A stretch of 64,000 nucleotides of DNA. Origin: Aphrocallistes beatrix (Eukaryota; Porifera; Hexactinellida; Sceptrulophora; Aphrocallistidae). Under the pieces are notes generated by a model. That model had not been told where the DNA came from, searched no databases, and worked only from the letters and a program-made list of their open reading frames with translations. Position 1 is the first letter of the stretch. Each line of letters begins with the position of its first letter. Made by a program: the position numbers and the translations under genes. The stretch spans positions 10,823,524 through 10,887,523 of the forward strand of contig OY725488.1 of the NCBI GenBank assembly GCA_963281255.1. Direction: 5' to 3'. Positions 1 to 64,000 of the stretch are shown here, in pieces.

Positions 1-912
1 CCTATTCTTAACCATGATGGGTACGCTGTATACTTCAGTAATTTATAATTATAGATTGATAAAATCGGTGAGTGGCTCTTAGAATGGCTGTCCTCATTCG
101 TTCTGCATTTGATTGGTTTAATAATTTAAAAATGTAATTTATTTATTCTCCTTTATATGATTACCATAGGTATTCAGTTTTTCAAAAGTAATAGAAAAGT
201 TGGGGGTGGGGAAAACAGTAGAAATATTCTAAAATTGTCATTATTTCGATAATCGCAGCAACTATTGATGGAGGGTAACGATAAACACAAAAGAATGTAA
301 ATTTAGCATCCTTTTATAGTTAAAAACTAATAATTAAACATAAAATCGAGATTTTTCAGGCACTCCTTAGCTCTAAAGCTCTAAATAAAAGTGGGTAACC
401 ATCGACACCTATGATTTTTAGTATTAATTTTGTTTTATAAATTGATATATCAGTGATGTTAGCAATGACACTTTTAAAAAAAGCATGTTGAGATTTGAGT
501 CTATTTCACGATTCTGTCATTAGATCGGAAACTCTTAAAAAGTGGGGCGACCATGGTCGCCCCTGTCTACCCATTTACCTCTCAACCGCCTCTGTATACC
601 CACTTGCTGCCCCATGTTTGACAGCCTTGATCGCCAGACAATATTTAAATGATTCTTTTAATAGATACAATCGTATACAGGGTTCTCAATCCTGAAAGAG
701 TTCACAAATCGTGATATTTTGACACAAATCATGAGAATTGAGAAGCATGTCAATAAATACAAGTAATCAGAAACTAGCATATAATTTTCTTGGTCTGCCT
801 CTTCTAATGTTTTTTTAGGGGAAGCCATGGCCCCCCTCCCCCCTCCATTCCTATGCCTATGGTTCCATTTTATGAATATTTGTTGCGGGTTTAATGTCAC
901 GAATAGAGCGGG
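1..912. other. Non-coding flank, no gene recognised
   Basis: AT-rich DNA without a convincing reading frame. The short ORFs here show no family motifs. It contains a perfect 20-bp palindrome at 544-563 and a C-rich tract near 824-846 that looks transposon-derived. Confidence 0.6.
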
Positions 913-1331
913 TTTCTGCTTACAAAGAGCTAAGACTAGAGATATATCAAGTATTCTAAACACAGTCTAGCACAGTTGTTTTGTTAAGTAATTGAGAATT
1001 AAACAATATGCAGCTTTGCCAAATATGTTTTTGTGGGTATTTGCTGATTATTAATGTAGCTTTCATGGATGCAAGAGCAGTTCGTACATCTACAATACCC
1101 GACTGTCGAATATTTTACATCCAGACCAGCAGCTTTACAAGTGCTATGTTAGTGTAGATGCACGAATTGCTCTTGCATCCATGAAAGCTACATTAGAATC
1201 AGCGAAACACCCGCAATAACATAATTTGAAAGCTGCATCTTGTTTAATTCTCAATTACTTAACAAACAACTGTTCAAGATTGTGTTTGGAATAATTCATA
1301 TTCTCAAATATAATCTCTTTGTAAGCAGAAA
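913..1331. repeat. Palindromic foldback element (family FB-A), copy 1
   Basis: Two inverted arms of about 180 bp (913-1092 and 1154-1331) flank a short centre. The outer ends read TTTCTGCTTAC on the left and GTAAGCAGAAA on the right. The inner arms read GATGCAAGAGCAGTTCGT against ACGAATTGCTCTTGCATC. A second copy lies at 2825-3245, and single-arm pieces occur near 7490-7560 and 15100-15180. There is no coding capacity, so this is a non-autonomous element. The superfamily is unknown. Confidence 0.75.
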
Positions 1332-1336
1332 CCGAC

Positions 1337-2005
1337 GAGGTGCCTGCATTAGTGCGAATTTCTAGAGTTGGCATTAGTTCTACTCGATTTATGGAGAGTT
1401 GGCATTAGTTCTACTCGATTTATGGAGAGTTGGCATTAGTTCTACTCGATTTATGGAGAGTTGGCATTAGTTCTACTCGATTTATGGAGAGTTGGCATTA
1501 GTTCTACTCTACTTTGGAGAGTTGTCATTAGTTCTACTCTACTTTTGAGAGGGTTGTTATTAGTTCTACTCGAATTTTGGGAGAGTTGGCATTAGTTCTA
1601 AATAATCAATTCTTGATTTTTACTCATTGTTATGCTTCCAAACCTCACAAAATTAAAATGCCACTTTCAGGGTCAATTTGACACTTTCAAACTTAAAATG
1701 CCTACTTTCACTTTCTGCGATTATTTTCTCCGCAACCATATTTCCGTTAACGAATGTCTACTCTCTATAAAAAAGAGTAAAACTAATGCCAACCCTCCAA
1801 AACGCGAGTAGAACTAATTACAACTCTCTCAAAAGTAGAGTAGAACTAATGCCAACCCTCTAAAAAATCAAGTAGAACTAATGCCAACTCTCTAAAAAAT
1901 CGAGTAGAACTAATGCCAACTCTCCATAAATCGAGTAGAACTAATGCCTACTCTCCAAATTCGCACTAATGCCGACCTCCAAATTCGCACTAATGCAGCG
2001 CCCCC
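1337..2005. mobile_element. Foldback element with 31-bp repeat arms (FB-B), copy 1
   Basis: The left arm (1337 to about 1610) is a tandem array of a 31-bp unit built on GCATTAGTTCTACTCG. The right arm (about 1745-2005) is the same array inverted. About 130 bp of single-copy loop lies between them. The flanks carry an 8-bp target duplication, AAACCGAC, at 1329-1336 and 2006-2013. The outermost units contain GCATTAGTGCG. The layout (repeat-built inverted arms plus an 8-9-bp duplication) resembles Drosophila FB elements. It has no transposase. It inserted at the edge of the FB-A copy at 913-1331. Confidence 0.8.
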
Positions 2006-2098
2006 AAACCGACCCTATTTGTAACCTGAAACCAGCAACAATCATTTATATAATGAAACTTAATATGATTAAACTTAATATATAATGAAACTTAATAT

Positions 2099-2524
2099 GG
2101 TAGAAGTCTAACTGGTATTGCATACGGTGCTATTAGTTGCCTCATCTCTGTGTACGTAGCAGATCTATCTTCCACTAGCTTGAAGGATTTTATGAGTTTT
2201 TAAGCCTATCAATTCACTTTTCATAAATATTCCTAACATTCAGATGGTTGGCAGTGGTATGCATCACTGTTATTTTCATTAAAATATTTTATCCCTTCTT
2301 CCAACCTTATTCTCTGAACTGTTTATTAAAACAAAAGCGAGAATAAAGGGCCTTGAAAACTCTCCAATATCTGAGAGGTCCTTCTCATGATTCCAGAGCA
2401 GAATTTGATGAGATTAAACATTTCGTAGAAGATAATTTTTCTGAGGCTTTTCTACTAGCGATTCGCAACGTTATTTAAGGAGACAAACCATCTGAAGACT
2501 ATTTTTAAAGTCGTGCTTCTTTAG
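2099..2524 (+). pseudogene. Sugar-transporter fragment, middle part
   Basis: The DNA closely matches the intact transporters from the GRSLTGIAYG motif, through the AFRW/LAVV segment and the LQYLRGPSHDSRAEFDE loop, to just before TM7. In-frame stops and small indels break it, for example a stop after LKDFMSF and a stop in the KREN region. It shares orientation with the C-terminal fragment at 4339-4729. The two may be halves of one dead gene split by about 1.8 kb of inserted DNA that includes an FB-A element and MITEs. Confidence 0.85.
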
Positions 2525-2824
2525 ATAATTTGGATGTGATTACATTTAAGTCATGAAAATTGGTGAAGAATTAAGTTCTCAGAACATTCAAAAATCTCTA
2601 AATTAGTTCAAAGTTTATACCCAAATGCATTTTAAAAGATTCGTATGAAAAATTTCTAATATTACCCTGTTTTAAAAGAAATATTACGCATGTAAGATCC
2701 TTTTCTCAATTTTAAAATTTTACTGTCGACTGATTCATTTTGATTAATGAATTATTCCACTTATGGTGGATTGCCATGAATCTCTACACAGGATTGAGTT
2801 TCATTATATGAATGATTGTTGTGG

Positions 2825-3245
2825 GTTTCTGCTTACGAAGAGATTAGACTAGAGATATATGAATTATTCTAAACACAGTCCACAGTCATTTTGTTAGGTA
2901 ACTAATTGAGAATTAAACAAGATGTAGCTTTGCTAAATATGCATTTGTGGGTATTATGCTGATTCTTAATGTAGTTTTCATAGATGCAAGAACAATTCGT
3001 GCATCTACACTAGCACAGCACTTGTAAAGTTGCTGGTCTGGATGTGAAATATTCGACAGTCGGGTATTGTCGATGTACGAACTGCTCTTGCATCCATGAA
3101 AGCTACATTAATAATCAGCAAATACCCACAAAAACATATTTGGCAAAGCTGCATCTTGTTTAATTCTCAATTAGTTTACAAAACAACTGTTCAAGACTGT
3201 GTTTGGAATAATTCATATATCTCAAATATAATCTCTTTGTAAGCA
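2825..3245. repeat. Palindromic foldback element FB-A, copy 2
   Basis: Same family as 913-1331 but in opposite orientation. The arms start TTTCTGCTTACGAAGAG and end CTCTTTGTAAGCA. The centre includes GTCGGGTATTGTCGATGTACG, matching the inverted centre of copy 1. Non-coding. Confidence 0.75.
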
Positions 3246-3977
3246 CTCAGACTTTTGGAGTTATCATGGGAAGTGGTTTCGTCTGATCTTAGGGACTTAT
3301 CAAGAGGGTAGCCCCCTCTCCACGCTTACCAATGTCCGTCTCTCTTACCAGACCGTAATGCCGTGTCTATCATCGACCTTTCCATGTCAAGGTGTGATAC
3401 CGTACTGCCGTCCTACCGGTCCTACCCATGGGCCGGTATTCCTGAGGATCCAAGCATAGGCGCCAAGTTGTGGAAAATAAAATAAGACCTGGGGGGGGGG
3501 CAATGGCGAGCGAAGCGAGCGACGGAAAGGGGGGTCAGGGGGCTTGCGCCCTAGAGAACTTTTTTAATCTTACACGCTCAAATATCGATATATAGCTATT
3601 GTTGCTACCTATGCAAAAGAAAATCTCGGACTATGATGGAATAAAAATGTAATTGGGATATATATATATCTAGACTCAATTAATTAACATAGTTTTGGGG
3701 TTTAGTTGCAATCTATAAGTTTGTGTGAAGTCCTGCCATACCACAGCTTCCTTCAAATCAAGCGATGTTATCGAATACATAAATAGGTACATAATTTGAG
3801 TTTGGATCAGTATGGTTTAACGTTGTGACAAGACATTTAATAGTCCGTTCATAAGGGCCCATAAGAGGTCCAACCTGGGGTTCTTGGACCCCAGATTGGG
3901 AACCACTGCCCTATGCCATTGGCAGTTACTTCAGTATGCAAGCTCCATTCTTAGATGCAATTATAGTCGTGACCAAC
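3246..3977. repeat. GC-richer transposon debris, no gene
   Basis: No reading frame of note. It contains a GC-richer block (3268-3470) with the palindromic CCTACCGGTCCTACCC / GGGCCGGTA stretch, and a run of G with a GCGAGCGAAGCGAGCGACGG segment at about 3500-3523. A typical hAT-like terminal motif lies at 3873-3910 (CTGGGGTTC ... GGGAACCACTG). The sequence at 3913-3977 recurs inverted at 43302-43363 and directly at about 13023-13080. Confidence 0.55.
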
Positions 3978-4131
3978 CAGGGGACCAGAAAATCTGTTCA
4001 TAATAAAGATACTTCATATTAAGCGAACTTGATTCAATACAAATCCAATCTAAAAATGAAATTGGGACCAGGAGATTAGTTCATAATAAACGAATGTTCA
4101 TATTAAGCGGGTTCATATTAAGCGATCCCTG
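3978..4131. mobile_element. 154-bp MITE, copy 1
   Basis: It starts CAGGGGACCAG and ends GATCCCTG. The internal motifs TTCATATTAAGCG and TTCATAATAAA are repeated. An inverted copy of the same length class lies at 43150-43301. It is non-coding. The ends resemble pogo/Tc1-type short elements, but no clear target duplication was seen. Confidence 0.65.
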
Positions 4132-4338
4132 AATGTATGTTTAGTTTGAGATTTAATAATCAAATTAATTATTAACAGCATTGGCCATCTGCAAAAATGC
4201 AAAATATATCCAGTAAACTAAAATTCGTCGAAATAAAATATTGTAGAGATAAATACATCAATTAAGAAAGGCGAATATTAAAAATGAACAGAATTTAAAA
4301 TCTTCAAAAAAGTCTCGTTTTCGGCATGGAACTTGTCA

Positions 4339-4729
4339 CTCCAACAGTGAAGTGAACAGTGAGGTTTTCTGTGACTACATTTCTTTGCTCCCTGTTATTG
4401 CACTCTTGTTCTTAGGGCGTCTTATGGATTTGGATGGGATCCCATTCCATGGATTGAGATGGGAGAATCTCTTTCAATCAAGGTTCGATCGATCGGTGCA
4501 AGTGTCTCAGTTTTATTTCCCCTATTTTTTTTCCGGGGGCCAAGCGTTACCATTCCCATCTCTCGTAACATTTCTGAGTGCAATCTATGCGTTGGTTTTC
4601 AATCCAGAAACGAAGAACAAACGTTTGAAAGAGATTGAATTTTTGTTTGAGGGACAAACGTTCTTTCTACCCTTCAAGTGCCCCAATCTTTTCGAAAAGA
4701 GCTACGTCTATGTCATAACTAAATACTAG
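4339..4729 (+). pseudogene. Sugar-transporter C-terminal fragment with frameshifts
   Basis: This encodes the last third of the transporter (NSEVFCDYISLLPVIAL through the PETKNK motif to the YVYVITKY stop). The frame is lost between the TM10 GPIPW motif and TM11: the DNA keeps the GESLPIKVRSIG stretch out of frame. About 80 bp covering the YLVKLLGAYVVYLIF segment is missing. It shares its 5' break with the fragments at 13257 and 24970. The nominal first codon is GTG, so no genuine start is present. Confidence 0.85.
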
Positions 4730-6026
4730 TCTGAACACTTTATACAGTTGAACACTTTATACAGTTCTGTTTGTTCATTACTCTTTTAGTTTTTACCATA
4801 GTGTACAATTTTGTGTGAGATGTATAGTGAGCATACGATTGATTAGTTAATAAAATAACTTGTTGTTGTTTTTCTCATTTACATTTTATGATATTATATT
4901 TGTATCTTTTTAGTATAAAGTAAAGTTGGAAAAAGTTAACCACTACAATATTATTAATAATTAGCGATTTTCAAGAATCTGCTATTATGCAGCATTTTGG
5001 GATTTATCCTTTTGGAAACTATTCAAAATGGCAATTCTATATTCATAATTGTTAGAGAGTTATCACATCTAAAACCTGTCACTCCCAATTCTTTCTGACC
5101 AATCCATGAAAACCTATTTGTATTTGTGTTTGAAATTTTTAACGAATCATTATCACTATAGACTTAGAAATATATCGGTAGTGCCCGAGCAGAATTTGGG
5201 AGCAGCTGAGCCGACGAGGATATTTTTATAACAAACCTTTGTTTATCTTTAGTAATTTACTTTGCAGTATTTGTAACATATTTGTCCGCTGTAACCTCAA
5301 CTCAAGACTCCACGAAATGTTTGCGAAGATCTTAATATGAATTAATTCACCTTACTTCATGTGTTTTGTAGGGAATTTCTCTGTGACTGAATAAATGTGG
5401 TCACTTTTGGTCAAAAACTACAGTTATAAATCCTTATCATAGAAACAAAAATATAGCCAAACAAGTAGACTATTGTATTTCTCGGTCAATCATCTGATTT
5501 AAGTGAACAATTATCCTATTTGATCAACCAATATTAATAATGCATAATGAACATTGGAGTTCAGTATCTAATTATTCTTAAACTGGTGTCGGATAATTGG
5601 TTTCCTAAATTGGATAATTGATGTGGAAATGCAGTTGTACATTAACAAGTCATTGGTTAGGTTACAAATTTACAACACACATAGCGATCTCTGTGCTTGA
5701 TGATTTACTTCATCAGTGTACACATGGAATGAAATGCTTAAATGCTAATCAAAATCAGCTCTGAATACCTTTGGCTGTTGTGCATGACATATGGAATTAG
5801 AAAGCGATTAACAATTAGAAGGATACTTGTACAGACGAATTTGGGCATTTCTCTACAGAAGCTGCACTCAAACTTTGGACTCTGAAAGCAAGGACAAAAG
5901 TAAGGAAGTAATTTGATTGTCGTCAATAGTACTTAAATTTCAACCTTAAAGTGCCGTTCCAGCACTTTATGAAAAAAAGACTGTTTAATTAAAATTCTTC
6001 ACATATAATACAACTATCAAAAATGT
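4730..6026. other. Duplicated 3' flank of transporter fragments
   Basis: Non-coding. Nearly colinear with 13710-14880 and 25423-26580, so this is the same repeat unit in an older copy at the left edge of the cluster. An AATAAA lies about 120 bp past the stop of the fragment (near 4850). No gene was seen. Confidence 0.7.
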
Positions 6027-6803
6027 CGGTCGACAGACCGATAGTGCAGCTCCAGGAAGTGACTCGAAGGAACATGAAATGTGAAAATCGGAATACATCG
6101 GGAAAAATTCATTTTAGGGCATTCTAAGTGTGAAATTTGGAATCTACATATTAAAATACCTTATAATAGCCATTGAGAGCTCGCTTTTAGCTTAAAATAA
6201 GATTTTTTCAATAGGTGTGAAAATATGTATATATACATATGTTAGAAACTCATAAAATACTTTGATTACCACTTTCAAAGTGTGAAAATCGGAATCTACA
6301 TATTAAAATGTCCTATATTAACCGTTGAGAACTCGCTTTTAGCTCAAAAAACTTTTTTTTGAAAGGTGTGAAAATATGTATATATCAATATGTTAATAAT
6401 TATCCCATAAAATATTCATGTTATTACTTTCAAAGCGAGAAAATCGGATCCTACATGGTGAAATACCCTACATTAGTCGTTGAGATCTTGCTTATATCTT
6501 TGAACAAAGCTTTGCAGTGGTGGTGTTAAAATATGAATATATACTTATAAAAACCGGAAGTGATGAGATTTTGCGAAAAAATGTTGACGGTGCACATCTA
6601 CACCATAATGAGATCCTACATGCGAAATTTGGTAAAAATCGGACTGTTAGATTTCGCAGTAGCGCGTACGGACATACATACATACATACATACATACATA
6701 CATACATACATACATACATACATACATACATACATACATACATACGGACGGACGAGATACTCCGTCCATGCCATAAGGGCATCTCCCTATAGGAGCTGCA
6801 CTA
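6027..6803. mobile_element. Non-autonomous element with internal repeats, copy 1
   Basis: It opens GTCGACAGACCGATAGTGCAG and closes AGGAGCTGCACT, so AGTGCAGCTCC is a terminal inverted repeat (6043 on the left, 6791-6802 on the right). Inside are three diverged tandem units of about 150 bp (near 6120, 6275 and 6430) beginning GTGTGAAAATCGGAATCTACA, then the (CATA)n tract. A second copy lies at 18023-18506 and interrupts a transporter pseudogene. It does not code for a recognisable protein. Confidence 0.65.
6672..6745. repeat. (CATA)n microsatellite
   Basis: About 18 perfect CATA units. Open frames on both strands run through it because the unit has no stop codons. They are not genes. Confidence 0.97.
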
Positions 6804-7008
6804 AAAATGATGGCTCATCATTCTTGATTTTGCTTAGATCTTTGAACTTAATCGTAGACTCATTATTATTTACTTGTGTGCCGAATTCACATTTCTAGCA
6901 CCTCCCAGTTCCTCAATCAATTCTAGACAAACAAAAAACCATTGCGTTTTAATATATAAGATATGCATATATTGTTAAATTATGATAAATTGTAGGAACA
7001 AACTTTAT

Positions 7009-7105
7009 TGAATAAAAGGAATGCGTGCCACAAAAATAAAACCGCCCCTCCGGCTTCCGCTCCTGTGTTCAAAATAGGAGCGCGGTCATTTAATGCTCTG
7101 GAAAT
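7009..7105. repeat. MITE fragment (GGAGCGCGCTCC family)
   Basis: It matches 18711-18815 and resembles the more complete element at 48414-48550, with a CTTCCGCTCCTGTGTTC core and ends near ATTAAAAGGAGTGCGC. It marks the left boundary of the 11.8-kb duplicated unit. Confidence 0.55.
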
Positions 7106-7307
7106 ACCTGGATATCTTTAGCTTAGATATGTAATGTTCAAAATAATTCAAGATCTGTAACAATAACATGAGGAATATTTCCAACATTAGAGATGTAGAT
7201 TAAGCATAGTTTCCCACATAAGTGCCAAGTATGGGTGCCTGGGGGGCCGGGCACTCCAGGTTTGGAGCTTGCGGGCCGTGGTGCCGGGTAGTGGAGGAAG
7301 CTGTGGT

Positions 7308-7490
7308 ATAGTCCGAGATTTGATGTGATATCGTTATTATTTAATTCCACCGTTGAAAATTATAAGATAGGACAAATTATTCGCAGAAAACCAATGAAGC
7401 AACATGTGTACGATCAATCCCGAAAATTCGATTGAATTAGTTATGTGACTAAATAATAGCAAAATGGTCTCAAGACATATTTGGAAATGC
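7308..7490 (-). pseudogene. Decayed transporter fragment (TM9 region)
   Basis: Reading leftwards, the DNA encodes a degenerate match to ETILLIFSHIINSIDFWG ... NNSSYHFQRWSEI, the TM8-TM9 and extracellular-loop part of the transporter family. Copies lie at 19110-19300 and 27908-28080, each just downstream of an intact transporter. A remnant forms the fused 3' end of the truncated transporter at 40602. Confidence 0.65.
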
Positions 7491-7872
7491 TTGATATATT
7501 CCAAATTTATTCAAGGACCAATTGTTCAAGATTGTATTTGAAATAATTTCTACTTCTCTTTTCAAATAAAAAGCTCAATTAGTAACCAGCAGAAATCCTC
7601 AACAATTATTCACGTGATGAAGTTTAATATGTTGCTTTATAAATAAGAGAGGCCTATATGTTAGTTATTGAAGAATATTGCAGAGATAATCGAATTTATT
7701 TTATACAAAAATATACAAATTTACACAAAGTAGATCAAAATAACAAAATAAAATAATTCTATCAACTAATCCTATTATCACTATACATCTCACACAAATT
7801 ACATACTATGAGAAAAAACTTATCAATCTAAAAGAATAATAAACAAACATAACTGTTTAAGGTGTCTTGAGA

Positions 7873-9393
7873 CTAGTCTTTAGTTATGACATAGACGTAA
7901 CGCTTTTCGAAAAGATTAGGACACTTGAAGGGTAGAAAGAATGTTTGTCCCTTAAACAAAACTTCAATCTCTTCCAAACTTTTGTTCTTCGTTTCTGGAA
8001 TGAATACCAACACATAGATTGCACTCAAGATATTAATCAACAGGAAGATTAGGTACACAACGTAAGCTCCGAGCAATTTTACGAGGTAAGGGAACAATAA
8101 TGCTTGGGCTCCGGAAAAAAAGAGGAAAAATATAACTGAAACACTGGCACCGATCGATCGAACCTTGATTGGCAGAGATTCTCCCATCACAATCCATGGA
8201 ATGGGACCCAATCCAAATCCATAAGACGCCCTAAGAACAATCAGTGCAATAACAGGGAGCAAAGAGATGTAGTCGCAGAAAACCTCACTGTTCACTCCAC
8301 TGTTGGAGAGAATTGGATAGGACGAGTTAGTCATGCTAGTGTGGCAGTGAGACCATAGGCGATCGATCCCGAAAAAGTAGACAGAGTTAATGATGTGACT
8401 GAGTGCAACTCCAAGAGAAGACATTATCAACAGAATCTTTCTTCCAAACCTATCGACGAAAAAGGTACACAGGAATGCAGTGATCCATTGGACGCAAGTG
8501 GGGATGAGTGAGGCTATTTTGGCAGGAATTAAGCGACTGGTCTTTAGAATGGTAGCGGAATACGTACCCACAATTGTAATACCTGTCAATTCGAGGAATG
8601 CAAAAAGAATCGCGACTTTTAAAATAGTCTTTAGATGGTTTGTCTCCTTAAATAATGCAACGAATCGCTGGTAGAAAGTGTCGGAAAAATTCTCTTCTAC
8701 GACATGCTTAATCTCATCAAATTCTGCTCTGGAATCATGAGAAGGACCTCTCAGATATTGGAGAGTTTTCAGGGCTCTTTTTTCTTGTTTTTGTGTTACT
8801 AACCAGTTCGGAGAATATGGTTGGAAGAAGAGCAGCAATACCTGAATGAAAAGAACAAATATGCATACCACTGCCAACCATCTGAATGTTAAGAATATGC
8901 CTAAAAAGTGACTTGATAGAGTACCGAGAAGGTACATGTGAGTGAAAAAGCTCCCGTAGAACCCCTTCCGGTTAGTGGGAGACAGATCTGCTACGTACAC
9001 AGAGATGAGGCAACCAATAGCACCGTATGCAATACCAGTCAGACTTCTACCCAAAAGCATAATGATCCAGTTATACCCGAATGCAATCAGCAGCCAGCCT
9101 AGAGCATTAGGAATTGTGAAGATGATGAGGAGTGCCTTTTTGCCAAATGATTCGACAAGAAAATACACGAGAATGGCTCCGAATATTGCAGTGAAGTACT
9201 GGAGTGATCCAAATATGGGATAAGTGATGCTATCAAGAATTCCTAGATTCTTAATGTCATCCTCAATTGGAGATGGATACCCGAGACTATAGCCGATGAA
9301 AAACGTTCCAAGATTTGCCGCTATCGTGGGTATCAGTACTGGAATGATTCTTGACGAAGATTTACTTTTCGCTATGCTTTTAGAGTTCAACAT
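7873..9393 (-). CDS. SLC2/Tret1-like sugar transporter, copy A
   Basis: A 506-aa major-facilitator protein with 12 predicted TM segments, expected to carry hexose or trehalose across the plasma membrane. Visible family motifs are GRSLTGIAYG (115-124), DLSPTNRKG (136-144), PYSPNWL (192-198), VDRFGRK (313-319), GPIPW (396-400), GESLP (404-408) and PETKNKSLEEIE (467-478). TM7 reads ELTGITIVGTY (268-278) where the family usually has QQxSGIN. The loop before TM10 is long (about 341-372) and holds Cys350, Cys373 and NSS at 356. Leu395 replaces Trp found in copies B and C. The start is supported by a TATA box 54 bp upstream and the same 506-aa length in all three sisters. No intron. Substrate unknown. 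Confidence 0.9.
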   Translation of the reverse strand: MLNSKSIAKSKSSSRIIPVLIPTIAANLGTFFIGYSLGYPSPIEDDIKNLGILDSITYPIFGSLQYFTAIFGAILVYFLVESFGKKALLIIFTIPNALGWLLIAFGYNWIIMLLGRSLTGIAYGAIGCLISVYVADLSPTNRKGFYGSFFTHMYLLGTLSSHFLGIFLTFRWLAVVCIFVLFIQVLLLFFQPYSPNWLVTQKQEKRALKTLQYLRGPSHDSRAEFDEIKHVVEENFSDTFYQRFVALFKETNHLKTILKVAILFAFLELTGITIVGTYSATILKTSRLIPAKIASLIPTCVQWITAFLCTFFVDRFGRKILLIMSSLGVALSHIINSVYFFGIDRLWSHCHTSMTNSSYPILSNSGVNSEVFCDYISLLPVIALIVLRASYGFGLGPIPWIVMGESLPIKVRSIGASVSVIFFLFFSGAQALLFPYLVKLLGAYVVYLIFLLINILSAIYVLVFIPETKNKSLEEIEVLFKGQTFFLPFKCPNLFEKRYVYVITKD

Positions 9394-9439
9394 TTTAAAA
9401 TATATGTTCTCTCAATTATTATTTCTCTTTGCATTTCTT

Positions 9440-9447
9440 TATTTATA
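9440..9447 (-). promoter_or_regulatory. TATA box of transporter copy A
   Basis: TATAAATA on the minus strand, ending about 47 bp before the ATG, with a conserved sequence around it in all five transporter loci. It predicts a 5' UTR of only about 20 nt. Confidence 0.6.
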
Positions 9448-9666
9448 TGTGTTGCAAGAATTATGACGTCGAAACATAATGTTGCATCCTAACAAATTGA
9501 ATCACCAGGCACAGAAACTGTTATGGGTACTGTAAATCTGTAACCTAACCAATTACTTGTTATTGTACTACTGACTCTATAATACAAAACTATCCAGTAA
9601 GTATTTGGTATCAAATAAATAAATAACGAAAACTACCCCAGTTTGCTTACACCTTTAATATGGAGT

Positions 9667-9806
9667 CGCCATCCAGACATCCCACAAATGCGCCTCGATA
9701 AAGTGAGAATCGTCTAGCACAGTGAGACTTATTCGTATGAGCACTACCTGTACCAGACTATACTCACTTGGTATCGCGGTGCATTTTTAGGATGTCTGGA
9801 TGGTGA
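9667..9806. mobile_element. 140-bp MITE with CCATCCAGACATCC ends
   Basis: The left end CGCCATCCAGACATCC and right end GGATGTCTGGATGGTG are inverted repeats. Internally, AATGCGCCTCGATAAAGTGAG pairs imperfectly with its inverse near 9769-9786. It is present in the same place in the second duplicate (21472-21611), and its right half occurs near 38580-38645. Non-coding. Confidence 0.75.
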
Positions 9807-10746
9807 TTGCATGATAAAAGTGGAGACAAACTAGGGTATCTTTTGGATATTTATTTACATGTTGCAATCATTGATGAGTCATTATTGCCTGATCATGAAA
9901 ATATTGCATAGAAAGGTGTTGTGATGCCAAAGAAACATTTCGCCTCAAGGGACCTAATCTCTATCTCTTTTCGTTTTTAAGTTAATCTACTATTATCTTA
10001 TACTCGAGGTGTCAAAATTACGAAATTTTTGAGGAAAACTTTTGGGTAACATATGAAAGCATAATTATGCAAATTCGACATAGAAGATTTTTTGAGCCAT
10101 CGTCACCTGATCGCATATACATATCCGTTAAAAGGTGTTAAGATAAATAATGAACATTTAGCTGTTGAAAGTTTTTTTAACATCACTTTTCATTATGAAG
10201 TTATTTAGTCTTGAACATTTGTATAGTTTTATCCTAATATGGATATGAATATTCATATCAATCTTGCTCAGTAATAATTATTGTGTAATATAATTCTGAT
10301 CCATATTGATATTTAAGTCTAAACTCGTTATTATTGGTTGTAAACTTGGAATCAGTTGAATTAATATTTCGAGAATAAACTTTTAGCTCTTTCATATTCT
10401 CACACTAGCTTCTTGTAATTCGTGTTAAACTTGAAACAATAGAATTTAGTTTGCATTGATAGTGTGAAATGAATAATTACTTTTTAAACATAGATTGTAA
10501 AACAATGCTACGTCATAGAAAAGATCTGCAATTGCAGAAGGTGTAAAAATTGTCTTATGCACCTTAAGTGTCAAAAATGATAGGGTTGCATTCATGGATT
10601 CTAGGTTAACACCTTGTTTGGAGTCTCATTCTGTAGTTTGGTGTCTGATCAAAAATCACACACTTTGTTGCACACTCCATATTCTCAAAGCATCTATTCT
10701 CAGAATTTCAGACCTTAATCTCTTATGGTTTGGCCATGCAGAAAAT
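9807..10746. other. Duplicated intergenic DNA, no gene
   Basis: AT-rich. Nearly identical to 21612-22551 and recognisable at 38646-39404. No reading frame shows family motifs. It separates the divergent transporter promoter from the FB-B element. Confidence 0.7.
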
Positions 10747-11375
10747 GAGGTGCATGCATTAGTTCGACTCAGCTTGTAGTCATTAGTTCGAATCTTAGAA
10801 GTAGGCATTAGTTCGACTCTATTTTTGCTATGTAGGCATTAGTTCGACTCTATTTTTGCTATGTAGGCATTAGTTCGACTCTATTTTTGCTATGTAGGCA
10901 TTAGTTCGACTCTATTTTTGCTATGTAGGCATTAGTTCGACTCTATTTTTGCTATTTAGGCGTTAGTTCGACTCCATATTTACTATGTAGGCATTAGTTC
11001 GACTCTATTTTTGGAGAGTTGTCATTAGTTCTACTCGAATTTTGGGAGAGTTGGCATTAGTTCTAAATGATCAATTCTTGATATTTACTCATTGTTATGC
11101 TCCAAACCTCACAAAATTAAAATGCCACTTTCACGCTCAATTTGACACTGTTTCAAACTTAAAATGCCTACTTTCACTTTCTGCGATTATCTTCTCCGCA
11201 ACCATATTTCCGTTAGCGAATGTCTACTCTCAATAAAATCGAGTAAAACTAATGCCTAAATAGCAAAAATAGAGTCGAACTAATGCCTACCTAGCAAATA
11301 TGGAGTCGAACTAATGCCTACTTCTAAGATTCGAACTAATGACTACAAGCTGAGTCGAACTAATGCAGCTTCCCC
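10747..11375. mobile_element. Foldback element with 31-bp repeat arms (FB-B), copy 2
   Basis: The left arm has about seven units of a 31-bp repeat (GGCATTAGTTCGACTC plus TATTTTTGCTATGTA). The right arm is inverted and shorter. The loop (about 11055-11240) matches the loop of the copy at 1337-2005. The flanks carry GCAGAAAAT (10738-10746) and GCAGAGAAT (11376-11384), a 9-bp target duplication with one mismatch. No coding capacity. The same insertion exists in the second duplicate, so it predates the duplication. Confidence 0.8.
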
Positions 11376-12115
11376 GCAGAGAATCACTGAGAAAAGGTAT
11401 TATACATAGCTACTCATTTTAGAAGTGCCCACTACAGGCCCGACGGAAGCAAATTTTTATTGGTCCGGACAAAAGGGATCGAAAGATCTAACATTTTACC
11501 CAGAAGCTTTGCTGGTATTTAGGTATTAGCAAGATACAATGAATCATGTAGAAATAAAATGAATTGACATCATCGTTAACAAAACTATAACTTAATTTGA
11601 AAAATATCTTACAGTGAAGCTTTAGCCGGACCAGCCATAAATATTGTTACGGCCATGGTCAGACCAATATGTTCGGCCGGTTTGGCAAAATATTAGCTCA
11701 GCCTTGACAGGACCAAATTTAGTCAAAGATTCCACTCGGAGCAGTTCCACCGGTCCTGTACTTTACATAGTATTGTCAGCAAATTAAAAACATACCTTCT
11801 AGAAAGCTGAAAAATTGCATATATTGGAAATATTATATGGTGATGATGTTTTAGTACTTGCTGCGAATTTGCAGGGTTATTTCAAAATGAGATTTCTTTA
11901 AAGCCTTCTTTATTTGATAGTAATATTATAACGAAATTCAGTCAGTAAAACTATTATAGCACACAATATTACCGCTATGGTGTAAGTAGATAGCATTACA
12001 AATCATGGGATGTTATGGACACAAATAGATTACATAATTTGAGCTTGGATCAATAAGGTTTTATAACTAAGTAAAATAAATTAAATCATTATATAATGAT
12101 GATAGAAAATATATC
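11376..12115. other. Intergenic DNA, no gene
   Basis: Non-coding and nearly identical to 23088-23823. It holds several GGCCGGACCAG/TTGGTC-type short motifs between 11440 and 11765 that may be decayed transposon sequence. Confidence 0.55.
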
Positions 12116-12878
12116 TTATAGTATATATATATATATATATTTTTTTTGTTTGTCCGAATTGATTGAAGAATTGGCAAGTCGTAGAGAGACGAAAATTGGC
12201 ATGTAGGTGTCAAATGATGAAACTAGGATTAAGTTCGAAGATCTAAGCGAAATCTTCACACCTCGCCGAGATAGGTGACAAAATGTGCTGACCAATCAAA
12301 TTCGATTATTTTATAATGCAAATACATTGGAATAAAATAGTATTGACTTATGCATACAATCAAAAGAACTATTTTTGATTGAAATTCATTGGTTTATGTG
12401 AACCAATCAATTATCAGCCTTTTATAATGCCATTCACACGATTCTATTTCATATAAATGATTAAATACTGCTACTATTTTGAGTCTATTATTTGATTGTT
12501 AACAACAATTAAAGCGTGTTAAATGCTACGATCAATCAATTCGATCATAAAATAACTTTTAACGACATGGACTGGAATTGATTATTTTAGTATAATAATC
12601 TTAAGCAATGTGAACTTTGTGTATTCAAATTGAGCTTACATTCAGGATTAGTTGACTTAAGACTTAATACGAAGTAAATTATATTTATCACGAAACAAAA
12701 TTTCTGCTACAGTTCTGATTTCATTCATGTAACCGTAGACAAATGACAATCCAGCGTAATTAGTATAAAACAAGAATGTGACGTATTGTTTCTCTAATAT
12801 CCGCAAGCGCCCACTGGGTAAATCTGCAGACACGCAGTGTCTGCAAGCCGCGCAGCGCAAGCAAGCGAAGCGCGCTTG
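12116..12878 (+). mobile_element. Helitron-like non-autonomous element, copy 1
   Basis: It starts TCTTATA after an A and ends GCGCGCTTG before a T. A GC-rich hairpin near the 3' end (AGACACGCAGTGTCT) is followed by GCGCAGCGCAAGCAAGCGAAGCGC. 5' TC, a 3' hairpin and A/T flanks fit Helitrons, but the last four bases are CTTG rather than CTRR. The 5' end here is blurred by a (TA)n tract. The cleaner copy is 23824-24591. No Rep/helicase gene. Confidence 0.55.
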
Positions 12879-12897
12879 TTGATATTAAGCATCAATT

Positions 12898-13022
12898 TCA
12901 CACCAAAATTAGGCGGGCCCATTTTGTATTATAATCACTAACACGCGGACCCCATAATAGAGTGCTTGGAAAGAGTCGTAGGCCCCAAATGGCCCGCGGG
13001 CCCCATGTTGCCCACCGCTGTC
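12898..13022 (-). mobile_element. hAT-type terminal fragment
   Basis: On the minus strand it reads CAGCGGTGGGCAACATGGGG then GCCCGCGGGCC, a common hAT terminal pattern. Only one end is visible. A 60-bp segment just beyond it (about 13023-13080) also flanks the MITEs at 3978 and 43150. Confidence 0.45.
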
Positions 13023-13256
13023 CTAAGCCATTGGCAGTTACTTCAGTGTGCAAACTCCATTCTTCGATGCAATTATATTCAATTTGAAATTTAACAATTC
13101 GGTTATTTATTAACAGCATTGGCCATCGGTCATTATGCAAAATATATTCTGTAAACTAAAATTCGTCGAAAAAAGAAAATATTAAACATCATTCAATTAA
13201 TGCGAATATTAAGAATGGACAGAATTTAAAATCTTCAAAAAAGTCTAGTTTTCGGC

Positions 13257-13709
13257 ATGGAACATGTCATTCTCTCCAACAGTGGAGTGAGCAGTGAGGT
13301 TTTCTGTGACTACATCTCTTTGTTCCCTGTTATTGCATTCGCTGTTCTTAGGGAGTCTTATGGATTTGGATGGAATCCCATTCCATGGATTGTGATGGGA
13401 GAATCTCTGCCAATCAAGGTTCGATCGATCGGTGTTAGTGTATCAGTTTTATTCTTCCTCATTTTTGGCGGATTCCAGAATTTGCTTTTCCCATCCCTCG
13501 TAGCATTGCTCGGAGCTTACGTTGTGTACCTAATCTTCCTGTTGATTAATATCTTGAGTGCAATATATGTGTTGGTATTCATTCCAGAAACGAAGAACAA
13601 AAGTTTGAAAGAGATTGAAGTTTTGTTCGAGGGACAAACATTCTTTCTACCCTTCAAGTGTCCCAATCTTTTCGAAAAGAGCAACTTCTACGTCGTAACT
13701 AAAGACTAG
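13257..13709 (+). pseudogene. Truncated transporter, C-terminal 150 codons
   Basis: An open frame covering only the last four TM segments of the family (SGVSSEVFCDY, GPIPW, GESLPIKVRS, PETKNKSLKEIE). It begins within the loop before TM10, so the N-terminal domain and most of the translocation path are missing. The ATG at 13257 lies in non-homologous upstream sequence. No TATA box was found. The frame is intact here and in its duplicate at 24970, probably because both are recent. An AATAAA follows about 110 bp after the stop. Called a fragment, but a short expressed product cannot be excluded. Confidence 0.75.
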
Positions 13710-15177
13710 TCTGAAGGCACCTTGAACAGTTCTGTTTGCTCATTACACTTTTAGAAAGATAATTTTTTCCCATAGTGTACAATTTTGTGTGAGATGTATA
13801 GTGAGAATACGATTGATTAGTTAATAAAATAACTTGTTGTTGTTTCTCTCATTTACATTTTATGATATTATATTCGTATCTTTTTAGTATAAAGTAAAGC
13901 TGGAAAAAGTTAACCACTACAATATTTTTAATAATTAGCGATTTTCAAAAGTCTGCTATTATGCAGCATTTTGGGATTTATCCTGAAACTATTCAACATG
14001 GCAATTCTATATTCATAATTGTTAGAGAGTTATCACATCTAAAACCTGTTTCACTCCCAACTCTTTCTGACCAATCCATGAAAACCTATTTGTATTTGTG
14101 TTTGAAATTTTTAACGAATCATTATCACTATAGACTTAGAAATATATCGGTAGTGTCCGAGCAGAATTTGGGAGCAGCTGAGCCGACGAGGATATTTTTA
14201 TAACAAACTTTTTGTTTATTTTTAGTAATTTACTTTGCAGTATTTGTAAAATATTTGTCCGCTGTAGCTTCAACTCAAGAACCAAGAAATGTTTGCAAAC
14301 ATCTTAATATGAATTAATTCACCTTACTTCATGTGTTTTGTAGGGAATTTCTCTATGACTGAATAAATGTGGTCACTTTTGGTCAAAGACTACAGTTATA
14401 AATCCTTATCATAGAGACAAAAATATAGCCAAACAAGTAGATTATTGTATTTCTCGGTCAATCATCTGATTTAAGTGAACAATTATCCTATTTGATCAAC
14501 CAATATTAATAATGCATAATGAACATTGGAGTTCAGTATCTAATTATTCTTAAACTGGTGTCGGATAATTGGTTTCCTAAATTGGATAATTGATGTGGAA
14601 ATGCAGTTGTACATTAACAAGTCATTGGTTAGGTTACAAATTTACAACACACATAGCGATCTCTGTGCTTGATGATTTACTTCATCAGTGTAACACATGG
14701 GATGGAATGCTTGAATGCTAATCAAATTCAGCTTTGAATGTCTTTGGCTGTTGTGTAGCACATATTGAAATTAGAAAGCGATTAACAATTGGGAGGATAC
14801 ATATGAATGTGGGCATTTCTCTACAGGAGCTGCACTCAAATTTTGACTCTGAAAGCAAGAATAAAAATAGGGAAGTATTTTGATTGGCCCATCAAAATGA
14901 TATAAAACCACCCCAAATATCTCAAAACAAAGTGCTAGATCCTTTGCTTATATCAGAAGTACTCTTTTCGCTGTTTTATCCCTAAACCGGAATAATCCCA
15001 TTATAAATCTGCACTTGGAGGGATCTGCCTTGCGCGACCACTAAATCATCTCCAAATTGCTTGAACTTTATTGTGAACATTTGGTGATCAAGGCCAAATA
15101 CATATTTGGCAAAGCTGCATCTTTTTAAATTATCAATTACTTAACAAAACAACTGCTTTATAATACTTCATATATCG
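13710..15177. other. Duplicated 3' flank, no gene
   Basis: Non-coding, repeated at 4730-5945, 25423-26886 and 39690-40555. The small open frames in it (for example 13961-14203) are conserved only because the DNA is recently copied. A block at about 14440-14740 recurs at 15440-15740. Confidence 0.65.
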
Positions 15178-15267
15178 AAATGTTCCAAGATTTGTTGCGA
15201 TCGTAGGTAAAAGGATTGGAATGCTTCTTTGTCGAGCTTTATTCCTACTTTGCTTTTAGACCAACAT
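15178..15267 (-). pseudogene. Transporter N-terminal scrap
   Basis: About 30 codons matching the start of the transporters (IPILLPTIATNLGTF-like), with an in-frame stop at the fourth codon and nothing beyond. The flank to the right carries the former promoter region (TATTTATA near 15308). An inverted relative of this end lies at 17240-17500. Confidence 0.7.
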
Positions 15268-15945
15268 TTTTATATGAGTTCCTCAAATTGTTAAATATCT
15301 TGCCTATCTTTATTTATATATAGTACAACCATTAGAAAATTGATATATGATGTTTGCTTCGCACCTTCTTCAATACTACAAGTAGTTTCATAATGAAATA
15401 TAGTATTGTTGTACATAAGCAAATTTAATCATCAAGTACAAACAAACAATTATCCTATTTGAGCAACCAATATTAATAATGCATAATGAACATTGAAGTT
15501 CAGTATCTAATTATTCTTAAACTGGTGTCGGATAATTGGTTTCCTAAATTGGATAATTGATGTGGGAATGCAGTTGTACATTAACAAGTCATTGGTTAGG
15601 TTACAAATTTACAACACACTTAGCGATCTCTGTGCTTGATGATTTACTTCATCAGTGTAACACATGGAATGGAATGCTTGAATGCTAATCAAAATCAGCT
15701 CTGAATGTCTTTGGCTGTTGTACAACACATATGGAAATTAGAAAGCGATAATAATTGGTCCGATGTCTTCATTGTTTAGGTATGCAACTTCACTGCGATG
15801 TTTCATTTAAAGATATAAATGAGATCTCAACACCTAGTATGTATCATAAGCATATGCATATGTGTTACAGTAAGATAGTGAAATCAGTGATTACACGAAA
15901 CCCCCGAACATTTAGGAAATTTTATGGAATACGAGGAATTCCATA

Positions 15946-16360
15946 TACCGTATTGCTTCGAATAAGCGCCCGGGCGCATATTTATTTCGTGCACCCTTTA
16001 GACCCGGCGCTTATTCAAGCCCCGGCGCTTATTTTTTTCATTCGCTATTTTGACCCGGCGCTCTTTTTTTTGTTTACTACATTGACTGGCACTTTTATTT
16101 TTGCCACAACTGAGAATGTTAGTTCTATTAAAAAAGGATAATGTAATGTTTCAAAAAGCACTTGTATCTATGCCACTACTGAGAATACTAGTTTGATATG
16201 ATGTTCAGAGAACTAAAATGCCCCGGCGTCCGACGCTTATTCGAGCCCCGGCGCTTATTCAAGCCCCGGCGCTTATTTATTTCGCTCACCCTTTAGACCC
16301 GGAGCTTATTCAAACCGGCGCTTATTCAAGCCCCCGGCGCTTATTCAGGGAAATACGGTA
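15946..16360. mobile_element. GC-rich palindromic MITE (AATAAGCGCC repeats)
   Basis: The left end TACCGTATTGCTTCGAATAA and right end TTATTCAGGGAAATACGGTA are inverted repeats. The arms are built of repeated CCCCGGCGCTTATTCAAG units in both orientations. TA borders both sides, suggesting a TA target duplication. The open frame at 15755-16141 runs into it and is not a gene. Confidence 0.7.
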
Positions 16361-16911
16361 CTTCCTTATCTTCCTTTGAATGGCCCAACCTTTACTCTAA
16401 AGGTTACTGCTCTGTATTTAAGTATCTGGATGTGATTATCTAAGATAGTCGGTGAATCTCCTCCCATGATCTACTATCTGGATTGGAACAGTTAAATTAT
16501 CTCCAACTCTCAAGCTTGGACAACATATATATACTTGTATATTTTAATTTCATGAAACCATTCTATGTTTAAGCAAATATTTCTGCAGAATTCCTAGATA
16601 TTTCAGTAAATTCGTAAAGTAGGTACCTAAAAATAAGATTTATATGTATTCCCTGAAATATTTAGCTATTTCGCACATAATTCTTGATTCCACCATCTTA
16701 CTGTATCAGATATAGTATAGTGTATATTTTCTTCCTTTTACACAAATTGGTACTTCGAACTAGAAACGAGATCTCAACGGCTATAGAGTATCCAATTACA
16801 TGTATAATCCGACTTTTGTATTTAGATAGCCATAATGTTAATGTATAATTACACATAGTATCTATACTATTTTAGTTATACTAGCTTAAACCCATTGAAA
16901 TTTTTATAGAT

Positions 16912-17083
16912 CAGTTACATACACAGAGATGAGGCATCGAAGCGCATCATAAGCAATACCAGTCAAACTTCTACTCGAGAGCATATACATATATCCAATT
17001 ATATCCGAATGCTATCAATATCTAACTTGCAGCATTATGAAATGCCTTTCAACCCAACGATTCGACAAAGAAATATTCAGAAC
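16912..17083 (-). pseudogene. Transporter fragment, TM2-TM4 region
   Basis: The DNA matches the minus-strand transporters over the region coding ESFGKKALLI to ISVYVAD, with several small insertions, deletions and stops. It lies between the N-terminal scrap at 15178 and the plus-strand pseudogene at 17458, in a locally inverted cluster. Confidence 0.7.
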
Positions 17084-17457
17084 GAATCATGACTAATTCT
17101 CGGGACGGGGCGAGTCAAGATGCCTAATCTCCTACACTAGGTAGAATTGGGTATCTTATTTGGTGGTCTGTTCAGCATATCAGCATAATACCCACAAATA
17201 CATGTTTGGCAAATGAACTTCAATGTTCATTATGCATTATTAATAATTGGTTGATCATATAGGTTAATTGTTTGCTTAAGTGATATATGTGATGATTAAA
17301 TTAGCTTACGTACAACAATATTATATTTCAATATGAAACTAGTATTGAAGGAGGTGCGAAGCAAACATCATATATCAATGTTTCAATGGTTGTACAATAT
17401 TCTTGCCCATAAAGATGGGCAAGAATATTTAACAATTTGAGGAACTCATATAAAAAA

Positions 17458-18660
17458 TATTGGAGTCTAAAAGCAAAAGTAGAATAAAGCTCTACGAAGA
17501 AGCATTACTGTCCTTTTACCTATGATCGCAGCAAAGCCTACAACATTTTTATTGAATATAGTATCGGCTAACCATCTCCAATTGAGGATGACATTAAGAT
17601 TCTAGGAATTCTTGATAGCATCACTTATCCCATTTTTGGTTTACTCCAGTGCTTTACTGCGATATTCGGAGCAATTCTTATGTCTTTTCTTGTCGAATCA
17701 TTTGGCAAAAAGGCACTCCTCATCATCTTCACAATTCCTAATACTCTAGGCTGGGTGCTGATGATATTCTGGTATAACTGAATCATTATGCTTTTGGGTA
17801 GAAGTCTGACTGGTATTGCATACTGTGTCATTAGTTGCCTCATCTCTGTGTACGTAGGAGATCCATCTTTCACTAGCTTAAAATGATTTTATGGGAGCCA
17901 TTTTTACCTATCAAGTCACTTTTCATGAATATTCTTAACATTCAGATGGTTGGCAGTGTTATTTTCATTAAAATAATTTGATCTTCTTCCAACCTTATTC
18001 TCAGAACTGTTTAAAACAATTTCAGTCGACAGACCGATAGTGCAGCTCCTGGAAGTGACTCGAAGGAACATGAAATTGAATATCGGATTACAAATACTCA
18101 TTTTAAGGCATTCTAAGTGTGAAATTTGGAATCTACATATTAACATACCCCGCATTAGCCGTTGAGAGCTCGCTTTTAGCTTTAAATAAGAATCTTTTCA
18201 ATAGGTGTGAAAAAAAATATATATATATATACACATGCTAATAACTCATTAAATATATACATTATTACTTTTAAAATGTTAAAATCGGATTCTACATATT
18301 AAAATACCCTAGATTAGCTGTTGAGAACTCACTTTTAGCTTGAAATAAAAATTGTTTCTAAAGATGTGAACATATGTATATATACGCATGTTAGAAACTC
18401 ATAAAATACTTAAATTATTACTTTCAAAGTGTGATAATCGGATTCTACATATCAAAATATCCTATATTCGTTGTTGAGAACTCTAAAATAATTTTTTTTC
18501 AAAAAGTCTCCAATATCTGAGAGATCCCTCTCATTTTTCCAGAACAGAATTTGATGAGATTATGTACAAGGGAATTTTAATGACGCTGTTCTACTAGTGA
18601 TTCCCAACGTTATTTAAGGAGACAAACTATCTGAAAACTATTTTCAAAGTCGCTCGATAT
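17458..18660 (+). pseudogene. Transporter N-terminal half, interrupted by an element
   Basis: Residues of TM1 to the central loop can be followed from 17458 to about 18022, then again from 18507 to 18660 (LQYLRDPSHF, ETNYLKTIFKV). Between them sits a copy of the element seen at 6027-6803. Stops are visible, for example in TM1 (YSIG then stop) and after MIFWYN. An indel follows the ISVYVGDPS segment. Its upstream flank is an inverted copy of the flank of the scrap at 15178. Confidence 0.85.
18023..18506. mobile_element. Non-autonomous element with internal repeats, copy 2
   Basis: It opens CAGTCGACAGACCGATAGTG like 6027 and contains the same tandem units (GTGTGAAATTTGGAATCTAC, then TATTAAAATACCCTA and CGTTGAGAACTC). 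It lies inside transporter pseudogene DNA and so inserted after, or while, that copy died. It lacks the (CATA)n tail of copy 1. Confidence 0.65.
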
Positions 18661-18710
18661 GTTATTGAGAGAGAGTATCTTGTTAGATATTAGGAGAAAT
18701 TTTAGGAATG

Positions 18711-18815
18711 AAATTTATTAAAGGAGTGCGCTCCTCAAAAATAAAAGCACCACTACGGCTTCCGCTCCTGTGTTCAAAATAGAAGTGCGCCCCTTTAATG
18801 CTCTAGAACTAACTA
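18711..18815. repeat. MITE fragment at the left edge of the second duplicate
   Basis: Counterpart of 7009-7105. The homology between the two large duplicates starts here. Confidence 0.55.
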
Positions 18816-19109
18816 GATCTCTTTAGCTTAGATATATAATGTTCAAATTAATTGAAGACCTGTAGCAATTACATGAGGAATATTTCCAACATTTGGAGTG
18901 CAGATTAAGCATAGTTTCCCATAAGGTGCCAAGTGTGGGTACCTGGGGGGGCGGGCACCCCAGGTTTGGAGCCTGGGGAGCCGTGGTGCAAGGCAGTGGA
19001 ACAGTGGAGGAAGCTGTGGTATGGCAGGACTTCACACAAGCTAATAAGTTATAACTAAACCCCAAATTATGTGAGTTGTGTCTAGAAATATATCTATTAA
19101 TTTTTTTCC

Positions 19110-19310
19110 ACTATAGTCCGAGATTTGATGTGATATCGTTATTATTTCACTCCACCGTTGAAAATGATAGGACGAATTATTAGCAGAAAACCAATGAAGC
19201 AACATGTGTACGATCAATCCCCAAAAATCGATTGAATTAATTATGTGACTAAATATCAGCAAAATGGTCTCAAGACATACAAGTATTTGGAAATGCTTGA
19301 TATATTCCAA
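19110..19310 (-). pseudogene. Decayed transporter fragment (TM9 region), duplicate
   Basis: Counterpart of 7308-7490. Here the frame stays open long enough to read ETILLIFSHIINSIDFWG and NNSSYHFQRWSEI. These match the TM8-TM9 hairpin and following loop of the intact gene, but about a third of the residues differ and flanking domains are absent. Confidence 0.65.
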
Positions 19311-19677
19311 ATTAATTCAAGGACCAACTGTTCAAGATTTTATTTGAAATAATTTCTACTTCTCTTTTCAAATAAAAAGCTCAATTAGTGACCAGCAGAA
19401 ATCCGCAACAATCATTCACGTGATGAAGTTTAATATGTTGCTTTATAAATAAGGGAGGCCTATATGTTAGTTATTGAAGAATATTGCAGAGATACTCGAA
19501 TTTATTTTATACACAAATATACAAATTCACACAATGTAGATCAAAAAACAAAAGAAAATCATACTATCAACTAATCCTATTGTCACTATACATCTCACAC
19601 AAATTACATGCTATGGGGAAAAACCTATCAATCTAAAGGAATAATAAACAAACATAACTGTTTAAGGTGTCTTGAGA

Positions 19678-21198
19678 CTAGTCTTTAGTTATGACATAGA
19701 CGTAACGCTTTTCGAAAGGATTGGGACACTTGAAGGGTAGAAAGAATGTTTGTCCCTCAAACAAAACTTCAATCTCTTCCAAACTTTTGTTCTTCGTTTC
19801 TGGAATGAACACCAACACATAGATTGCACTCAAGATATTAATCAACAGGAAGATTAGGTACACAACGTAAGCTCCGAGCAATTTTACGAGGTAAGGGAAC
19901 AATAATGCTTGGGCTCCAGAAAAAAAGAGGAAAAATATAACTGAAACACTGGCACCGATCGATCGAACCTTGATTGGCAGAGATTCTCCCATCACAATCC
20001 ATGGAATGGGACCCCATCCAAATCCATAAGACGCCCTAAGAACAATGAGTGCAATAACAGGGAGCAAAGAAATGTAGTCACAGAAAACCTCACTGTTCAC
20101 TCCACTGTTGGAGAGAATTGGATAGGACGAGTTAGTCATGCTAGTGTGGCAGTGAGACCATAGGCGATCGATCCCGAAAAAGTAGACAGAGTTAATGATG
20201 TGACTGAGTGCAACTCCAAGAGAAGACATTATCAACAGAATCTTCCTTCCAAACCTATCTACGAAAAAGGTACACAGGAATGCAGTGATCCATTGGACGC
20301 AAGTGGGGATGAGTGAGGCTATTTTGGCAGGAATTAAGCGACTGGTATTTAGAATGGTAGCAGAATACGTCCCCACAATTGTAATACCTGTCAATTCGAG
20401 GAATGCAAAAAGAATCGCGACTTTTAAAATAGTCTTTAGATGGTTTGTCTCCTTAAATAATGCAACGAATCGCTGGTAGAAAGTGTCGGAAAAATTCTCT
20501 TCTACGACATGCTTAATCTCATCAAATTCTGCTCTGGAGTCATGAGAAGGACCTCTCAGATATTGGAGAGTTTTCAGGGCTCTTTTTTCTTGTTTTTGTG
20601 TTACTAACCAGTTCGGAGAATAAGGTTGGAAGAAGAGCAACAATACCTGAATGAAAAGAACAAATATGCATACCACTGCCAACCATCTGAATGTTAAGAA
20701 TATGCCTAAAAGGTGACTTGATAGAGTACCGAGAAGGTACATGTGAGTGAAAAAGCTCCCGTAGAACCCCTTCCGGTTAGTGGGAGACAGATCTGCTACG
20801 TACACAGAGATGAGGCAACCAATAGCACCGTATGCAATACCAGTCAGACTTCTACCCAAAAGCATAATGATCCAGTTATACCCGAATGCTATCAGCACCC
20901 AGCCCAGAGCATTAGGAATTGTGAAGATGATGAGGAGTGCCTTTTTGCCAAATGATTCGACAAGAAAATACACGAGAATGGCTCCGAATATTGCAGTGAA
21001 GTACTGGAGTGATCCAAATATGGGATAAGTGATGCTATCAAGAATTCCTAGATTCTTAATGTCATCCTCAATTGGAGATGGATACCCGAGACTATAGCCG
21101 ATGAAAAACGTTCCAAGATTTGCCGCTATCGTGGGTATCAGTACTGGAATGATTCTTGACGAAGATTTACTTTTCGCTATGCTTTTAGAGTTCAACAT
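19678..21198 (-). CDS. SLC2/Tret1-like sugar transporter, copy B
   Basis: A 506-aa, 12-TM major-facilitator protein differing from copy A at only about six residues (for example Val101, Leu163, Asn284, Trp395, Glu481, Pro494). Trp395 restores the GFGWGPIPW stretch of TM10 that copy A has altered. All other SLC2 motifs are the same, including the unusual ELTGITIVGTY in TM7. Start and TATA spacing are identical to copy A. It lies 11,805 bp to the right of copy A within the recent direct duplication and is presumably expressed from the same type of promoter. Plasma-membrane sugar uptake is the family role. The substrate cannot be read from sequence. Confidence 0.9.
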   Translation of the reverse strand: MLNSKSIAKSKSSSRIIPVLIPTIAANLGTFFIGYSLGYPSPIEDDIKNLGILDSITYPIFGSLQYFTAIFGAILVYFLVESFGKKALLIIFTIPNALGWVLIAFGYNWIIMLLGRSLTGIAYGAIGCLISVYVADLSPTNRKGFYGSFFTHMYLLGTLSSHLLGIFLTFRWLAVVCIFVLFIQVLLLFFQPYSPNWLVTQKQEKRALKTLQYLRGPSHDSRAEFDEIKHVVEENFSDTFYQRFVALFKETNHLKTILKVAILFAFLELTGITIVGTYSATILNTSRLIPAKIASLIPTCVQWITAFLCTFFVDRFGRKILLIMSSLGVALSHIINSVYFFGIDRLWSHCHTSMTNSSYPILSNSGVNSEVFCDYISLLPVIALIVLRASYGFGWGPIPWIVMGESLPIKVRSIGASVSVIFFLFFSGAQALLFPYLVKLLGAYVVYLIFLLINILSAIYVLVFIPETKNKSLEEIEVLFEGQTFFLPFKCPNPFEKRYVYVITKD

Positions 21199-21244
21199 TT
21201 TAAAATATATGTTCTCTCAATTATTATTTCTCTTTGCATTTCTT

Positions 21245-21252
21245 TATTTATA
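21245..21252 (-). promoter_or_regulatory. TATA box of transporter copy B
   Basis: TATAAATA on the minus strand at the same distance from the ATG as in copy A, inside an identical upstream block. Confidence 0.6.
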
Positions 21253-21471
21253 TGTGTTGCAAGAATTATGACGTCGAAACATAATGTTGCATCCTAACAA
21301 ATTGAATCACCAGGCACAGAAATTGTTATGGGTACTGTAAATCTGTAACCTAACCAATTACTTGTTATTGTACTACTGACTCTATAATACAAAACTATCC
21401 AGTAAGTATTTGGTATCAAATAAATAAATAACGAAAACTACCCCAGTTTGCTTACACCTTTAATATGGAGT

Positions 21472-21611
21472 CGCCATCCAGACATCCCACAAATGCGCCT
21501 CGATAAAGTGAGAATCGTCTAGCACAGTGAGACTTATTCGTATGAGCACTACCTGTACCAGACTATACTCACTTGGTATCGCGGTGCATTTTTAGGATGT
21601 CTGGATGGTGA
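21472..21611. mobile_element. 140-bp MITE, duplicate of 9667-9806
   Basis: Same element at the same relative position. It was carried along in the segmental duplication. Confidence 0.7.
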
Positions 21612-22551
21612 TTGCATGATAAAAGTGGAGACAAACTAGGGTATCTTTTGGATATTTATTTACATGTTGCAATCATTGATGAGTCATTATTGCCTGATCA
21701 TGAAAATATTGCATAGAAAGGTGTTGTGATGCCAAAGAAACATTTCGCCTCAAGGGACCTAATCTCTATCTCTTTTCGTTTTTAAGTTAATCTACTATTA
21801 TCTTATACTCGAGGTGTCAAAATTACGAAATTTTTGAGGAAAACTTTTGGGTAACATATGAAAGCATAATTATGCAAATTCGACATAGAAGATTTTTTGA
21901 GCCATCGTCACCTGATCGCATATACATATCCGTTAAAAGGTGTTAAGATAAATAATGAACATTTAGCTGTTGAAAGTTTTTTTAACATCACTTTTCATTA
22001 TGAAGTTATTTAGTCTTGAACATTTGTATAGTTTTATCCTAATATGGATATGAATATTCATATCAATCTTGCTCAGTAATAATTATTGTGTAATATAATT
22101 CTGATCCATATTGATATTTAAGTCTAAACTCGTTATTATTGGTTGTAAACTTGGAATCAGTTGAATTAATATTTCGAGAATAAACTTTTAGCTCTTTCAT
22201 ATTCTCACACTAGCTTCTTGTAATTCGTGTTAAACTTGAAACAATAGAATTTAGTTTGCATTGATAGTGTGAAATGAATAATTACTTTTTAAACATAGAT
22301 TGTAAAACAATGCTACGTCATAGAAAAGATCTGCAATTGCAGAAGGTGTAAAAATTGTCTTATGCACCTTAAGTGTCAAAAATGATAGGGTTGCATTCAT
22401 GGATTCTAGGTTAACACCTTGTTTGGAGTCTCATTCTGTAGTTTGGTGTCTGATCAAAAATCACACACTTTGTTGCACACTCCATATTCTCAAAGCATCT
22501 ATTCTCAGAATTTCAGACCTTAATCTCTTATGGTTTGGCCATGCAGAAAAT

Positions 22552-23087
22552 GAGGTGCATGCATTAGTTCGACTCAGCTTGTAGTCATTAGTTCGAATCT
22601 TAGAAGTAGGCATTAGTTCGACTCTATTTTTGCTATGTAGGCATTAGTTCGACTCTATTTTTGCTATTTAGGCGTTAGTTCGACTCCATATTTACTATGT
22701 AGGCATTAGTTCGACTCTATTTTTGGAGAGTTGTCATTAGTTCTACTCGAATTTTGGGAGAGTTGGCATTAGTTCTAAATGATCAATTCTTGATATTTAC
22801 TCATTGTTATGCTCCAAACCTCACAAAATTAAAATGCCACTTTCACGCTCAATTTGACACTGTTTCAAACTTAAAATGCCTACTTTCACTTTCTGCGATT
22901 ATCTTCTCCGCAACCATATTTCCGTTAGCGAATGTCTACTCTCAATAAAATCGAGTAAAACTAATGCCTAAATAGCAAAAATAGAGTCGAACTAATGCCT
23001 ACCTAGCAAATATGGAGTCGAACTAATGCCTACTTCTAAGATTCGAACTAATGACTACAAGCTGAGTCGAACTAATGCAGCTTCCCC
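22552..23087. mobile_element. Foldback element FB-B, copy 3 (shortened left arm)
   Basis: Counterpart of 10747-11375 at the same site, with the same flanking 9-bp duplication. It is 93 bp shorter because the left arm has lost (or copy 2 gained) exactly three 31-bp units. The loop and right arm are unchanged. Confidence 0.8.
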
Positions 23088-23823
23088 GCAGAGAATCACT
23101 GAGAAAAGGTATTATACATAGCTACTCATTTTAGAAGTGCCCACTACAGGCCCGACGGAAGCAAATTTTTATTGGTCCGGACAAAAGGGATCGAAAGATC
23201 TAACATTTTACCCAGAAGCTCTGCTGGTATTTAGGTATTAGCAAGATACAATGAATCATGTAGAAATAAAATGAATTGACATCATCGTTAACAAAACTAT
23301 AACTTAATTTGAAAAATATCTTACAGTGAAGCTTTAGCCGGACCAGCCATAAATATTGTTACGGCCATGGTCAGACCAATATGTTCGGCCGGTTTGGCAA
23401 AATATTAGCTCAGCCTTGACAGGACCAAATTTAGTCAAAGATTCCACTCGGAGCAGTTCCACCGGTCCTGTACTTTACATAGTATTGTCAGCAAATTAAA
23501 AACATACCTTCTAGAAAGCTGAAAAATTGCATATATTAGAAATATTATATGGTGATGATGTTTTAGTACTTGCTGCGAATTTGCAGGGTTATTTCAAAAT
23601 GAGATTTCTTTAAAGCCTTCTTTATTTGATAGTAATATTATAACGAAATTCAGTCAGTAAAACTATTATAGCACACAATATTACCGCTATGGTGTAAGTA
23701 GATAGCATTACAAATCATGGGATGTTATGGACACAAATAGATTACATAATTTGAGCTTGGATCAATAAGGTTTTATAACTAAGTAAAATAAATTAAATCA
23801 TTATATAATGATGATAGAAAATA

Positions 23824-24591
23824 TCTTATATATTAAAACTCTAGGATTTGTTTTTTTGTTTGTTTGTTTGTTTGTTTGTTTGTCCGAATTGATTGAAGAA
23901 TTGGGAAGTCGTAGAGATACGAAAATTGGTATGTAGGTGTCAAATGATGAATCTAGGATTAAGTTCGAAGATCTAAGCGAAATGTTCACACCTCGCCGAG
24001 ATAGGTGACAAAATGTGCTGACCAATCAAATTCGATTATTTTATAATGCAAATACATTGGAATAAAATTGTAGAGACTTATGCATACAATCAAAAGGACT
24101 ATCTGTGATTGAAATTCATTGGTTTATGTGAGAACCAATCAATTATCAGCCTTTTATAATGCCATTCACACGATTCTATTTCATATAAATGATTGAATAC
24201 TGCTATTTTGAGTCTATAATTTGATTGTTAACAACAATTAAAGTGTGTTATATGCTACGATCAATCAATTCGATTATAAAATAACTTTTAACGACGTGGA
24301 CTGGAATTGATTATTTATTAAGTATAATAATCTTTAGCAATGTGAACTTTGTGTATTCAAATTGAGCTTACATTCAGATTAGTTGACTTAATACGAAGTA
24401 AATTATATTTATAACGAAACAATTTCTGCTACAGTTCTGATTTCATTAATGTAATCGTAGACAAATGACAATCCAGCGTACTTAGTATAAAACAAGAATG
24501 CGACGTATTGTTTCTCTAATATCCGCAAGCGCCCACTGGGTAAATCTGCAGACACGCAGTGTCTGCAAGCCGCGCAGCGCAAGCAAGCTTG
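23824..24591 (+). mobile_element. Helitron-like non-autonomous element, copy 2
   Basis: The clean 5' end TCTTATATATTAAAACTC is preceded by A. The 3' end carries the AGACACGCAGTGTCT hairpin and finishes AAGCAAGCTTG before T. Near the 5' end it has a (GTTT)n run where copy 1 has (TA)n plus one GTTTG. It lacks a 9-bp GCGAAGCGC stretch of copy 1 near the 3' end. It has no helicase gene. Confidence 0.6.
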
Positions 24592-24969
24592 TTGATATTA
24601 AGCATCAATTTCACACCAAAATTAGGCGGGCCCATTTTGTATTATAATCACTAACACGCGGACCCCATAATAGAGTGCTTGGAAAGAGTCGTAGGCCCCA
24701 AATGGCCCGCGGGCCCCATGTTGCCCACCGCTGTCCTAAGCCATTGGCAGTTACTTCAGTGTGCAAACTCCATTCTTCGATGCAATTATATTCAATTTGA
24801 AATTTAACAATTCGGTTATTTATTAACAGCATTGGCCATCGGTCATTATGCAAAATATATTCTGTAAACTAAAATTCGTCGAAAAAAGAAAATATTAAAC
24901 ATCATTCAATTAATGCGAATATTAAGAATGGACAGAATTTAAAATCTTCAAAAAAGTCTAGTTTTCGGC

Positions 24970-25422
24970 ATGGAACATGTCATTCTCTCCAACAGTGGAG
25001 TGAGCAGTGAGGTTTTCTGTGACTACATCTCTTTGTTCCCTGTTATTGCATTCGCTGTTCTTAGGGAGTCTTATGGATTTGGATGGAATCCCATTCCATG
25101 GATTGTGATGGGAGAATCTCTGCCAATCAAGGTTCGATCGATCGGTGTTAGTGTATCAGTTTTATTCTTCCTCATTTTTGGCGGATTCCAGAATTTGCTT
25201 TTCCCATACCTCGTAGTACTGCTCGGAGCTTACGTTGTGCACCTAATCTTCCTGTTGATTAATATCTTGAGTGCAATATATGTGTTGGTATTCATTCCAG
25301 AAACGAAGAACAAAAGTTTGAAAGAGATTGAAGTTTTGTTCGAGGGACAAACATTCTTTCTACCCTTCAAGTGCCCCAATCTTTTCGAAAAGAGCAACTT
25401 CTACGTCATAACTAAATACTAG
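24970..25422 (+). pseudogene. Truncated transporter, C-terminal 150 codons, duplicate
   Basis: Counterpart of 13257-13709, differing at a few codons (Tyr, Val and His in the LLFPYLVVLLGAYVVHLIF stretch, and a KY end). Same non-homologous upstream ATG, same breakpoint in the loop before TM10, and no promoter seen. Confidence 0.75.
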
Positions 25423-26886
25423 TCTCAGAACACTTTATACAGTTCTGTTTGTTCATTACTCTTTTAGTTTTTCCCATAGTGTACAATTTTGTGTGAGATG
25501 TATAGTGAGCATACGATTGATTAGTTAATAAAATAACTTGTTGTTGTTTTTCTCATTTACATTTTATGATATTATATTTGTATCTTTTTAGTATAAAGTA
25601 AAGCTGGAAAAAGTTAATCACTACAATATTTTTAATAATTAGCGATTTTCAAAAATCTGCTATTATGCAGCATTTTGGGATTTATCTTTTTGGAAACTAT
25701 TCAACATGGCAATTCTATATTCATAATTGTTAGAGAGTTATCACATCTAAAACCTGTTTCACTCCCAACTCTTTCTGACCAATCCATGAAAACCTATTTG
25801 TATTTGTGTTTGAAATTTTTAACGAATCATTATCACTATAGACTTAGAAATATATCGGTATTGTCCGAGCAGAATTTGGGAGCAGCTGAGCCGACGAGGA
25901 TATTTTTATAACAAACTTTTTGTTTATCTTTAGTAAATTACTTTGAAGTATTTGTAAAATATTTGTCCGCTGTAACCTCAACTCAAGACTCCACGAAATG
26001 TTTGCGAAGATCTTAATATGAATTAATTCACCTTACTTCATGTGTTTTGTAGGGAATTTCTCTGTGACTGAATAAATGTGGTCACTTTTGGTCAAAGACT
26101 ACAGTTATAAATCCTCACCATAGAGACAAAAATATATCCAAACAAGTAGACTATTGTATTTCTCGGTCAATCATCTGATTTAAGTGAACAATTATCCTAT
26201 TTGATCAACCAATATTAATAATGCATAATGAACATTGAAATCCAATATCTAATTATTCTTAAACTGGTGTCGGATAATTGGTTTCCTAAATTGGATAATT
26301 GATGTGGGAATGCAGTTGTACATTAACAAGTCATTGGTTAGGTTACAAATTTGCAACACACATAGCGATCTCTGTGCTTGATGATTTACTTCATCAGTGT
26401 AACACATGGAATGAAATGCTTGAATGCTAATCAAATTCAGCTTTGAATGTCTTTGGCTGTTGTGTAGCACATATGGAAATTATAAAGCGATTAACAATTG
26501 GGAGGATACATATGAATATGGGCATTTCTCTACAGGAGCTGCACTCAAATTTTGACTCTGAAAGCAAGAATAAAAATAGGGAAGTATTTTGATTGGCCCA
26601 TCAAAATGATATAAAACCACCCCAAATATCTCAAAACAAAGTGCTAGATCCTTTGCTTATATCAGAAGTACTCTTTTCGCTGTTTTATCCCTAAACCGGA
26701 ATAATCCCATTATAAATCTGCACTTGGAGGGATCTGCCTTGCGCGACCACTAAATCATCTCCAAATTGCTTGAACTTTATTGTGAACATTTGGTGATCAA
26801 GGCCAAATACATATTTGGCAAAGCTGCATCTTTTTAAATTATCAATTACTTAACAAAACAACTGCTTTATAATACTTCATATATCG
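25423..26886. other. Duplicated 3' flank, no gene
   Basis: Counterpart of 13710-15177. Non-coding. Confidence 0.65.
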
Positions 26887-26976
26887 AAATGTTCCAAGAT
26901 TTGTTGCGATCGTAGGTAAAAGGATTGGAATGCTTCTTTGTCGAGCTTTATTCCTACTTTGCTTTTAGACCAACAT
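26887..26976 (-). pseudogene. Transporter N-terminal scrap, duplicate
   Basis: Counterpart of 15178-15267 with the same early stop. Confidence 0.7.
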
Positions 26977-27536
26977 TTTTATATGAGTTCCTCAAATTGT
27001 TAAATATCTTGCCTATCTTTATTTATATATAGTACAACCATTAGAAAATTGATATATGATGTTTGCTTCGCACCTTCTTCAATACTACAAGTAGTTTCAT
27101 AATGAAATATAGTATTGTTGTACATAAGCAAATTTAATCATCAAGTACAAACAAACAATTATCCTATTTGAGCAACCAATATTAATAATGCATAATGAAC
27201 ATTGAAGTTCAGTATCTTATTATTCTTAAACTGGTGTCGGATAATTGGTTTCCTAAATTGGATAATTGATGTGGGAATGCAGTTGTACATTAACAAGTCA
27301 TTGGTTAAGTTACAAATTTACAACACACATAGCGATCTCTGTGCTTGATGATTTACTTCATCAGTGTAACACATGGGATGGAATGCTTAAATGCTAATCA
27401 AATTCAGCTCTGAATGTCTTTGGCTGTTGTGCAATATATACAGAATTAGAAATCGATTAACAATCGGAGGGTACTTACGAATCTGGGCATTTTGCAAGGC
27501 TAGAAATAGGTAATTGCTAGAGTGCCTTCAATCCTC

Positions 27537-27559
27537 ATCCTTACTATTAAATCTCGATT
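27537..27559 (+). repeat. Start of a Helitron-like element entering the gap
   Basis: TCCTTACTATTAAATCTCG is the 5'-terminal sequence of the family seen at 35853 and 31174. The rest is lost in the adjacent N run. Confidence 0.5.
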
Positions 27560-27759
27560 NNNNNNNNNNNNNNNNNNNNNNNNNNNNNNNNNNNNNNNNN
27601 NNNNNNNNNNNNNNNNNNNNNNNNNNNNNNNNNNNNNNNNNNNNNNNNNNNNNNNNNNNNNNNNNNNNNNNNNNNNNNNNNNNNNNNNNNNNNNNNNNNN
27701 NNNNNNNNNNNNNNNNNNNNNNNNNNNNNNNNNNNNNNNNNNNNNNNNNNNNNNNNNNN
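27560..27759. other. Assembly gap (200 N)
   Basis: A run of exactly 200 N, probably of arbitrary length. It separates the second duplicate from the third. Open frames drawn across it are meaningless. Confidence 0.99.
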
Positions 27760-27907
27760 GTTTGGAACCTGGGGGGCCGTGGTGCTGAGCAGTGGAGCAG
27801 CCGATGAAGCTGTGGTATGGCAGAACTTCACACAAACTAATAGGTTACAAATAAACGCCAAAATTATGCAATTGTGTCTAGAAATATCTATATTATATAT
27901 TTCTACT

Positions 27908-28085
27908 ATAGTCCGTGATTTGATGTGATATCATTATTATTTCACTCCACCGTTGAAAATTATAAGATAGGACAAATTATTCGCAGAAAACCAATGAAAC
28001 CACAAGTGTACGAAAATTCGATTGAATTAATTATGTGACTAAATATTAGCAAAATGGTCTCAAGACATATTTGGAAATGCTTGAT
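27908..28085 (-). pseudogene. Decayed transporter fragment (TM9 region), third copy
   Basis: Same sequence as 7308-7490, with a further small deletion near 28010. It lies just 3' of transporter copy C. Confidence 0.6.
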
Positions 28086-28462
28086 ATATTCCAAATTTAT
28101 TCAAGGACCAATTGTTCAAGATTGTATTTGAAATAATTTCTACTTCTCTATTCAAATAAAAAGCTCAATTAGTGACCAGCAGAAATCCGCAACAATCATT
28201 CACGTGATGAAGTTTAATATGTTGCTTTATAAATAAGAGAGGCCTATATGTTAGTTATTGAAGAATATTGCAGAGATACTCGAATTTATTTTATACACAA
28301 ATATACAAATTTATACAAAGTAGATCAAAATAACAAAAGAAATTTGTTCTATCAACTAATCCTATTATCACTATACATCTCACACAAATTACATACTATG
28401 AGAAAAAACTTATCAATCTAAAGGAATAATAAACAAACATAACTGTTTAAGGTGTCTTGAGG

Positions 28463-29983
28463 CTAGTCTTTAGTTATGACATAGACGTAACGCTTTTCGA
28501 AAGGATTGGGACACTTGAAGGGTAGAAAGAATGTTTGTCCCTCAAACAAAACTTCAATCTCTTCCAAACTTTTGTTCTTCGTTTCTGGAATGAACACCAA
28601 CACATAGATTGCACTCAAGATATTAATCAACAGGAAGATTAGGTACACAACGTAAGCTCCGAGCAATTTTACGAGGTATGGGAACAGTAATGCTTGGGCT
28701 CCGGAAAAAAAGAGGAAAAATATAACTGAAACACTGGCACCGATCGATCGAACCTTGATTGGCAGAGATTCTCCCATCACAATCCATGGAATGGGACCCC
28801 ATCCAAATCCATAAGACGCCCTAAGAACAATCAGTGCAATAACAGGGAGCAAAGAAATGTAGTCACAGAAAACCTCACTGTTCACTCCACTGTTGGAGAG
28901 AATTGGATAGGACGAGTTAGTCATGCTAGTGTGGCAGTGAGACCATAGGCGATCGATCCCGAAAAAGTAGACAGAGTTAATGATGTGACTGAGTGCAACT
29001 CCAAGAGAAGACATTATCAACAGAATCTTCCTTCCAAACCTATCTACGAAAAAGGTACACAGGAATGCAGTGATCCATTGGACGCAAGTGGGGATGAGTG
29101 AGGTTATTTTGGCAGGAATTAAGCGACTGGTATTTAGAATGGTAGCAGAATACGTCCCCACCATTGTAATACCTGTCAATTCGAGGAATGCAAAAAGAAT
29201 CGCGACTTTTAAAATAGTCTTTAGATGGTTTGTCTCCTTAAATAATGCAACGAATCGCTGATAGAAAGTGTCCGAAAAATTCTCTTCTACGACATGCTTA
29301 ATCTCATCAAATTCTGCTCTGGAGTCATGAGAAGGACCTCTCAGATATTGGAGAGTTTTCAGGGCTCTTTTTTCTTGTTTTTGTGTTACTAACCAGTTCG
29401 GAGAATAAGGTTGGAAGAAGAGCAGCAATACCTGAATGAAAAGAACAAATATGCATACCACTGCCAACCATCTGAATGTTAAGAATATGCCTAAAAAGTG
29501 ACTTGATAGAGTGCCGAGAAGGAACATGTGAATGAAAAAGCTCCCGTAGAATCCCTTCCGGTTAGTGGGAGACAGATCTGCTACGTACACAGAGATGAGG
29601 CAACCAATAGCACCGTATGCAATACCAGTCAGACTTCTACCCAAAAGCATAATGATCCAGTTATACCCGAATGCAATCAGCAGCCAGCCCAGAGCATTAG
29701 GAATTGTGAAGATGATGAGGAGTGCCTTTTTGCCAAATGATTCGACAAGAAAATACACGAGAATGGCTCCGAATATCGCAGTGAAGTACTGGAGTGATCC
29801 AAATATGGGATAAGTGATGCTATCAAGAATTCCTAGATTCTTAATGTCATCCTCAATTGGAGATGGATACCCGAGACTATAGCCGATGAAAAAAGTTCCG
29901 AGATTTGCCGCTACCGTGGGTATAAGGACTGGAATTATTTTTGGTCGAGATTTATTTTTTGCTTTGCTTTCAGAGTCTAACAT
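28463..29983 (-). CDS. SLC2/Tret1-like sugar transporter, copy C
   Basis: A 506-aa, 12-TM sugar-transporter paralog, almost identical to copies A and B except for the first 25 residues (MLDSESKAKNKSRPKII), which resemble copy E at 40602. An in-frame ATG seven codons upstream (30004) would give 513 aa. I prefer 29983 because it aligns with the starts of the sisters, gives the same 506-aa length, and keeps the TATA-to-ATG spacing of about 53 bp. 30004 would lie almost at the predicted transcription start. TM10 has GFGWGPIPW. The N-terminal and upstream switch suggests recombination between paralogs. Confidence 0.88.
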   Translation of the reverse strand: MLDSESKAKNKSRPKIIPVLIPTVAANLGTFFIGYSLGYPSPIEDDIKNLGILDSITYPIFGSLQYFTAIFGAILVYFLVESFGKKALLIIFTIPNALGWLLIAFGYNWIIMLLGRSLTGIAYGAIGCLISVYVADLSPTNRKGFYGSFFIHMFLLGTLSSHFLGIFLTFRWLAVVCIFVLFIQVLLLFFQPYSPNWLVTQKQEKRALKTLQYLRGPSHDSRAEFDEIKHVVEENFSDTFYQRFVALFKETNHLKTILKVAILFAFLELTGITMVGTYSATILNTSRLIPAKITSLIPTCVQWITAFLCTFFVDRFGRKILLIMSSLGVALSHIINSVYFFGIDRLWSHCHTSMTNSSYPILSNSGVNSEVFCDYISLLPVIALIVLRASYGFGWGPIPWIVMGESLPIKVRSIGASVSVIFFLFFSGAQALLFPYLVKLLGAYVVYLIFLLINILSAIYVLVFIPETKNKSLEEIEVLFEGQTFFLPFKCPNPFEKRYVYVITKD

Positions 29984-30028
29984 TTTCCTTATTTGTTCTT
30001 CCAATATTTAATTGCTTTCTCATTCCTA

Positions 30029-30036
30029 TATTTATA
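30029..30036 (-). promoter_or_regulatory. TATA box of transporter copy C
   Basis: TATAAATA on the minus strand. Spacing to the ATG at 29983 matches copies A and B. The flanking sequence (GAATGAGAAAGCAATTAA) is shared with copy E rather than A or B. Confidence 0.6.
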
Positions 30037-30432
30037 TGTTTTTCACTTAGCCAAAGACATTGAGACCTGAATTTGACTAGCAATCATGCTTTCTTTCCAT
30101 CCTGTCACACAAATAGAGCAAATTATCAAGCACAGAGATCGCTATATGTGTCCTAAATGAGTAAGTGAATTCGTGTGTTGTTTCTGTAAACTACTTTGCA
30201 ATCTCTTATTACCATTCTACATGATTCAAATTTGTCGAAACCAGCTGTTACACACTATGTTGGCCTTGAAATATTTTTGTAAATGCAACATTTGATTAAT
30301 ACAAGTCTCTATGATAATGGGCATGGAGTTTTCATATCATCGAGTCCTGTCCAATGACCCACTACCTCTCTATCACTCTCGCGATAAATCTTAAAGCAAC
30401 TTGATTTAATTGATACATAATAATAATAATAA

Positions 30433-30927
30433 CAAGCGCGCTTCGCTTGCTTGCGCTGCGCGGCTGGCGGACACTTCGTGTCCGCCGGAGGCTCCCTTCG
30501 GTCGCCTGGGGTCACATTGATTAATTATAAGGAAGAGAGCATCTCTAAATATGTCTGTCCTACTTTGAAAATCGATATCACTCGAAAAATTACCAAATTT
30601 GTCAATTTTTAAAATTTTTGATGAGTAATGATGACGTCATAGCGAAGTGATGAGTCATCATTTTTTGATGATTGTTGCATTATATGTGATACGTGTTAGT
30701 TTACAGATTCTATTAAAATTTCAGCCTTATATCTCCTATAATGGCTGAGTTATGTCCGAAAAACTGTGTTGCTTAACTTTTAAAAAGGTGACAATGACGT
30801 CATAATTCCATGATGAGTCGACATTTTGCTCTGAACTCAGAACTTACTGGAGCCATAGCCAAAAGACTCCCACATGCCAAAAATCAGCTTTCTGCGCCCG
30901 GCAGTTTCTTCAATCAATTCGTTACAG

Positions 30928-30958
<31 letters not shown>

Positions 30959-30985
30959 AACATTAATCGAGTTTTAATAGTAAGA
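30433..30985 (-). mobile_element. Helitron-like element, head-to-head pair, left member
   Basis: On the minus strand it starts TCTTACTATTAAAACTCG and ends with a GC-rich hairpin (GGCGGACACGAAGTGTCCGCC minus the last base on each side), then GCGAAGCGCGCTTG before T. The body contains repeated ATGACGTCAT boxes. A (TA)n run lies near the 5' end (about 30929-30953). The same family lies inverted at 31174-31669, 188 bp away, and directly at 35853-36391. No protein. Confidence 0.6.
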
Positions 30986-31173
30986 ATATACATTTATATA
31001 GTGCAGATTCCATATTAATATGTTCAAGTGCGCTGTACAATTCAATAAATCTATTAACAACCGATTTTCAGATTTCAGGTATTGTTCTTGTATTGATTGT
31101 CTTTTTGAGATGTATTTCATACAAATAAAAATTTGTGGAATTTGTGGTGAAATCGTCACATTTTGTTTTAAAT

Positions 31174-31669
31174 TCTTACTATTAAAACTCGAATAATGGG
31201 TATATCTATATATAAGCTGATTTTTGGCATGTTGGAGTCTATTGGCTGGGTTCCACTAAGTTCTGACATCAGATGGAAATGTCGACTCATCATGGAATTA
31301 TGACGTCATTGTTGCTGTCACCTTTTCGATAATTAGAAATTTCAGTTTTTCGAATATAGCTCAGCAATTTTAGGTGATAGAAGGCTGAAATTCTAATAGA
31401 ATGTGTGTATTAATATATCTCAAATATGACACAACTCTCATAAAAAAACGATGACCCATCACTCTTGTATGACGTCATCATTACGCATCAAAAAAATTGA
31501 CAAATTTTGTGATTTTTCGAGTCATTTCGATTATAACAATAAGACAGACGTATTTAGAGATGCTATCTACCTTATAATTAATCAATGTGAACCTAGGAGC
31601 ACAAACTATGCCTCTGGCAGACACAAAGTGTCCACCAGCCGCGTAGCGCAAGCAAGCGAAGCGCGCTTG
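31174..31669 (+). mobile_element. Helitron-like element, head-to-head pair, right member
   Basis: It starts TCTTACTATTAAAACTCG and ends GCGAAGCGCGCTTG before TTATT. The hairpin arms have decayed (GGCAGACACAAAGTGTCCACC). The ATGACGTCAT boxes are present. Its 5' end faces that of the left member. Confidence 0.6.
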
Positions 31670-32808
31670 TTATTATATGTATGTGAATTTAGATATTCTA
31701 GTCATTATCTATAATAGAAAGTCGAATTATTGAATCAATGTACGTATATAATAAAATTTCTCAACTGATAACATCACCTGAGACTGCAATGCTATTTTCA
31801 GCAATTCTCCTCTAATCTTACTATGTTTTGCATACACTATACAAATATGCATGATGTTCTCAATAAGATTTGCCTTAACTTACAAGTATACCTTAAATTA
31901 AATTAGAACATCATTATTGATCTAATGAATAATTAAAATGGTCATGTTAGAGAAATAGATTTGATGCAAACAATTGACAATCGAATAAATGAAAATTGCT
32001 CTAAATATATTGTAAATCAGAATTAGAATAATCGATTTACGTTTAATAAAAAAAGTAGTCCTGACAAGAATTCTTAACTTAACCTTTGTTTGTGTGGTTA
32101 AACTAATTTTTGGTCATAATTAAGACCTAGTACGTATTATAAGAAGTTTAGTGAATACATTCTCCTAGGTATTTTACTTGTGGGTATATTTGAGCAAATC
32201 TATTTTTGAAAATACTACTTGAAATGTTTCTTGCTGATATTTAGAATCTCGACATATTGTAGTTAAGTCGATTTTCCTTTCTTTCTTTTTCCCGGATTTG
32301 CTTTATTACAATAATTCAATTGTCTTCAATTATAATCGCACCTGTGACTATTATACAAGTATTAGTTAATGGTTGTTCTTTAGTACAAAACCATTAATGG
32401 ATTAAAGTTGCGAGTATCTGGTTGCTAAGAGAGCTGCACATTTGAATATAATGGAAATATGAGTCATTCTCTTTACTGGGATAACTCCTTTCAAACTAAT
32501 GATGAAGACTCCATAGTTCTGGTTCTTATCATAACTTCAATCAATTTCGGACACACAGACACACAATAATCTAGATTTAACTGTTTGATAACTGTTTGAT
32601 ACCTAATACTTGCATTAATTAATACCAAATGGGTTATTTTGAAGAGTAGAGAAATATGTAATTTGAAACTTTAACTAGTTATTGGTGAGATAAAAATTAC
32701 ACACGATATTTGTACTAGTTGATTCACTTTAATGTAGGTAAAATGACAAAAAGTAGGAAGAATATCCGAACTCTTTGATCTCATTGACTCCATTTGCTAG
32801 ATATTAGG
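31670..32808. other. Upstream region of transporter copy D
   Basis: Non-coding. The part from about 31880 to 32230 recurs at 44612-44975 upstream of a deleted transporter, so it belongs to a duplicated transporter + 7TM block. No gene seen. Confidence 0.65.
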
Positions 32809-32816
32809 TATAAATA
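32809..32816 (+). promoter_or_regulatory. TATA box of transporter copy D
   Basis: TATAAATA, 48 bp before the ATG, the same spacing as in the minus-strand copies. Confidence 0.6.
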
Positions 32817-32856
32817 CAGATGTGAGAATGATTAGGTAAAAAAGGAAATATACAAA

Positions 32857-34380
32857 ATGTCAAACTCTAAAAATAAAATGAAAGCTAAAGATAGGCCAAG
32901 GATCATTCCAGTGCTTATATCCACGATAGCTGCAAGCCTTGGGGCATTTCTAATTGGATATAGCATCGGGTACCCGTCTCCCATTGAAGAAGATGTTAAG
33001 AATTTAAAGATTTTTGATAGCAACACGTTTCCCATATTTGGATCATTCCAGTCCTTCTTTGCGATAATCGGAGCCATTCTTGTTTTTTTCTTCGTCGAAA
33101 CTTCGGGTTTAAAGGTACTCATCATTATTTTTACTGTCCCTAATGCTCTAGGTTGGATATTGATAGCATTCGGGTACAACTGGATCATTATGCTCTTGGG
33201 TAGAAGTCTGACAGGTATTGCATATGGTGCTCTTTGTTGCCTTATCTCTGTTTATATAGCAGATTTATCCCCCACTAGAATGAGTGGAATTTTTGGGAGC
33301 TTTTTCTCACACTTTTTAATCTTAGGCATTATTTCAAGTCACCTTTTAGGCATATTCTTAACATTCAGATGGTTGGCAGTGGTATGCATATTTGTTCTTT
33401 TCATTCAGGTATTGCTGCTCTTCTTCCAACCTTATTCTCCGAACTGGTTAGTGATACAAAAACAGGAGAGAAGAGCTCTGAAAACTCTCCAATATCTGAG
33501 AGGTCCATCCTATGATTCTCGAGCAGAATTTGATGAGATTAAGCAAGTCGTAGAAGATAATTTTTCTGGAACTTTCTATCAGCGGTTTGTTACGTTATTT
33601 AGAGGAACAAGTTACTTGAAAACTATTTTAAAAGTTGGAATTCTTTTTGCACTCTTGGACTTAACAGGTATTACATTCGTGGGTACGTATTCAGCAAGTA
33701 TTTTAGGAACCTGTCGCTTAATTCCTGCAAATATAGTCTCACTTCTTCCCACTTGTGTCCAATGGATCACTACATTCCTGTGTACCCTTTTCGTCGATAG
33801 GATTGGAAGGAAGATTCTGTTGATATTGTCTTCTGTTGGAGTTATTTTCAGTCACATGATTAATTCTGTGTACTTTTTCGGGATTGATCACTTATGGCAG
33901 CATTGCGACTCTATAACTAACTCGTCCTATCCCACCATTTCCAACAGTGGATTGAACAGTGAAATATTCTGTGATTACATCACTATGCTCCCTGTTATTG
34001 CTTTAATTATCCTCAGAGGATCTTATGGATTTGGATGGGGTCCTATACCATTTATCATCCTAGGAGAATCTTTTCCTATCAAGATTCGTTCTATGGGTGC
34101 TAGTTTCTCAGTTATATGTCTCCTCCTCTCATCCGGAGTCCAGACTTTACTCTTCCCATACCTTGCAAAATTCCTAGGGACTTATGTGGTGTATCTAATC
34201 TTATTATTGATAAATATTTTGAGTGCAATGTATGTGTTGATTTTCATTCCAGAAACAAAAGACAAAAGCTTGGAAGAGATTGAAGTATTATTTGAAGAAA
34301 AGACACGCTTTTCTCCTCTGAAATGTTCAAATATTTTTGAGAAGAGGTACGTCTACGTCGTTAATAAAGATTGTCCTTAA
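32857..34380 (+). CDS. SLC2/Tret1-like sugar transporter, copy D (diverged)
   Basis: A 507-aa, 12-TM transporter, the most diverged full-length member. Motifs present are GRSLTGIAYG, DLSPTRMSG, PYSPNWL, VDRIGRK, GESFP and PETKDKSLEEIE. Two positions of functional interest differ: TM10 reads GPIPF where the sisters and most glucose transporters have GPIPW, and TM7 reads DLTGITFVGTY in place of the usual QQxSGIN. The tail ends KDCP, three residues beyond the KD of the sisters. Around 33334-33452 the DNA is almost identical to copies A-E while both sides differ at about one base in four, suggesting gene conversion. Opposite strand to its sisters and paired with a 7TM pseudogene downstream. Confidence 0.9.
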   Translation: MSNSKNKMKAKDRPRIIPVLISTIAASLGAFLIGYSIGYPSPIEEDVKNLKIFDSNTFPIFGSFQSFFAIIGAILVFFFVETSGLKVLIIIFTVPNALGWILIAFGYNWIIMLLGRSLTGIAYGALCCLISVYIADLSPTRMSGIFGSFFSHFLILGIISSHLLGIFLTFRWLAVVCIFVLFIQVLLLFFQPYSPNWLVIQKQERRALKTLQYLRGPSYDSRAEFDEIKQVVEDNFSGTFYQRFVTLFRGTSYLKTILKVGILFALLDLTGITFVGTYSASILGTCRLIPANIVSLLPTCVQWITTFLCTLFVDRIGRKILLILSSVGVIFSHMINSVYFFGIDHLWQHCDSITNSSYPTISNSGLNSEIFCDYITMLPVIALIILRGSYGFGWGPIPFIILGESFPIKIRSMGASFSVICLLLSSGVQTLLFPYLAKFLGTYVVYLILLLINILSAMYVLIFIPETKDKSLEEIEVLFEEKTRFSPLKCSNIFEKRYVYVVNKDCP

Positions 34381-35326
34381 GACATCAGATAATCATTACC
34401 TTGTTTTTACTACTAGAGAAGATAAATTACTATAACAGTTCGTGGTTATGTTTGAGATGTATTCCTGGAAATTGCATGTATTGTTACAATAAGTTAGAAT
34501 GTAGTTGTGTATAGATATTTGAAATGTTTGCAGGGCGATCGACAGACGTGAAGGTCGTGGTGTACAGGTTTGGATATAGGGTGGAGGGCGGTGATTTTTA
34601 AGAGGAACTAAATAGTTTTCAGGGGAGCAAACCTCCCCAGAAGGGTAGCAAGATGCCACTCTGCACTGGTGACAGCTAACAAAACTTTGCGATGAACTAA
34701 CAACTTTTAGCGTGGTGGTTAACAAATCCACCAAATATTTTCAAATTTGGGCTTATTTATATAGTCCCTTGAAGCTGTTAGATTCTTAGCTACCAGAGAT
34801 TATTAAAAAAGGTTATCTAGATAGCTATCACCAAACTTTTAATTTGTTAAAAATTGGTTTCAATATAACAAGAGTTACATATTTTACTCACTCAAAGGGG
34901 CATGCCTAATGTACGGGACGGCATCGCGTCCCATAAATTAGGCATCTTAACTCGTCCCGTCTCGTAAATTAGGTATGCCCGACTCAAAGTGAGGAGTAGC
35001 TATTAGTATCAGTTTACCCATATCAGAGATTAGTATAATATTTTAATTAGAAGGATCTGCCACTGCCACAAAAAATGGTCCGGGGCTAAAATTGGTTCGG
35101 GGTGGACCAATTTTGGCAGGCCAAAGCAGGTCCCCCGTACCTAATTGGCCCGGGTTAAATTTTGTGTCATTTAATCACGTACACGAAAGTAGTCCTCTCC
35201 TCATAGGATGTGATGACATTACAATCACTCTAGGAAGTTTCTATTTATAGGAAGTCTATTCAATACATGCCAACTGCCCGTTTTCGACGGGACGTCCCGA
35301 TTTTGCATTTTTCTGTTCAGCTAATT
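34381..35326. other. Intergenic DNA with MITEs, no gene
   Basis: Non-coding. 34381-34620 and 35000-35050 recur at 45003-45220 and 45660-45720. It contains the MITE at 34898, GC-rich GGTCC/GGCCC debris at 35070-35160, and part of a GCATACATGCCAAC-type MITE at about 35264-35315 that replaces the N-terminus of the following 7TM copy. Confidence 0.6.
34898..34980. mobile_element. 83-bp MITE (GGGCATGCCTAAT family)
   Basis: The ends GGGCATGCCTAAT and ATTAGGTATGCCC are inverted repeats, with CGGGACG/CGTCCCG inside. It is flanked by ACTCAAAG at 34890-34897 and 34982-34989, an 8-bp duplication with one extra G on the right. Same family as 42387-42542. Confidence 0.75.
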
Positions 35327-36505
35327 TTAGTTATCATGAATTGAACATCAACCCTTTTAAAAGCATTAAACGCTTGCTCCTGAAGACATCGCTGATAAGC
35401 ATCTTCCTCATAATATCTGGATCCATTCCTCAGTTAATCATGATAGAGTGGTTAGTTGAGCCAATAATACTGTCCGTTTACTTTTGCATCTGGGTCAAGA
35501 GTAATCGAACATTCTACAAAACTCTGCAATGGAGGACTATGGAGTATAGAATCAGAGGAAGAAGCAATTGCATTGTCAGAAGATCAATCATCAACTGTCA
35601 CCAATTTTTGATCTTCAGTAGTTGTGTTGGAGTCATATTCTCTTGTACTATACTTGGTCAATTCTTGATACAATACTTCCATTTGATCGAAGTTGGAATT
35701 TATGATGGGCCTTGCCTTTTTCAATACTCCTATCGGACTTCTTACAACAAGTTTGTCATTTCTACTCAACATCAAATCGGTTCATTTGAACTTGCTCGTG
35801 AATCTTTTGCGTTTGTTAATATGTTTCTGGGTTTAACAATATCCTTTCAATATCCTTACTATTAAAACTCGATTAATGTTTATATATATATATATATATA
35901 TGTCACGAATTGATTGAAGAAACTGCCAGGCGCAGAAAGCTGATTTTTGGCATGTGGGAGTATTTTGGCTATGGCTCCAGTAAGTTCTGAGCTCAGAGCA
36001 AAATGTCGGCTCATCATGGAATTATGACGTCATTGTCACATTTTTAAGTTAAGCAACACAGTTATTCGAGCATAACTCAGCCATTATAGGAGATAGAAGG
36101 CTGAAATTTTGATAGAATGTGTATATTAATATAACTCACATATGATGCAACTATCATCAAAAAATGATGACACATCACTCTGTTATGACGTCATCATTAC
36201 GCATCAAAAATTTTATAATTGACAAATTTGGTGATTTCTCGAGTGAATCGATTTTAAAACTAAGATGGACATATTTAGAGATGATATCTCCCTTATAATT
36301 AACCAATGACATCCCCAGGCGACCGAAGGGAGCCTCCGGCGGACACAAAGTGTCCGCCAGCCGCACAGCGGAAGCAAGCAAAGCGCGCTTGTAGTATTAC
36401 TTGGTGTGGAGTATGTGCTGGTAAGTGTCTTTATTTGCGGGGTTATCATCTTGAGGCAACTAAAGTTTCGATTCTACAGAGTCCGCACCAGGTTTACACC
36501 TAGTC
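35327..36505 (+). pseudogene. 7TM family A copy 1, truncated and interrupted
   Basis: The match to the intact 7TM gene at 51539 begins at ISYHELN in the loop before TM4 and runs through TM4-TM6 and the RIRGRSNCIVRR loop to TM7. There a 539-bp Helitron-like element (35853-36391) sits. TM7 then resumes (VLLGVEYVLVS) and the cytoplasmic tail follows to RTRFTPS. TM1-TM3 are missing and the last residues (DEPLLF equivalent) are cut off. A GTCATAGCCTACTCTA junction at 36505 leads into transporter fragment DNA. Confidence 0.88.
35853..36391 (+). mobile_element. Helitron-like element inside a 7TM pseudogene
   Basis: It begins TCCTTACTATTAAAACTCG after an A, and ends GGCGGACACAAAGTGTCCGCC (hairpin, trimmed by one base at an end in the family) then GCAAAGCGCGCTTG before T. 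A (TA)n run lies at about 35880-35902. It splits TM7 of the surrounding 7TM copy. Confidence 0.65.
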
Positions 36506-36569
36506 ATAGCCTACTCTATATAACGCCTACCATCTAATGTACCGGGGGTGCGGTAGAGGACGGGAAATT

Positions 36570-38207
36570 AAATAAGACGCCCTAAGAACAATGAGTGCAA
36601 TAACAGGGAGCAAAGAGATGTAGTCACAGAAAACATCACTGTTCACTTCACTGCTGTAGAGAATTGGATAGGACGAGTTAGTCACGCTAGTGTGGCAGTG
36701 AGACCATAGGCGATCGATCCCGAAAAAGTAGACAGAGTTAATGATGTGACTGAGTGCAACTCCAAGAGAAGACTATAGCCTACTCTAATAATGCCTCACA
36801 GCAGACTGAAAATCATGGACTAGGGATGAAGTAGTAGCCGAATGGATTAAAACACGATTAGCCTAAAATCGTTAACCATGCAGAATAGGCATTAAGAATG
36901 TATTACCAGCATATATAAACATGGTATCAAAGTACATATATCCGTTGTCAAAATTTCGATTAGTCATCATATCATTCCGCAACAGGTCATTGTAAGGACA
37001 ATTTTAGCGATTTTCTAAGTTGTTTTAACCCTATTTCTAAATGGTATTAAGGTGTGAATTTTGTGTCGAACTAAGATTGGTACGAGTTGATTTGAAAAAT
37101 TTAGAATTTTTCAATGGAATGTTATTACATTCCTGCGTTGCTATGGTAAATCATTTTCCTCAGTTTGGGCCATTTCGTGCAAACTGTAGTAACTAGATCT
37201 TCAAATTTGATCGTGTTTGATAGGCAATGGACTACTTCCTATTAGGTGATAATACAACTTGAACTTCTAAATTCAACGAGTTTTGAGTTATGGGTTGATT
37301 TCAAGAACGTGACCAAAACATTAAATTGTCGCATAACTCTATAGTCAGTGAATTTAGAAGTTTAAATTGTATTATTACCTAATAGGAAGTAGCCAATTGC
37401 CTATCAAATACGATCAAATTTAAAGACCTAGTTCTTACAGTTTGCAGGATATGGTTCAAACTGATCAAAAGGCTTTTACCATAGCAACCTAGGAATGTAA
37501 CAACATTCCATTGAAAAAGTTTAAATTTTTCAAATCAACTCGTACTAATCTTAGTCATACACAAAAATTATACCTTAATAACATTTAGAAGTAGGCTTTA
37601 AACAGCTTAGAAAATTGGCAAAATAGTGCTTGAAATGACCTGTTGCGCAATGATATGATGACTAATCGTAATTTTGACAACGGGTATATGTACTTTGATG
37701 CCATGTTTATATATGCTAGTAATACATTCTTAATGCCTATCCTACATGGTTAACGATTTAGGCTAATCGTGTATTAATCCATTCGGCTATTACCGCATCC
37801 TTGGTTATTTTACTATGAGGCATTATTAGAGTAGGCTATGAGAAGACATTATCAACAGAATCTTCCTTCCAAACGTATCAATCAAAAAGGTGCAAAGGAA
37901 TGCAGCGATCCATTGGGCACAAGTGGGGATGAGTGAAGCTATCTTGGCAGGAATAAAGCGACTGGTCTTTAGAATGGTAGCAGAATACGTCCCCACCATT
38001 GTAACACCTGTCAATTCGAGGAATGCAAAATGAAGCGCGACTTTGAAAATAGTCTTCAGATGGTTTGTCTCCTTAAATAATGCAACGAATCGCTGGTAGA
38101 AACTATCAGAAAAATTCTCTTCTATGACATGCTTAGTTGTTTTCAGGTCCCTTTTTTCTTGCTGTTGTGTTACAAACCAGTTCGGAGAATATGGTTGGAA
38201 GAAGAGC
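36570..38207 (-). pseudogene. Transporter fragment split by a palindromic element
   Basis: The minus-strand transporter sequence covers roughly residues 190-390 (QPYSPNWL to LRAS). The part from 36570 to 36773 and the part from 37848 to 38207 are colinear once the element at 36774-37839 and one copy of its 8-bp duplication are ignored. About 60 bp coding the RGPSHDSRAEFDEIK stretch is also missing. Both ends of the transporter are absent, so this is dead. Confidence 0.9.
36774..37839. mobile_element. 1.07-kb palindromic element with 8-bp target duplication
   Basis: The termini read TATAGCCTACTCTAATAATG on the left and CATTATTAGAGTAGGCTAT on the right, and the complementarity continues for most of the element, so it is one long imperfect palindrome. 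It is flanked by GAGAAGAC at 36766-36773 and 37840-37847. Removing the element and one copy of the repeat restores the transporter sequence, which proves insertion. An 8-bp duplication fits the hAT superfamily. No transposase inside. A tRNA-like box A (TAGCCGAATGG) lies near 36834 and again in the inverted arm. Confidence 0.9.
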
Positions 38208-38208
38208 T

Positions 38209-38467
38209 AATCGGGTTTCAAATTCGAAATCTTCGCATCCGATTTAGTTATATTTCTAATCAATTCTTAATTCCCAATGTTTTCAAATTATCAATCACTG
38301 CCACCTTGTGCCATATGACTCATATGGCCCTTTTTATCACTATACATGGTGATTTACTACCTCTCGTGCCACAGGTTGATAATTTTACTCATTGGTTTGA
38401 GCAATTTATTAGAAATCTTGAACTATTACTAATTCGAATGTGAAGATTTCGAATTTTAAATCAGATT
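38209..38467. mobile_element. MITE with ATTCGAAATCTTC ends
   Basis: The left end AATCGGGTTTCAAATTCGAA pairs with the right end TTCGAATTTTAAATCAGATT, inverted repeats of about 30 bp. No coding capacity. It abuts the broken end of the transporter pseudogene. Confidence 0.65.
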
Positions 38468-38574
38468 CTTGATAGCTTTAGAGTTTGAATACTTTTTCCT
38501 TCATGAAAAGAACTAATTTACTACTATTTGAATGGGGAATAATATAGTGTACAAATTCTTTTTGTCCGGTTAGT

Positions 38575-39404
38575 GTATGAACACTACCAGTACCAGACTA
38601 TACTCACTTGGTATCGCGGTGCATTTTTAGGATGTCTGGATGAAGATTGCATGATAAAAGTGGAGACAAACTGGGGTATCTTTTGATATTTTTTTACATG
38701 CTGCAATAATTGATGAAAAATTTTTACCTGATCATGAAAATATTCCATAGAAAGTTGTTGTGATGCCTAATAAACATTTCGCCACAAGGGACCTAATCTC
38801 TATCTCTTTTCGTTTTCAAGTTAATCCACTATTATCTCATACTCGAGGTGTCAGTATTACGAAATGTGAGGAAACTTTTTGGGTAACATAGAAAAGCATA
38901 ATTATGCAAATTCGACATATAAGACTTTTTGAGCCATCGTCACCTGATCGCATATACATATATATACGTTAATAGGTGTTAAGATAAATAATGAACATTT
39001 AGCTGTTGAAAGTTTTCAAAAAATCACTTTTCATTATGAAGTTATTTAGTCTTGAACATTTGTATAGTTTTATTCTTATATGGATATGAATAATCATATC
39101 AATCTTGCTCAGTAATAATTATTGTGTAATACTTGTATAATTCTATTCCATATTGATATTTGCAAGTTTAAACTCGTTATTATTGGTTGTAAACTCGGAA
39201 TCAATTGAAGAATTAATATTTCGAGAATAAAATGTTAGCTGTTTCATAGTCTCACATTGGCTTCTTGTAATTAGTGTTAAACTTGAAACAATAGAATTTG
39301 GTTTGCATTGATAGTGTCAAGTGATGACTTTTAAAATAAATATTGTAAAACAATGCTACGTCGTAGAAAAAATCTGCAACTGCAGAAGGTGTAAAAATTG
39401 TCTT
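38575..39404. other. Copy of the transporter-unit upstream region
   Basis: Non-coding. Colinear with 9740-10555. At 39404 it jumps straight to sequence equivalent to about 13413, so the FB-B element, Helitron-like element and intervening 2.9 kb are absent in this fourth unit. Confidence 0.75.
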
Positions 39405-39689
39405 ATCAAGGTTCGATCGATCGGTGTTAGTCTATCAGTTTTATTCTTCCTCTTTTTTAGCGGATTCCAGATTTTGCTGTTCCCATACCTCGTAACATTG
39501 CTCGGAGCTTTCATTGTGCACCTGATCTTTCTGTTGATTAAAATCTTGAGTGTTGATATTCATTCCAGAAACGAAGAACAAAAGTTTGAAAGAGATTGAA
39601 GTTTTGTTTGAGGGACAAACATTCTATCTACCCTTAAGCGTTCCAATCTTTGCGTAAAGAACTACATCTATGTCGTAACTAAAGACTAG
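39405..39689 (+). pseudogene. Transporter C-terminal fragment, frameshifted
   Basis: It covers the last third from IKVRSIGVS to the tail. A deletion in the AIYVLVFIPE region shifts the frame so that PETKNKSLKE is read out of frame. A further single-base change affects the LPFKCPN segment. The stop TAG is at 39687-39689. Confidence 0.85.
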
Positions 39690-40601
39690 TCTCAAGACAC
39701 CTTAAACATTTGTTTGTTTATTACTCTTTTAGAAAGATATTTTTTTACACTTTTGTGTGAGATGTATAGTGAGAATATGATGGATTAGTTAATAGAATAA
39801 CTTGTTGTTGTTTTTCTCATTTACCTTTTGTGAATTTATAATTGTATCTTTTTTGTATAAAATAAAGTTGGAAAAGGTTAATATCTGCAATATTTTTAAT
39901 AATTAGTTATTTTCAAAGATCTGTTAAATCTTCACTATTACATAGCATTTTGGGATTTATTCTTTTGAACCTATTCAATATGGCAATCTTATATTCATAA
40001 TTGTTCGAGAGTGATCACATCTCAAACCTGTTTCACTCCCAATTCTTTCTGATCAATCCATGAAAACCTATTTGTGTTAAAATTTAAAAAAATTTTAACA
40101 ACATGATCACTATAGACTTAGAAATATGTTGGGAGAGCCCGAGCTGAATTTGGGAATAGCTGAGCCGACGAAGATAATTTTATAACAAACTTTTGATTAC
40201 CTCTAGTTTTTGAATTTGCATTATTTGTAAAAATAATAGTCCGCTGTAGCCTCAACTCAAGACTCCAAGAAATGTTGGCGAGCATCTTAATATGAATTAA
40301 TTCACCTTACTTCATGTCTTTTGTAGGGAATTTCTCTATGACTGAATAAATGTGGTCACTTTTGGTCAAAGACTACAGTTATAAATCCTTATCATAGAGA
40401 CAAAAATATAACCAAACAAGTAGACAATTGTATTTCTCAGGTCAATCATCTGATTTAAATGAACAATTATCCTATTTGATCAACCAATTATTAATAATGC
40501 ATAATGAACATTGAAGTTCAGTATCTTATCATTCTTAAACTGGTGTCAGATAATTTTCTACTATAGTCCGAGATTTGATGTGATAGCGTTATTTTTTCAC
40601 T

Positions 40602-41573
40602 CTACCGTTGAAAATTATAAGATGAAAACCTATCTACGAAAAAGGTACACAGGAATGCAGTGATCCATTGGACGCAAGTGGGGATGAGTGAGGCTATTTT
40701 GGCAGGAATTAAGCGACTGGTCTTTAGAATGGTAGCGGAATACGTCCCCACCACTGTAATACCTGTCAATTCGAGGAATGCAAAAAGAAGCGCGACTTTG
40801 AAAATAGTCTTCAGATAGTTTGTCTCTTTAAATAATGTAACGAATCGCTGGCAGAAAGTATCCGAGAAATTCTCTTCTACGACATGCTTAATCTCATCAA
40901 ATTCTGCTCTGGAATCATGAGAAGGACCTCTCAGATATTGGAGAGTTTTCAGGGCTCTTTTTTCTTGTTTTTGTGTCACTAACCAGTTCGGAGAATATGG
41001 TTGGAAGAAGAGCAGCAATACCTGAATGAAAAGAACAAATATGCATACCACTGCCAACCATCTGAATGTTAAGAATATGCCTAAAAGGTGACTTGATAGA
41101 GTACCGAGAAGGAACATGTGGGTGAAAAAGCTCCCATAGAATCCCTTCCGGCTAGTGGGAGACAGATCTGCTACGTACACAGAGATTAGGCAACTAATAG
41201 CACCGTTTGCAATACCATTCAGACTTCTACCCAAAAGCATAATGATCCAGTTATACCCGAATGCAATCAACATCCAGCCTAGAGCATTAGGAATTGTGAA
41301 GATGATGAGGAGTGCCTTTTTGCCAAATGGTTCGACAAGAAAATACACAAGAATGGCTCCGAATATCGCAGTGAAGTACTGGAGTGAACCAAAAATGGGA
41401 TAAGTGATGCTATCAAGAATTCCTAGATTCTTAATGTCATCCTCAATTGGAGATGGATACCCGAGACTATAGCCGAAGCAAAACGATCCAAGATTTGCCG
41501 CTACCGTGATTGTAAGGACTGGAATTACTCTTGGTCGAAATTTAATTTCAGCTTTTCTCTTAGAGTCCAACAT
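40602..41573 (-). pseudogene. Transporter copy E, truncated after TM8 and fused
   Basis: The N-terminal 316 residues are intact and resemble copy C (MLDSKRKAEIKFRPRVIPVL), through TM8 and VDRF. There the sequence switches to SSYNFQR and stops. That tail is the decayed TM9-region fragment found 3' of the other transporters, so a deletion joined the two. TM9-TM12 and the PETK motif are missing, so transport is unlikely. An in-frame ATG six codons upstream (41591) exists. 41573 aligns with the sister starts and keeps the TATA spacing. Confidence 0.85.
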
Positions 41574-41615
41574 TTTCATTTCTTTTTCCAATTGTTAATT
41601 GCTTTCTCATTTCTA

Positions 41616-41623
41616 TATTTATA
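41616..41623 (-). promoter_or_regulatory. TATA box of truncated transporter copy E
   Basis: TATAAATA on the minus strand, about 50 bp before the ATG. The promoter is conserved, so the truncated frame may still be transcribed. Confidence 0.5.
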
Positions 41624-41890
41624 CTATGTGCTACACCGTAGCCTAGATATTGATAGTGAGAACTGAACAGTGGCAGCTCTAGATATACCAGTATTAATTT
41701 AGGGCAACTTAACTTTGACTGTCATATAATGAGAAAACTAGCGTTAATGCATGGGTGTAGCCAGGATTTTCTGAGCGAGTGAAGCGAACAAATAAGGGCT
41801 CCCGATGAAGCTTTCAAATCTTAGACGCTGAAATTTCCATCCACAGCTATTCAAACCTTCTATTGTGCAATAATTTTGATCTACAGGAGC

Positions 41891-42066
41891 ACTCGGTTAG
41901 TACGTACTCGGGATACAACGTACTTCGGCTAAGTACGTACTCATTTCTCTGAACCAAAATTCATTTATTATATATAGATTCATATGTAATATCAACTCGG
42001 TTAGTACGTACTTACGGATAGTATGTACTTTTTTCTGCTTCCCTGAGAGGTACATACTAACCGAGT
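41891..42066. mobile_element. 176-bp palindromic MITE (ACTCGGTTAGTACGTACT)
   Basis: ACTCGGTTAGTACGTACT on the left is mirrored by TACATACTAACCGAGT on the right, with further copies of the motif inside (near 41924 and 41995). Non-coding. Confidence 0.65.
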
Positions 42067-42386
42067 TGTACTGTAATTATCTTATTATTCATTTATTTTG
42101 ATGCATAAAATTAGAAAGGCATGAACTAAGATAAAAAGTCTTCTACAGAGTGCCTGAAATGTATGCAACCAAATTTTATTGATTATTATATTTCGATAAA
42201 TGGATCTAGCATCCAATTCCTCTTTTTATTTAGAAATAATGAAGATTATCTTAATTAGTTTGCACTCCAATGGCCTGTATTCCTCAATTTATTTTCTATG
42301 GTGGATCAGCTATTTTTCGTGTTTTGAATTATTTTTAGTTAAAAAATCACAGTTCCCAAGTACATTTTATAACCATGTGAATAAAA

Positions 42387-42542
42387 GGGCATGCCTAATT
42401 TCCGGTACGGGACGGGACCATCAGGTACCTAATCTCCGGGACGGGACAGAAAAGGTACATAATTTCCGGGACGGGACGAGTTAAGATGCCTAATTTCCAG
42501 GACGGGATCCCGTCCCATCCCGTCCCGGAATTAGGCATGCCC
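42387..42542. mobile_element. 156-bp MITE (GGGCATGCCTAAT family) with perfect 8-bp duplication
   Basis: The ends GGGCATGCCTAATTTCCGG and CCGGAATTAGGCATGCCC are inverted repeats. The inside holds four GGGACGGGA-type units. GAATAAAA flanks it exactly at 42379-42386 and 42543-42550. hAT-type size of duplication. Confidence 0.88.
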
Positions 42543-43149
42543 GAATAAAATGAACTTGTAATAAATTATTTGAGTAATCAAGATAAAAAGTTACCTTTAA
42601 ACTTTTTGGAATCCCAATTTTGGAGTCGGTAGTCATATAAATTTTAGAAGAAAAGTATTCTGAGTAATGCCTGGAGCCCATTTCTATGTTTGGAAGGTGC
42701 TAGCATAGCAATCTATGCATAAGGCACTGCTGCGTTCAAATGGACTTAGACCAAGGATGAGTTAGTATAGTTATGGGATTTCACAGCATAAACCAAAATA
42801 TTTCTCGTAGGTACGATTGACCTTAAAAATGTATCACTAGCATATCTAAATTACATATCAGAGTGTATAGGCGTAGCGTCAGTAGGGCAAGGTGGGACAC
42901 TTGCCCCACCACTTTTTATTAGGAATGGGATGTATATTCAACATCCTCGGTTCCGGATGTGAAGACGGAGCTGAAAATCAGGCGGAGCTCCATGGATGCC
43001 AATGCAGATGCGGAGCTCCTCCCATTCCAACTTTAAAATTTAAGTACTATTGACGACAATCAAAATGCTTCTTTATTTTTAACCTTGCTTCAGAGTCCAA
43101 AATTTAAAATAATTTGATTGCTAAATCTTAAACTAAACATACGTACATT

Positions 43150-43301
43150 CAGGGTCCCTTATTATGAACCCGCTTAATATGAACATTCGTTTATTATGAA
43201 CTAATCTCCTGGCCCTAATTTCATTTTTAGATAAAATTTGTATTGATTCAAGTTCGCTTGATATGAAGTATCTCTATTATGAAAGATTTTTTGATCCCCT
43301 G
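43150..43301. mobile_element. 152-bp MITE, copy 2 (inverted relative of 3978-4131)
   Basis: It starts CAGGGTCCC and ends TCCCCTG, with TTATTATGAACC and CGCTTGATATGAAG motifs matching the other copy in inverse orientation. Nested in the hAT-like element. Confidence 0.65.
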
Positions 43302-43791
43302 GTTGGTCACGACTGTAATTGCATCTAAGAATGGAGTTTGCACACTGAAATAACTGCCAATGGCATAGGGCTAGGGCTTACAATCCCGCGATCCCGGTGT
43401 GTTTTTTCTCCGGGATTTGTTTCCCAATCCCGTTCTACCGGGATTTGTTTCTCAATCCCGGGATCCCGAGATTTTATTATTAGTTTAATTTTCTTCTGGA
43501 TAACTATTTCGTTTTTAATAGCAATATCATACTGCTTCATGGTAACAAAAGATTATTTACTTTTGTAGCTTGCCAATAAATTATTTACAACTTCCATATG
43601 GATTCAGTGCTATACAATAACAGGATTAAATTAATAATAATGATTCTGGGTAGATTATAAATAGGTTTCCCTAATACTATATAAGATACTTTTTTCGTAA
43701 TAGACTCTCTAAATGGCAGATGCAATACCCCCCCCCCGTATTTAAAGTTTTTGATGGCGTCATGAATTAAACACAGCGGAGCAAACGGTAA

Positions 43792-43965
43792 GAGAGAGTA
43801 TTATTAGAGAAGGTACCGAATGCTATTGACAGTACGGTACCACATACTTCAGTTGAATCGGAGAGAATCTTCTCATCTTGTGTGTATCTCTGTAGTAGGT
43901 TCAGGATCAGTCTGAGTGACAGAACTCTAAATACTCTCTATTTCATTAGGAATAATAAGAAATAA
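43792..43965 (+). pseudogene. hAT transposase C-terminal dimerisation domain remnant
   Basis: A 57-codon open stretch reads PHTSVESERIFSS followed by RFRISLSDRTLNTLYFIRNN and a stop. These are the hallmarks of the hAT C-terminal dimerisation domain (P-TS-ESERxFS, then R--L----V--L-FI--N). There is no start and an in-frame stop just upstream. The catalytic core was not found nearby. This is the only transposase sequence I can recognise in the window and a possible relative of the source of its 8-bp-duplication MITEs. Confidence 0.85.
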
Positions 43966-44611
43966 CTGCTTTGTTTGCTGCAATAGTTAATTAAATTGAT
44001 ACTTTCATATACCAGCGTCAATTGTTGTTCAATTCTTCATTATATTATATTCCTACCTTGATTCCTACATTAATTTTTACCTACGACTTTGATAGTCATC
44101 AGCTGGAGCGTAAGGTGAGTGTTTTCCACACATACATAAAACTAATATTATTCAAGACACCTCAAGAGTTCCCGAACTGGCTCAGCTATTTGTGGTTAAG
44201 AGCCTGACCCCTAGTATGGAAACTGATCCAAATAGCTAAGCATACCTGTTTCCACAGCATCTCCAGAGCGAACATTTTCTGCATTGAGGAGATTAAAAAC
44301 TTACCTTCGAAGTACAATGGGGGGACAGCGATTGAGTGGATTGGCTCTGATGAACATTGAGGCTTAGGTAGTAGAAAGTTTGGAATCAAAACTTGACTTG
44401 ATTGTGGACAAGTTTGCTTCTTCAAGTCAGCGGCGCTCTGATTTTTACTGATATTGGTTCAGTTTTATCATATACTATTACATTAATTTATGTAGAAGTG
44501 TGAATGATAGTTTCCCAATAGATATATTTGAGCTCCTGCGGTTCGCGCGTGAGGGGGAACTTCCCCTAGTATTTGCTCTGCCACTAACTTGGCCCTAGCT
44601 ACGCCTATGAG

Positions 44612-45220
44612 TTACAAGTATACCTTAAATTACAGTAGAACCTCGTTATTGATCAAATGGATAATTAAAATGGTCATGTTAGAGAAATAGATGTTATGCA
44701 AACAATCAAGAATCAAATAAACGAAAATTGCACTAAATATATTGTGAATCAGAATTGGAATAAAAGAAATACGTTTAATAAAAAAAGTAGTCCTGACAAG
44801 AATTCTTGACTTTTTGACTTTGTGACATTTTATATTTGTGTAGTTAAACTAATTTAGGTCATAATTAAGACTTAGTATTATAAAAAGTTTAGTGAATACA
44901 TTCCTCTAGGTATTTTACTTGTGAGTATATTTAACCAAATCTATTTTTGAGATATTGCTTGAAATGTTTCTTGCTGTACATCTACGTCGTTAATGAAGAC
45001 TAGTCCTTAAGACACCAGATAATCATTACCCTTTACTACTAGAGAAGATTAATTACTATAACAGTTCGTGGTTATGTTCGAGATGTATTCCTGGAAATTG
45101 CATGTATTGTTACAATAAGTTAGAATGTAGTTGTGCATGGATATTTGAAATATTGCGAGGATCGACAGGCGTGAAGGTCGTGGTAATCAGGTTTTTTAGG
45201 GTGGTGTTTTTACCTGGATA
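44612..45220 (+). pseudogene. Deleted transporter locus (flanks plus last codons)
   Basis: 44612-44975 matches the upstream region of copy D (31880-32230). 44976-45003 encodes only the last codons, YIYVVNED and a stop. 45004-45220 matches the region after copy D. Promoter-proximal sequence and about 1.5 kb of coding DNA are gone. The pair transporter D + 7TM copy 1 and this scar + 7TM copy 2 are two copies of one block. Confidence 0.85.
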
Positions 45221-46340
45221 TTCGATTGGATCAAATTACACCAAATTTGGATCATATATTACTTATATGGTGGAGATTTGAACATGGGTCCAAATTCTGA
45301 AAATTTTTCCCATCTCTCACAAACCTTCTCACAAACCTAATTCAATGAACAAATACAAATTAGAATCTGTGATTGTTTGTGATTGCAGTTAAATAACTTT
45401 CCTAACTTTAAGAAGTTATTGAAATGTACAAGATTTTCTCCATTTTTGTAAATGTCGGGGCCTAATTTCAAATCTTACTTAGGGCTAACTATTTCTAGAA
45501 GAGAATTCCTAAATTATACTGCGATACATCTTGCTAAGATGCATTGCCTATTGCCATTTAATGGGAATTTGGATTCCCTACACAGCATCCCACTTATCTT
45601 CACAGATCACCTAATATATCCAGGCACTATTATTCACAAAGACATCTAAAGCGTTGGCAGAGCAGTTATTAGTATCAGTTCACCCATATCAGATATTAGT
45701 ATAATATTTGAATTAGAGGGATGGGGAACTATATTGTACCGTACATTGGATGATATCCTAAGTGTACTCTCTAATTAATGTTCCGAAACCTATATCACTA
45801 GGTGCGTTTACAAATGAAGTGTAGTGTAGGAAATTAGTGAGATACTGAAAGGGTATTTTGCTAAAGATAATCCCGAGGGGTTTACTAAGGTTAAATATTT
45901 CATCCTCTACTCTTGATCCATTATTAAATTAGATAAGATACAATTCTGAACTTTGCTGGAGTAAGCATATCAAATTATTCATTATGTTTCAGTAATTGAT
46001 CTAAATGTTAGTTACAGTTTTGGTATACACTCATGCATAATAGAAGGATTAACTATGAAATCATTTGTGCATCCTGCGGTAGAGGATATTATGGATCAAT
46101 TTACACAGAAAATTAAATGCACCAAGGGACTTATCTTAAGTTAGATATTCCTTCAATATTAATATTTTAATTACGGATTGAAGCCATACATTATAAAAAT
46201 TTGGGATTCTCTCGAAGTTAGCATTTTAGAATTCTGTGAGGTAATTGATTGAAGGATAATTTGTACATGAAACATGGCTCATGCGTAAAGATCTAAGCAT
46301 GTTGTCATATTTTTCTTTGGGAAGTCCCTTAATAAATGTA
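45221..46340. other. Intergenic DNA upstream of 7TM A2
   Basis: No gene. It contains the promoter-associated motif AAGGGACTTAT at 46124-46134, shared with the region before 7TM A4. Confidence 0.6.
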
Positions 46341-46348
46341 TATAAATA
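46341..46348 (+). promoter_or_regulatory. TATA box of 7TM A2
   Basis: TATAAATA 60 bp before the ATG at 46401, with AAGTCCCTTA (46322-46331), an inverted copy of the upstream AAGGGACTT motif, just ahead of it. Confidence 0.6.
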
Positions 46349-46400
46349 ATATAGTGTTCCGTTCTAGAGTTAATAATTTCGATTTATATCATTGTTAAAA

Positions 46401-47477
46401 ATGATTAGTCGCGAAGTACTACGTTTCATGAATTCTATCGAAATACTAGGATTATGTCCGGTCATCATACTTTCATTGCTAATATCGGTTATCTGGGATA
46501 TTTATTTCGCTAAGAGGATATTATATTTCGTGAGGATATATCGAGAATGCATGATAAAGGCTAAAACTGATCCATTCGGAAATTTTGCGGAAGCAGCACG
46601 CAATTACAAAGTGGAAATAGTTACACACGTTTTTCTGCTGATTATGAACATCACTGAATTCACTACAATTGGAGTGTACTTAGGAGGATCGAATGCCAAC
46701 TTACTGATTTTTCATTCAAATCATACTGATCTTAAAAATGCTACAATTCATGATTGCAAAGAAGAACTTCAGCTTCGAATGCTTGATTTTGAAATACTCA
46801 TTGCGAATCCTTTTTTTCTAATTCTATACACAATTGCACAAGTAAGCTTACTATTCTCCATTGCGCTTGGAATTTGTCTCGTGAAGTATCTTCACATTAG
46901 TTATCATGAATTGAACATTAATCCTTTTAAAATCATCAAACGCTTTCTCCTGATCACATCACTAATAGGAATTTTCCTCATAATATCTGGATCCATTCTT
47001 AAGTTAATGATCATGAACTGGTTAGTTGAGCCGATAATACTGTTCACTTACTTTTGCATCTGGGTCAAAAGTAATCGAACATTTTACAAAACTCTGCAAT
47101 GGAGGACAATGGAGTATAGAATCAGAGGAAGAAGCAATTGCATTGTCAGAAGATCTGTCATCAGCTGTCACCAATTTTTGATCATCAATAGTTGCTTTGG
47201 AGTAATACTCGCTTGTACTATACTCATTCAATTCTTAACGCAATACTCCCTCTTAATTGCGATTGCATTCTTTGATGGGCCATGTCTCTTCCAATACTTA
47301 TATGGGACTTCTTACCACAAACCTCTCCTTAATACTCAAAATCAAATCAGTTCACTTGAACTCGCTCGTGAATATTTTGCCTTTATTTTGTTGTTCCTGA
47401 TCTTAACAATATCAGTATTACTTGCTGTGGAGTATGTATTGGTAAGTGCCTTCATTTGCGGGGCTATCTCATCTTGA
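46401..47477 (+). CDS. Orphan 7TM protein, subfamily A copy 2 (frameshifted tail)
   Basis: A 358-aa multipass protein starting MISREVLRF. The earlier in-frame TTG is not needed. Seven hydrophobic segments are visible, with a basic loop after TM1 (KAKTDPFGNFAEAARNYK), an N-glycosylation-rich loop between TM2 and TM3 with one Cys, and a basic loop between TM5 and TM6 (RIRGRSNCIVRR). A second Cys lies before TM7 (DGPCLFQ). Near 47464-47469 two extra bases (CT) relative to the sisters shift the frame inside the end of TM7, giving AISS and a stop. The DNA for the conserved tail (RTRFTPSL-EPLLF) continues out of frame to 47562. Possibly a pseudogene or an allele without the tail. Function unknown. 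Confidence 0.75.
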   Translation: MISREVLRFMNSIEILGLCPVIILSLLISVIWDIYFAKRILYFVRIYRECMIKAKTDPFGNFAEAARNYKVEIVTHVFLLIMNITEFTTIGVYLGGSNANLLIFHSNHTDLKNATIHDCKEELQLRMLDFEILIANPFFLILYTIAQVSLLFSIALGICLVKYLHISYHELNINPFKIIKRFLLITSLIGIFLIISGSILKLMIMNWLVEPIILFTYFCIWVKSNRTFYKTLQWRTMEYRIRGRSNCIVRRSVISCHQFLIINSCFGVILACTILIQFLTQYSLLIAIAFFDGPCLFQYLYGTSYHKPLLNTQNQISSLELAREYFAFILLFLILTISVLLAVEYVLVSAFICGAISS

Positions 47478-47562
47478 AGCAACTAAAGTTTCGATTATAC
47501 AAAGTCCGCACCAGGTTTACACCTAGTCTTGATGAGCCACTACTCTTCGCTCATACAGATTG
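47478..47562 (+). pseudogene. Out-of-frame cytoplasmic tail of 7TM A2
   Basis: Encodes QLKFRLYKVRTRFTPSL, then an EPLLF-type end, in the frame used by the sister genes. It is detached from the upstream frame by the 2-bp insertion. Confidence 0.8.
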
Positions 47563-49330
47563 AACAGAAAATATTATATACTACTACATATATGTATTAT
47601 CTTCCTCAGTGTTCAATATTGTGTTATATTTAGTGCCCACACAAATAACTACATTTTTGTTACTTAAAGATACTTTTTCGTATATTAATTATGATGTTTT
47701 ATGTATTAGTAGTATATCTTGGAATAGTTAAAACATATTAAACTAGCATTGTGTTAATATATAGTGGCTTCATAAGCGTAGACTCCAACAGGGTTAGTAG
47801 GACCATAACCCAAACAATAATTTCGAAGGCTATTATTTTCTATTGTCCATAATAGGATTTGTCAAAATAGCTATACCAATCCTGATTCCAGAGTCTACAC
47901 TTCTAGGTTAAAGCCTTTTTTTGGATGAAATTTATTGTTAGCAATTATACTTGGCATCATTTGGACAAATACTTGTTTTTTCAAGATCATAGATATGCGT
48001 TACCAGCATATGCTACGTACACTTAGTTTGAACAAATAATTTTACAGCAATGAAGTAAAATATTAGTAAACCTATTAATACAAAAGTTTTATTTTATCCT
48101 TTAATTAATGTGAATTGACAGTGGCAGCAGTTAGCTAATTAACTGAATCTGGCTATGCATAGGCAAAAAATATATTATTAAGCATGCGAAGTTACCTATA
48201 ATCTGACAAATAACACAATTTATAATTTGCAACCGTTTACAGTTTTGGAAATAGCCACCAAGATACATTACTTAGCAACGCAAACATTCGAATTTCTAAA
48301 TGTCTAAGGTGAAATTTCTTAAAAGGAGAACGTTATTGATGCAACATGAGCTCTGCAAAAAATGGAAAATTATTTTTCACACATTTTCTATACAATATAA
48401 ATGACTTCACTTCAGAGCATTATAGGAGCGCGCTCCTATTTTGGAGAGCGGAGACTGAAGCGCGCTCCTTTTGGAACACAGGAGCAGAAAACGGAGCGGC
48501 GTTCTTACTTTTGAGGAGTGAGCTCACTGGAGCGCACTCCTTTTAATGAAGTTTATTTTAACAATTTCCCTAGATATCTAACAATTTTTCTCAATATTTC
48601 TTACTGAAATTCAATTTAGGTAATGAATTTTGAAAAATATGCTTGAAACTAGCTTTCAACTATCGAACTTTTGTTTATAAGGATGTGTAGATCCCAAATA
48701 TAATATTATCGATCCTATACTGATAATCTTCTTTTTGTTTGCAAGAGATTCATAAAACCAAATTTGAAATGAATTAGTGGAAGTGATCAATATTTGGCAC
48801 TCGTAGGGACGCACCCATGGGGATTCTGTCGACATAAAGTGTCCGCTAACCGTGCTAGGCAAATGCACAAAATGAGCTTTTATATATTATGCTATTGCGA
48901 TACGAGATTAAATCAGTTTTACAAATAATCCCATTTTATCATCTCTATCAAAATACGTAGCATTCCAGCATAAACATATCCTTTGAAATCATTGAACTAT
49001 TACAGTATATCTATGTTATATTGAGATGATAAGAAGGGATTGTGTGCGATCGAATTCCTAAGACACAACTCTTAATTGAGATTGAATGGATTTAGACGAA
49101 GGGATTGTATTACTAGGGATGTATTTGAAGTAATCAATTTCTTCTTCTTTCACTATTAATCTTTTTGCTAACGAATTGATTATTACTGAAATAAATATTT
49201 TTCAAGGTAGCTATTAAATCATCCTATTTGCAAGTAGTTTTAACGCTCAATTTAAAATTAAAACAGCATTCATGTATGATGATTTAAGATTGGAGTCATA
49301 CTTTTCTCTGGCAAACTCTGAAGAGGCATA
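47563..49330. other. Intergenic DNA, no gene
   Basis: Non-coding apart from MITEs. A decayed Helitron-like 3' end (CGACATAAAGTGTCCG then GCACAAAATGAGC) lies near 48825-48880. Confidence 0.6.
48414..48550. mobile_element. Palindromic MITE (GGAGCGCGCTCC)
   Basis: AGCATTATAGGAGCGCGCTCC on the left (first base aside) mirrors GGAGCGCACTCCTTTTAATG on the right, with GGAGCG/CGCTCC repeated inside. Related to the fragments at 7009 and 18711. The open frame at 48346 that crosses it is not a gene. Confidence 0.65.
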
Positions 49331-49338
49331 TATAAATA
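49331..49338 (+). promoter_or_regulatory. TATA box of 7TM A3 pseudogene
   Basis: TATAAATA 70 bp before the ATG at 49401. Confidence 0.5.
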
Positions 49339-49400
49339 GTCCAATATTTGATCCAAAGATGAATAATTTCTAGTTATACTACAGTAATATATCATTGAAA

Positions 49401-50535
49401 ATGTTTAGTCACGTATCAACGTATAGTGAAATACTTCTTTACACTTATAATACTGCCAGTATTCATAGCTGCTACCTGGGACATAAATTTTGTGAAGAGA
49501 ATTGTTCATTTTGTGAGAATATATCGGAAATGTAGGATTAATGCTAAGACTGATCCATTCGGAAATTTTGCGGAAGCAGCACGAAATTACAAAGTGGAGA
49601 TAGTTACACACGTATTTTTGCTAATTATCAATATCACTGAATTTATTACTTTGATAATGTACATGGGCGGATTAACTGTTAATTACCGGAATTCTTTTTC
49701 AAATTCCACTTATTTCATAAATGGTGAAGATTATGAAGCACTTCAGTTTCCATCGTTTGAATTCAAATTAACCTTTGCAAATCCATTTTTTCGCATCATA
49801 GTATCAACTGCACAAGTAAGTTTACTATTTTCCATTGCGTTTGGAATTTGTCTCGTGAAGTATCTTCACATTAGTTATCATGAATTGAGCATTAACCCTT
49901 TTAAAATCATCAAACGTTTTCTCCTGATCACATCACTGTTAAGCATCTCCCTAATAATATCTGGATCCATTCCTCAGTTAATCATGATAGAGTGTTTAGT
50001 TGAGCCGATAATACTGTTCGTTTACTTTTGCATTTGGGTTAAATGTAATCGAACATTTTACGGAACTCTCCAATGGAGACGTATGGAGTTTAAGATCAGA
50101 GGAAGAAGCAACTGGATTGTCAGAAGATCTGTCATTAACTGTCAACAATTCGGGATTATTATGAGCTGTATTGGTTTCATACTCGCTTGTATAATACTTG
50201 CTCAATTTCTAACACAAAAACTCTTTCTTAACCTCGATAGCTCTCTACGATGGGCCTTGTCTTTTCCAATACTTTTATGGAACATCTAACACAAGCCTGT
50301 GCTTGCTACTCAGAAACAGATCGCTGCACTTGAACTCTCTGATAAAGTTTTCTCTGGCATTATCAAATCCCTGATCGTAATAGCGATGGTGTTACTAACG
50401 ATAGAGTATGTTTTGGCAAGCGTATTGATTTTCGGGACTATTATTTTGAAGTCACTAAAGTTTCGAATTTACAAAATTCGCACCAGATTTACACCCAAAC
50501 TTAACGAGCCTTTACTCATCAATCCTGCAAATTAG
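49401..50535 (+). pseudogene. Orphan 7TM, subfamily A copy 3, at least three frameshifts
   Basis: The proper ATG (MFSHVSTYSEILL) is in a different frame from the body, which opens around 49426 (FTLIILPVFIAATWD). Homology then runs through TM1-TM6. Before 50250 the frame is lost near the DGPCLFQ segment (read as LRWALSF). After 50299 it resumes with PVLATQKQIAALEL, TM7 and the full tail RTRFTPKLNEPLL. The loop between TM2 and TM3 has no Cys, unlike the intact copies. The GTG at 49426 is not a credible start. Confidence 0.85.
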
Positions 50536-51478
50536 CAAAATTGCTATGCAGTACTACTACATATACGTATGTATTTTCTTCAGTGTTTAGATAGATCTCT
50601 TTTGAACCCCCAATTTTAGATACTTTTTATTTTGTGCATACGGTATTTATAATTGTTCCATTATTTGTTATTACTTGAATCATTGCTTTCTAAATATGCA
50701 AGGCCATTTCACTGATTTTAGCCAGGGATAGGATGAAGATAGCGATAATCAATACTAATGTAAATATCGAAAATGTCCATTATAAGTCTAAATAATATAT
50801 TAACAACACATATAAACATGATATCAAAATATTTTCGGTTAATAAGGTTTTCCGCTTAATCGGGGCAAAATGTCCTTTGATCGATGCGGCCCTATTAAGC
50901 GGTGTCGACCCCACTTTTTAGTTATGCCTATTTTATTGACTATGTTAGTAGATGTAAGTACTCGTATCCATTACTAATTTCCATTTATCTTGTACAAGCA
51001 CTGCCCCTGAACTCATGAACCATCTTACTAGTACGACTATGTCTCGTGGATACAATATACTGGAATTATTACGTAATAAATACTAAATTGAATTTAAAGG
51101 TGGAGATTGAATGTATGACACCAAGGGACTTATTTTGAGATGATATTTTGTCATAATTTAATGCTAACCTATTTTCTTGAAATTGGATTCTTTGAGGGAA
51201 AATACAGAATGTTAGCATTTTAAATGATCCCAAAGTTCATTGTAGTAATCTGATGAACACGTAATATATTGGATTAACTAAATTGTGCAATCACAAATGC
51301 AAACGTGTATAGGGTATATACTGAATTCTAGCAAAGATCCATAGCACCACGGGACTTATTTCAAGTTTGTACTTTCATCTTACTTCATTGTGATCATTTG
51401 GTTGCAAATTGATGCTTAAAACTTAATGAAGTATGATCTAAACGAGATTCTTTTCTTCGGATAGTCCCTAAAATACAC
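50536..51478. other. Intergenic DNA upstream of 7TM A4
   Basis: No gene. A MITE piece with TTCCGCTTAATCGGGGC lies near 50845-50900; related ends occur at 54476-54522. The motif AAGGGACTTAT occurs at 51123-51133 and ACGGGACTTATT near 51349-51360. Confidence 0.55.
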
Positions 51479-51486
51479 ATATATAC
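51479..51486 (+). promoter_or_regulatory. Weak TATA-like box of 7TM A4
   Basis: CACATATATACAC about 55 bp before the ATG, preceded by TAGTCCCTAAAA at 51462-51473, an inverted form of the shared GGGACTTA motif. Confidence 0.4.
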
Positions 51487-51538
51487 ACTATTCGATGCAA
51501 ATTCAATAATTTTAAGTTGTACTCATCAATTGTTATAA

Positions 51539-52696
51539 ATGATTAATAATGATCTATTCCAAGTTAGAAATATCCAAGAATGGGTACTCTTTCCAGTTAT
51601 AACACTTTCAGTGTTTATATCAGTTATCTGGGACACTTATTTCATAAAGAAAATAGTTCATTTCGTGAGAATTTATCAAGAATGTATGGAAAGAGCTAAG
51701 ACTGATCCATTCGGAAATTTCGCAGAAGCAGCACGCAACTACAAAGTAGAGGTAATTACAAACGCATTTTTGCTGATAATGAACATAACTGAATTCACTA
51801 CAATTGTAATGTACGGAGTAGGTTCGGTGCCTACTAATAGCATGAACTTTAATTCAAACTACAATGAGTCTATAAATGGTACAGTTCACGATTGTAGCAA
51901 AGAATATTTTCACACGCTTGATTTGGAATTGGCCTTTGAGAATCCTTTTTTTTCCATCCTAATATCATTTGGAAAAGCGGGACTACTATTCTCCATCGCG
52001 CTTGGAATTTGTCTCGTGAAGTATCTTCACATTAGCTATCATGAATTGAACTTTGACTCTTTTAAAATCATTAAACGTTTTCTCCTGATCACATCACTGA
52101 TAGGCATCTTCCTCATAATATCTGGATCCATTCCTCAGTTAATGATAATAGAGTGTTTAGTCGAGCCAATAATACTGTTCGTTTACTTCTGCATTTGGGT
52201 CAAAAGTAATCGAACATTCTACAAAACTCTACAATGGAGGACGATGGAGTATAGAATCAGAGGAAGAAGCAATTGCATTGTCAGAAGATCAATCATCAAC
52301 TGTCACCAATTCTTAATTATTTCTAGTTGCATTGGGGTAGCACTCGCTTGTATTTTAATCACTCAATTCCTAACGCAATACTTCTTTTTAATCGCGACAG
52401 CTATTTACGATGGGCCTTGTCTCTTCCAACACCTATTTGGGACTTCTTACTACAATCCTGTACTAACTACTCAAAATCAAATCGGTTCACTTCAACTCTC
52501 CAGTGATGTTTTCTCACTTATTAATAGGGGTTTGCTCATAATTGTATCAGCATTATTCGCTGTAGAGTATGTGTTGGCAAGTACCTTCATTTTCGGAGTT
52601 GTCATCTTAAAACAACTAAAGTTTCGAATTTACAAACGCCGTACCAGGTTTACACCTAGTCTTAACGATCCGCTACTCTTCGATCATGCAAATTGA
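51539..52696 (+). CDS. Orphan 7TM protein, subfamily A copy 4 (intact)
   Basis: 385 aa, the only clearly intact A copy. Predicted TM segments lie near residues 17-36, 70-93, 137-160, 181-204, 207-222, 257-290 and 326-357. Charge places the N-terminus outside and the C-terminus inside, as in GPCRs. The loop after TM1 is unusually long and charged (37-69). The TM2-TM3 loop has glycosylation sites at N109 and N113 and Cys119. The loop before TM7 has DGPCLFQ with Cys294. The TM5-TM6 loop is RIRGRSNCIVRR (239-250), and the tail is RTRFTPSLNDPLL (368-380). No DRY or NPxxY. No family recognised. Intronless, ATG supported. A chemoreceptor-like role is inference from tandem expansion only. Confidence 0.85.
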   Translation: MINNDLFQVRNIQEWVLFPVITLSVFISVIWDTYFIKKIVHFVRIYQECMERAKTDPFGNFAEAARNYKVEVITNAFLLIMNITEFTTIVMYGVGSVPTNSMNFNSNYNESINGTVHDCSKEYFHTLDLELAFENPFFSILISFGKAGLLFSIALGICLVKYLHISYHELNFDSFKIIKRFLLITSLIGIFLIISGSIPQLMIIECLVEPIILFVYFCIWVKSNRTFYKTLQWRTMEYRIRGRSNCIVRRSIINCHQFLIISSCIGVALACILITQFLTQYFFLIATAIYDGPCLFQHLFGTSYYNPVLTTQNQIGSLQLSSDVFSLINRGLLIIVSALFAVEYVLASTFIFGVVILKQLKFRIYKRRTRFTPSLNDPLLFDHAN

Positions 52697-52989
52697 GCAG
52701 AAAGTATTAAATTCCCCTACAATACTATATAACTATCCTTACTAATGTAGACATCAGAAACAATACATATCATGCACATTTAGAGATATTATATAATATA
52801 TATTTTTGTAATTTTCCTTTGCTACTAGTTGAGTTTTAGGACCTGTAATCTGTATTTTTGTTATTATTAAAACTTTTGAAAATTGATATAATTGTACTAT
52901 AATATGGAGTTTTACGGATAGGCTCTGATTTTGATTTCAAATTTTCAACAGAGACTGCAAGAGTGTAAGAATTTCCAAATAGTAAAATC

Positions 52990-53738
52990 CATGGTGGTAG
53001 TAATGTATTCCATTCTAATATTTTTGATTTAGATTTAGCTATTGTAAATCCAATATTTTCCATCATAATATCAGTTGCGCACGTCGGAATGATTTTCTTT
53101 ATCTGTCTTGGAATCTGTCTCGTAAAGTATCTTCATTTCATATCATCAAATCAATATCAACCCTTTCAAATTCATCAAGCATTTCCTCACAATAACATTG
53201 TTGATAGGAATTTTCTTTGTAATAACTGGATCTATTCCTCAGTTAATGATCATTGAAAAGTTGATTGAGCCTGTGACATTGTCCGTCTATTTTTATATTT
53301 GGATAAAGAGTAACATAACATTCTACAAAATTCTACGATGGAGAAGTATGGAGTTTAGAATCAGAGGCAGAAGCAACTGGACTGTTAGAAGATCTGTCAT
53401 TAGCTACCAACAGTTTATGATAATCATGAGTTGCGTAGGAATTATCTATGGATGTTTTTTGGTAGCTGAATTTCTGTTACAATACTTTTTCCTAATTGTG
53501 ACAGCTCTTTATGATGGTCCCTGTTTATTCAACTATTTATACGGGACTGCCTACTTCAAGCCTCTACTGACTACACAGAAACAGATTGATGCCTGAACAT
53601 CAGTCATAAGATTCTCACATATATCTTAACATTCTTGATACTAGCAGCATCAGTGTTGCTAGGCGCGGAATATATCTTGGCGTACCAGGTTCACACCTAG
53701 CCTTAATGAGCCACTGCTCTTCACTCAAGCAGATTGAA
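52990..53738 (+). pseudogene. Orphan 7TM, subfamily A copy 5, degraded
   Basis: The homology begins in the TM2-TM3 loop (TM1-TM2 absent) and continues through TM3 (ISVAHVGMIFFICLGICL) and, after a frameshift at the SYHE equivalent, TM4-TM6 in one frame from 53198. A stop follows KQIDA at 53596. TM7 is partly present, and a deletion joins EYILA directly to YQVHT in place of the RIYKRRTRFT region. The tail DNA (LNEPLLFTQAD) ends near 53738. Confidence 0.85.
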
Positions 53739-54709
53739 CCATACAGGAAATGTGGAAATATAGCTACAAAAATACATGATTGTATATCAATGCGCTTTTC
53801 CTGATTATTTCGTATTTTCTTGTCAACAGCTCAATCAGTTAGATTACATTCTAAACAGCCATAGTTAGGATTTGATATAAAGACCTAATACTAATTATTC
53901 TTTTTAAATTCTTGGGTTTACTACTTATGTCTCACATTTAAAATATGCAATAATTATTATGTGTATAATCTAAAATAACTTGTCGTGGAGATTGGAAGAA
54001 TTCCTATCAAATAAATGATCTCAAGTGGTTTATATAAAGTTAACTATTTCATTATCCTTCAATGTTAACTTATTAGTGATAAATATTGAGATGAGAGGAA
54101 TTTTGAATTTGCGTGGAGATAGCAAAATTTATCATTCTTATCTGTGATCAAAATATTTGTCCGATCGCTTAGCTTTTTACAGCATAAACTCGTCTAGTTG
54201 ATGGTAGATGAAATGCATAATATCAGGTTTCAATTTCACATTGGGACACTTGTGATTATTAGCTCAATAGGAATGTGGAAAATACAGGACGACTGCCATA
54301 AACAGGACAAATCCCCAAATAAATTGCAAATAAATAATTTTCAAAATGCATTTCCTACTTTGTACAGCGCCAAGTAGGAATACAATCAACTCCACTCAAC
54401 CAGGATAAGTTTCCAGGAACGGGAATCGTTCTCATGCATAGTAACTAATGCGAAATTTATGTTAATTGGGAACTTCGCTTAATCGGGGAAAAATATCCGG
54501 GACCAAAGTGTCCCGATTAAGCGGAACAACCTGTGTTTCAATAACATAAATTACTCCAACTCGGTCTTTAGATTCTTATTTGGCGCAAAACAATGCATAT
54601 TCTTACTATTGTATCATTATGCATGAAAACTGAAAGATATCAAATTGAGCTAATCGGTAATTAAACATCGAAAGAATAGTACATCACACAAGTTTTTAGC
54701 AACTACAGC
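53739..54709. other. Intergenic DNA, no gene
   Basis: Non-coding. It includes a short MITE with TTCGCTTAATCGGGG / CCCGATTAAGCGGAA ends (54476-54522) and a segment (54279-54480) that resembles 58970-59190 upstream of 7TM B3. Confidence 0.55.
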
Positions 54710-54717
54710 TTATATTG

Positions 54718-54865
54718 GATATAGTGATAGTACGGGGACAGGAAATGTTTTGTCAAATTATCACTATATCCAATATATATTCAATAAAATTGGAATGGAA
54801 TGTCATCGACTGGGGCACCTCAAACCCAATAAAATTATCACTATATCCTATATATCACTATATCC
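54718..54865. promoter_or_regulatory. Cluster of ATCACTATATCC motifs upstream of 7TM B1
   Basis: The 12-mer occurs at 54760-54771, 54837-54848 and 54854-54865, and inverted at 54718-54729. The first inverted pair could form a hairpin. The arrangement is preserved upstream of 7TM B3 (59355-59492). It could be a regulatory cluster or a small transposon carried with the gene. Confidence 0.4.
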
Positions 54866-55124
54866 ACTATCTACTGTATCACATTACTATAAATTTGGAA
54901 CAAAATAATCTATCCGGGAATTAAAAAGTATAATTTCCAATGCTAATCCCAATGAAGTAATAGGGTGTAGCTTTTCACAAAACAGCATAATGTGATTGGG
55001 TCTCAAAAGTAGTCAATTACAAATTTATGATTTACTACATAATAATTGACAAAGGTTAGTACATCAGCATTGCTCGTATGCTTACTGCGGGAATTAAAGC
55101 AATTCATCTATTCTAGTTGAAAGG

Positions 55125-55148
55125 TATATAAACAACTGTGGACCGTTT
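55125..55148 (+). promoter_or_regulatory. Core promoter of 7TM B1
   Basis: TATATAAA at 55125-55132 followed at once by ACTGTGGACCGTTT (55135-55148). The same TATA plus ACTGTRGACCGTTT pair precedes B2 and B3. Distance from TATA to ATG is 65 bp. Confidence 0.65.
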
Positions 55149-55189
55149 GAATTAAGATAAATCAATTTAGTAAAGTCATTTTGATAAAG

Positions 55190-56302
55190 ATGAGCATTGT
55201 GGACACTATTAGTCGTGATATAGATTACTTTTTTTTCTTCTATTCATTCTTGTTTGCTGGGTTGACAATACTTTGGAATGTCTACTTTGTGAAGAAGATT
55301 CTGTACTTCGTTAATTTGTACAGAAAGTCCATAGATTCAGCTAGGAATGACATACTCAATAACTACACAGAACTAGCACTACACTACAAAGTTGGAATCG
55401 TTAAGTATGCATTCCTCTTAGCAATAAATATCACCGAAATCAGTTCAGCCATAATATTTCTACTCGGAGTAGGAATGACTGTTGTAAATTCAACCAATGC
55501 CACAATTAGCAATTGTTATAGTGAGATATATAACATTGATTTGTATGTCATTACTGGAACTCCAATGGAAGCAGTTTTCAGCAGTATTGGACATGCGGGA
55601 TTTTTAATGTCATTAGCACTTGTGACATGCCTAATGGAATATCTTGATGCAGCATATCATAACATTAATAATCAGTCTCTGAAGTCCACTAAAATCATCC
55701 TTTTAATCTCGTGTGTAATTGGAGTTCTACTGATTATCACAGGCTCTATCCACCAATCATATATCCTTGAAAGGCTCATCTATCCTATTGTATTGCTGGT
55801 ATATTTTAGTTTTTGGGTCCGACAAACTCGTATATTTTATAAAACACTGGAGTGGCAGTCCATAGAGTATCGAGTTAGAGGAAGGAGCAGTCAGATAGTA
55901 GAGAGAGCAGTCAAAAGCAGTCACCATTTTGCTATCATAATGTGTCTGATGGGAATTGGGGTACTTAGCATAACTTTAGCTCAACTCATCAATGATTATT
56001 TTTTCATATTCACTATATTTGCTTACTGTCCAAACCTTGTCACACAACTCTATGGAACTCCTGACTACGAACCTCTGTTTACTACAACACCACAAATGAA
56101 CGCTTTTATACTTTCCGGTGAGATTACTTTAGGAATTCAGACAACCCTATATCTGATTGCTTTCCTAGCCATTACTTCTCAATACGTGTTAGCTACATTT
56201 GTATTCTTCCTTGGAATGTTTGTAAAGAAAATCAAATATCGTTTCGGAAGAGTTCGCACGAGGTTCACTCCTAGCCTTACTGACCCACTTCTCATCTCTT
56301 AA
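55190..56302 (+). CDS. Orphan 7TM protein, subfamily B copy 1 (intact)
   Basis: 370 aa from the ATG at 55190 (MSIVDTISRD). The in-frame TTG three codons earlier is rejected because B2 has the same length from its ATG. Seven hydrophobic segments lie near 14-33, 70-93, 127-150, 168-190, 196-211, 246-278 and 315-345. Distinctive features: ELALHYKV then NITE at the TM2 start and end; glycosylation sites N100 and N103 with Cys109 in the TM2-TM3 loop; FAYCPNL with Cys280; basic TM5-TM6 loop YRVRGRSSQIVERAVK; tail RVRTRFTPSLTDPLLIS. N-out, C-in by charge. About a quarter to a third of residues are shared with subfamily A, including YKVEI, NITE, the RGRS loop and the RTRFTP tail. No known family recognised. 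Confidence 0.87.
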   Translation: MSIVDTISRDIDYFFFFYSFLFAGLTILWNVYFVKKILYFVNLYRKSIDSARNDILNNYTELALHYKVGIVKYAFLLAINITEISSAIIFLLGVGMTVVNSTNATISNCYSEIYNIDLYVITGTPMEAVFSSIGHAGFLMSLALVTCLMEYLDAAYHNINNQSLKSTKIILLISCVIGVLLIITGSIHQSYILERLIYPIVLLVYFSFWVRQTRIFYKTLEWQSIEYRVRGRSSQIVERAVKSSHHFAIIMCLMGIGVLSITLAQLINDYFFIFTIFAYCPNLVTQLYGTPDYEPLFTTTPQMNAFILSGEITLGIQTTLYLIAFLAITSQYVLATFVFFLGMFVKKIKYRFGRVRTRFTPSLTDPLLIS

Positions 56303-56469
56303 TTAAGTCTGTTTCAATATAGTGCGAAGTATTCCATGTTAATTTCTGTTTTTTAATCTGTAATTTCTATAATTAAATGAGTGACATGTAATTAATTCAT
56401 TGATAAACATTTTGAAAGCAAACTAAATACTATGAAAGAATCGAAAGATCATGAGCGATGGCGCAGAAC

Positions 56470-56745
56470 CAGCTCATAATATCTGAATCTATCCCCCAGT
56501 TAATGATTATAGAGCGGTCAATTGATCCAATAATACTGTTTCTCTACTTTTGAATTTGGGTTAAGAGTAATTGAACATTTCACAGAACTCTACAACTAAA
56601 TAGTATGGAGAGTAAAGAATCAGTGAAAGAAGCTGTGAGACTACCAGAAGATACGTCGTTAACTGTGGCCAGTTTTTGAATCGTTATTAGTTATACGTTT
56701 GGAGTCATTCATGCTTGCACCATACTTGATCAACTTGTAAGATGG
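56470..56745 (+). pseudogene. Subfamily A 7TM fragment between B1 and B2
   Basis: Degenerate match to TM4-TM6 of the A genes (ISESIPQLMIIERSIDPIILF, then FWVKSN and the RGRS region) with several stops. It shows that A and B loci were once interleaved. Confidence 0.8.
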
Positions 56746-56756
56746 GTGATCAAGTA

Positions 56757-57020
56757 TTATTAATGACAAGAGCGCTTCACGCACTTGTGTAGCGCGGCTA
56801 GTGAATTTGTGTTCGCAGAGTCGCCTTGCGGGCGCCTAGAAATGTAGTTCAGAAGTCCGTACGGGTGTCAAATATTCAAAAATTGATACTTTCACTAATC
56901 CATCCTAAATTTGCTTATCCTTAGTAGTAAAACTCGATTAATATTTATTTGTATGTATATCTGTAACGAATTGATTGAAGAAACCACCAGGCACAGAAAG
57001 TTTCTATTTGGTATAGGGAG
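56757..57020. mobile_element. Decayed Helitron-like ends, back to back
   Basis: A minus-oriented 3' end (GACAAGAGCGCTTCACGC, GC-rich hairpin remnants GTGTTCGCAGAGTCGCC) at 56764-56850 is followed by a plus-oriented 5' end TCCTTAGTAGTAAAACTCG at about 56918 and the ACGAATTGATTGAAGAAA body. Strongly diverged. Confidence 0.5.
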
Positions 57021-57510
57021 TCATTTAGCTATAGCGTTGCACACCGCCAAGTAGGAATATTTCAAAAACGAAAATTATTCCAACTTGGTTGTGCGAAGTA
57101 TGTATATTCTTATTTGGAGCAATTTCCTTCTTGGTGCAGAACAATTTCAAACGTTATGTATTGTATAATTATGTATGGAGCCTTTTTAACGGAAAGATAT
57201 CATATTAGCTAAGCGGAGTTTGTACATCGAAATAATTATGCATTACACTATGTAAGTTTTAGCAATTATTATCTTACTTTAAATTCGGAAAAAATAAATG
57301 ATCTGGGATTTTTAAAGGTATAATTTCCAATGGAAATCCTAATGAAGTAATAGAGCATAACATTTCATAATACAGCATAATGTGATTGGACCACAAAGTA
57401 CTAAGTTGGATTCAGTACATATGCATATGCACATGTTAGCATATCAGCATTGGTTCATATGCTTACTGCACGGAGGATTAAAACAATTTGCCTATTTTAA
57501 TTGAAATGAA

Positions 57511-57532
57511 TATAAGCAACTGTAGACCGTTT
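57511..57532 (+). promoter_or_regulatory. Core promoter of 7TM B2
   Basis: TATAAGC at 57511 (weaker than in B1 and B3) followed by ACTGTAGACCGTTT at 57519-57532. 63 bp to the ATG. Confidence 0.55.
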
Positions 57533-57573
57533 CATTCAGGATAAATCAATTTAGAGAAGTCGCTATAATAAAG

Positions 57574-58686
57574 ATGAACATTCTGGAAAGGATTATTAGT
57601 ATTTTAGATCACTTTCTGTTTTTCTACTTATTCTCGCTTACTGGATTGACATTGCTATGGAATGTCTACTTTGCAAAGAAGATTTGGTACTTCGTTACTT
57701 TGTACAGAAAGTCCGTAGAGTCAGCTAAGAATGACATACTCAATAACTACACAGAACTAGCACTACACTACAAAGTTGAAATCGTTAAGTACGCATTCCT
57801 CTTAGCAATAAATATCACAGAAACCAGTTCAGTCCTAATATATATACTCGGACTAGGATTGACTGATGTAACCCGAACAGATGCCACAATTAGTAATTGT
57901 TCTAATAAGATATACAACATTGATTTGCATATCATTACTGGAGCTCCGATGGAAGCAGTGCTACTCAGTGTTGGACGAGTCGGGTTTTTAATGTCATTAG
58001 CACTTGTGACATGTCTAATGGAATATCTTGATGCTACCAATCATAACATCAATAATCAGTCTCTGAAGTCCACTAAAATCATCCTCTTGATCTCATGTAT
58101 AATTGGAGTTCTACTGATTATCTCAGGATCTATCCACCAATCATTTATCCTTGAAAGGTTTATCTATCCTATCATAATATTGATATACTTTAGTTTTTGG
58201 ATCAGACAAACTCGTAAATTCTACAGAACACTGAAGTGGCAGTCCATAGAGTATCGAGTTAGAGGAAGGAGGAGTCAGATAGTAGAGAGAGCAGTCAAAA
58301 GCAGTCACCATTTTGCAATTGCAATGTGTCTAATGGGAATTGGGGTTCTTTGCTTAAATTTGTCTGAAATTGTCGATGGTTACTTTTTCGTATTCACTAT
58401 ATTTGCTTATTGTCCAAAACTCATCAAACAATTCTATGGAACTCCTGACTATGAACCTCTGTTGACTACGAAAAGTCAAATTGATACTCTGGCGATTTTC
58501 AGTCAGGTTAATGCGCTTATCTCGACAAGTCTGTCATTCATTGCTTACTTATCCATTACTTCTCAATACCTGATAATTACATTCGTATTTTTCGGTGGGA
58601 TGCTCGTAAAGAAACTCAACTATCGTTTCGGAAGAGTCCGAACGAGGTTTACTCCCAACCTGACTGACCCACTTCTCATCTCCTAA
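57574..58686 (+). CDS. Orphan 7TM protein, subfamily B copy 2 (intact)
   Basis: 370 aa from a clear ATG (MNILERIISI). Same seven-segment layout and length as B1. Conserved elements are NNYTELALHYKVEIVKYAF, NITE, Cys109 (here within NCS at 108), FAYCPKL, YRVRGRRSQIVERAVK and tail RVRTRFTPNLTDPLLIS. The two glycosylation sites of B1 at 100 and 103 are changed (TRTDAT), so surface modification may differ. The first 40 residues differ most from B1. Its promoter has the shared ACTGTRGACCGTTT element but not the ATCACTATATCC cluster. Membrane receptor-like protein of unknown function. A ligand-binding role is inferred only from topology and family expansion. Confidence 0.87.
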   Translation: MNILERIISILDHFLFFYLFSLTGLTLLWNVYFAKKIWYFVTLYRKSVESAKNDILNNYTELALHYKVEIVKYAFLLAINITETSSVLIYILGLGLTDVTRTDATISNCSNKIYNIDLHIITGAPMEAVLLSVGRVGFLMSLALVTCLMEYLDATNHNINNQSLKSTKIILLISCIIGVLLIISGSIHQSFILERFIYPIIILIYFSFWIRQTRKFYRTLKWQSIEYRVRGRRSQIVERAVKSSHHFAIAMCLMGIGVLCLNLSEIVDGYFFVFTIFAYCPKLIKQFYGTPDYEPLLTTKSQIDTLAIFSQVNALISTSLSFIAYLSITSQYLIITFVFFGGMLVKKLNYRFGRVRTRFTPNLTDPLLIS

Positions 58687-58829
58687 GACTGTGATAGAAT
58701 TCATTTTTTGCTGTGTTTGTTAATTCCATATTTAAATAAGGAACATGTGATTAGTTATTGAGTAAACATTTCGCTTTGATAATCCTATGCATAAATATAA
58801 ATAATTTTCATACTTCACTTCAGTACTCT

Positions 58830-58965
58830 ATATTGGGCCTCGTATTAGTTTCAGGAGCGGTCACAGGAATTTTCCAAACCTGGACGATGCGGGGCCAAAG
58901 GAAGATCCGGGGGCCTTCTTATGATTTGGCTTAGATTGTCGAATGAAACCCGGGGCAAATGCACT
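58830..58965. repeat. Repeated GC-richer segment 3' of B2
   Basis: Recurs at 61065-61200 3' of B3 (GGTCACAGGAATTTTCCAAAC, last base variable). Part of the duplicated 3' flank. Non-coding. Confidence 0.6.
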
Positions 58966-59354
58966 GATGCCCTCTATCCTGATTATCGCTTGTAAACCAC
59001 AATAATCAGGACGGCTCCTCAAATAAATTGCATACAAATACTTTCCAATGTGTATCTCCTACTTTGCACAGCGCCAAGTAGGAGTATGTACAATAAACTC
59101 CACTCATCGGGACAAGTTTCCAGGAACGGAATGGTTCCCATACGTACATAGAAGCTAATACTAAATTTCATCGGTTAATTGGGATTATTATTGGTATTAT
59201 TATCATTTGGCGCGGAACAATGCATATGCTAACTATTGTATCATTATGCATGAAAGTTTTTCAACTGCAAAGATATCAATTTGAGTTATTTGACAATTAA
59301 ACATTGAAAGAATTGTACATTACACTAAGTGTTTTAGCAATTACAGTATATATT

Positions 59355-59492
59355 GGATATAGTGATAGTACCGGGTACAAGAATTTTTTGTCAAATTATT
59401 ACTATATCCAATAAAATTAGTATGGAATGTCATCGACTGGGGCACCTCAAACCCAATAAAATTATCACTATATCCTATATATCACTATATCC
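59355..59492. promoter_or_regulatory. ATCACTATATCC cluster upstream of 7TM B3
   Basis: Copies at 59464-59475 and 59481-59492, an imperfect one near 59398, and an inverted one at 59355-59366. Colinear with the cluster before B1. Confidence 0.4.
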
Positions 59493-59753
59493 ACTATCTA
59501 CTGTATCACATTACTATAAATTTGAAACAAAATAATTTATCCGGGATTTTAAAAAGTATAATTTCCAATGCTAATCCTAATGAAGTAATAGAGAATAGCT
59601 TTTCATAAAACAGCATAATGTGATTGGGTCTCAAAAGTAGTAAATTACAAATTCATGATTTAGTACATAATAATTGACAAAGGTTAGCACATCAGCATTG
59701 CTCGTATGCTTACTGCGGAGAATTAAAGCAGTTCATCTATTCTAGTTGAAAGG

Positions 59754-59777
59754 TATATAAACAACTGTGGACCGTTT
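59754..59777 (+). promoter_or_regulatory. Core promoter of 7TM B3
   Basis: TATATAAA at 59754-59761 and ACTGTGGACCGTTT at 59764-59777, the same as B1. 65 bp to the ATG at 59819. Confidence 0.6.
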
Positions 59778-59818
59778 GATTTAAGATAAATCAATTTAGA
59801 GAAGTCAGTTTGATAAAG

Positions 59819-60930
59819 ATGAGCATTCTGGACAATATTAGTCGTGATATAGATTACTTTTTTTCGTTTACTCTTTCTTGTTTGCTGGGTTGACAATGCT
59901 ATGGAATGTCTACTTTGTGAAGAAGATTATGTACTTCATTAATTTGTACAGAAAGTCCATAAATTCAGCTAGGAATGACATACTCAATAACTACACAGAA
60001 CTAGCGCTACACTACAAAGTTGAGATTGTTAAGTTTGCATTCCTCTTAGCAATAAATATCACCGAAATCAGTTCAGCCATAATATATACACTCGGAGTAC
60101 GATTGACTGTTATAACCCCAAACAATGCCACAATTAGCATTTTTTCTAGTAAGATATACAACACTGATTTGCATGTCATTATTGGAACTCCAATGGAAGC
60201 AGTGTTCACCAGTGTTGGAAATGCAGGATTTTTAATGTCATTAGCACTTGTGACATGCCTAATGAAATATCTTGATGCTACCTATCATAACATTAATAAT
60301 CAGTCTCTGAAGTCCACTAAAATCATCCTCTTAATTTCATGTGTAATTGGAGTTCTACTGATTATCACAGGATCCATCCACCAATCATTTATCCTTGAAA
60401 GACTCATCGATCCTATTATAAAACTGATATATTTTAGTTTTTGGATCATGCAAATTCGTACTTTCTACAGAACACTGAAGTGGCAGTCCATAGAGTATCG
60501 AGTTAGAGGAAGGAGCAGTAAGATAGTAAAGAGAGCAGTCAAAAGCAGTCACTATTTTGCAATTGCAATGTGTCTGGTGGGAATTGGGATACTTTGCATA
60601 ACTTTTACCGAAATTATCAATAGTTCCTTTTTCATATTCACTATATTTGCTTATTGTCCAAAACTCATCAAACAACTCTATGGAACTCCTGACTATGAAC
60701 CTCTGTTGACTACAAAAATGCAAATTGATACTCTGGCGATTTCCAGTCAGGTTGGTAGGCTTATCTCGGGAAGTCTGTCATTCATTGCTTACTTATCCAT
60801 TACTTCTCAATACCTGATAATTACATTCGTAATTTTCGGTGGGATGCTCGTAAAGAAACTCAACTATCGTTTCGGAAGAGTCCGAACGAGGTTTACTCCC
60901 AACCTGACTGACCCACTTCTCATCTCCTAA
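59819..60930 (+). pseudogene. Subfamily B 7TM copy 3, mosaic with 1-bp deletion
   Basis: The ATG at 59819 starts MSILDNISRDIDYFF exactly like B1, but one base is missing in the T-rich run near 59859-59870, so this frame stops at CLLG. The remaining 350 codons are open from FAGLTMLWNVYF to RTRFTPNLTDPLLIS. The N-terminal half and promoter match B1, while the C-terminal half and 3' flank match B2. Cys109 of the TM2-TM3 loop is Phe here (ATISIFSSK), so the conserved Cys pair is lost. The TTG at 59878 is not a credible start. A sequencing error in the homopolymer is possible. The lost Cys argues for decay. Confidence 0.75.
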
Positions 60931-62000
60931 GACTGTGATAGAATTCATTTTTTGCTGTGTTTTGTTGATTCCATATTTAAATGAGGAACATGTGATTAGT
61001 TTTGAGTAAACATTTCGCTTTGATAATCCTATGCATAAATATAAATAATTTTCATACTTCACTTCAGCACTCTATATTAGGCCTCATATTAGTTTCAGGG
61101 GCGGTCACAGGAATTTTCCAAACCGGGACGATGCGGGGCCAAATAAAAATACGAGGGCCTTCATATGATTTTGGCTTATATGGTCGAATGAAAACTGACT
61201 CTTCGCGGGCTCCAATTGTGGCTTACTTAAGGATTAAGTTTTCCCGCCATTTTGACGAACACAAAGAATAATTAAATAGATTATTCAATTCCAGGAATTC
61301 ATCAAATCTCCGAGGAAGATGTGTTTTTGATAGCACACATAATGATCCTTGCATATTTTATGTGCTAATTAGACATAAGTAATAACTCATTAATTCAGAG
61401 GAAATGATTTATGAAAGATAAATTTGTGGTTCTTGTTACACCAACCGGACGATATCAATAGTTTCACCGGTTTACACTGACGTATAACCATCAGACAGAG
61501 AGTAACTAAGTATACATAAGATGAACATGCATCGTTTGTGTATTCACTATCTTCTTCAGCTCAATCTGCTGATTGGAATGCAGAGAATCGCTAAGAGTAA
61601 ACGTAAACTTGGTACATGATCTATGGAACCGGGACTATATTTTTATCAAAGGATATTTGTGGTAAGTAATTGGGAGATCTAGCTAGCCTCTGTTAATACA
61701 GAGACTTGCAAAAAATTGTTTCAATGTGATTCGATGAATTACATTATCCATCAATCAATCTATCTATAATTAGGTTACTATGTTAGAATATATGAATTGA
61801 TATTTGAATTGAATAATATGGTTTGCTATAATTTATCATTTCCTTGTTAGAAGATTGAAGCGAAGGATATGTTACAATTTGCTTCTTACACAAATATATT
61901 TTTCGATTTTGAAATTTAAAAATAGTACATGAATACTTATTATTTTAGACTCAAATTATACCAACATGGAATGTCTGTTCCAAGTTTAGTGAATTCTGAT
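60931..62000. other. 3' flank of B3 and intergenic DNA, no gene
   Basis: 60931-61200 is nearly identical to the 3' flank of B2 (58687-58965). 61200-62000 shows no recognisable coding or repeat sequence. Confidence 0.6.
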
Positions 62001-62197
62001 TGCATACATGCCAACTTCTATGAGGAAAATGTGGGACATAAGTAGTATTTTAGTGGGACATAGTATATTTGTATAAGTCCTACACACTGAAAAGCGGGAC
62101 AATTCCACTTTTTGAACGTATTCGTGGGACATTACTTTCAAAATATGTCCGAAAAAGCGAGAAGTCCTACCAAAACGGGACAGTAGGCAAGTATGCA
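62001..62197. mobile_element. 197-bp MITE (TGCATACTTGCC ends)
   Basis: TGCATACATGCCAAC at the left end mirrors GGCAAGTATGCA at the right. GGGACA/TGTCCC motifs are repeated inside in both orientations. A piece of the same family lies at about 35264-35315. Confidence 0.75.
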
Positions 62198-62287
62198 ATT
62201 GACCCCGATTACATACAAATACATTTGAAACAAGATTTGCAAAAATTCATTCTACAATACCCACAGACAATAATTAGACTGAACTTA

Positions 62288-63531
62288 CTAGTATATATGT
62301 AGCTTGAACTTAGTATCTACTGAGGAACAAACAATCTGGTTATTTGGAGTTATCACAATTCCTCGAGGTTGTATTTCTGTATTTTCTTTCTTACTACCAC
62401 TTAATGTGTGTAGGAGAGTTCCTGCTTGGGAAAAGACCTTAATACATCTTGCTTTGTAGTCACCAATAACGATATTGCTCTGTTTATCAAAGCAGAAACA
62501 GAACCCTTCTCCTACCTGGTAGCAACTTCCCTCCCCGCAAGTAATGAATGAGCGAAGTTTGCTACCAGAATGATGGAACACGTGGAGACACGGGTTATCT
62601 ATCTCGCTCAATACATACACTTCCTCATTTAGTGTCTTCACGTCATAAGGTCGAGTCATGGAGGAGTGTTGAATAGATTGTTTAAATTTAAGCTCAGAAT
62701 CCCGAACTACAACTCTATTGTTGCCATTATCTGCTATATACACATCTCCATTAGTCGATACTGATATATTTTGAGGATGAGAAAACTCATTCTTTCCAGA
62801 TCCTTTCTTACCTACTTTAGAAACCAAACGGTTGCCTGGGGTAGTTTATACTGGACTATGGTGCATTTAGAATAGTCGCCGACATATAGATTATCACCAC
62901 TAACAGCTATTCCCATTGGAGCACATAATTTTCCATGACCAAATGAGTTCATGTATCCTCCTTCTTCAGAGAATACACACACTCTACCACCCGACACGAA
63001 ACTACAGTCTGCTACATATATGAGGTGACTAATCTCATTATATGCAATACCATACGGCCAATAGAGTTGTCCGGGTCCTGTTCCTTCTGTACAGATGGAG
63101 ATGCGTGGCTGTGAAAGTGCAGAGTAGTTGGGAATAGAAGTGTCCTCTTTTTGGATGAGCTGTCCCAGCTGAGAGATGGTCTCTTCCACTGCACGCGTAT
63201 CACATTGGAACAATAGTTCCACAGGTCGATCAGTTACTTCCAATTCTTTCAGCTGAGTTTCGATTTCCTCCGCCATCTTCTCTCTCAGAGCTTGGAGTGT
63301 ATTCTCCACCATTTTCTCCTGGAGGTGTACCTTGGTCTCGAGAAGCTGTTGTCTAGTCCTATCACGGCCTGTCTCCCTTGCTCGTATCTCCTCCCTCTTA
63401 TCTCTGTATTTTTCGAGGAGCGCTTCACGTCGCTTGTTCACTGTTGATACCAGCTCATCAAAGTGTTTATCTATTTCTGCTTCAACTGGGTCTGTCACTA
63501 CATTCTGTGATTCAGGAAATTTCACTGCCAT
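62288..63531 (-). pseudogene. Coiled-coil NHL-repeat protein (TRIM-NHL-like, no RING), frameshifted
   Basis: The first frame (63531-62812, 239 aa) has a charged coiled coil at about 15-125 and two NHL repeats (GPGQLYWPYGIAYNE-IYVADC at 153-189 and CAPMGIAVSGDNLYVGDY at 203-220). The second frame (to 62288) continues with EFSHPQNISVSTNGDVYIADN, further repeats and PRGIVITPNNQIV. The frames change at a G run (62838-62841; C run on the coding strand), where one base more or two fewer would join them. The intact product would be about 410 aa, a beta-propeller scaffold probably binding protein or RNA. No RING or B-box precedes it. A sequencing error in the homopolymer is as likely as true decay. 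Confidence 0.8.
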
Positions 63532-63598
63532 TCTATTACCTCGTATATTTGTTGTTTGTCAGTTGTTCATACAGATGCAAAAATCAGGATTTAGCGTT

Positions 63599-63606
63599 TA
63601 TTTATA
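63599..63606 (-). promoter_or_regulatory. TATA box of the NHL gene
   Basis: TATAAATA on the minus strand, 68 bp before the ATG. Confidence 0.5.
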
Positions 63607-64000
63607 GTCCTGCACTACTGCAGATAGAACTAAGAAAGATGTTCATAAATGTATTGATGTGGTATTACAGTATTATACTGTATATGATGAAGCAACTCTT
63701 GCACCATCATATCTTTAATTATCACTTGTAAATCACTTTCAGGATTAGGTAATATCCACTAGAGCAATTGTGAGAGTGGATTAAGTAATGCGGCGAGTAA
63801 TTCTAGTCAAACCTTTTTTAGTTGTTTAGGAAAGGATTCTACATAAATACAAATTAGGATATTGTGTCATATACCTCTATTGGGTCATGGCTAGTGAATA
63901 ACCTATTGGATCAGTTTCCATAAAGCAAGAACCTACACTGTCTGGTTTATATTATGTGACCACCTTGCTTCAAAATATTAAATAAGGATATTTGAACTGG
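63607..64000. other. Non-coding right edge
   Basis: AT-rich. No gene or repeat recognised. Confidence 0.5.

Follow-up and report, generated by a model that had tools for sequence, protein, structure and literature searches.

An unclassified, tandemly duplicated family of predicted seven-helix proteins in the genome of the sponge Aphrocallistes beatrix

Copies of the family in the window

The window analysed here is a 64,000-nucleotide stretch of the Aphrocallistes beatrix genome. Its interval 46401-60930 holds seven loci and one fragment of a single protein family, as located by tblastn, all on the forward strand. The preliminary description had placed eight loci and a fragment there; eight loci do exist, but the eighth, a partial subfamily A member, lies outside this interval (35329..36504, forward strand). 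Only three copies in the window are intact, each found both in the list of open reading frames and by tblastn: a subfamily A gene of 385 aa (51539..52696) and two subfamily B genes of 370 aa (55190..56302 and 57574..58686). The former of these B genes starts at the ATG at 55190, the list of open reading frames starting the same frame at a TTG at 55181.

The remaining copies are shifted, broken or partial. The subfamily A copy at 46401..47560 is open from the ATG at 46401 until a frame shift near 47465, which puts its tail in another frame. Its neighbour at 49438..50532 carries an in-frame TAA (50287-50289) that, from the bases read by eye, sits between two compensating frame shifts. A third broken subfamily A copy (52969..53734) changes frame at 53135, and tblastn did not find query residues 1-109 and 318-367 in it. 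At 35329..36504, residues 166-337 and 339-374 of a 385-aa query were recovered with about 550 bases between them, and residues 1-165 were not found by tblastn. The fragment at 56473..56739 covers the TM4 to TM6 region and has three internal stops, and the last subfamily B copy (about 59810..60930), open from about 59863, shifts frame about 20 codons in, next to a T run. The frame shifts in the window may reflect real decay or assembly error.

Upstream of the 55190 gene, the region 54776..55090 (forward strand) contains two blocks 95% identical to 59403-59718, which indicates that a gene and its upstream region were duplicated together. A TATA box was found just upstream in 29 of the 31 genes surveyed; L009, L016, L018, L025, L028, L032, L034 and L035 were left out of the survey, as were L041-L060, the latter lacking flanking sequence and the others, L035 apart, being broken or having an ambiguous start. 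In the window, the 51539 gene has a TATA-like box 59 bases upstream and the 55190 gene has TATATAAA at -65, while the motif TATAWA is absent from the 400 bases upstream of the 57574 gene. A tandem array of sugar transporters adjoins the family, and the window also carries an NHL-repeat gene.

Extent and relationships of the family

Five genome searches combined place the family at no fewer than 157 positions on 16 of the 28 contigs. This count is a lower bound, each search scoring only its roughly 107-112 best candidates, and it does not include the degraded window loci at 35329, 53135 and 56473. It is a genuine family, and the window contains only a small part of it. With between-copy tblastn E-values down to 1e-133 (49438), 1e-153 (46401) and 0.0 within subfamily B, and copies at this many places, the likeness of the copies is, as judged from their sequences, not due to chance. 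The largest cluster comprises 55 copies over 247 kb and starts at 46410; the window sits at its edge. Among 153 tabulated places, 134 pass a loose test (360 aa or more of open frame, free of internal stops), a result that does not amount to proof of an intact gene, as two of the 134 are frame-shifted window copies. Motif and conservation counts given below rest on 52 of the 157 members, chosen to be open and partly divergent.

The division into two subfamilies proposed initially holds in the tree, where subfamily A (46401, 49438 and 51539) forms a clade with a support of 0.995 and subfamily B (55181, 57574 and 59863) falls within clades with supports of 0.948 (four members) and 1.0 (15 and 28 members). 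It nevertheless understates the diversity of the family: the copies in the window stand for two of the branches of a larger tree, the deepest nodes of which have low support on the A side. In the family alignment, the sequence is variable outside and conserved inside. Each of the 41 close pairs has a gene-wide average dN/dS under 1, the mark of purifying selection on the family.

Predicted topology, fold and library searches

Members are 370-385 aa long, mostly read from one open frame, and contain seven hydrophobic segments, as first described for the window. Hydropathy and charge in 20 members, with segments grouped by hand, reveal a positive-inside bias of the loops. An ECL1 sequon occurs in all 52 members examined, and a pair of cysteines, one in ECL1 and one in ECL3, in 51 of them. 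Together with the seven hydrophobic segments, these features support a predicted topology of seven transmembrane helices with the N-terminus outside and the C-terminus inside, in agreement with the orientation originally proposed from charge. Considering cysteine columns present in at least 15 of the 52 members, those of the outer loops are 109 (ECL1) and 280/282 (ECL3), and none lies at the top of TM3 or in the six-residue ECL2. The N-terminus has about 15 residues and ECL1 about 30. Several other features that had been noted also bore out: a long charged loop (ICL1) after TM1, an RGRS-type basic loop joining TM5 to TM6, a nearly invariant RTRFTPxLxDPLL tail (TR[FY]xP in 49/52 members) and the absence of both DRY at the end of TM3 and NPxxY in TM7 (0/52 each). 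Polar residues N80, E83 (both TM2), H157, Q189 and Q302 are conserved in or near the membrane.

The proteins had not been recognised from their sequence, and the libraries agree: hmmscan found no credible Pfam family for 45 distinct loci, and in particular no match to 7tm_1, TAS2R, 7tm_2 or 7tm_3. Weak Pfam matches, the best of which (ActD, E = 0.0027) concerned one of 20 members, were inconsistent across members and are attributed to chance; any single Pfam family matched at most three of 20 members in one set and at most two of 31 in another. Sequence searches of the PDB returned no match for one protein or for a 20-member profile, and the single match of a 31-member profile, a soluble enzyme at E = 0.67, is not credible. 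A genome-wide TAS2R search was also empty, a result that is weak alone since control genomes were equally silent. Pattern searches of prokaryote genomes and IMG/VR gave 12 and 17 matches, none confirmed as relatives, and Rfam at gathering thresholds detected nothing in the window. None of the open-licence PMC papers listed by literature searches describes such a family, as judged by titles and the starts of abstracts. By unclassified and undescribed, we therefore mean absent from the libraries searched (Pfam, PDB and open-licence PMC).

Two structural models of moderate to low confidence moderately support a GPCR-like fold, with GPCRs making up 50/50 and 45/50 of the chains listed. Class T bitter receptors came first in both, tied with other classes within one Z unit (differences below 1 are ties). 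A named family of matching structure would have counted against the preliminary description, and in part this has happened: the models resemble GPCRs, but the likeness is to the fold in general and singles out no one class. The modelled long helices are H2-51, H188-230, H235-279 and H300-353. The insect-type seven-helix channel fold (7TMIC) is absent among the 50 matches listed per search.

Candidate roles and other receptors of the genome

We infer the ligand, coupling and function of the family. On balance, we think it probable that these genes form an unplaced, lineage-expanded family of GPCR-type cell-surface receptors with an N-out/C-in orientation, amplified by tandem duplication and probably chemosensory, with the look of a fast-evolving set of chemical sensors. 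Tandem duplication would have multiplied such seven-helix receptors in this genome, and the single open frames with a TATA-like box upstream of most genes examined could allow single members to be expressed cell by cell. Variable outer helix halves and ECL1 may form a diverse ligand pocket, with ECL1 putatively glycosylated and linked to ECL3 through a disulphide. The basic ICL3, the inner ends of the helices and the RTRFTP...LL tail, all conserved, would provide a common signalling and trafficking face. The partner of this face would most simply be heterotrimeric G proteins; G-alpha genes are present in the genome. Ligands may be dissolved or microbial. The chemosensory reading, proposed initially from the tandem array, has gained from the scale of the family, the promoter-like box and the contrast between variable outside and conserved inside, but it is still interpretive.

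The proteins could instead be a very divergent offshoot of one of the named GPCR classes (class A, rhodopsin-like, or class T, bitter receptors) that drifted past HMM detection, in which case they would not have a root of their own. TAS2Rs have a short N-terminus, are intronless, tandem and rapidly turned over, and have a length of about 300 aa. The family shares all these traits except the last, being about 370-385 aa long, and has class T as its top, though tied, structural match; it differs in its ECL1/ECL3 cysteine pair, long ICL1 and conserved RTRFTP..LL tail, and no TAS2R model matches it. With class A, sponge groups included, it has in common a GPCR-like bundle, as far as the models predict one, the predicted orientation and large sponge expansions. 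However, the class A disulphide joins the top of TM3 to ECL2, and the silence of 7tm_1 in the 45 loci, the missing DRY and NPxxY motifs and fold rankings that amount to ties all weigh against this reading, which we regard as rather unlikely. A role in self/non-self, symbiont or microbe recognition, as immune or allorecognition receptors and not in general chemosensation, would go with the same membrane architecture and is consistent with the large repertoire, the broken copies and the variable outer surface, microbes being presumably the main chemical environment of a filter feeder. We consider it unlikely given that there is no large extracellular domain beyond the short N-terminus and ECL1, and that the dN/dS values argue against strong gene-wide diversifying selection.

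The two readings that leave GPCR-type receptors altogether are less probable still. Insect odorant and gustatory receptors are channels with seven transmembrane segments and about 380 aa, form large chemosensory families and have their N-terminus inside and their C-terminus outside. The family resembles them in helix number, length, long model helices and its large, tandem, chemosensory-like repertoire, but loop charge, ECL1 sequons and the cysteine pair all point to the opposite orientation, and no model of Pfam-A, which includes 7tm_6 and 7tm_7, credibly matches the 45 loci scanned; we regard ligand-gated channels of this kind as highly improbable. That the proteins are transporters, enzymes or scramblases that happen to have seven helices seems quite improbable: the conserved polar residues listed above and the sugar-transporter array next door would suit this reading, and a receptor role rests on prediction, but all 50 aligned chains listed for the better model are GPCRs, and the family size and variable outer face would be unusual for transporters.

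A survey of Amphimedon reported 126 Rhodopsins, with sponge-specific groups, and gathered receptors by Pfam domain (PMC4302439). Any family that lacks a Pfam model would go uncounted there, and GPCR counts of this type in early animals would miss it likewise. GPRch3, one of the unplaced GPCR families of choanoflagellates and animals, reported to be ancient, with short N- and C-termini, unlike described families, and with homologues in sponges, diverse metazoans and other eukaryotes (PMC12716839), resembles our family, by description alone, in its short termini and unplaced status.

In six-frame searches of the genome, which may miss class A genes split by introns, PF00001 (class A) gave three matches, one of them over the cut-off and none on family members. 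Searches with 7tm_3 (36 matches, 31 counted as class C) and 7tm_2 (143 matches) gave none that overlaps a listed family member, as judged from coordinates by eye. At one of the 7tm_2 matches (L073), a frame of 414 aa containing six hydrophobic runs is followed closely by a PIPK domain; like the NHL-repeat gene of the window, this arrangement points to a sponge, but short of proof, since it also occurs in choanoflagellates and others. The family, at 157 or more places, outnumbers the class A (1) and class C (31) receptors found in this way. We advance only tentatively, and think somewhat doubtful, the stronger proposal that it is a separate GPCR class, defined by an ECL1-ECL3 disulphide, long ICL1 and RTRFTP..LL tail, and that it has become the chief chemosensory repertoire of an animal that lacks nerves and has lost nearly all rhodopsin-like receptors, an independent olfactory-type family of pre-neural origin. 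Were the family the chemosensory repertoire of this animal, it would illustrate how food, microbes or settlement cues are perceived where there are no neurons, and would add one more to the independent origins of olfactory-type gene families.

Family copies in the window and across the genome

Open reading frames and tblastn place seven loci of the family and one fragment on the plus strand between 46401 and 60930, where the preliminary description had counted eight loci plus a fragment; the fragment (56473-56739) stands, and the eighth locus, a partial one at 35329-36504, falls outside this interval. Three copies are intact (51539-52696, 55190-56302 and 57574-58686), and the non-intact ones, among them 46401-47560, 49438-50532, 52969-53734 and about 59810-60930, are disrupted by frame shifts, a stop or deletions. 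In the last of these the frame shift adjoins a run of T and might be an assembly error. Upstream sequence was duplicated together with the gene: two blocks of 54776-55090 match 59403-59718 at 95% identity. A short MITE-like inverted-repeat element (54694-54775 and 59332-59413; arms TTGGATATAGTGATA / TATCACTATATCCAA) lies upstream of two subfamily B copies. Palindromic GAGCGC/GCGCTCC motifs cluster at 48420-48540, in AT-rich surroundings.

The window corresponds to G000:C1:10823524-10887523 in the source genome (100.5 Mb, 28 contigs). Five single-protein searches of this genome gave 111, 107, 110, 107 and 112 scored matches. The union of the first four amounts to at least 153 places and the fifth adds 4, all shorter (open frames of 316-321 aa), for a total of at least 157 places on 16 of the 28 contigs. 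Among the 153 tabulated places, 15 contain an internal stop, 4 are short and 134 have a stop-free open frame of 360 aa or more; this last figure overstates the number of intact genes because two of the window copies it counts, 46401 and 59863, are frame-shifted. The largest cluster holds 55 places over 247 kb (C1:10869933-11116568), its left end inside the window, and 33 places are singletons under a 30-kb rule. Long matches span almost the entire query without a change of frame, so the coding part is one continuous open frame. This says less about the family than it seems to: 26 of the 31 above-cut-off class C GPCR hits (600-890 aa) and the neighbouring sugar transporters (506-513 aa) likewise lie in open frames.

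Topology, variability and promoters

The seven hydrophobic segments noted earlier were recovered in the hydropathy averaged over 20 aligned members, as 12 runs above threshold grouped by hand into seven, TM5 being the weakest. The proposed N-out/C-in bias also holds, loop charges fitting the positive-inside rule (+8.6 in the third intracellular loop, ICL3, and +6.1 in the C-tail), as does the almost invariant tail, with TR[FY]xP in 49 of 52 aligned members. N-glycosylation sequons are densest in the first extracellular loop, ECL1 (4.0 per 100 residues; 52/52 members), and also occur in TM2 (30/52), ICL1 (26/52), ICL2 and the C-tail (14/52 each) and ICL3 (10/52). Every member has an ECL3 cysteine flanking a conserved proline, directly before it in 18 (column 280) and directly after it in 34 (column 282); 51 of the 52 have cysteines in both ECL1 and ECL3, a pairing that suggests a disulphide between these loops.

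Variability is higher in the external than in the internal loops (mean 2.12 vs 1.42 bits, p = 5e-8) and, in six of seven helices (all but TM4), higher in the outer than in the inner half. dN/dS ranged from 0.21 to 0.81 and was below 1 in all 41 pairs (not independent) with identity above 72% among the 52 members.

Of 31 genes, 29 have a TATAWA box 35-120 bases upstream of the ATG, compared with 7 in a control interval farther upstream and a shuffle expectation of 8.6; related copies share part of this signal by descent. The two genes that lack the box include the intact 57574. Most examined genes therefore seem, from sequence, to be short transcription units in their own right.

Receptor readings and the GPCR complement

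The layout is that expected of a chemosensory GPCR repertoire, given the diverse outer face, the sequon-bearing ECL1, the conserved basic ICL3 and tail, the promoter-like box before most examined genes and the tandem turnover with broken copies. The variable outer face would bind ligands, and binding would lead through G-protein coupling to a sensory function. The family could instead be a branch of class A or class T (bitter) receptors that has drifted in sequence. DRY and NPxxY are each found in 0 of 52 members, in keeping with the preliminary description. Immune or symbiont recognition receptors, an insect-type channel and non-receptor membrane proteins are rival readings of these proteins. 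GPRch3 is an unplaced family with reported sponge homologues (PMC12716839). A search of open-licence literature by title or abstract start found no published description of the family of the window, and searches of prokaryote genomes and viral contigs likewise yielded no relatives.

Six-frame family searches, which could miss intron-split genes, gave 3 class A (7tm_1) hits in the whole genome, 1 above the Pfam cut-off, 36 class C (7tm_3) hits, 31 above it, and 143 exon-level 7tm_2 hits. Tool failure is an unlikely cause of the class A gap because the 7tm_2 and 7tm_3 searches succeeded; intron-split class A genes were possibly missed. G-alpha genes are present (59 hits, mostly partial, many below cut-off). 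Pfam-based counts for Amphimedon are 126 Rhodopsin, 40 Adhesion and 33 Glutamate receptors (PMC4302439). At one locus (G000:C7, around 4856000-4858800), a PIPK kinase domain lies a short way downstream of an open frame of 414 aa that has six hydrophobic runs and a 7tm_2 hit. The two probably form a GPCR-PIPK gene, which in metazoans has been reported from sponges only (PMC12716839).

Neighbouring genes

Closely similar sugar-transporter genes form a tandem array at 4352-41591, with long open frames at 7873-9393, 19678-21198 and 28463-30004 (minus strand) and 32857-34380 (plus), and shorter ones at 40602-41591 (minus) and at 13257, 24970 and 4352; Pfam Sugar_tr was run on three (7876, 32857 and 13257). 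Two long copies are nearly identical by eye, pointing to a recent segmental duplication. An NHL-repeat protein occupies two overlapping minus-strand frames (62288-62827 and 62812-63531), owing either to a frame shift in the gene or to an error in the sequencing.
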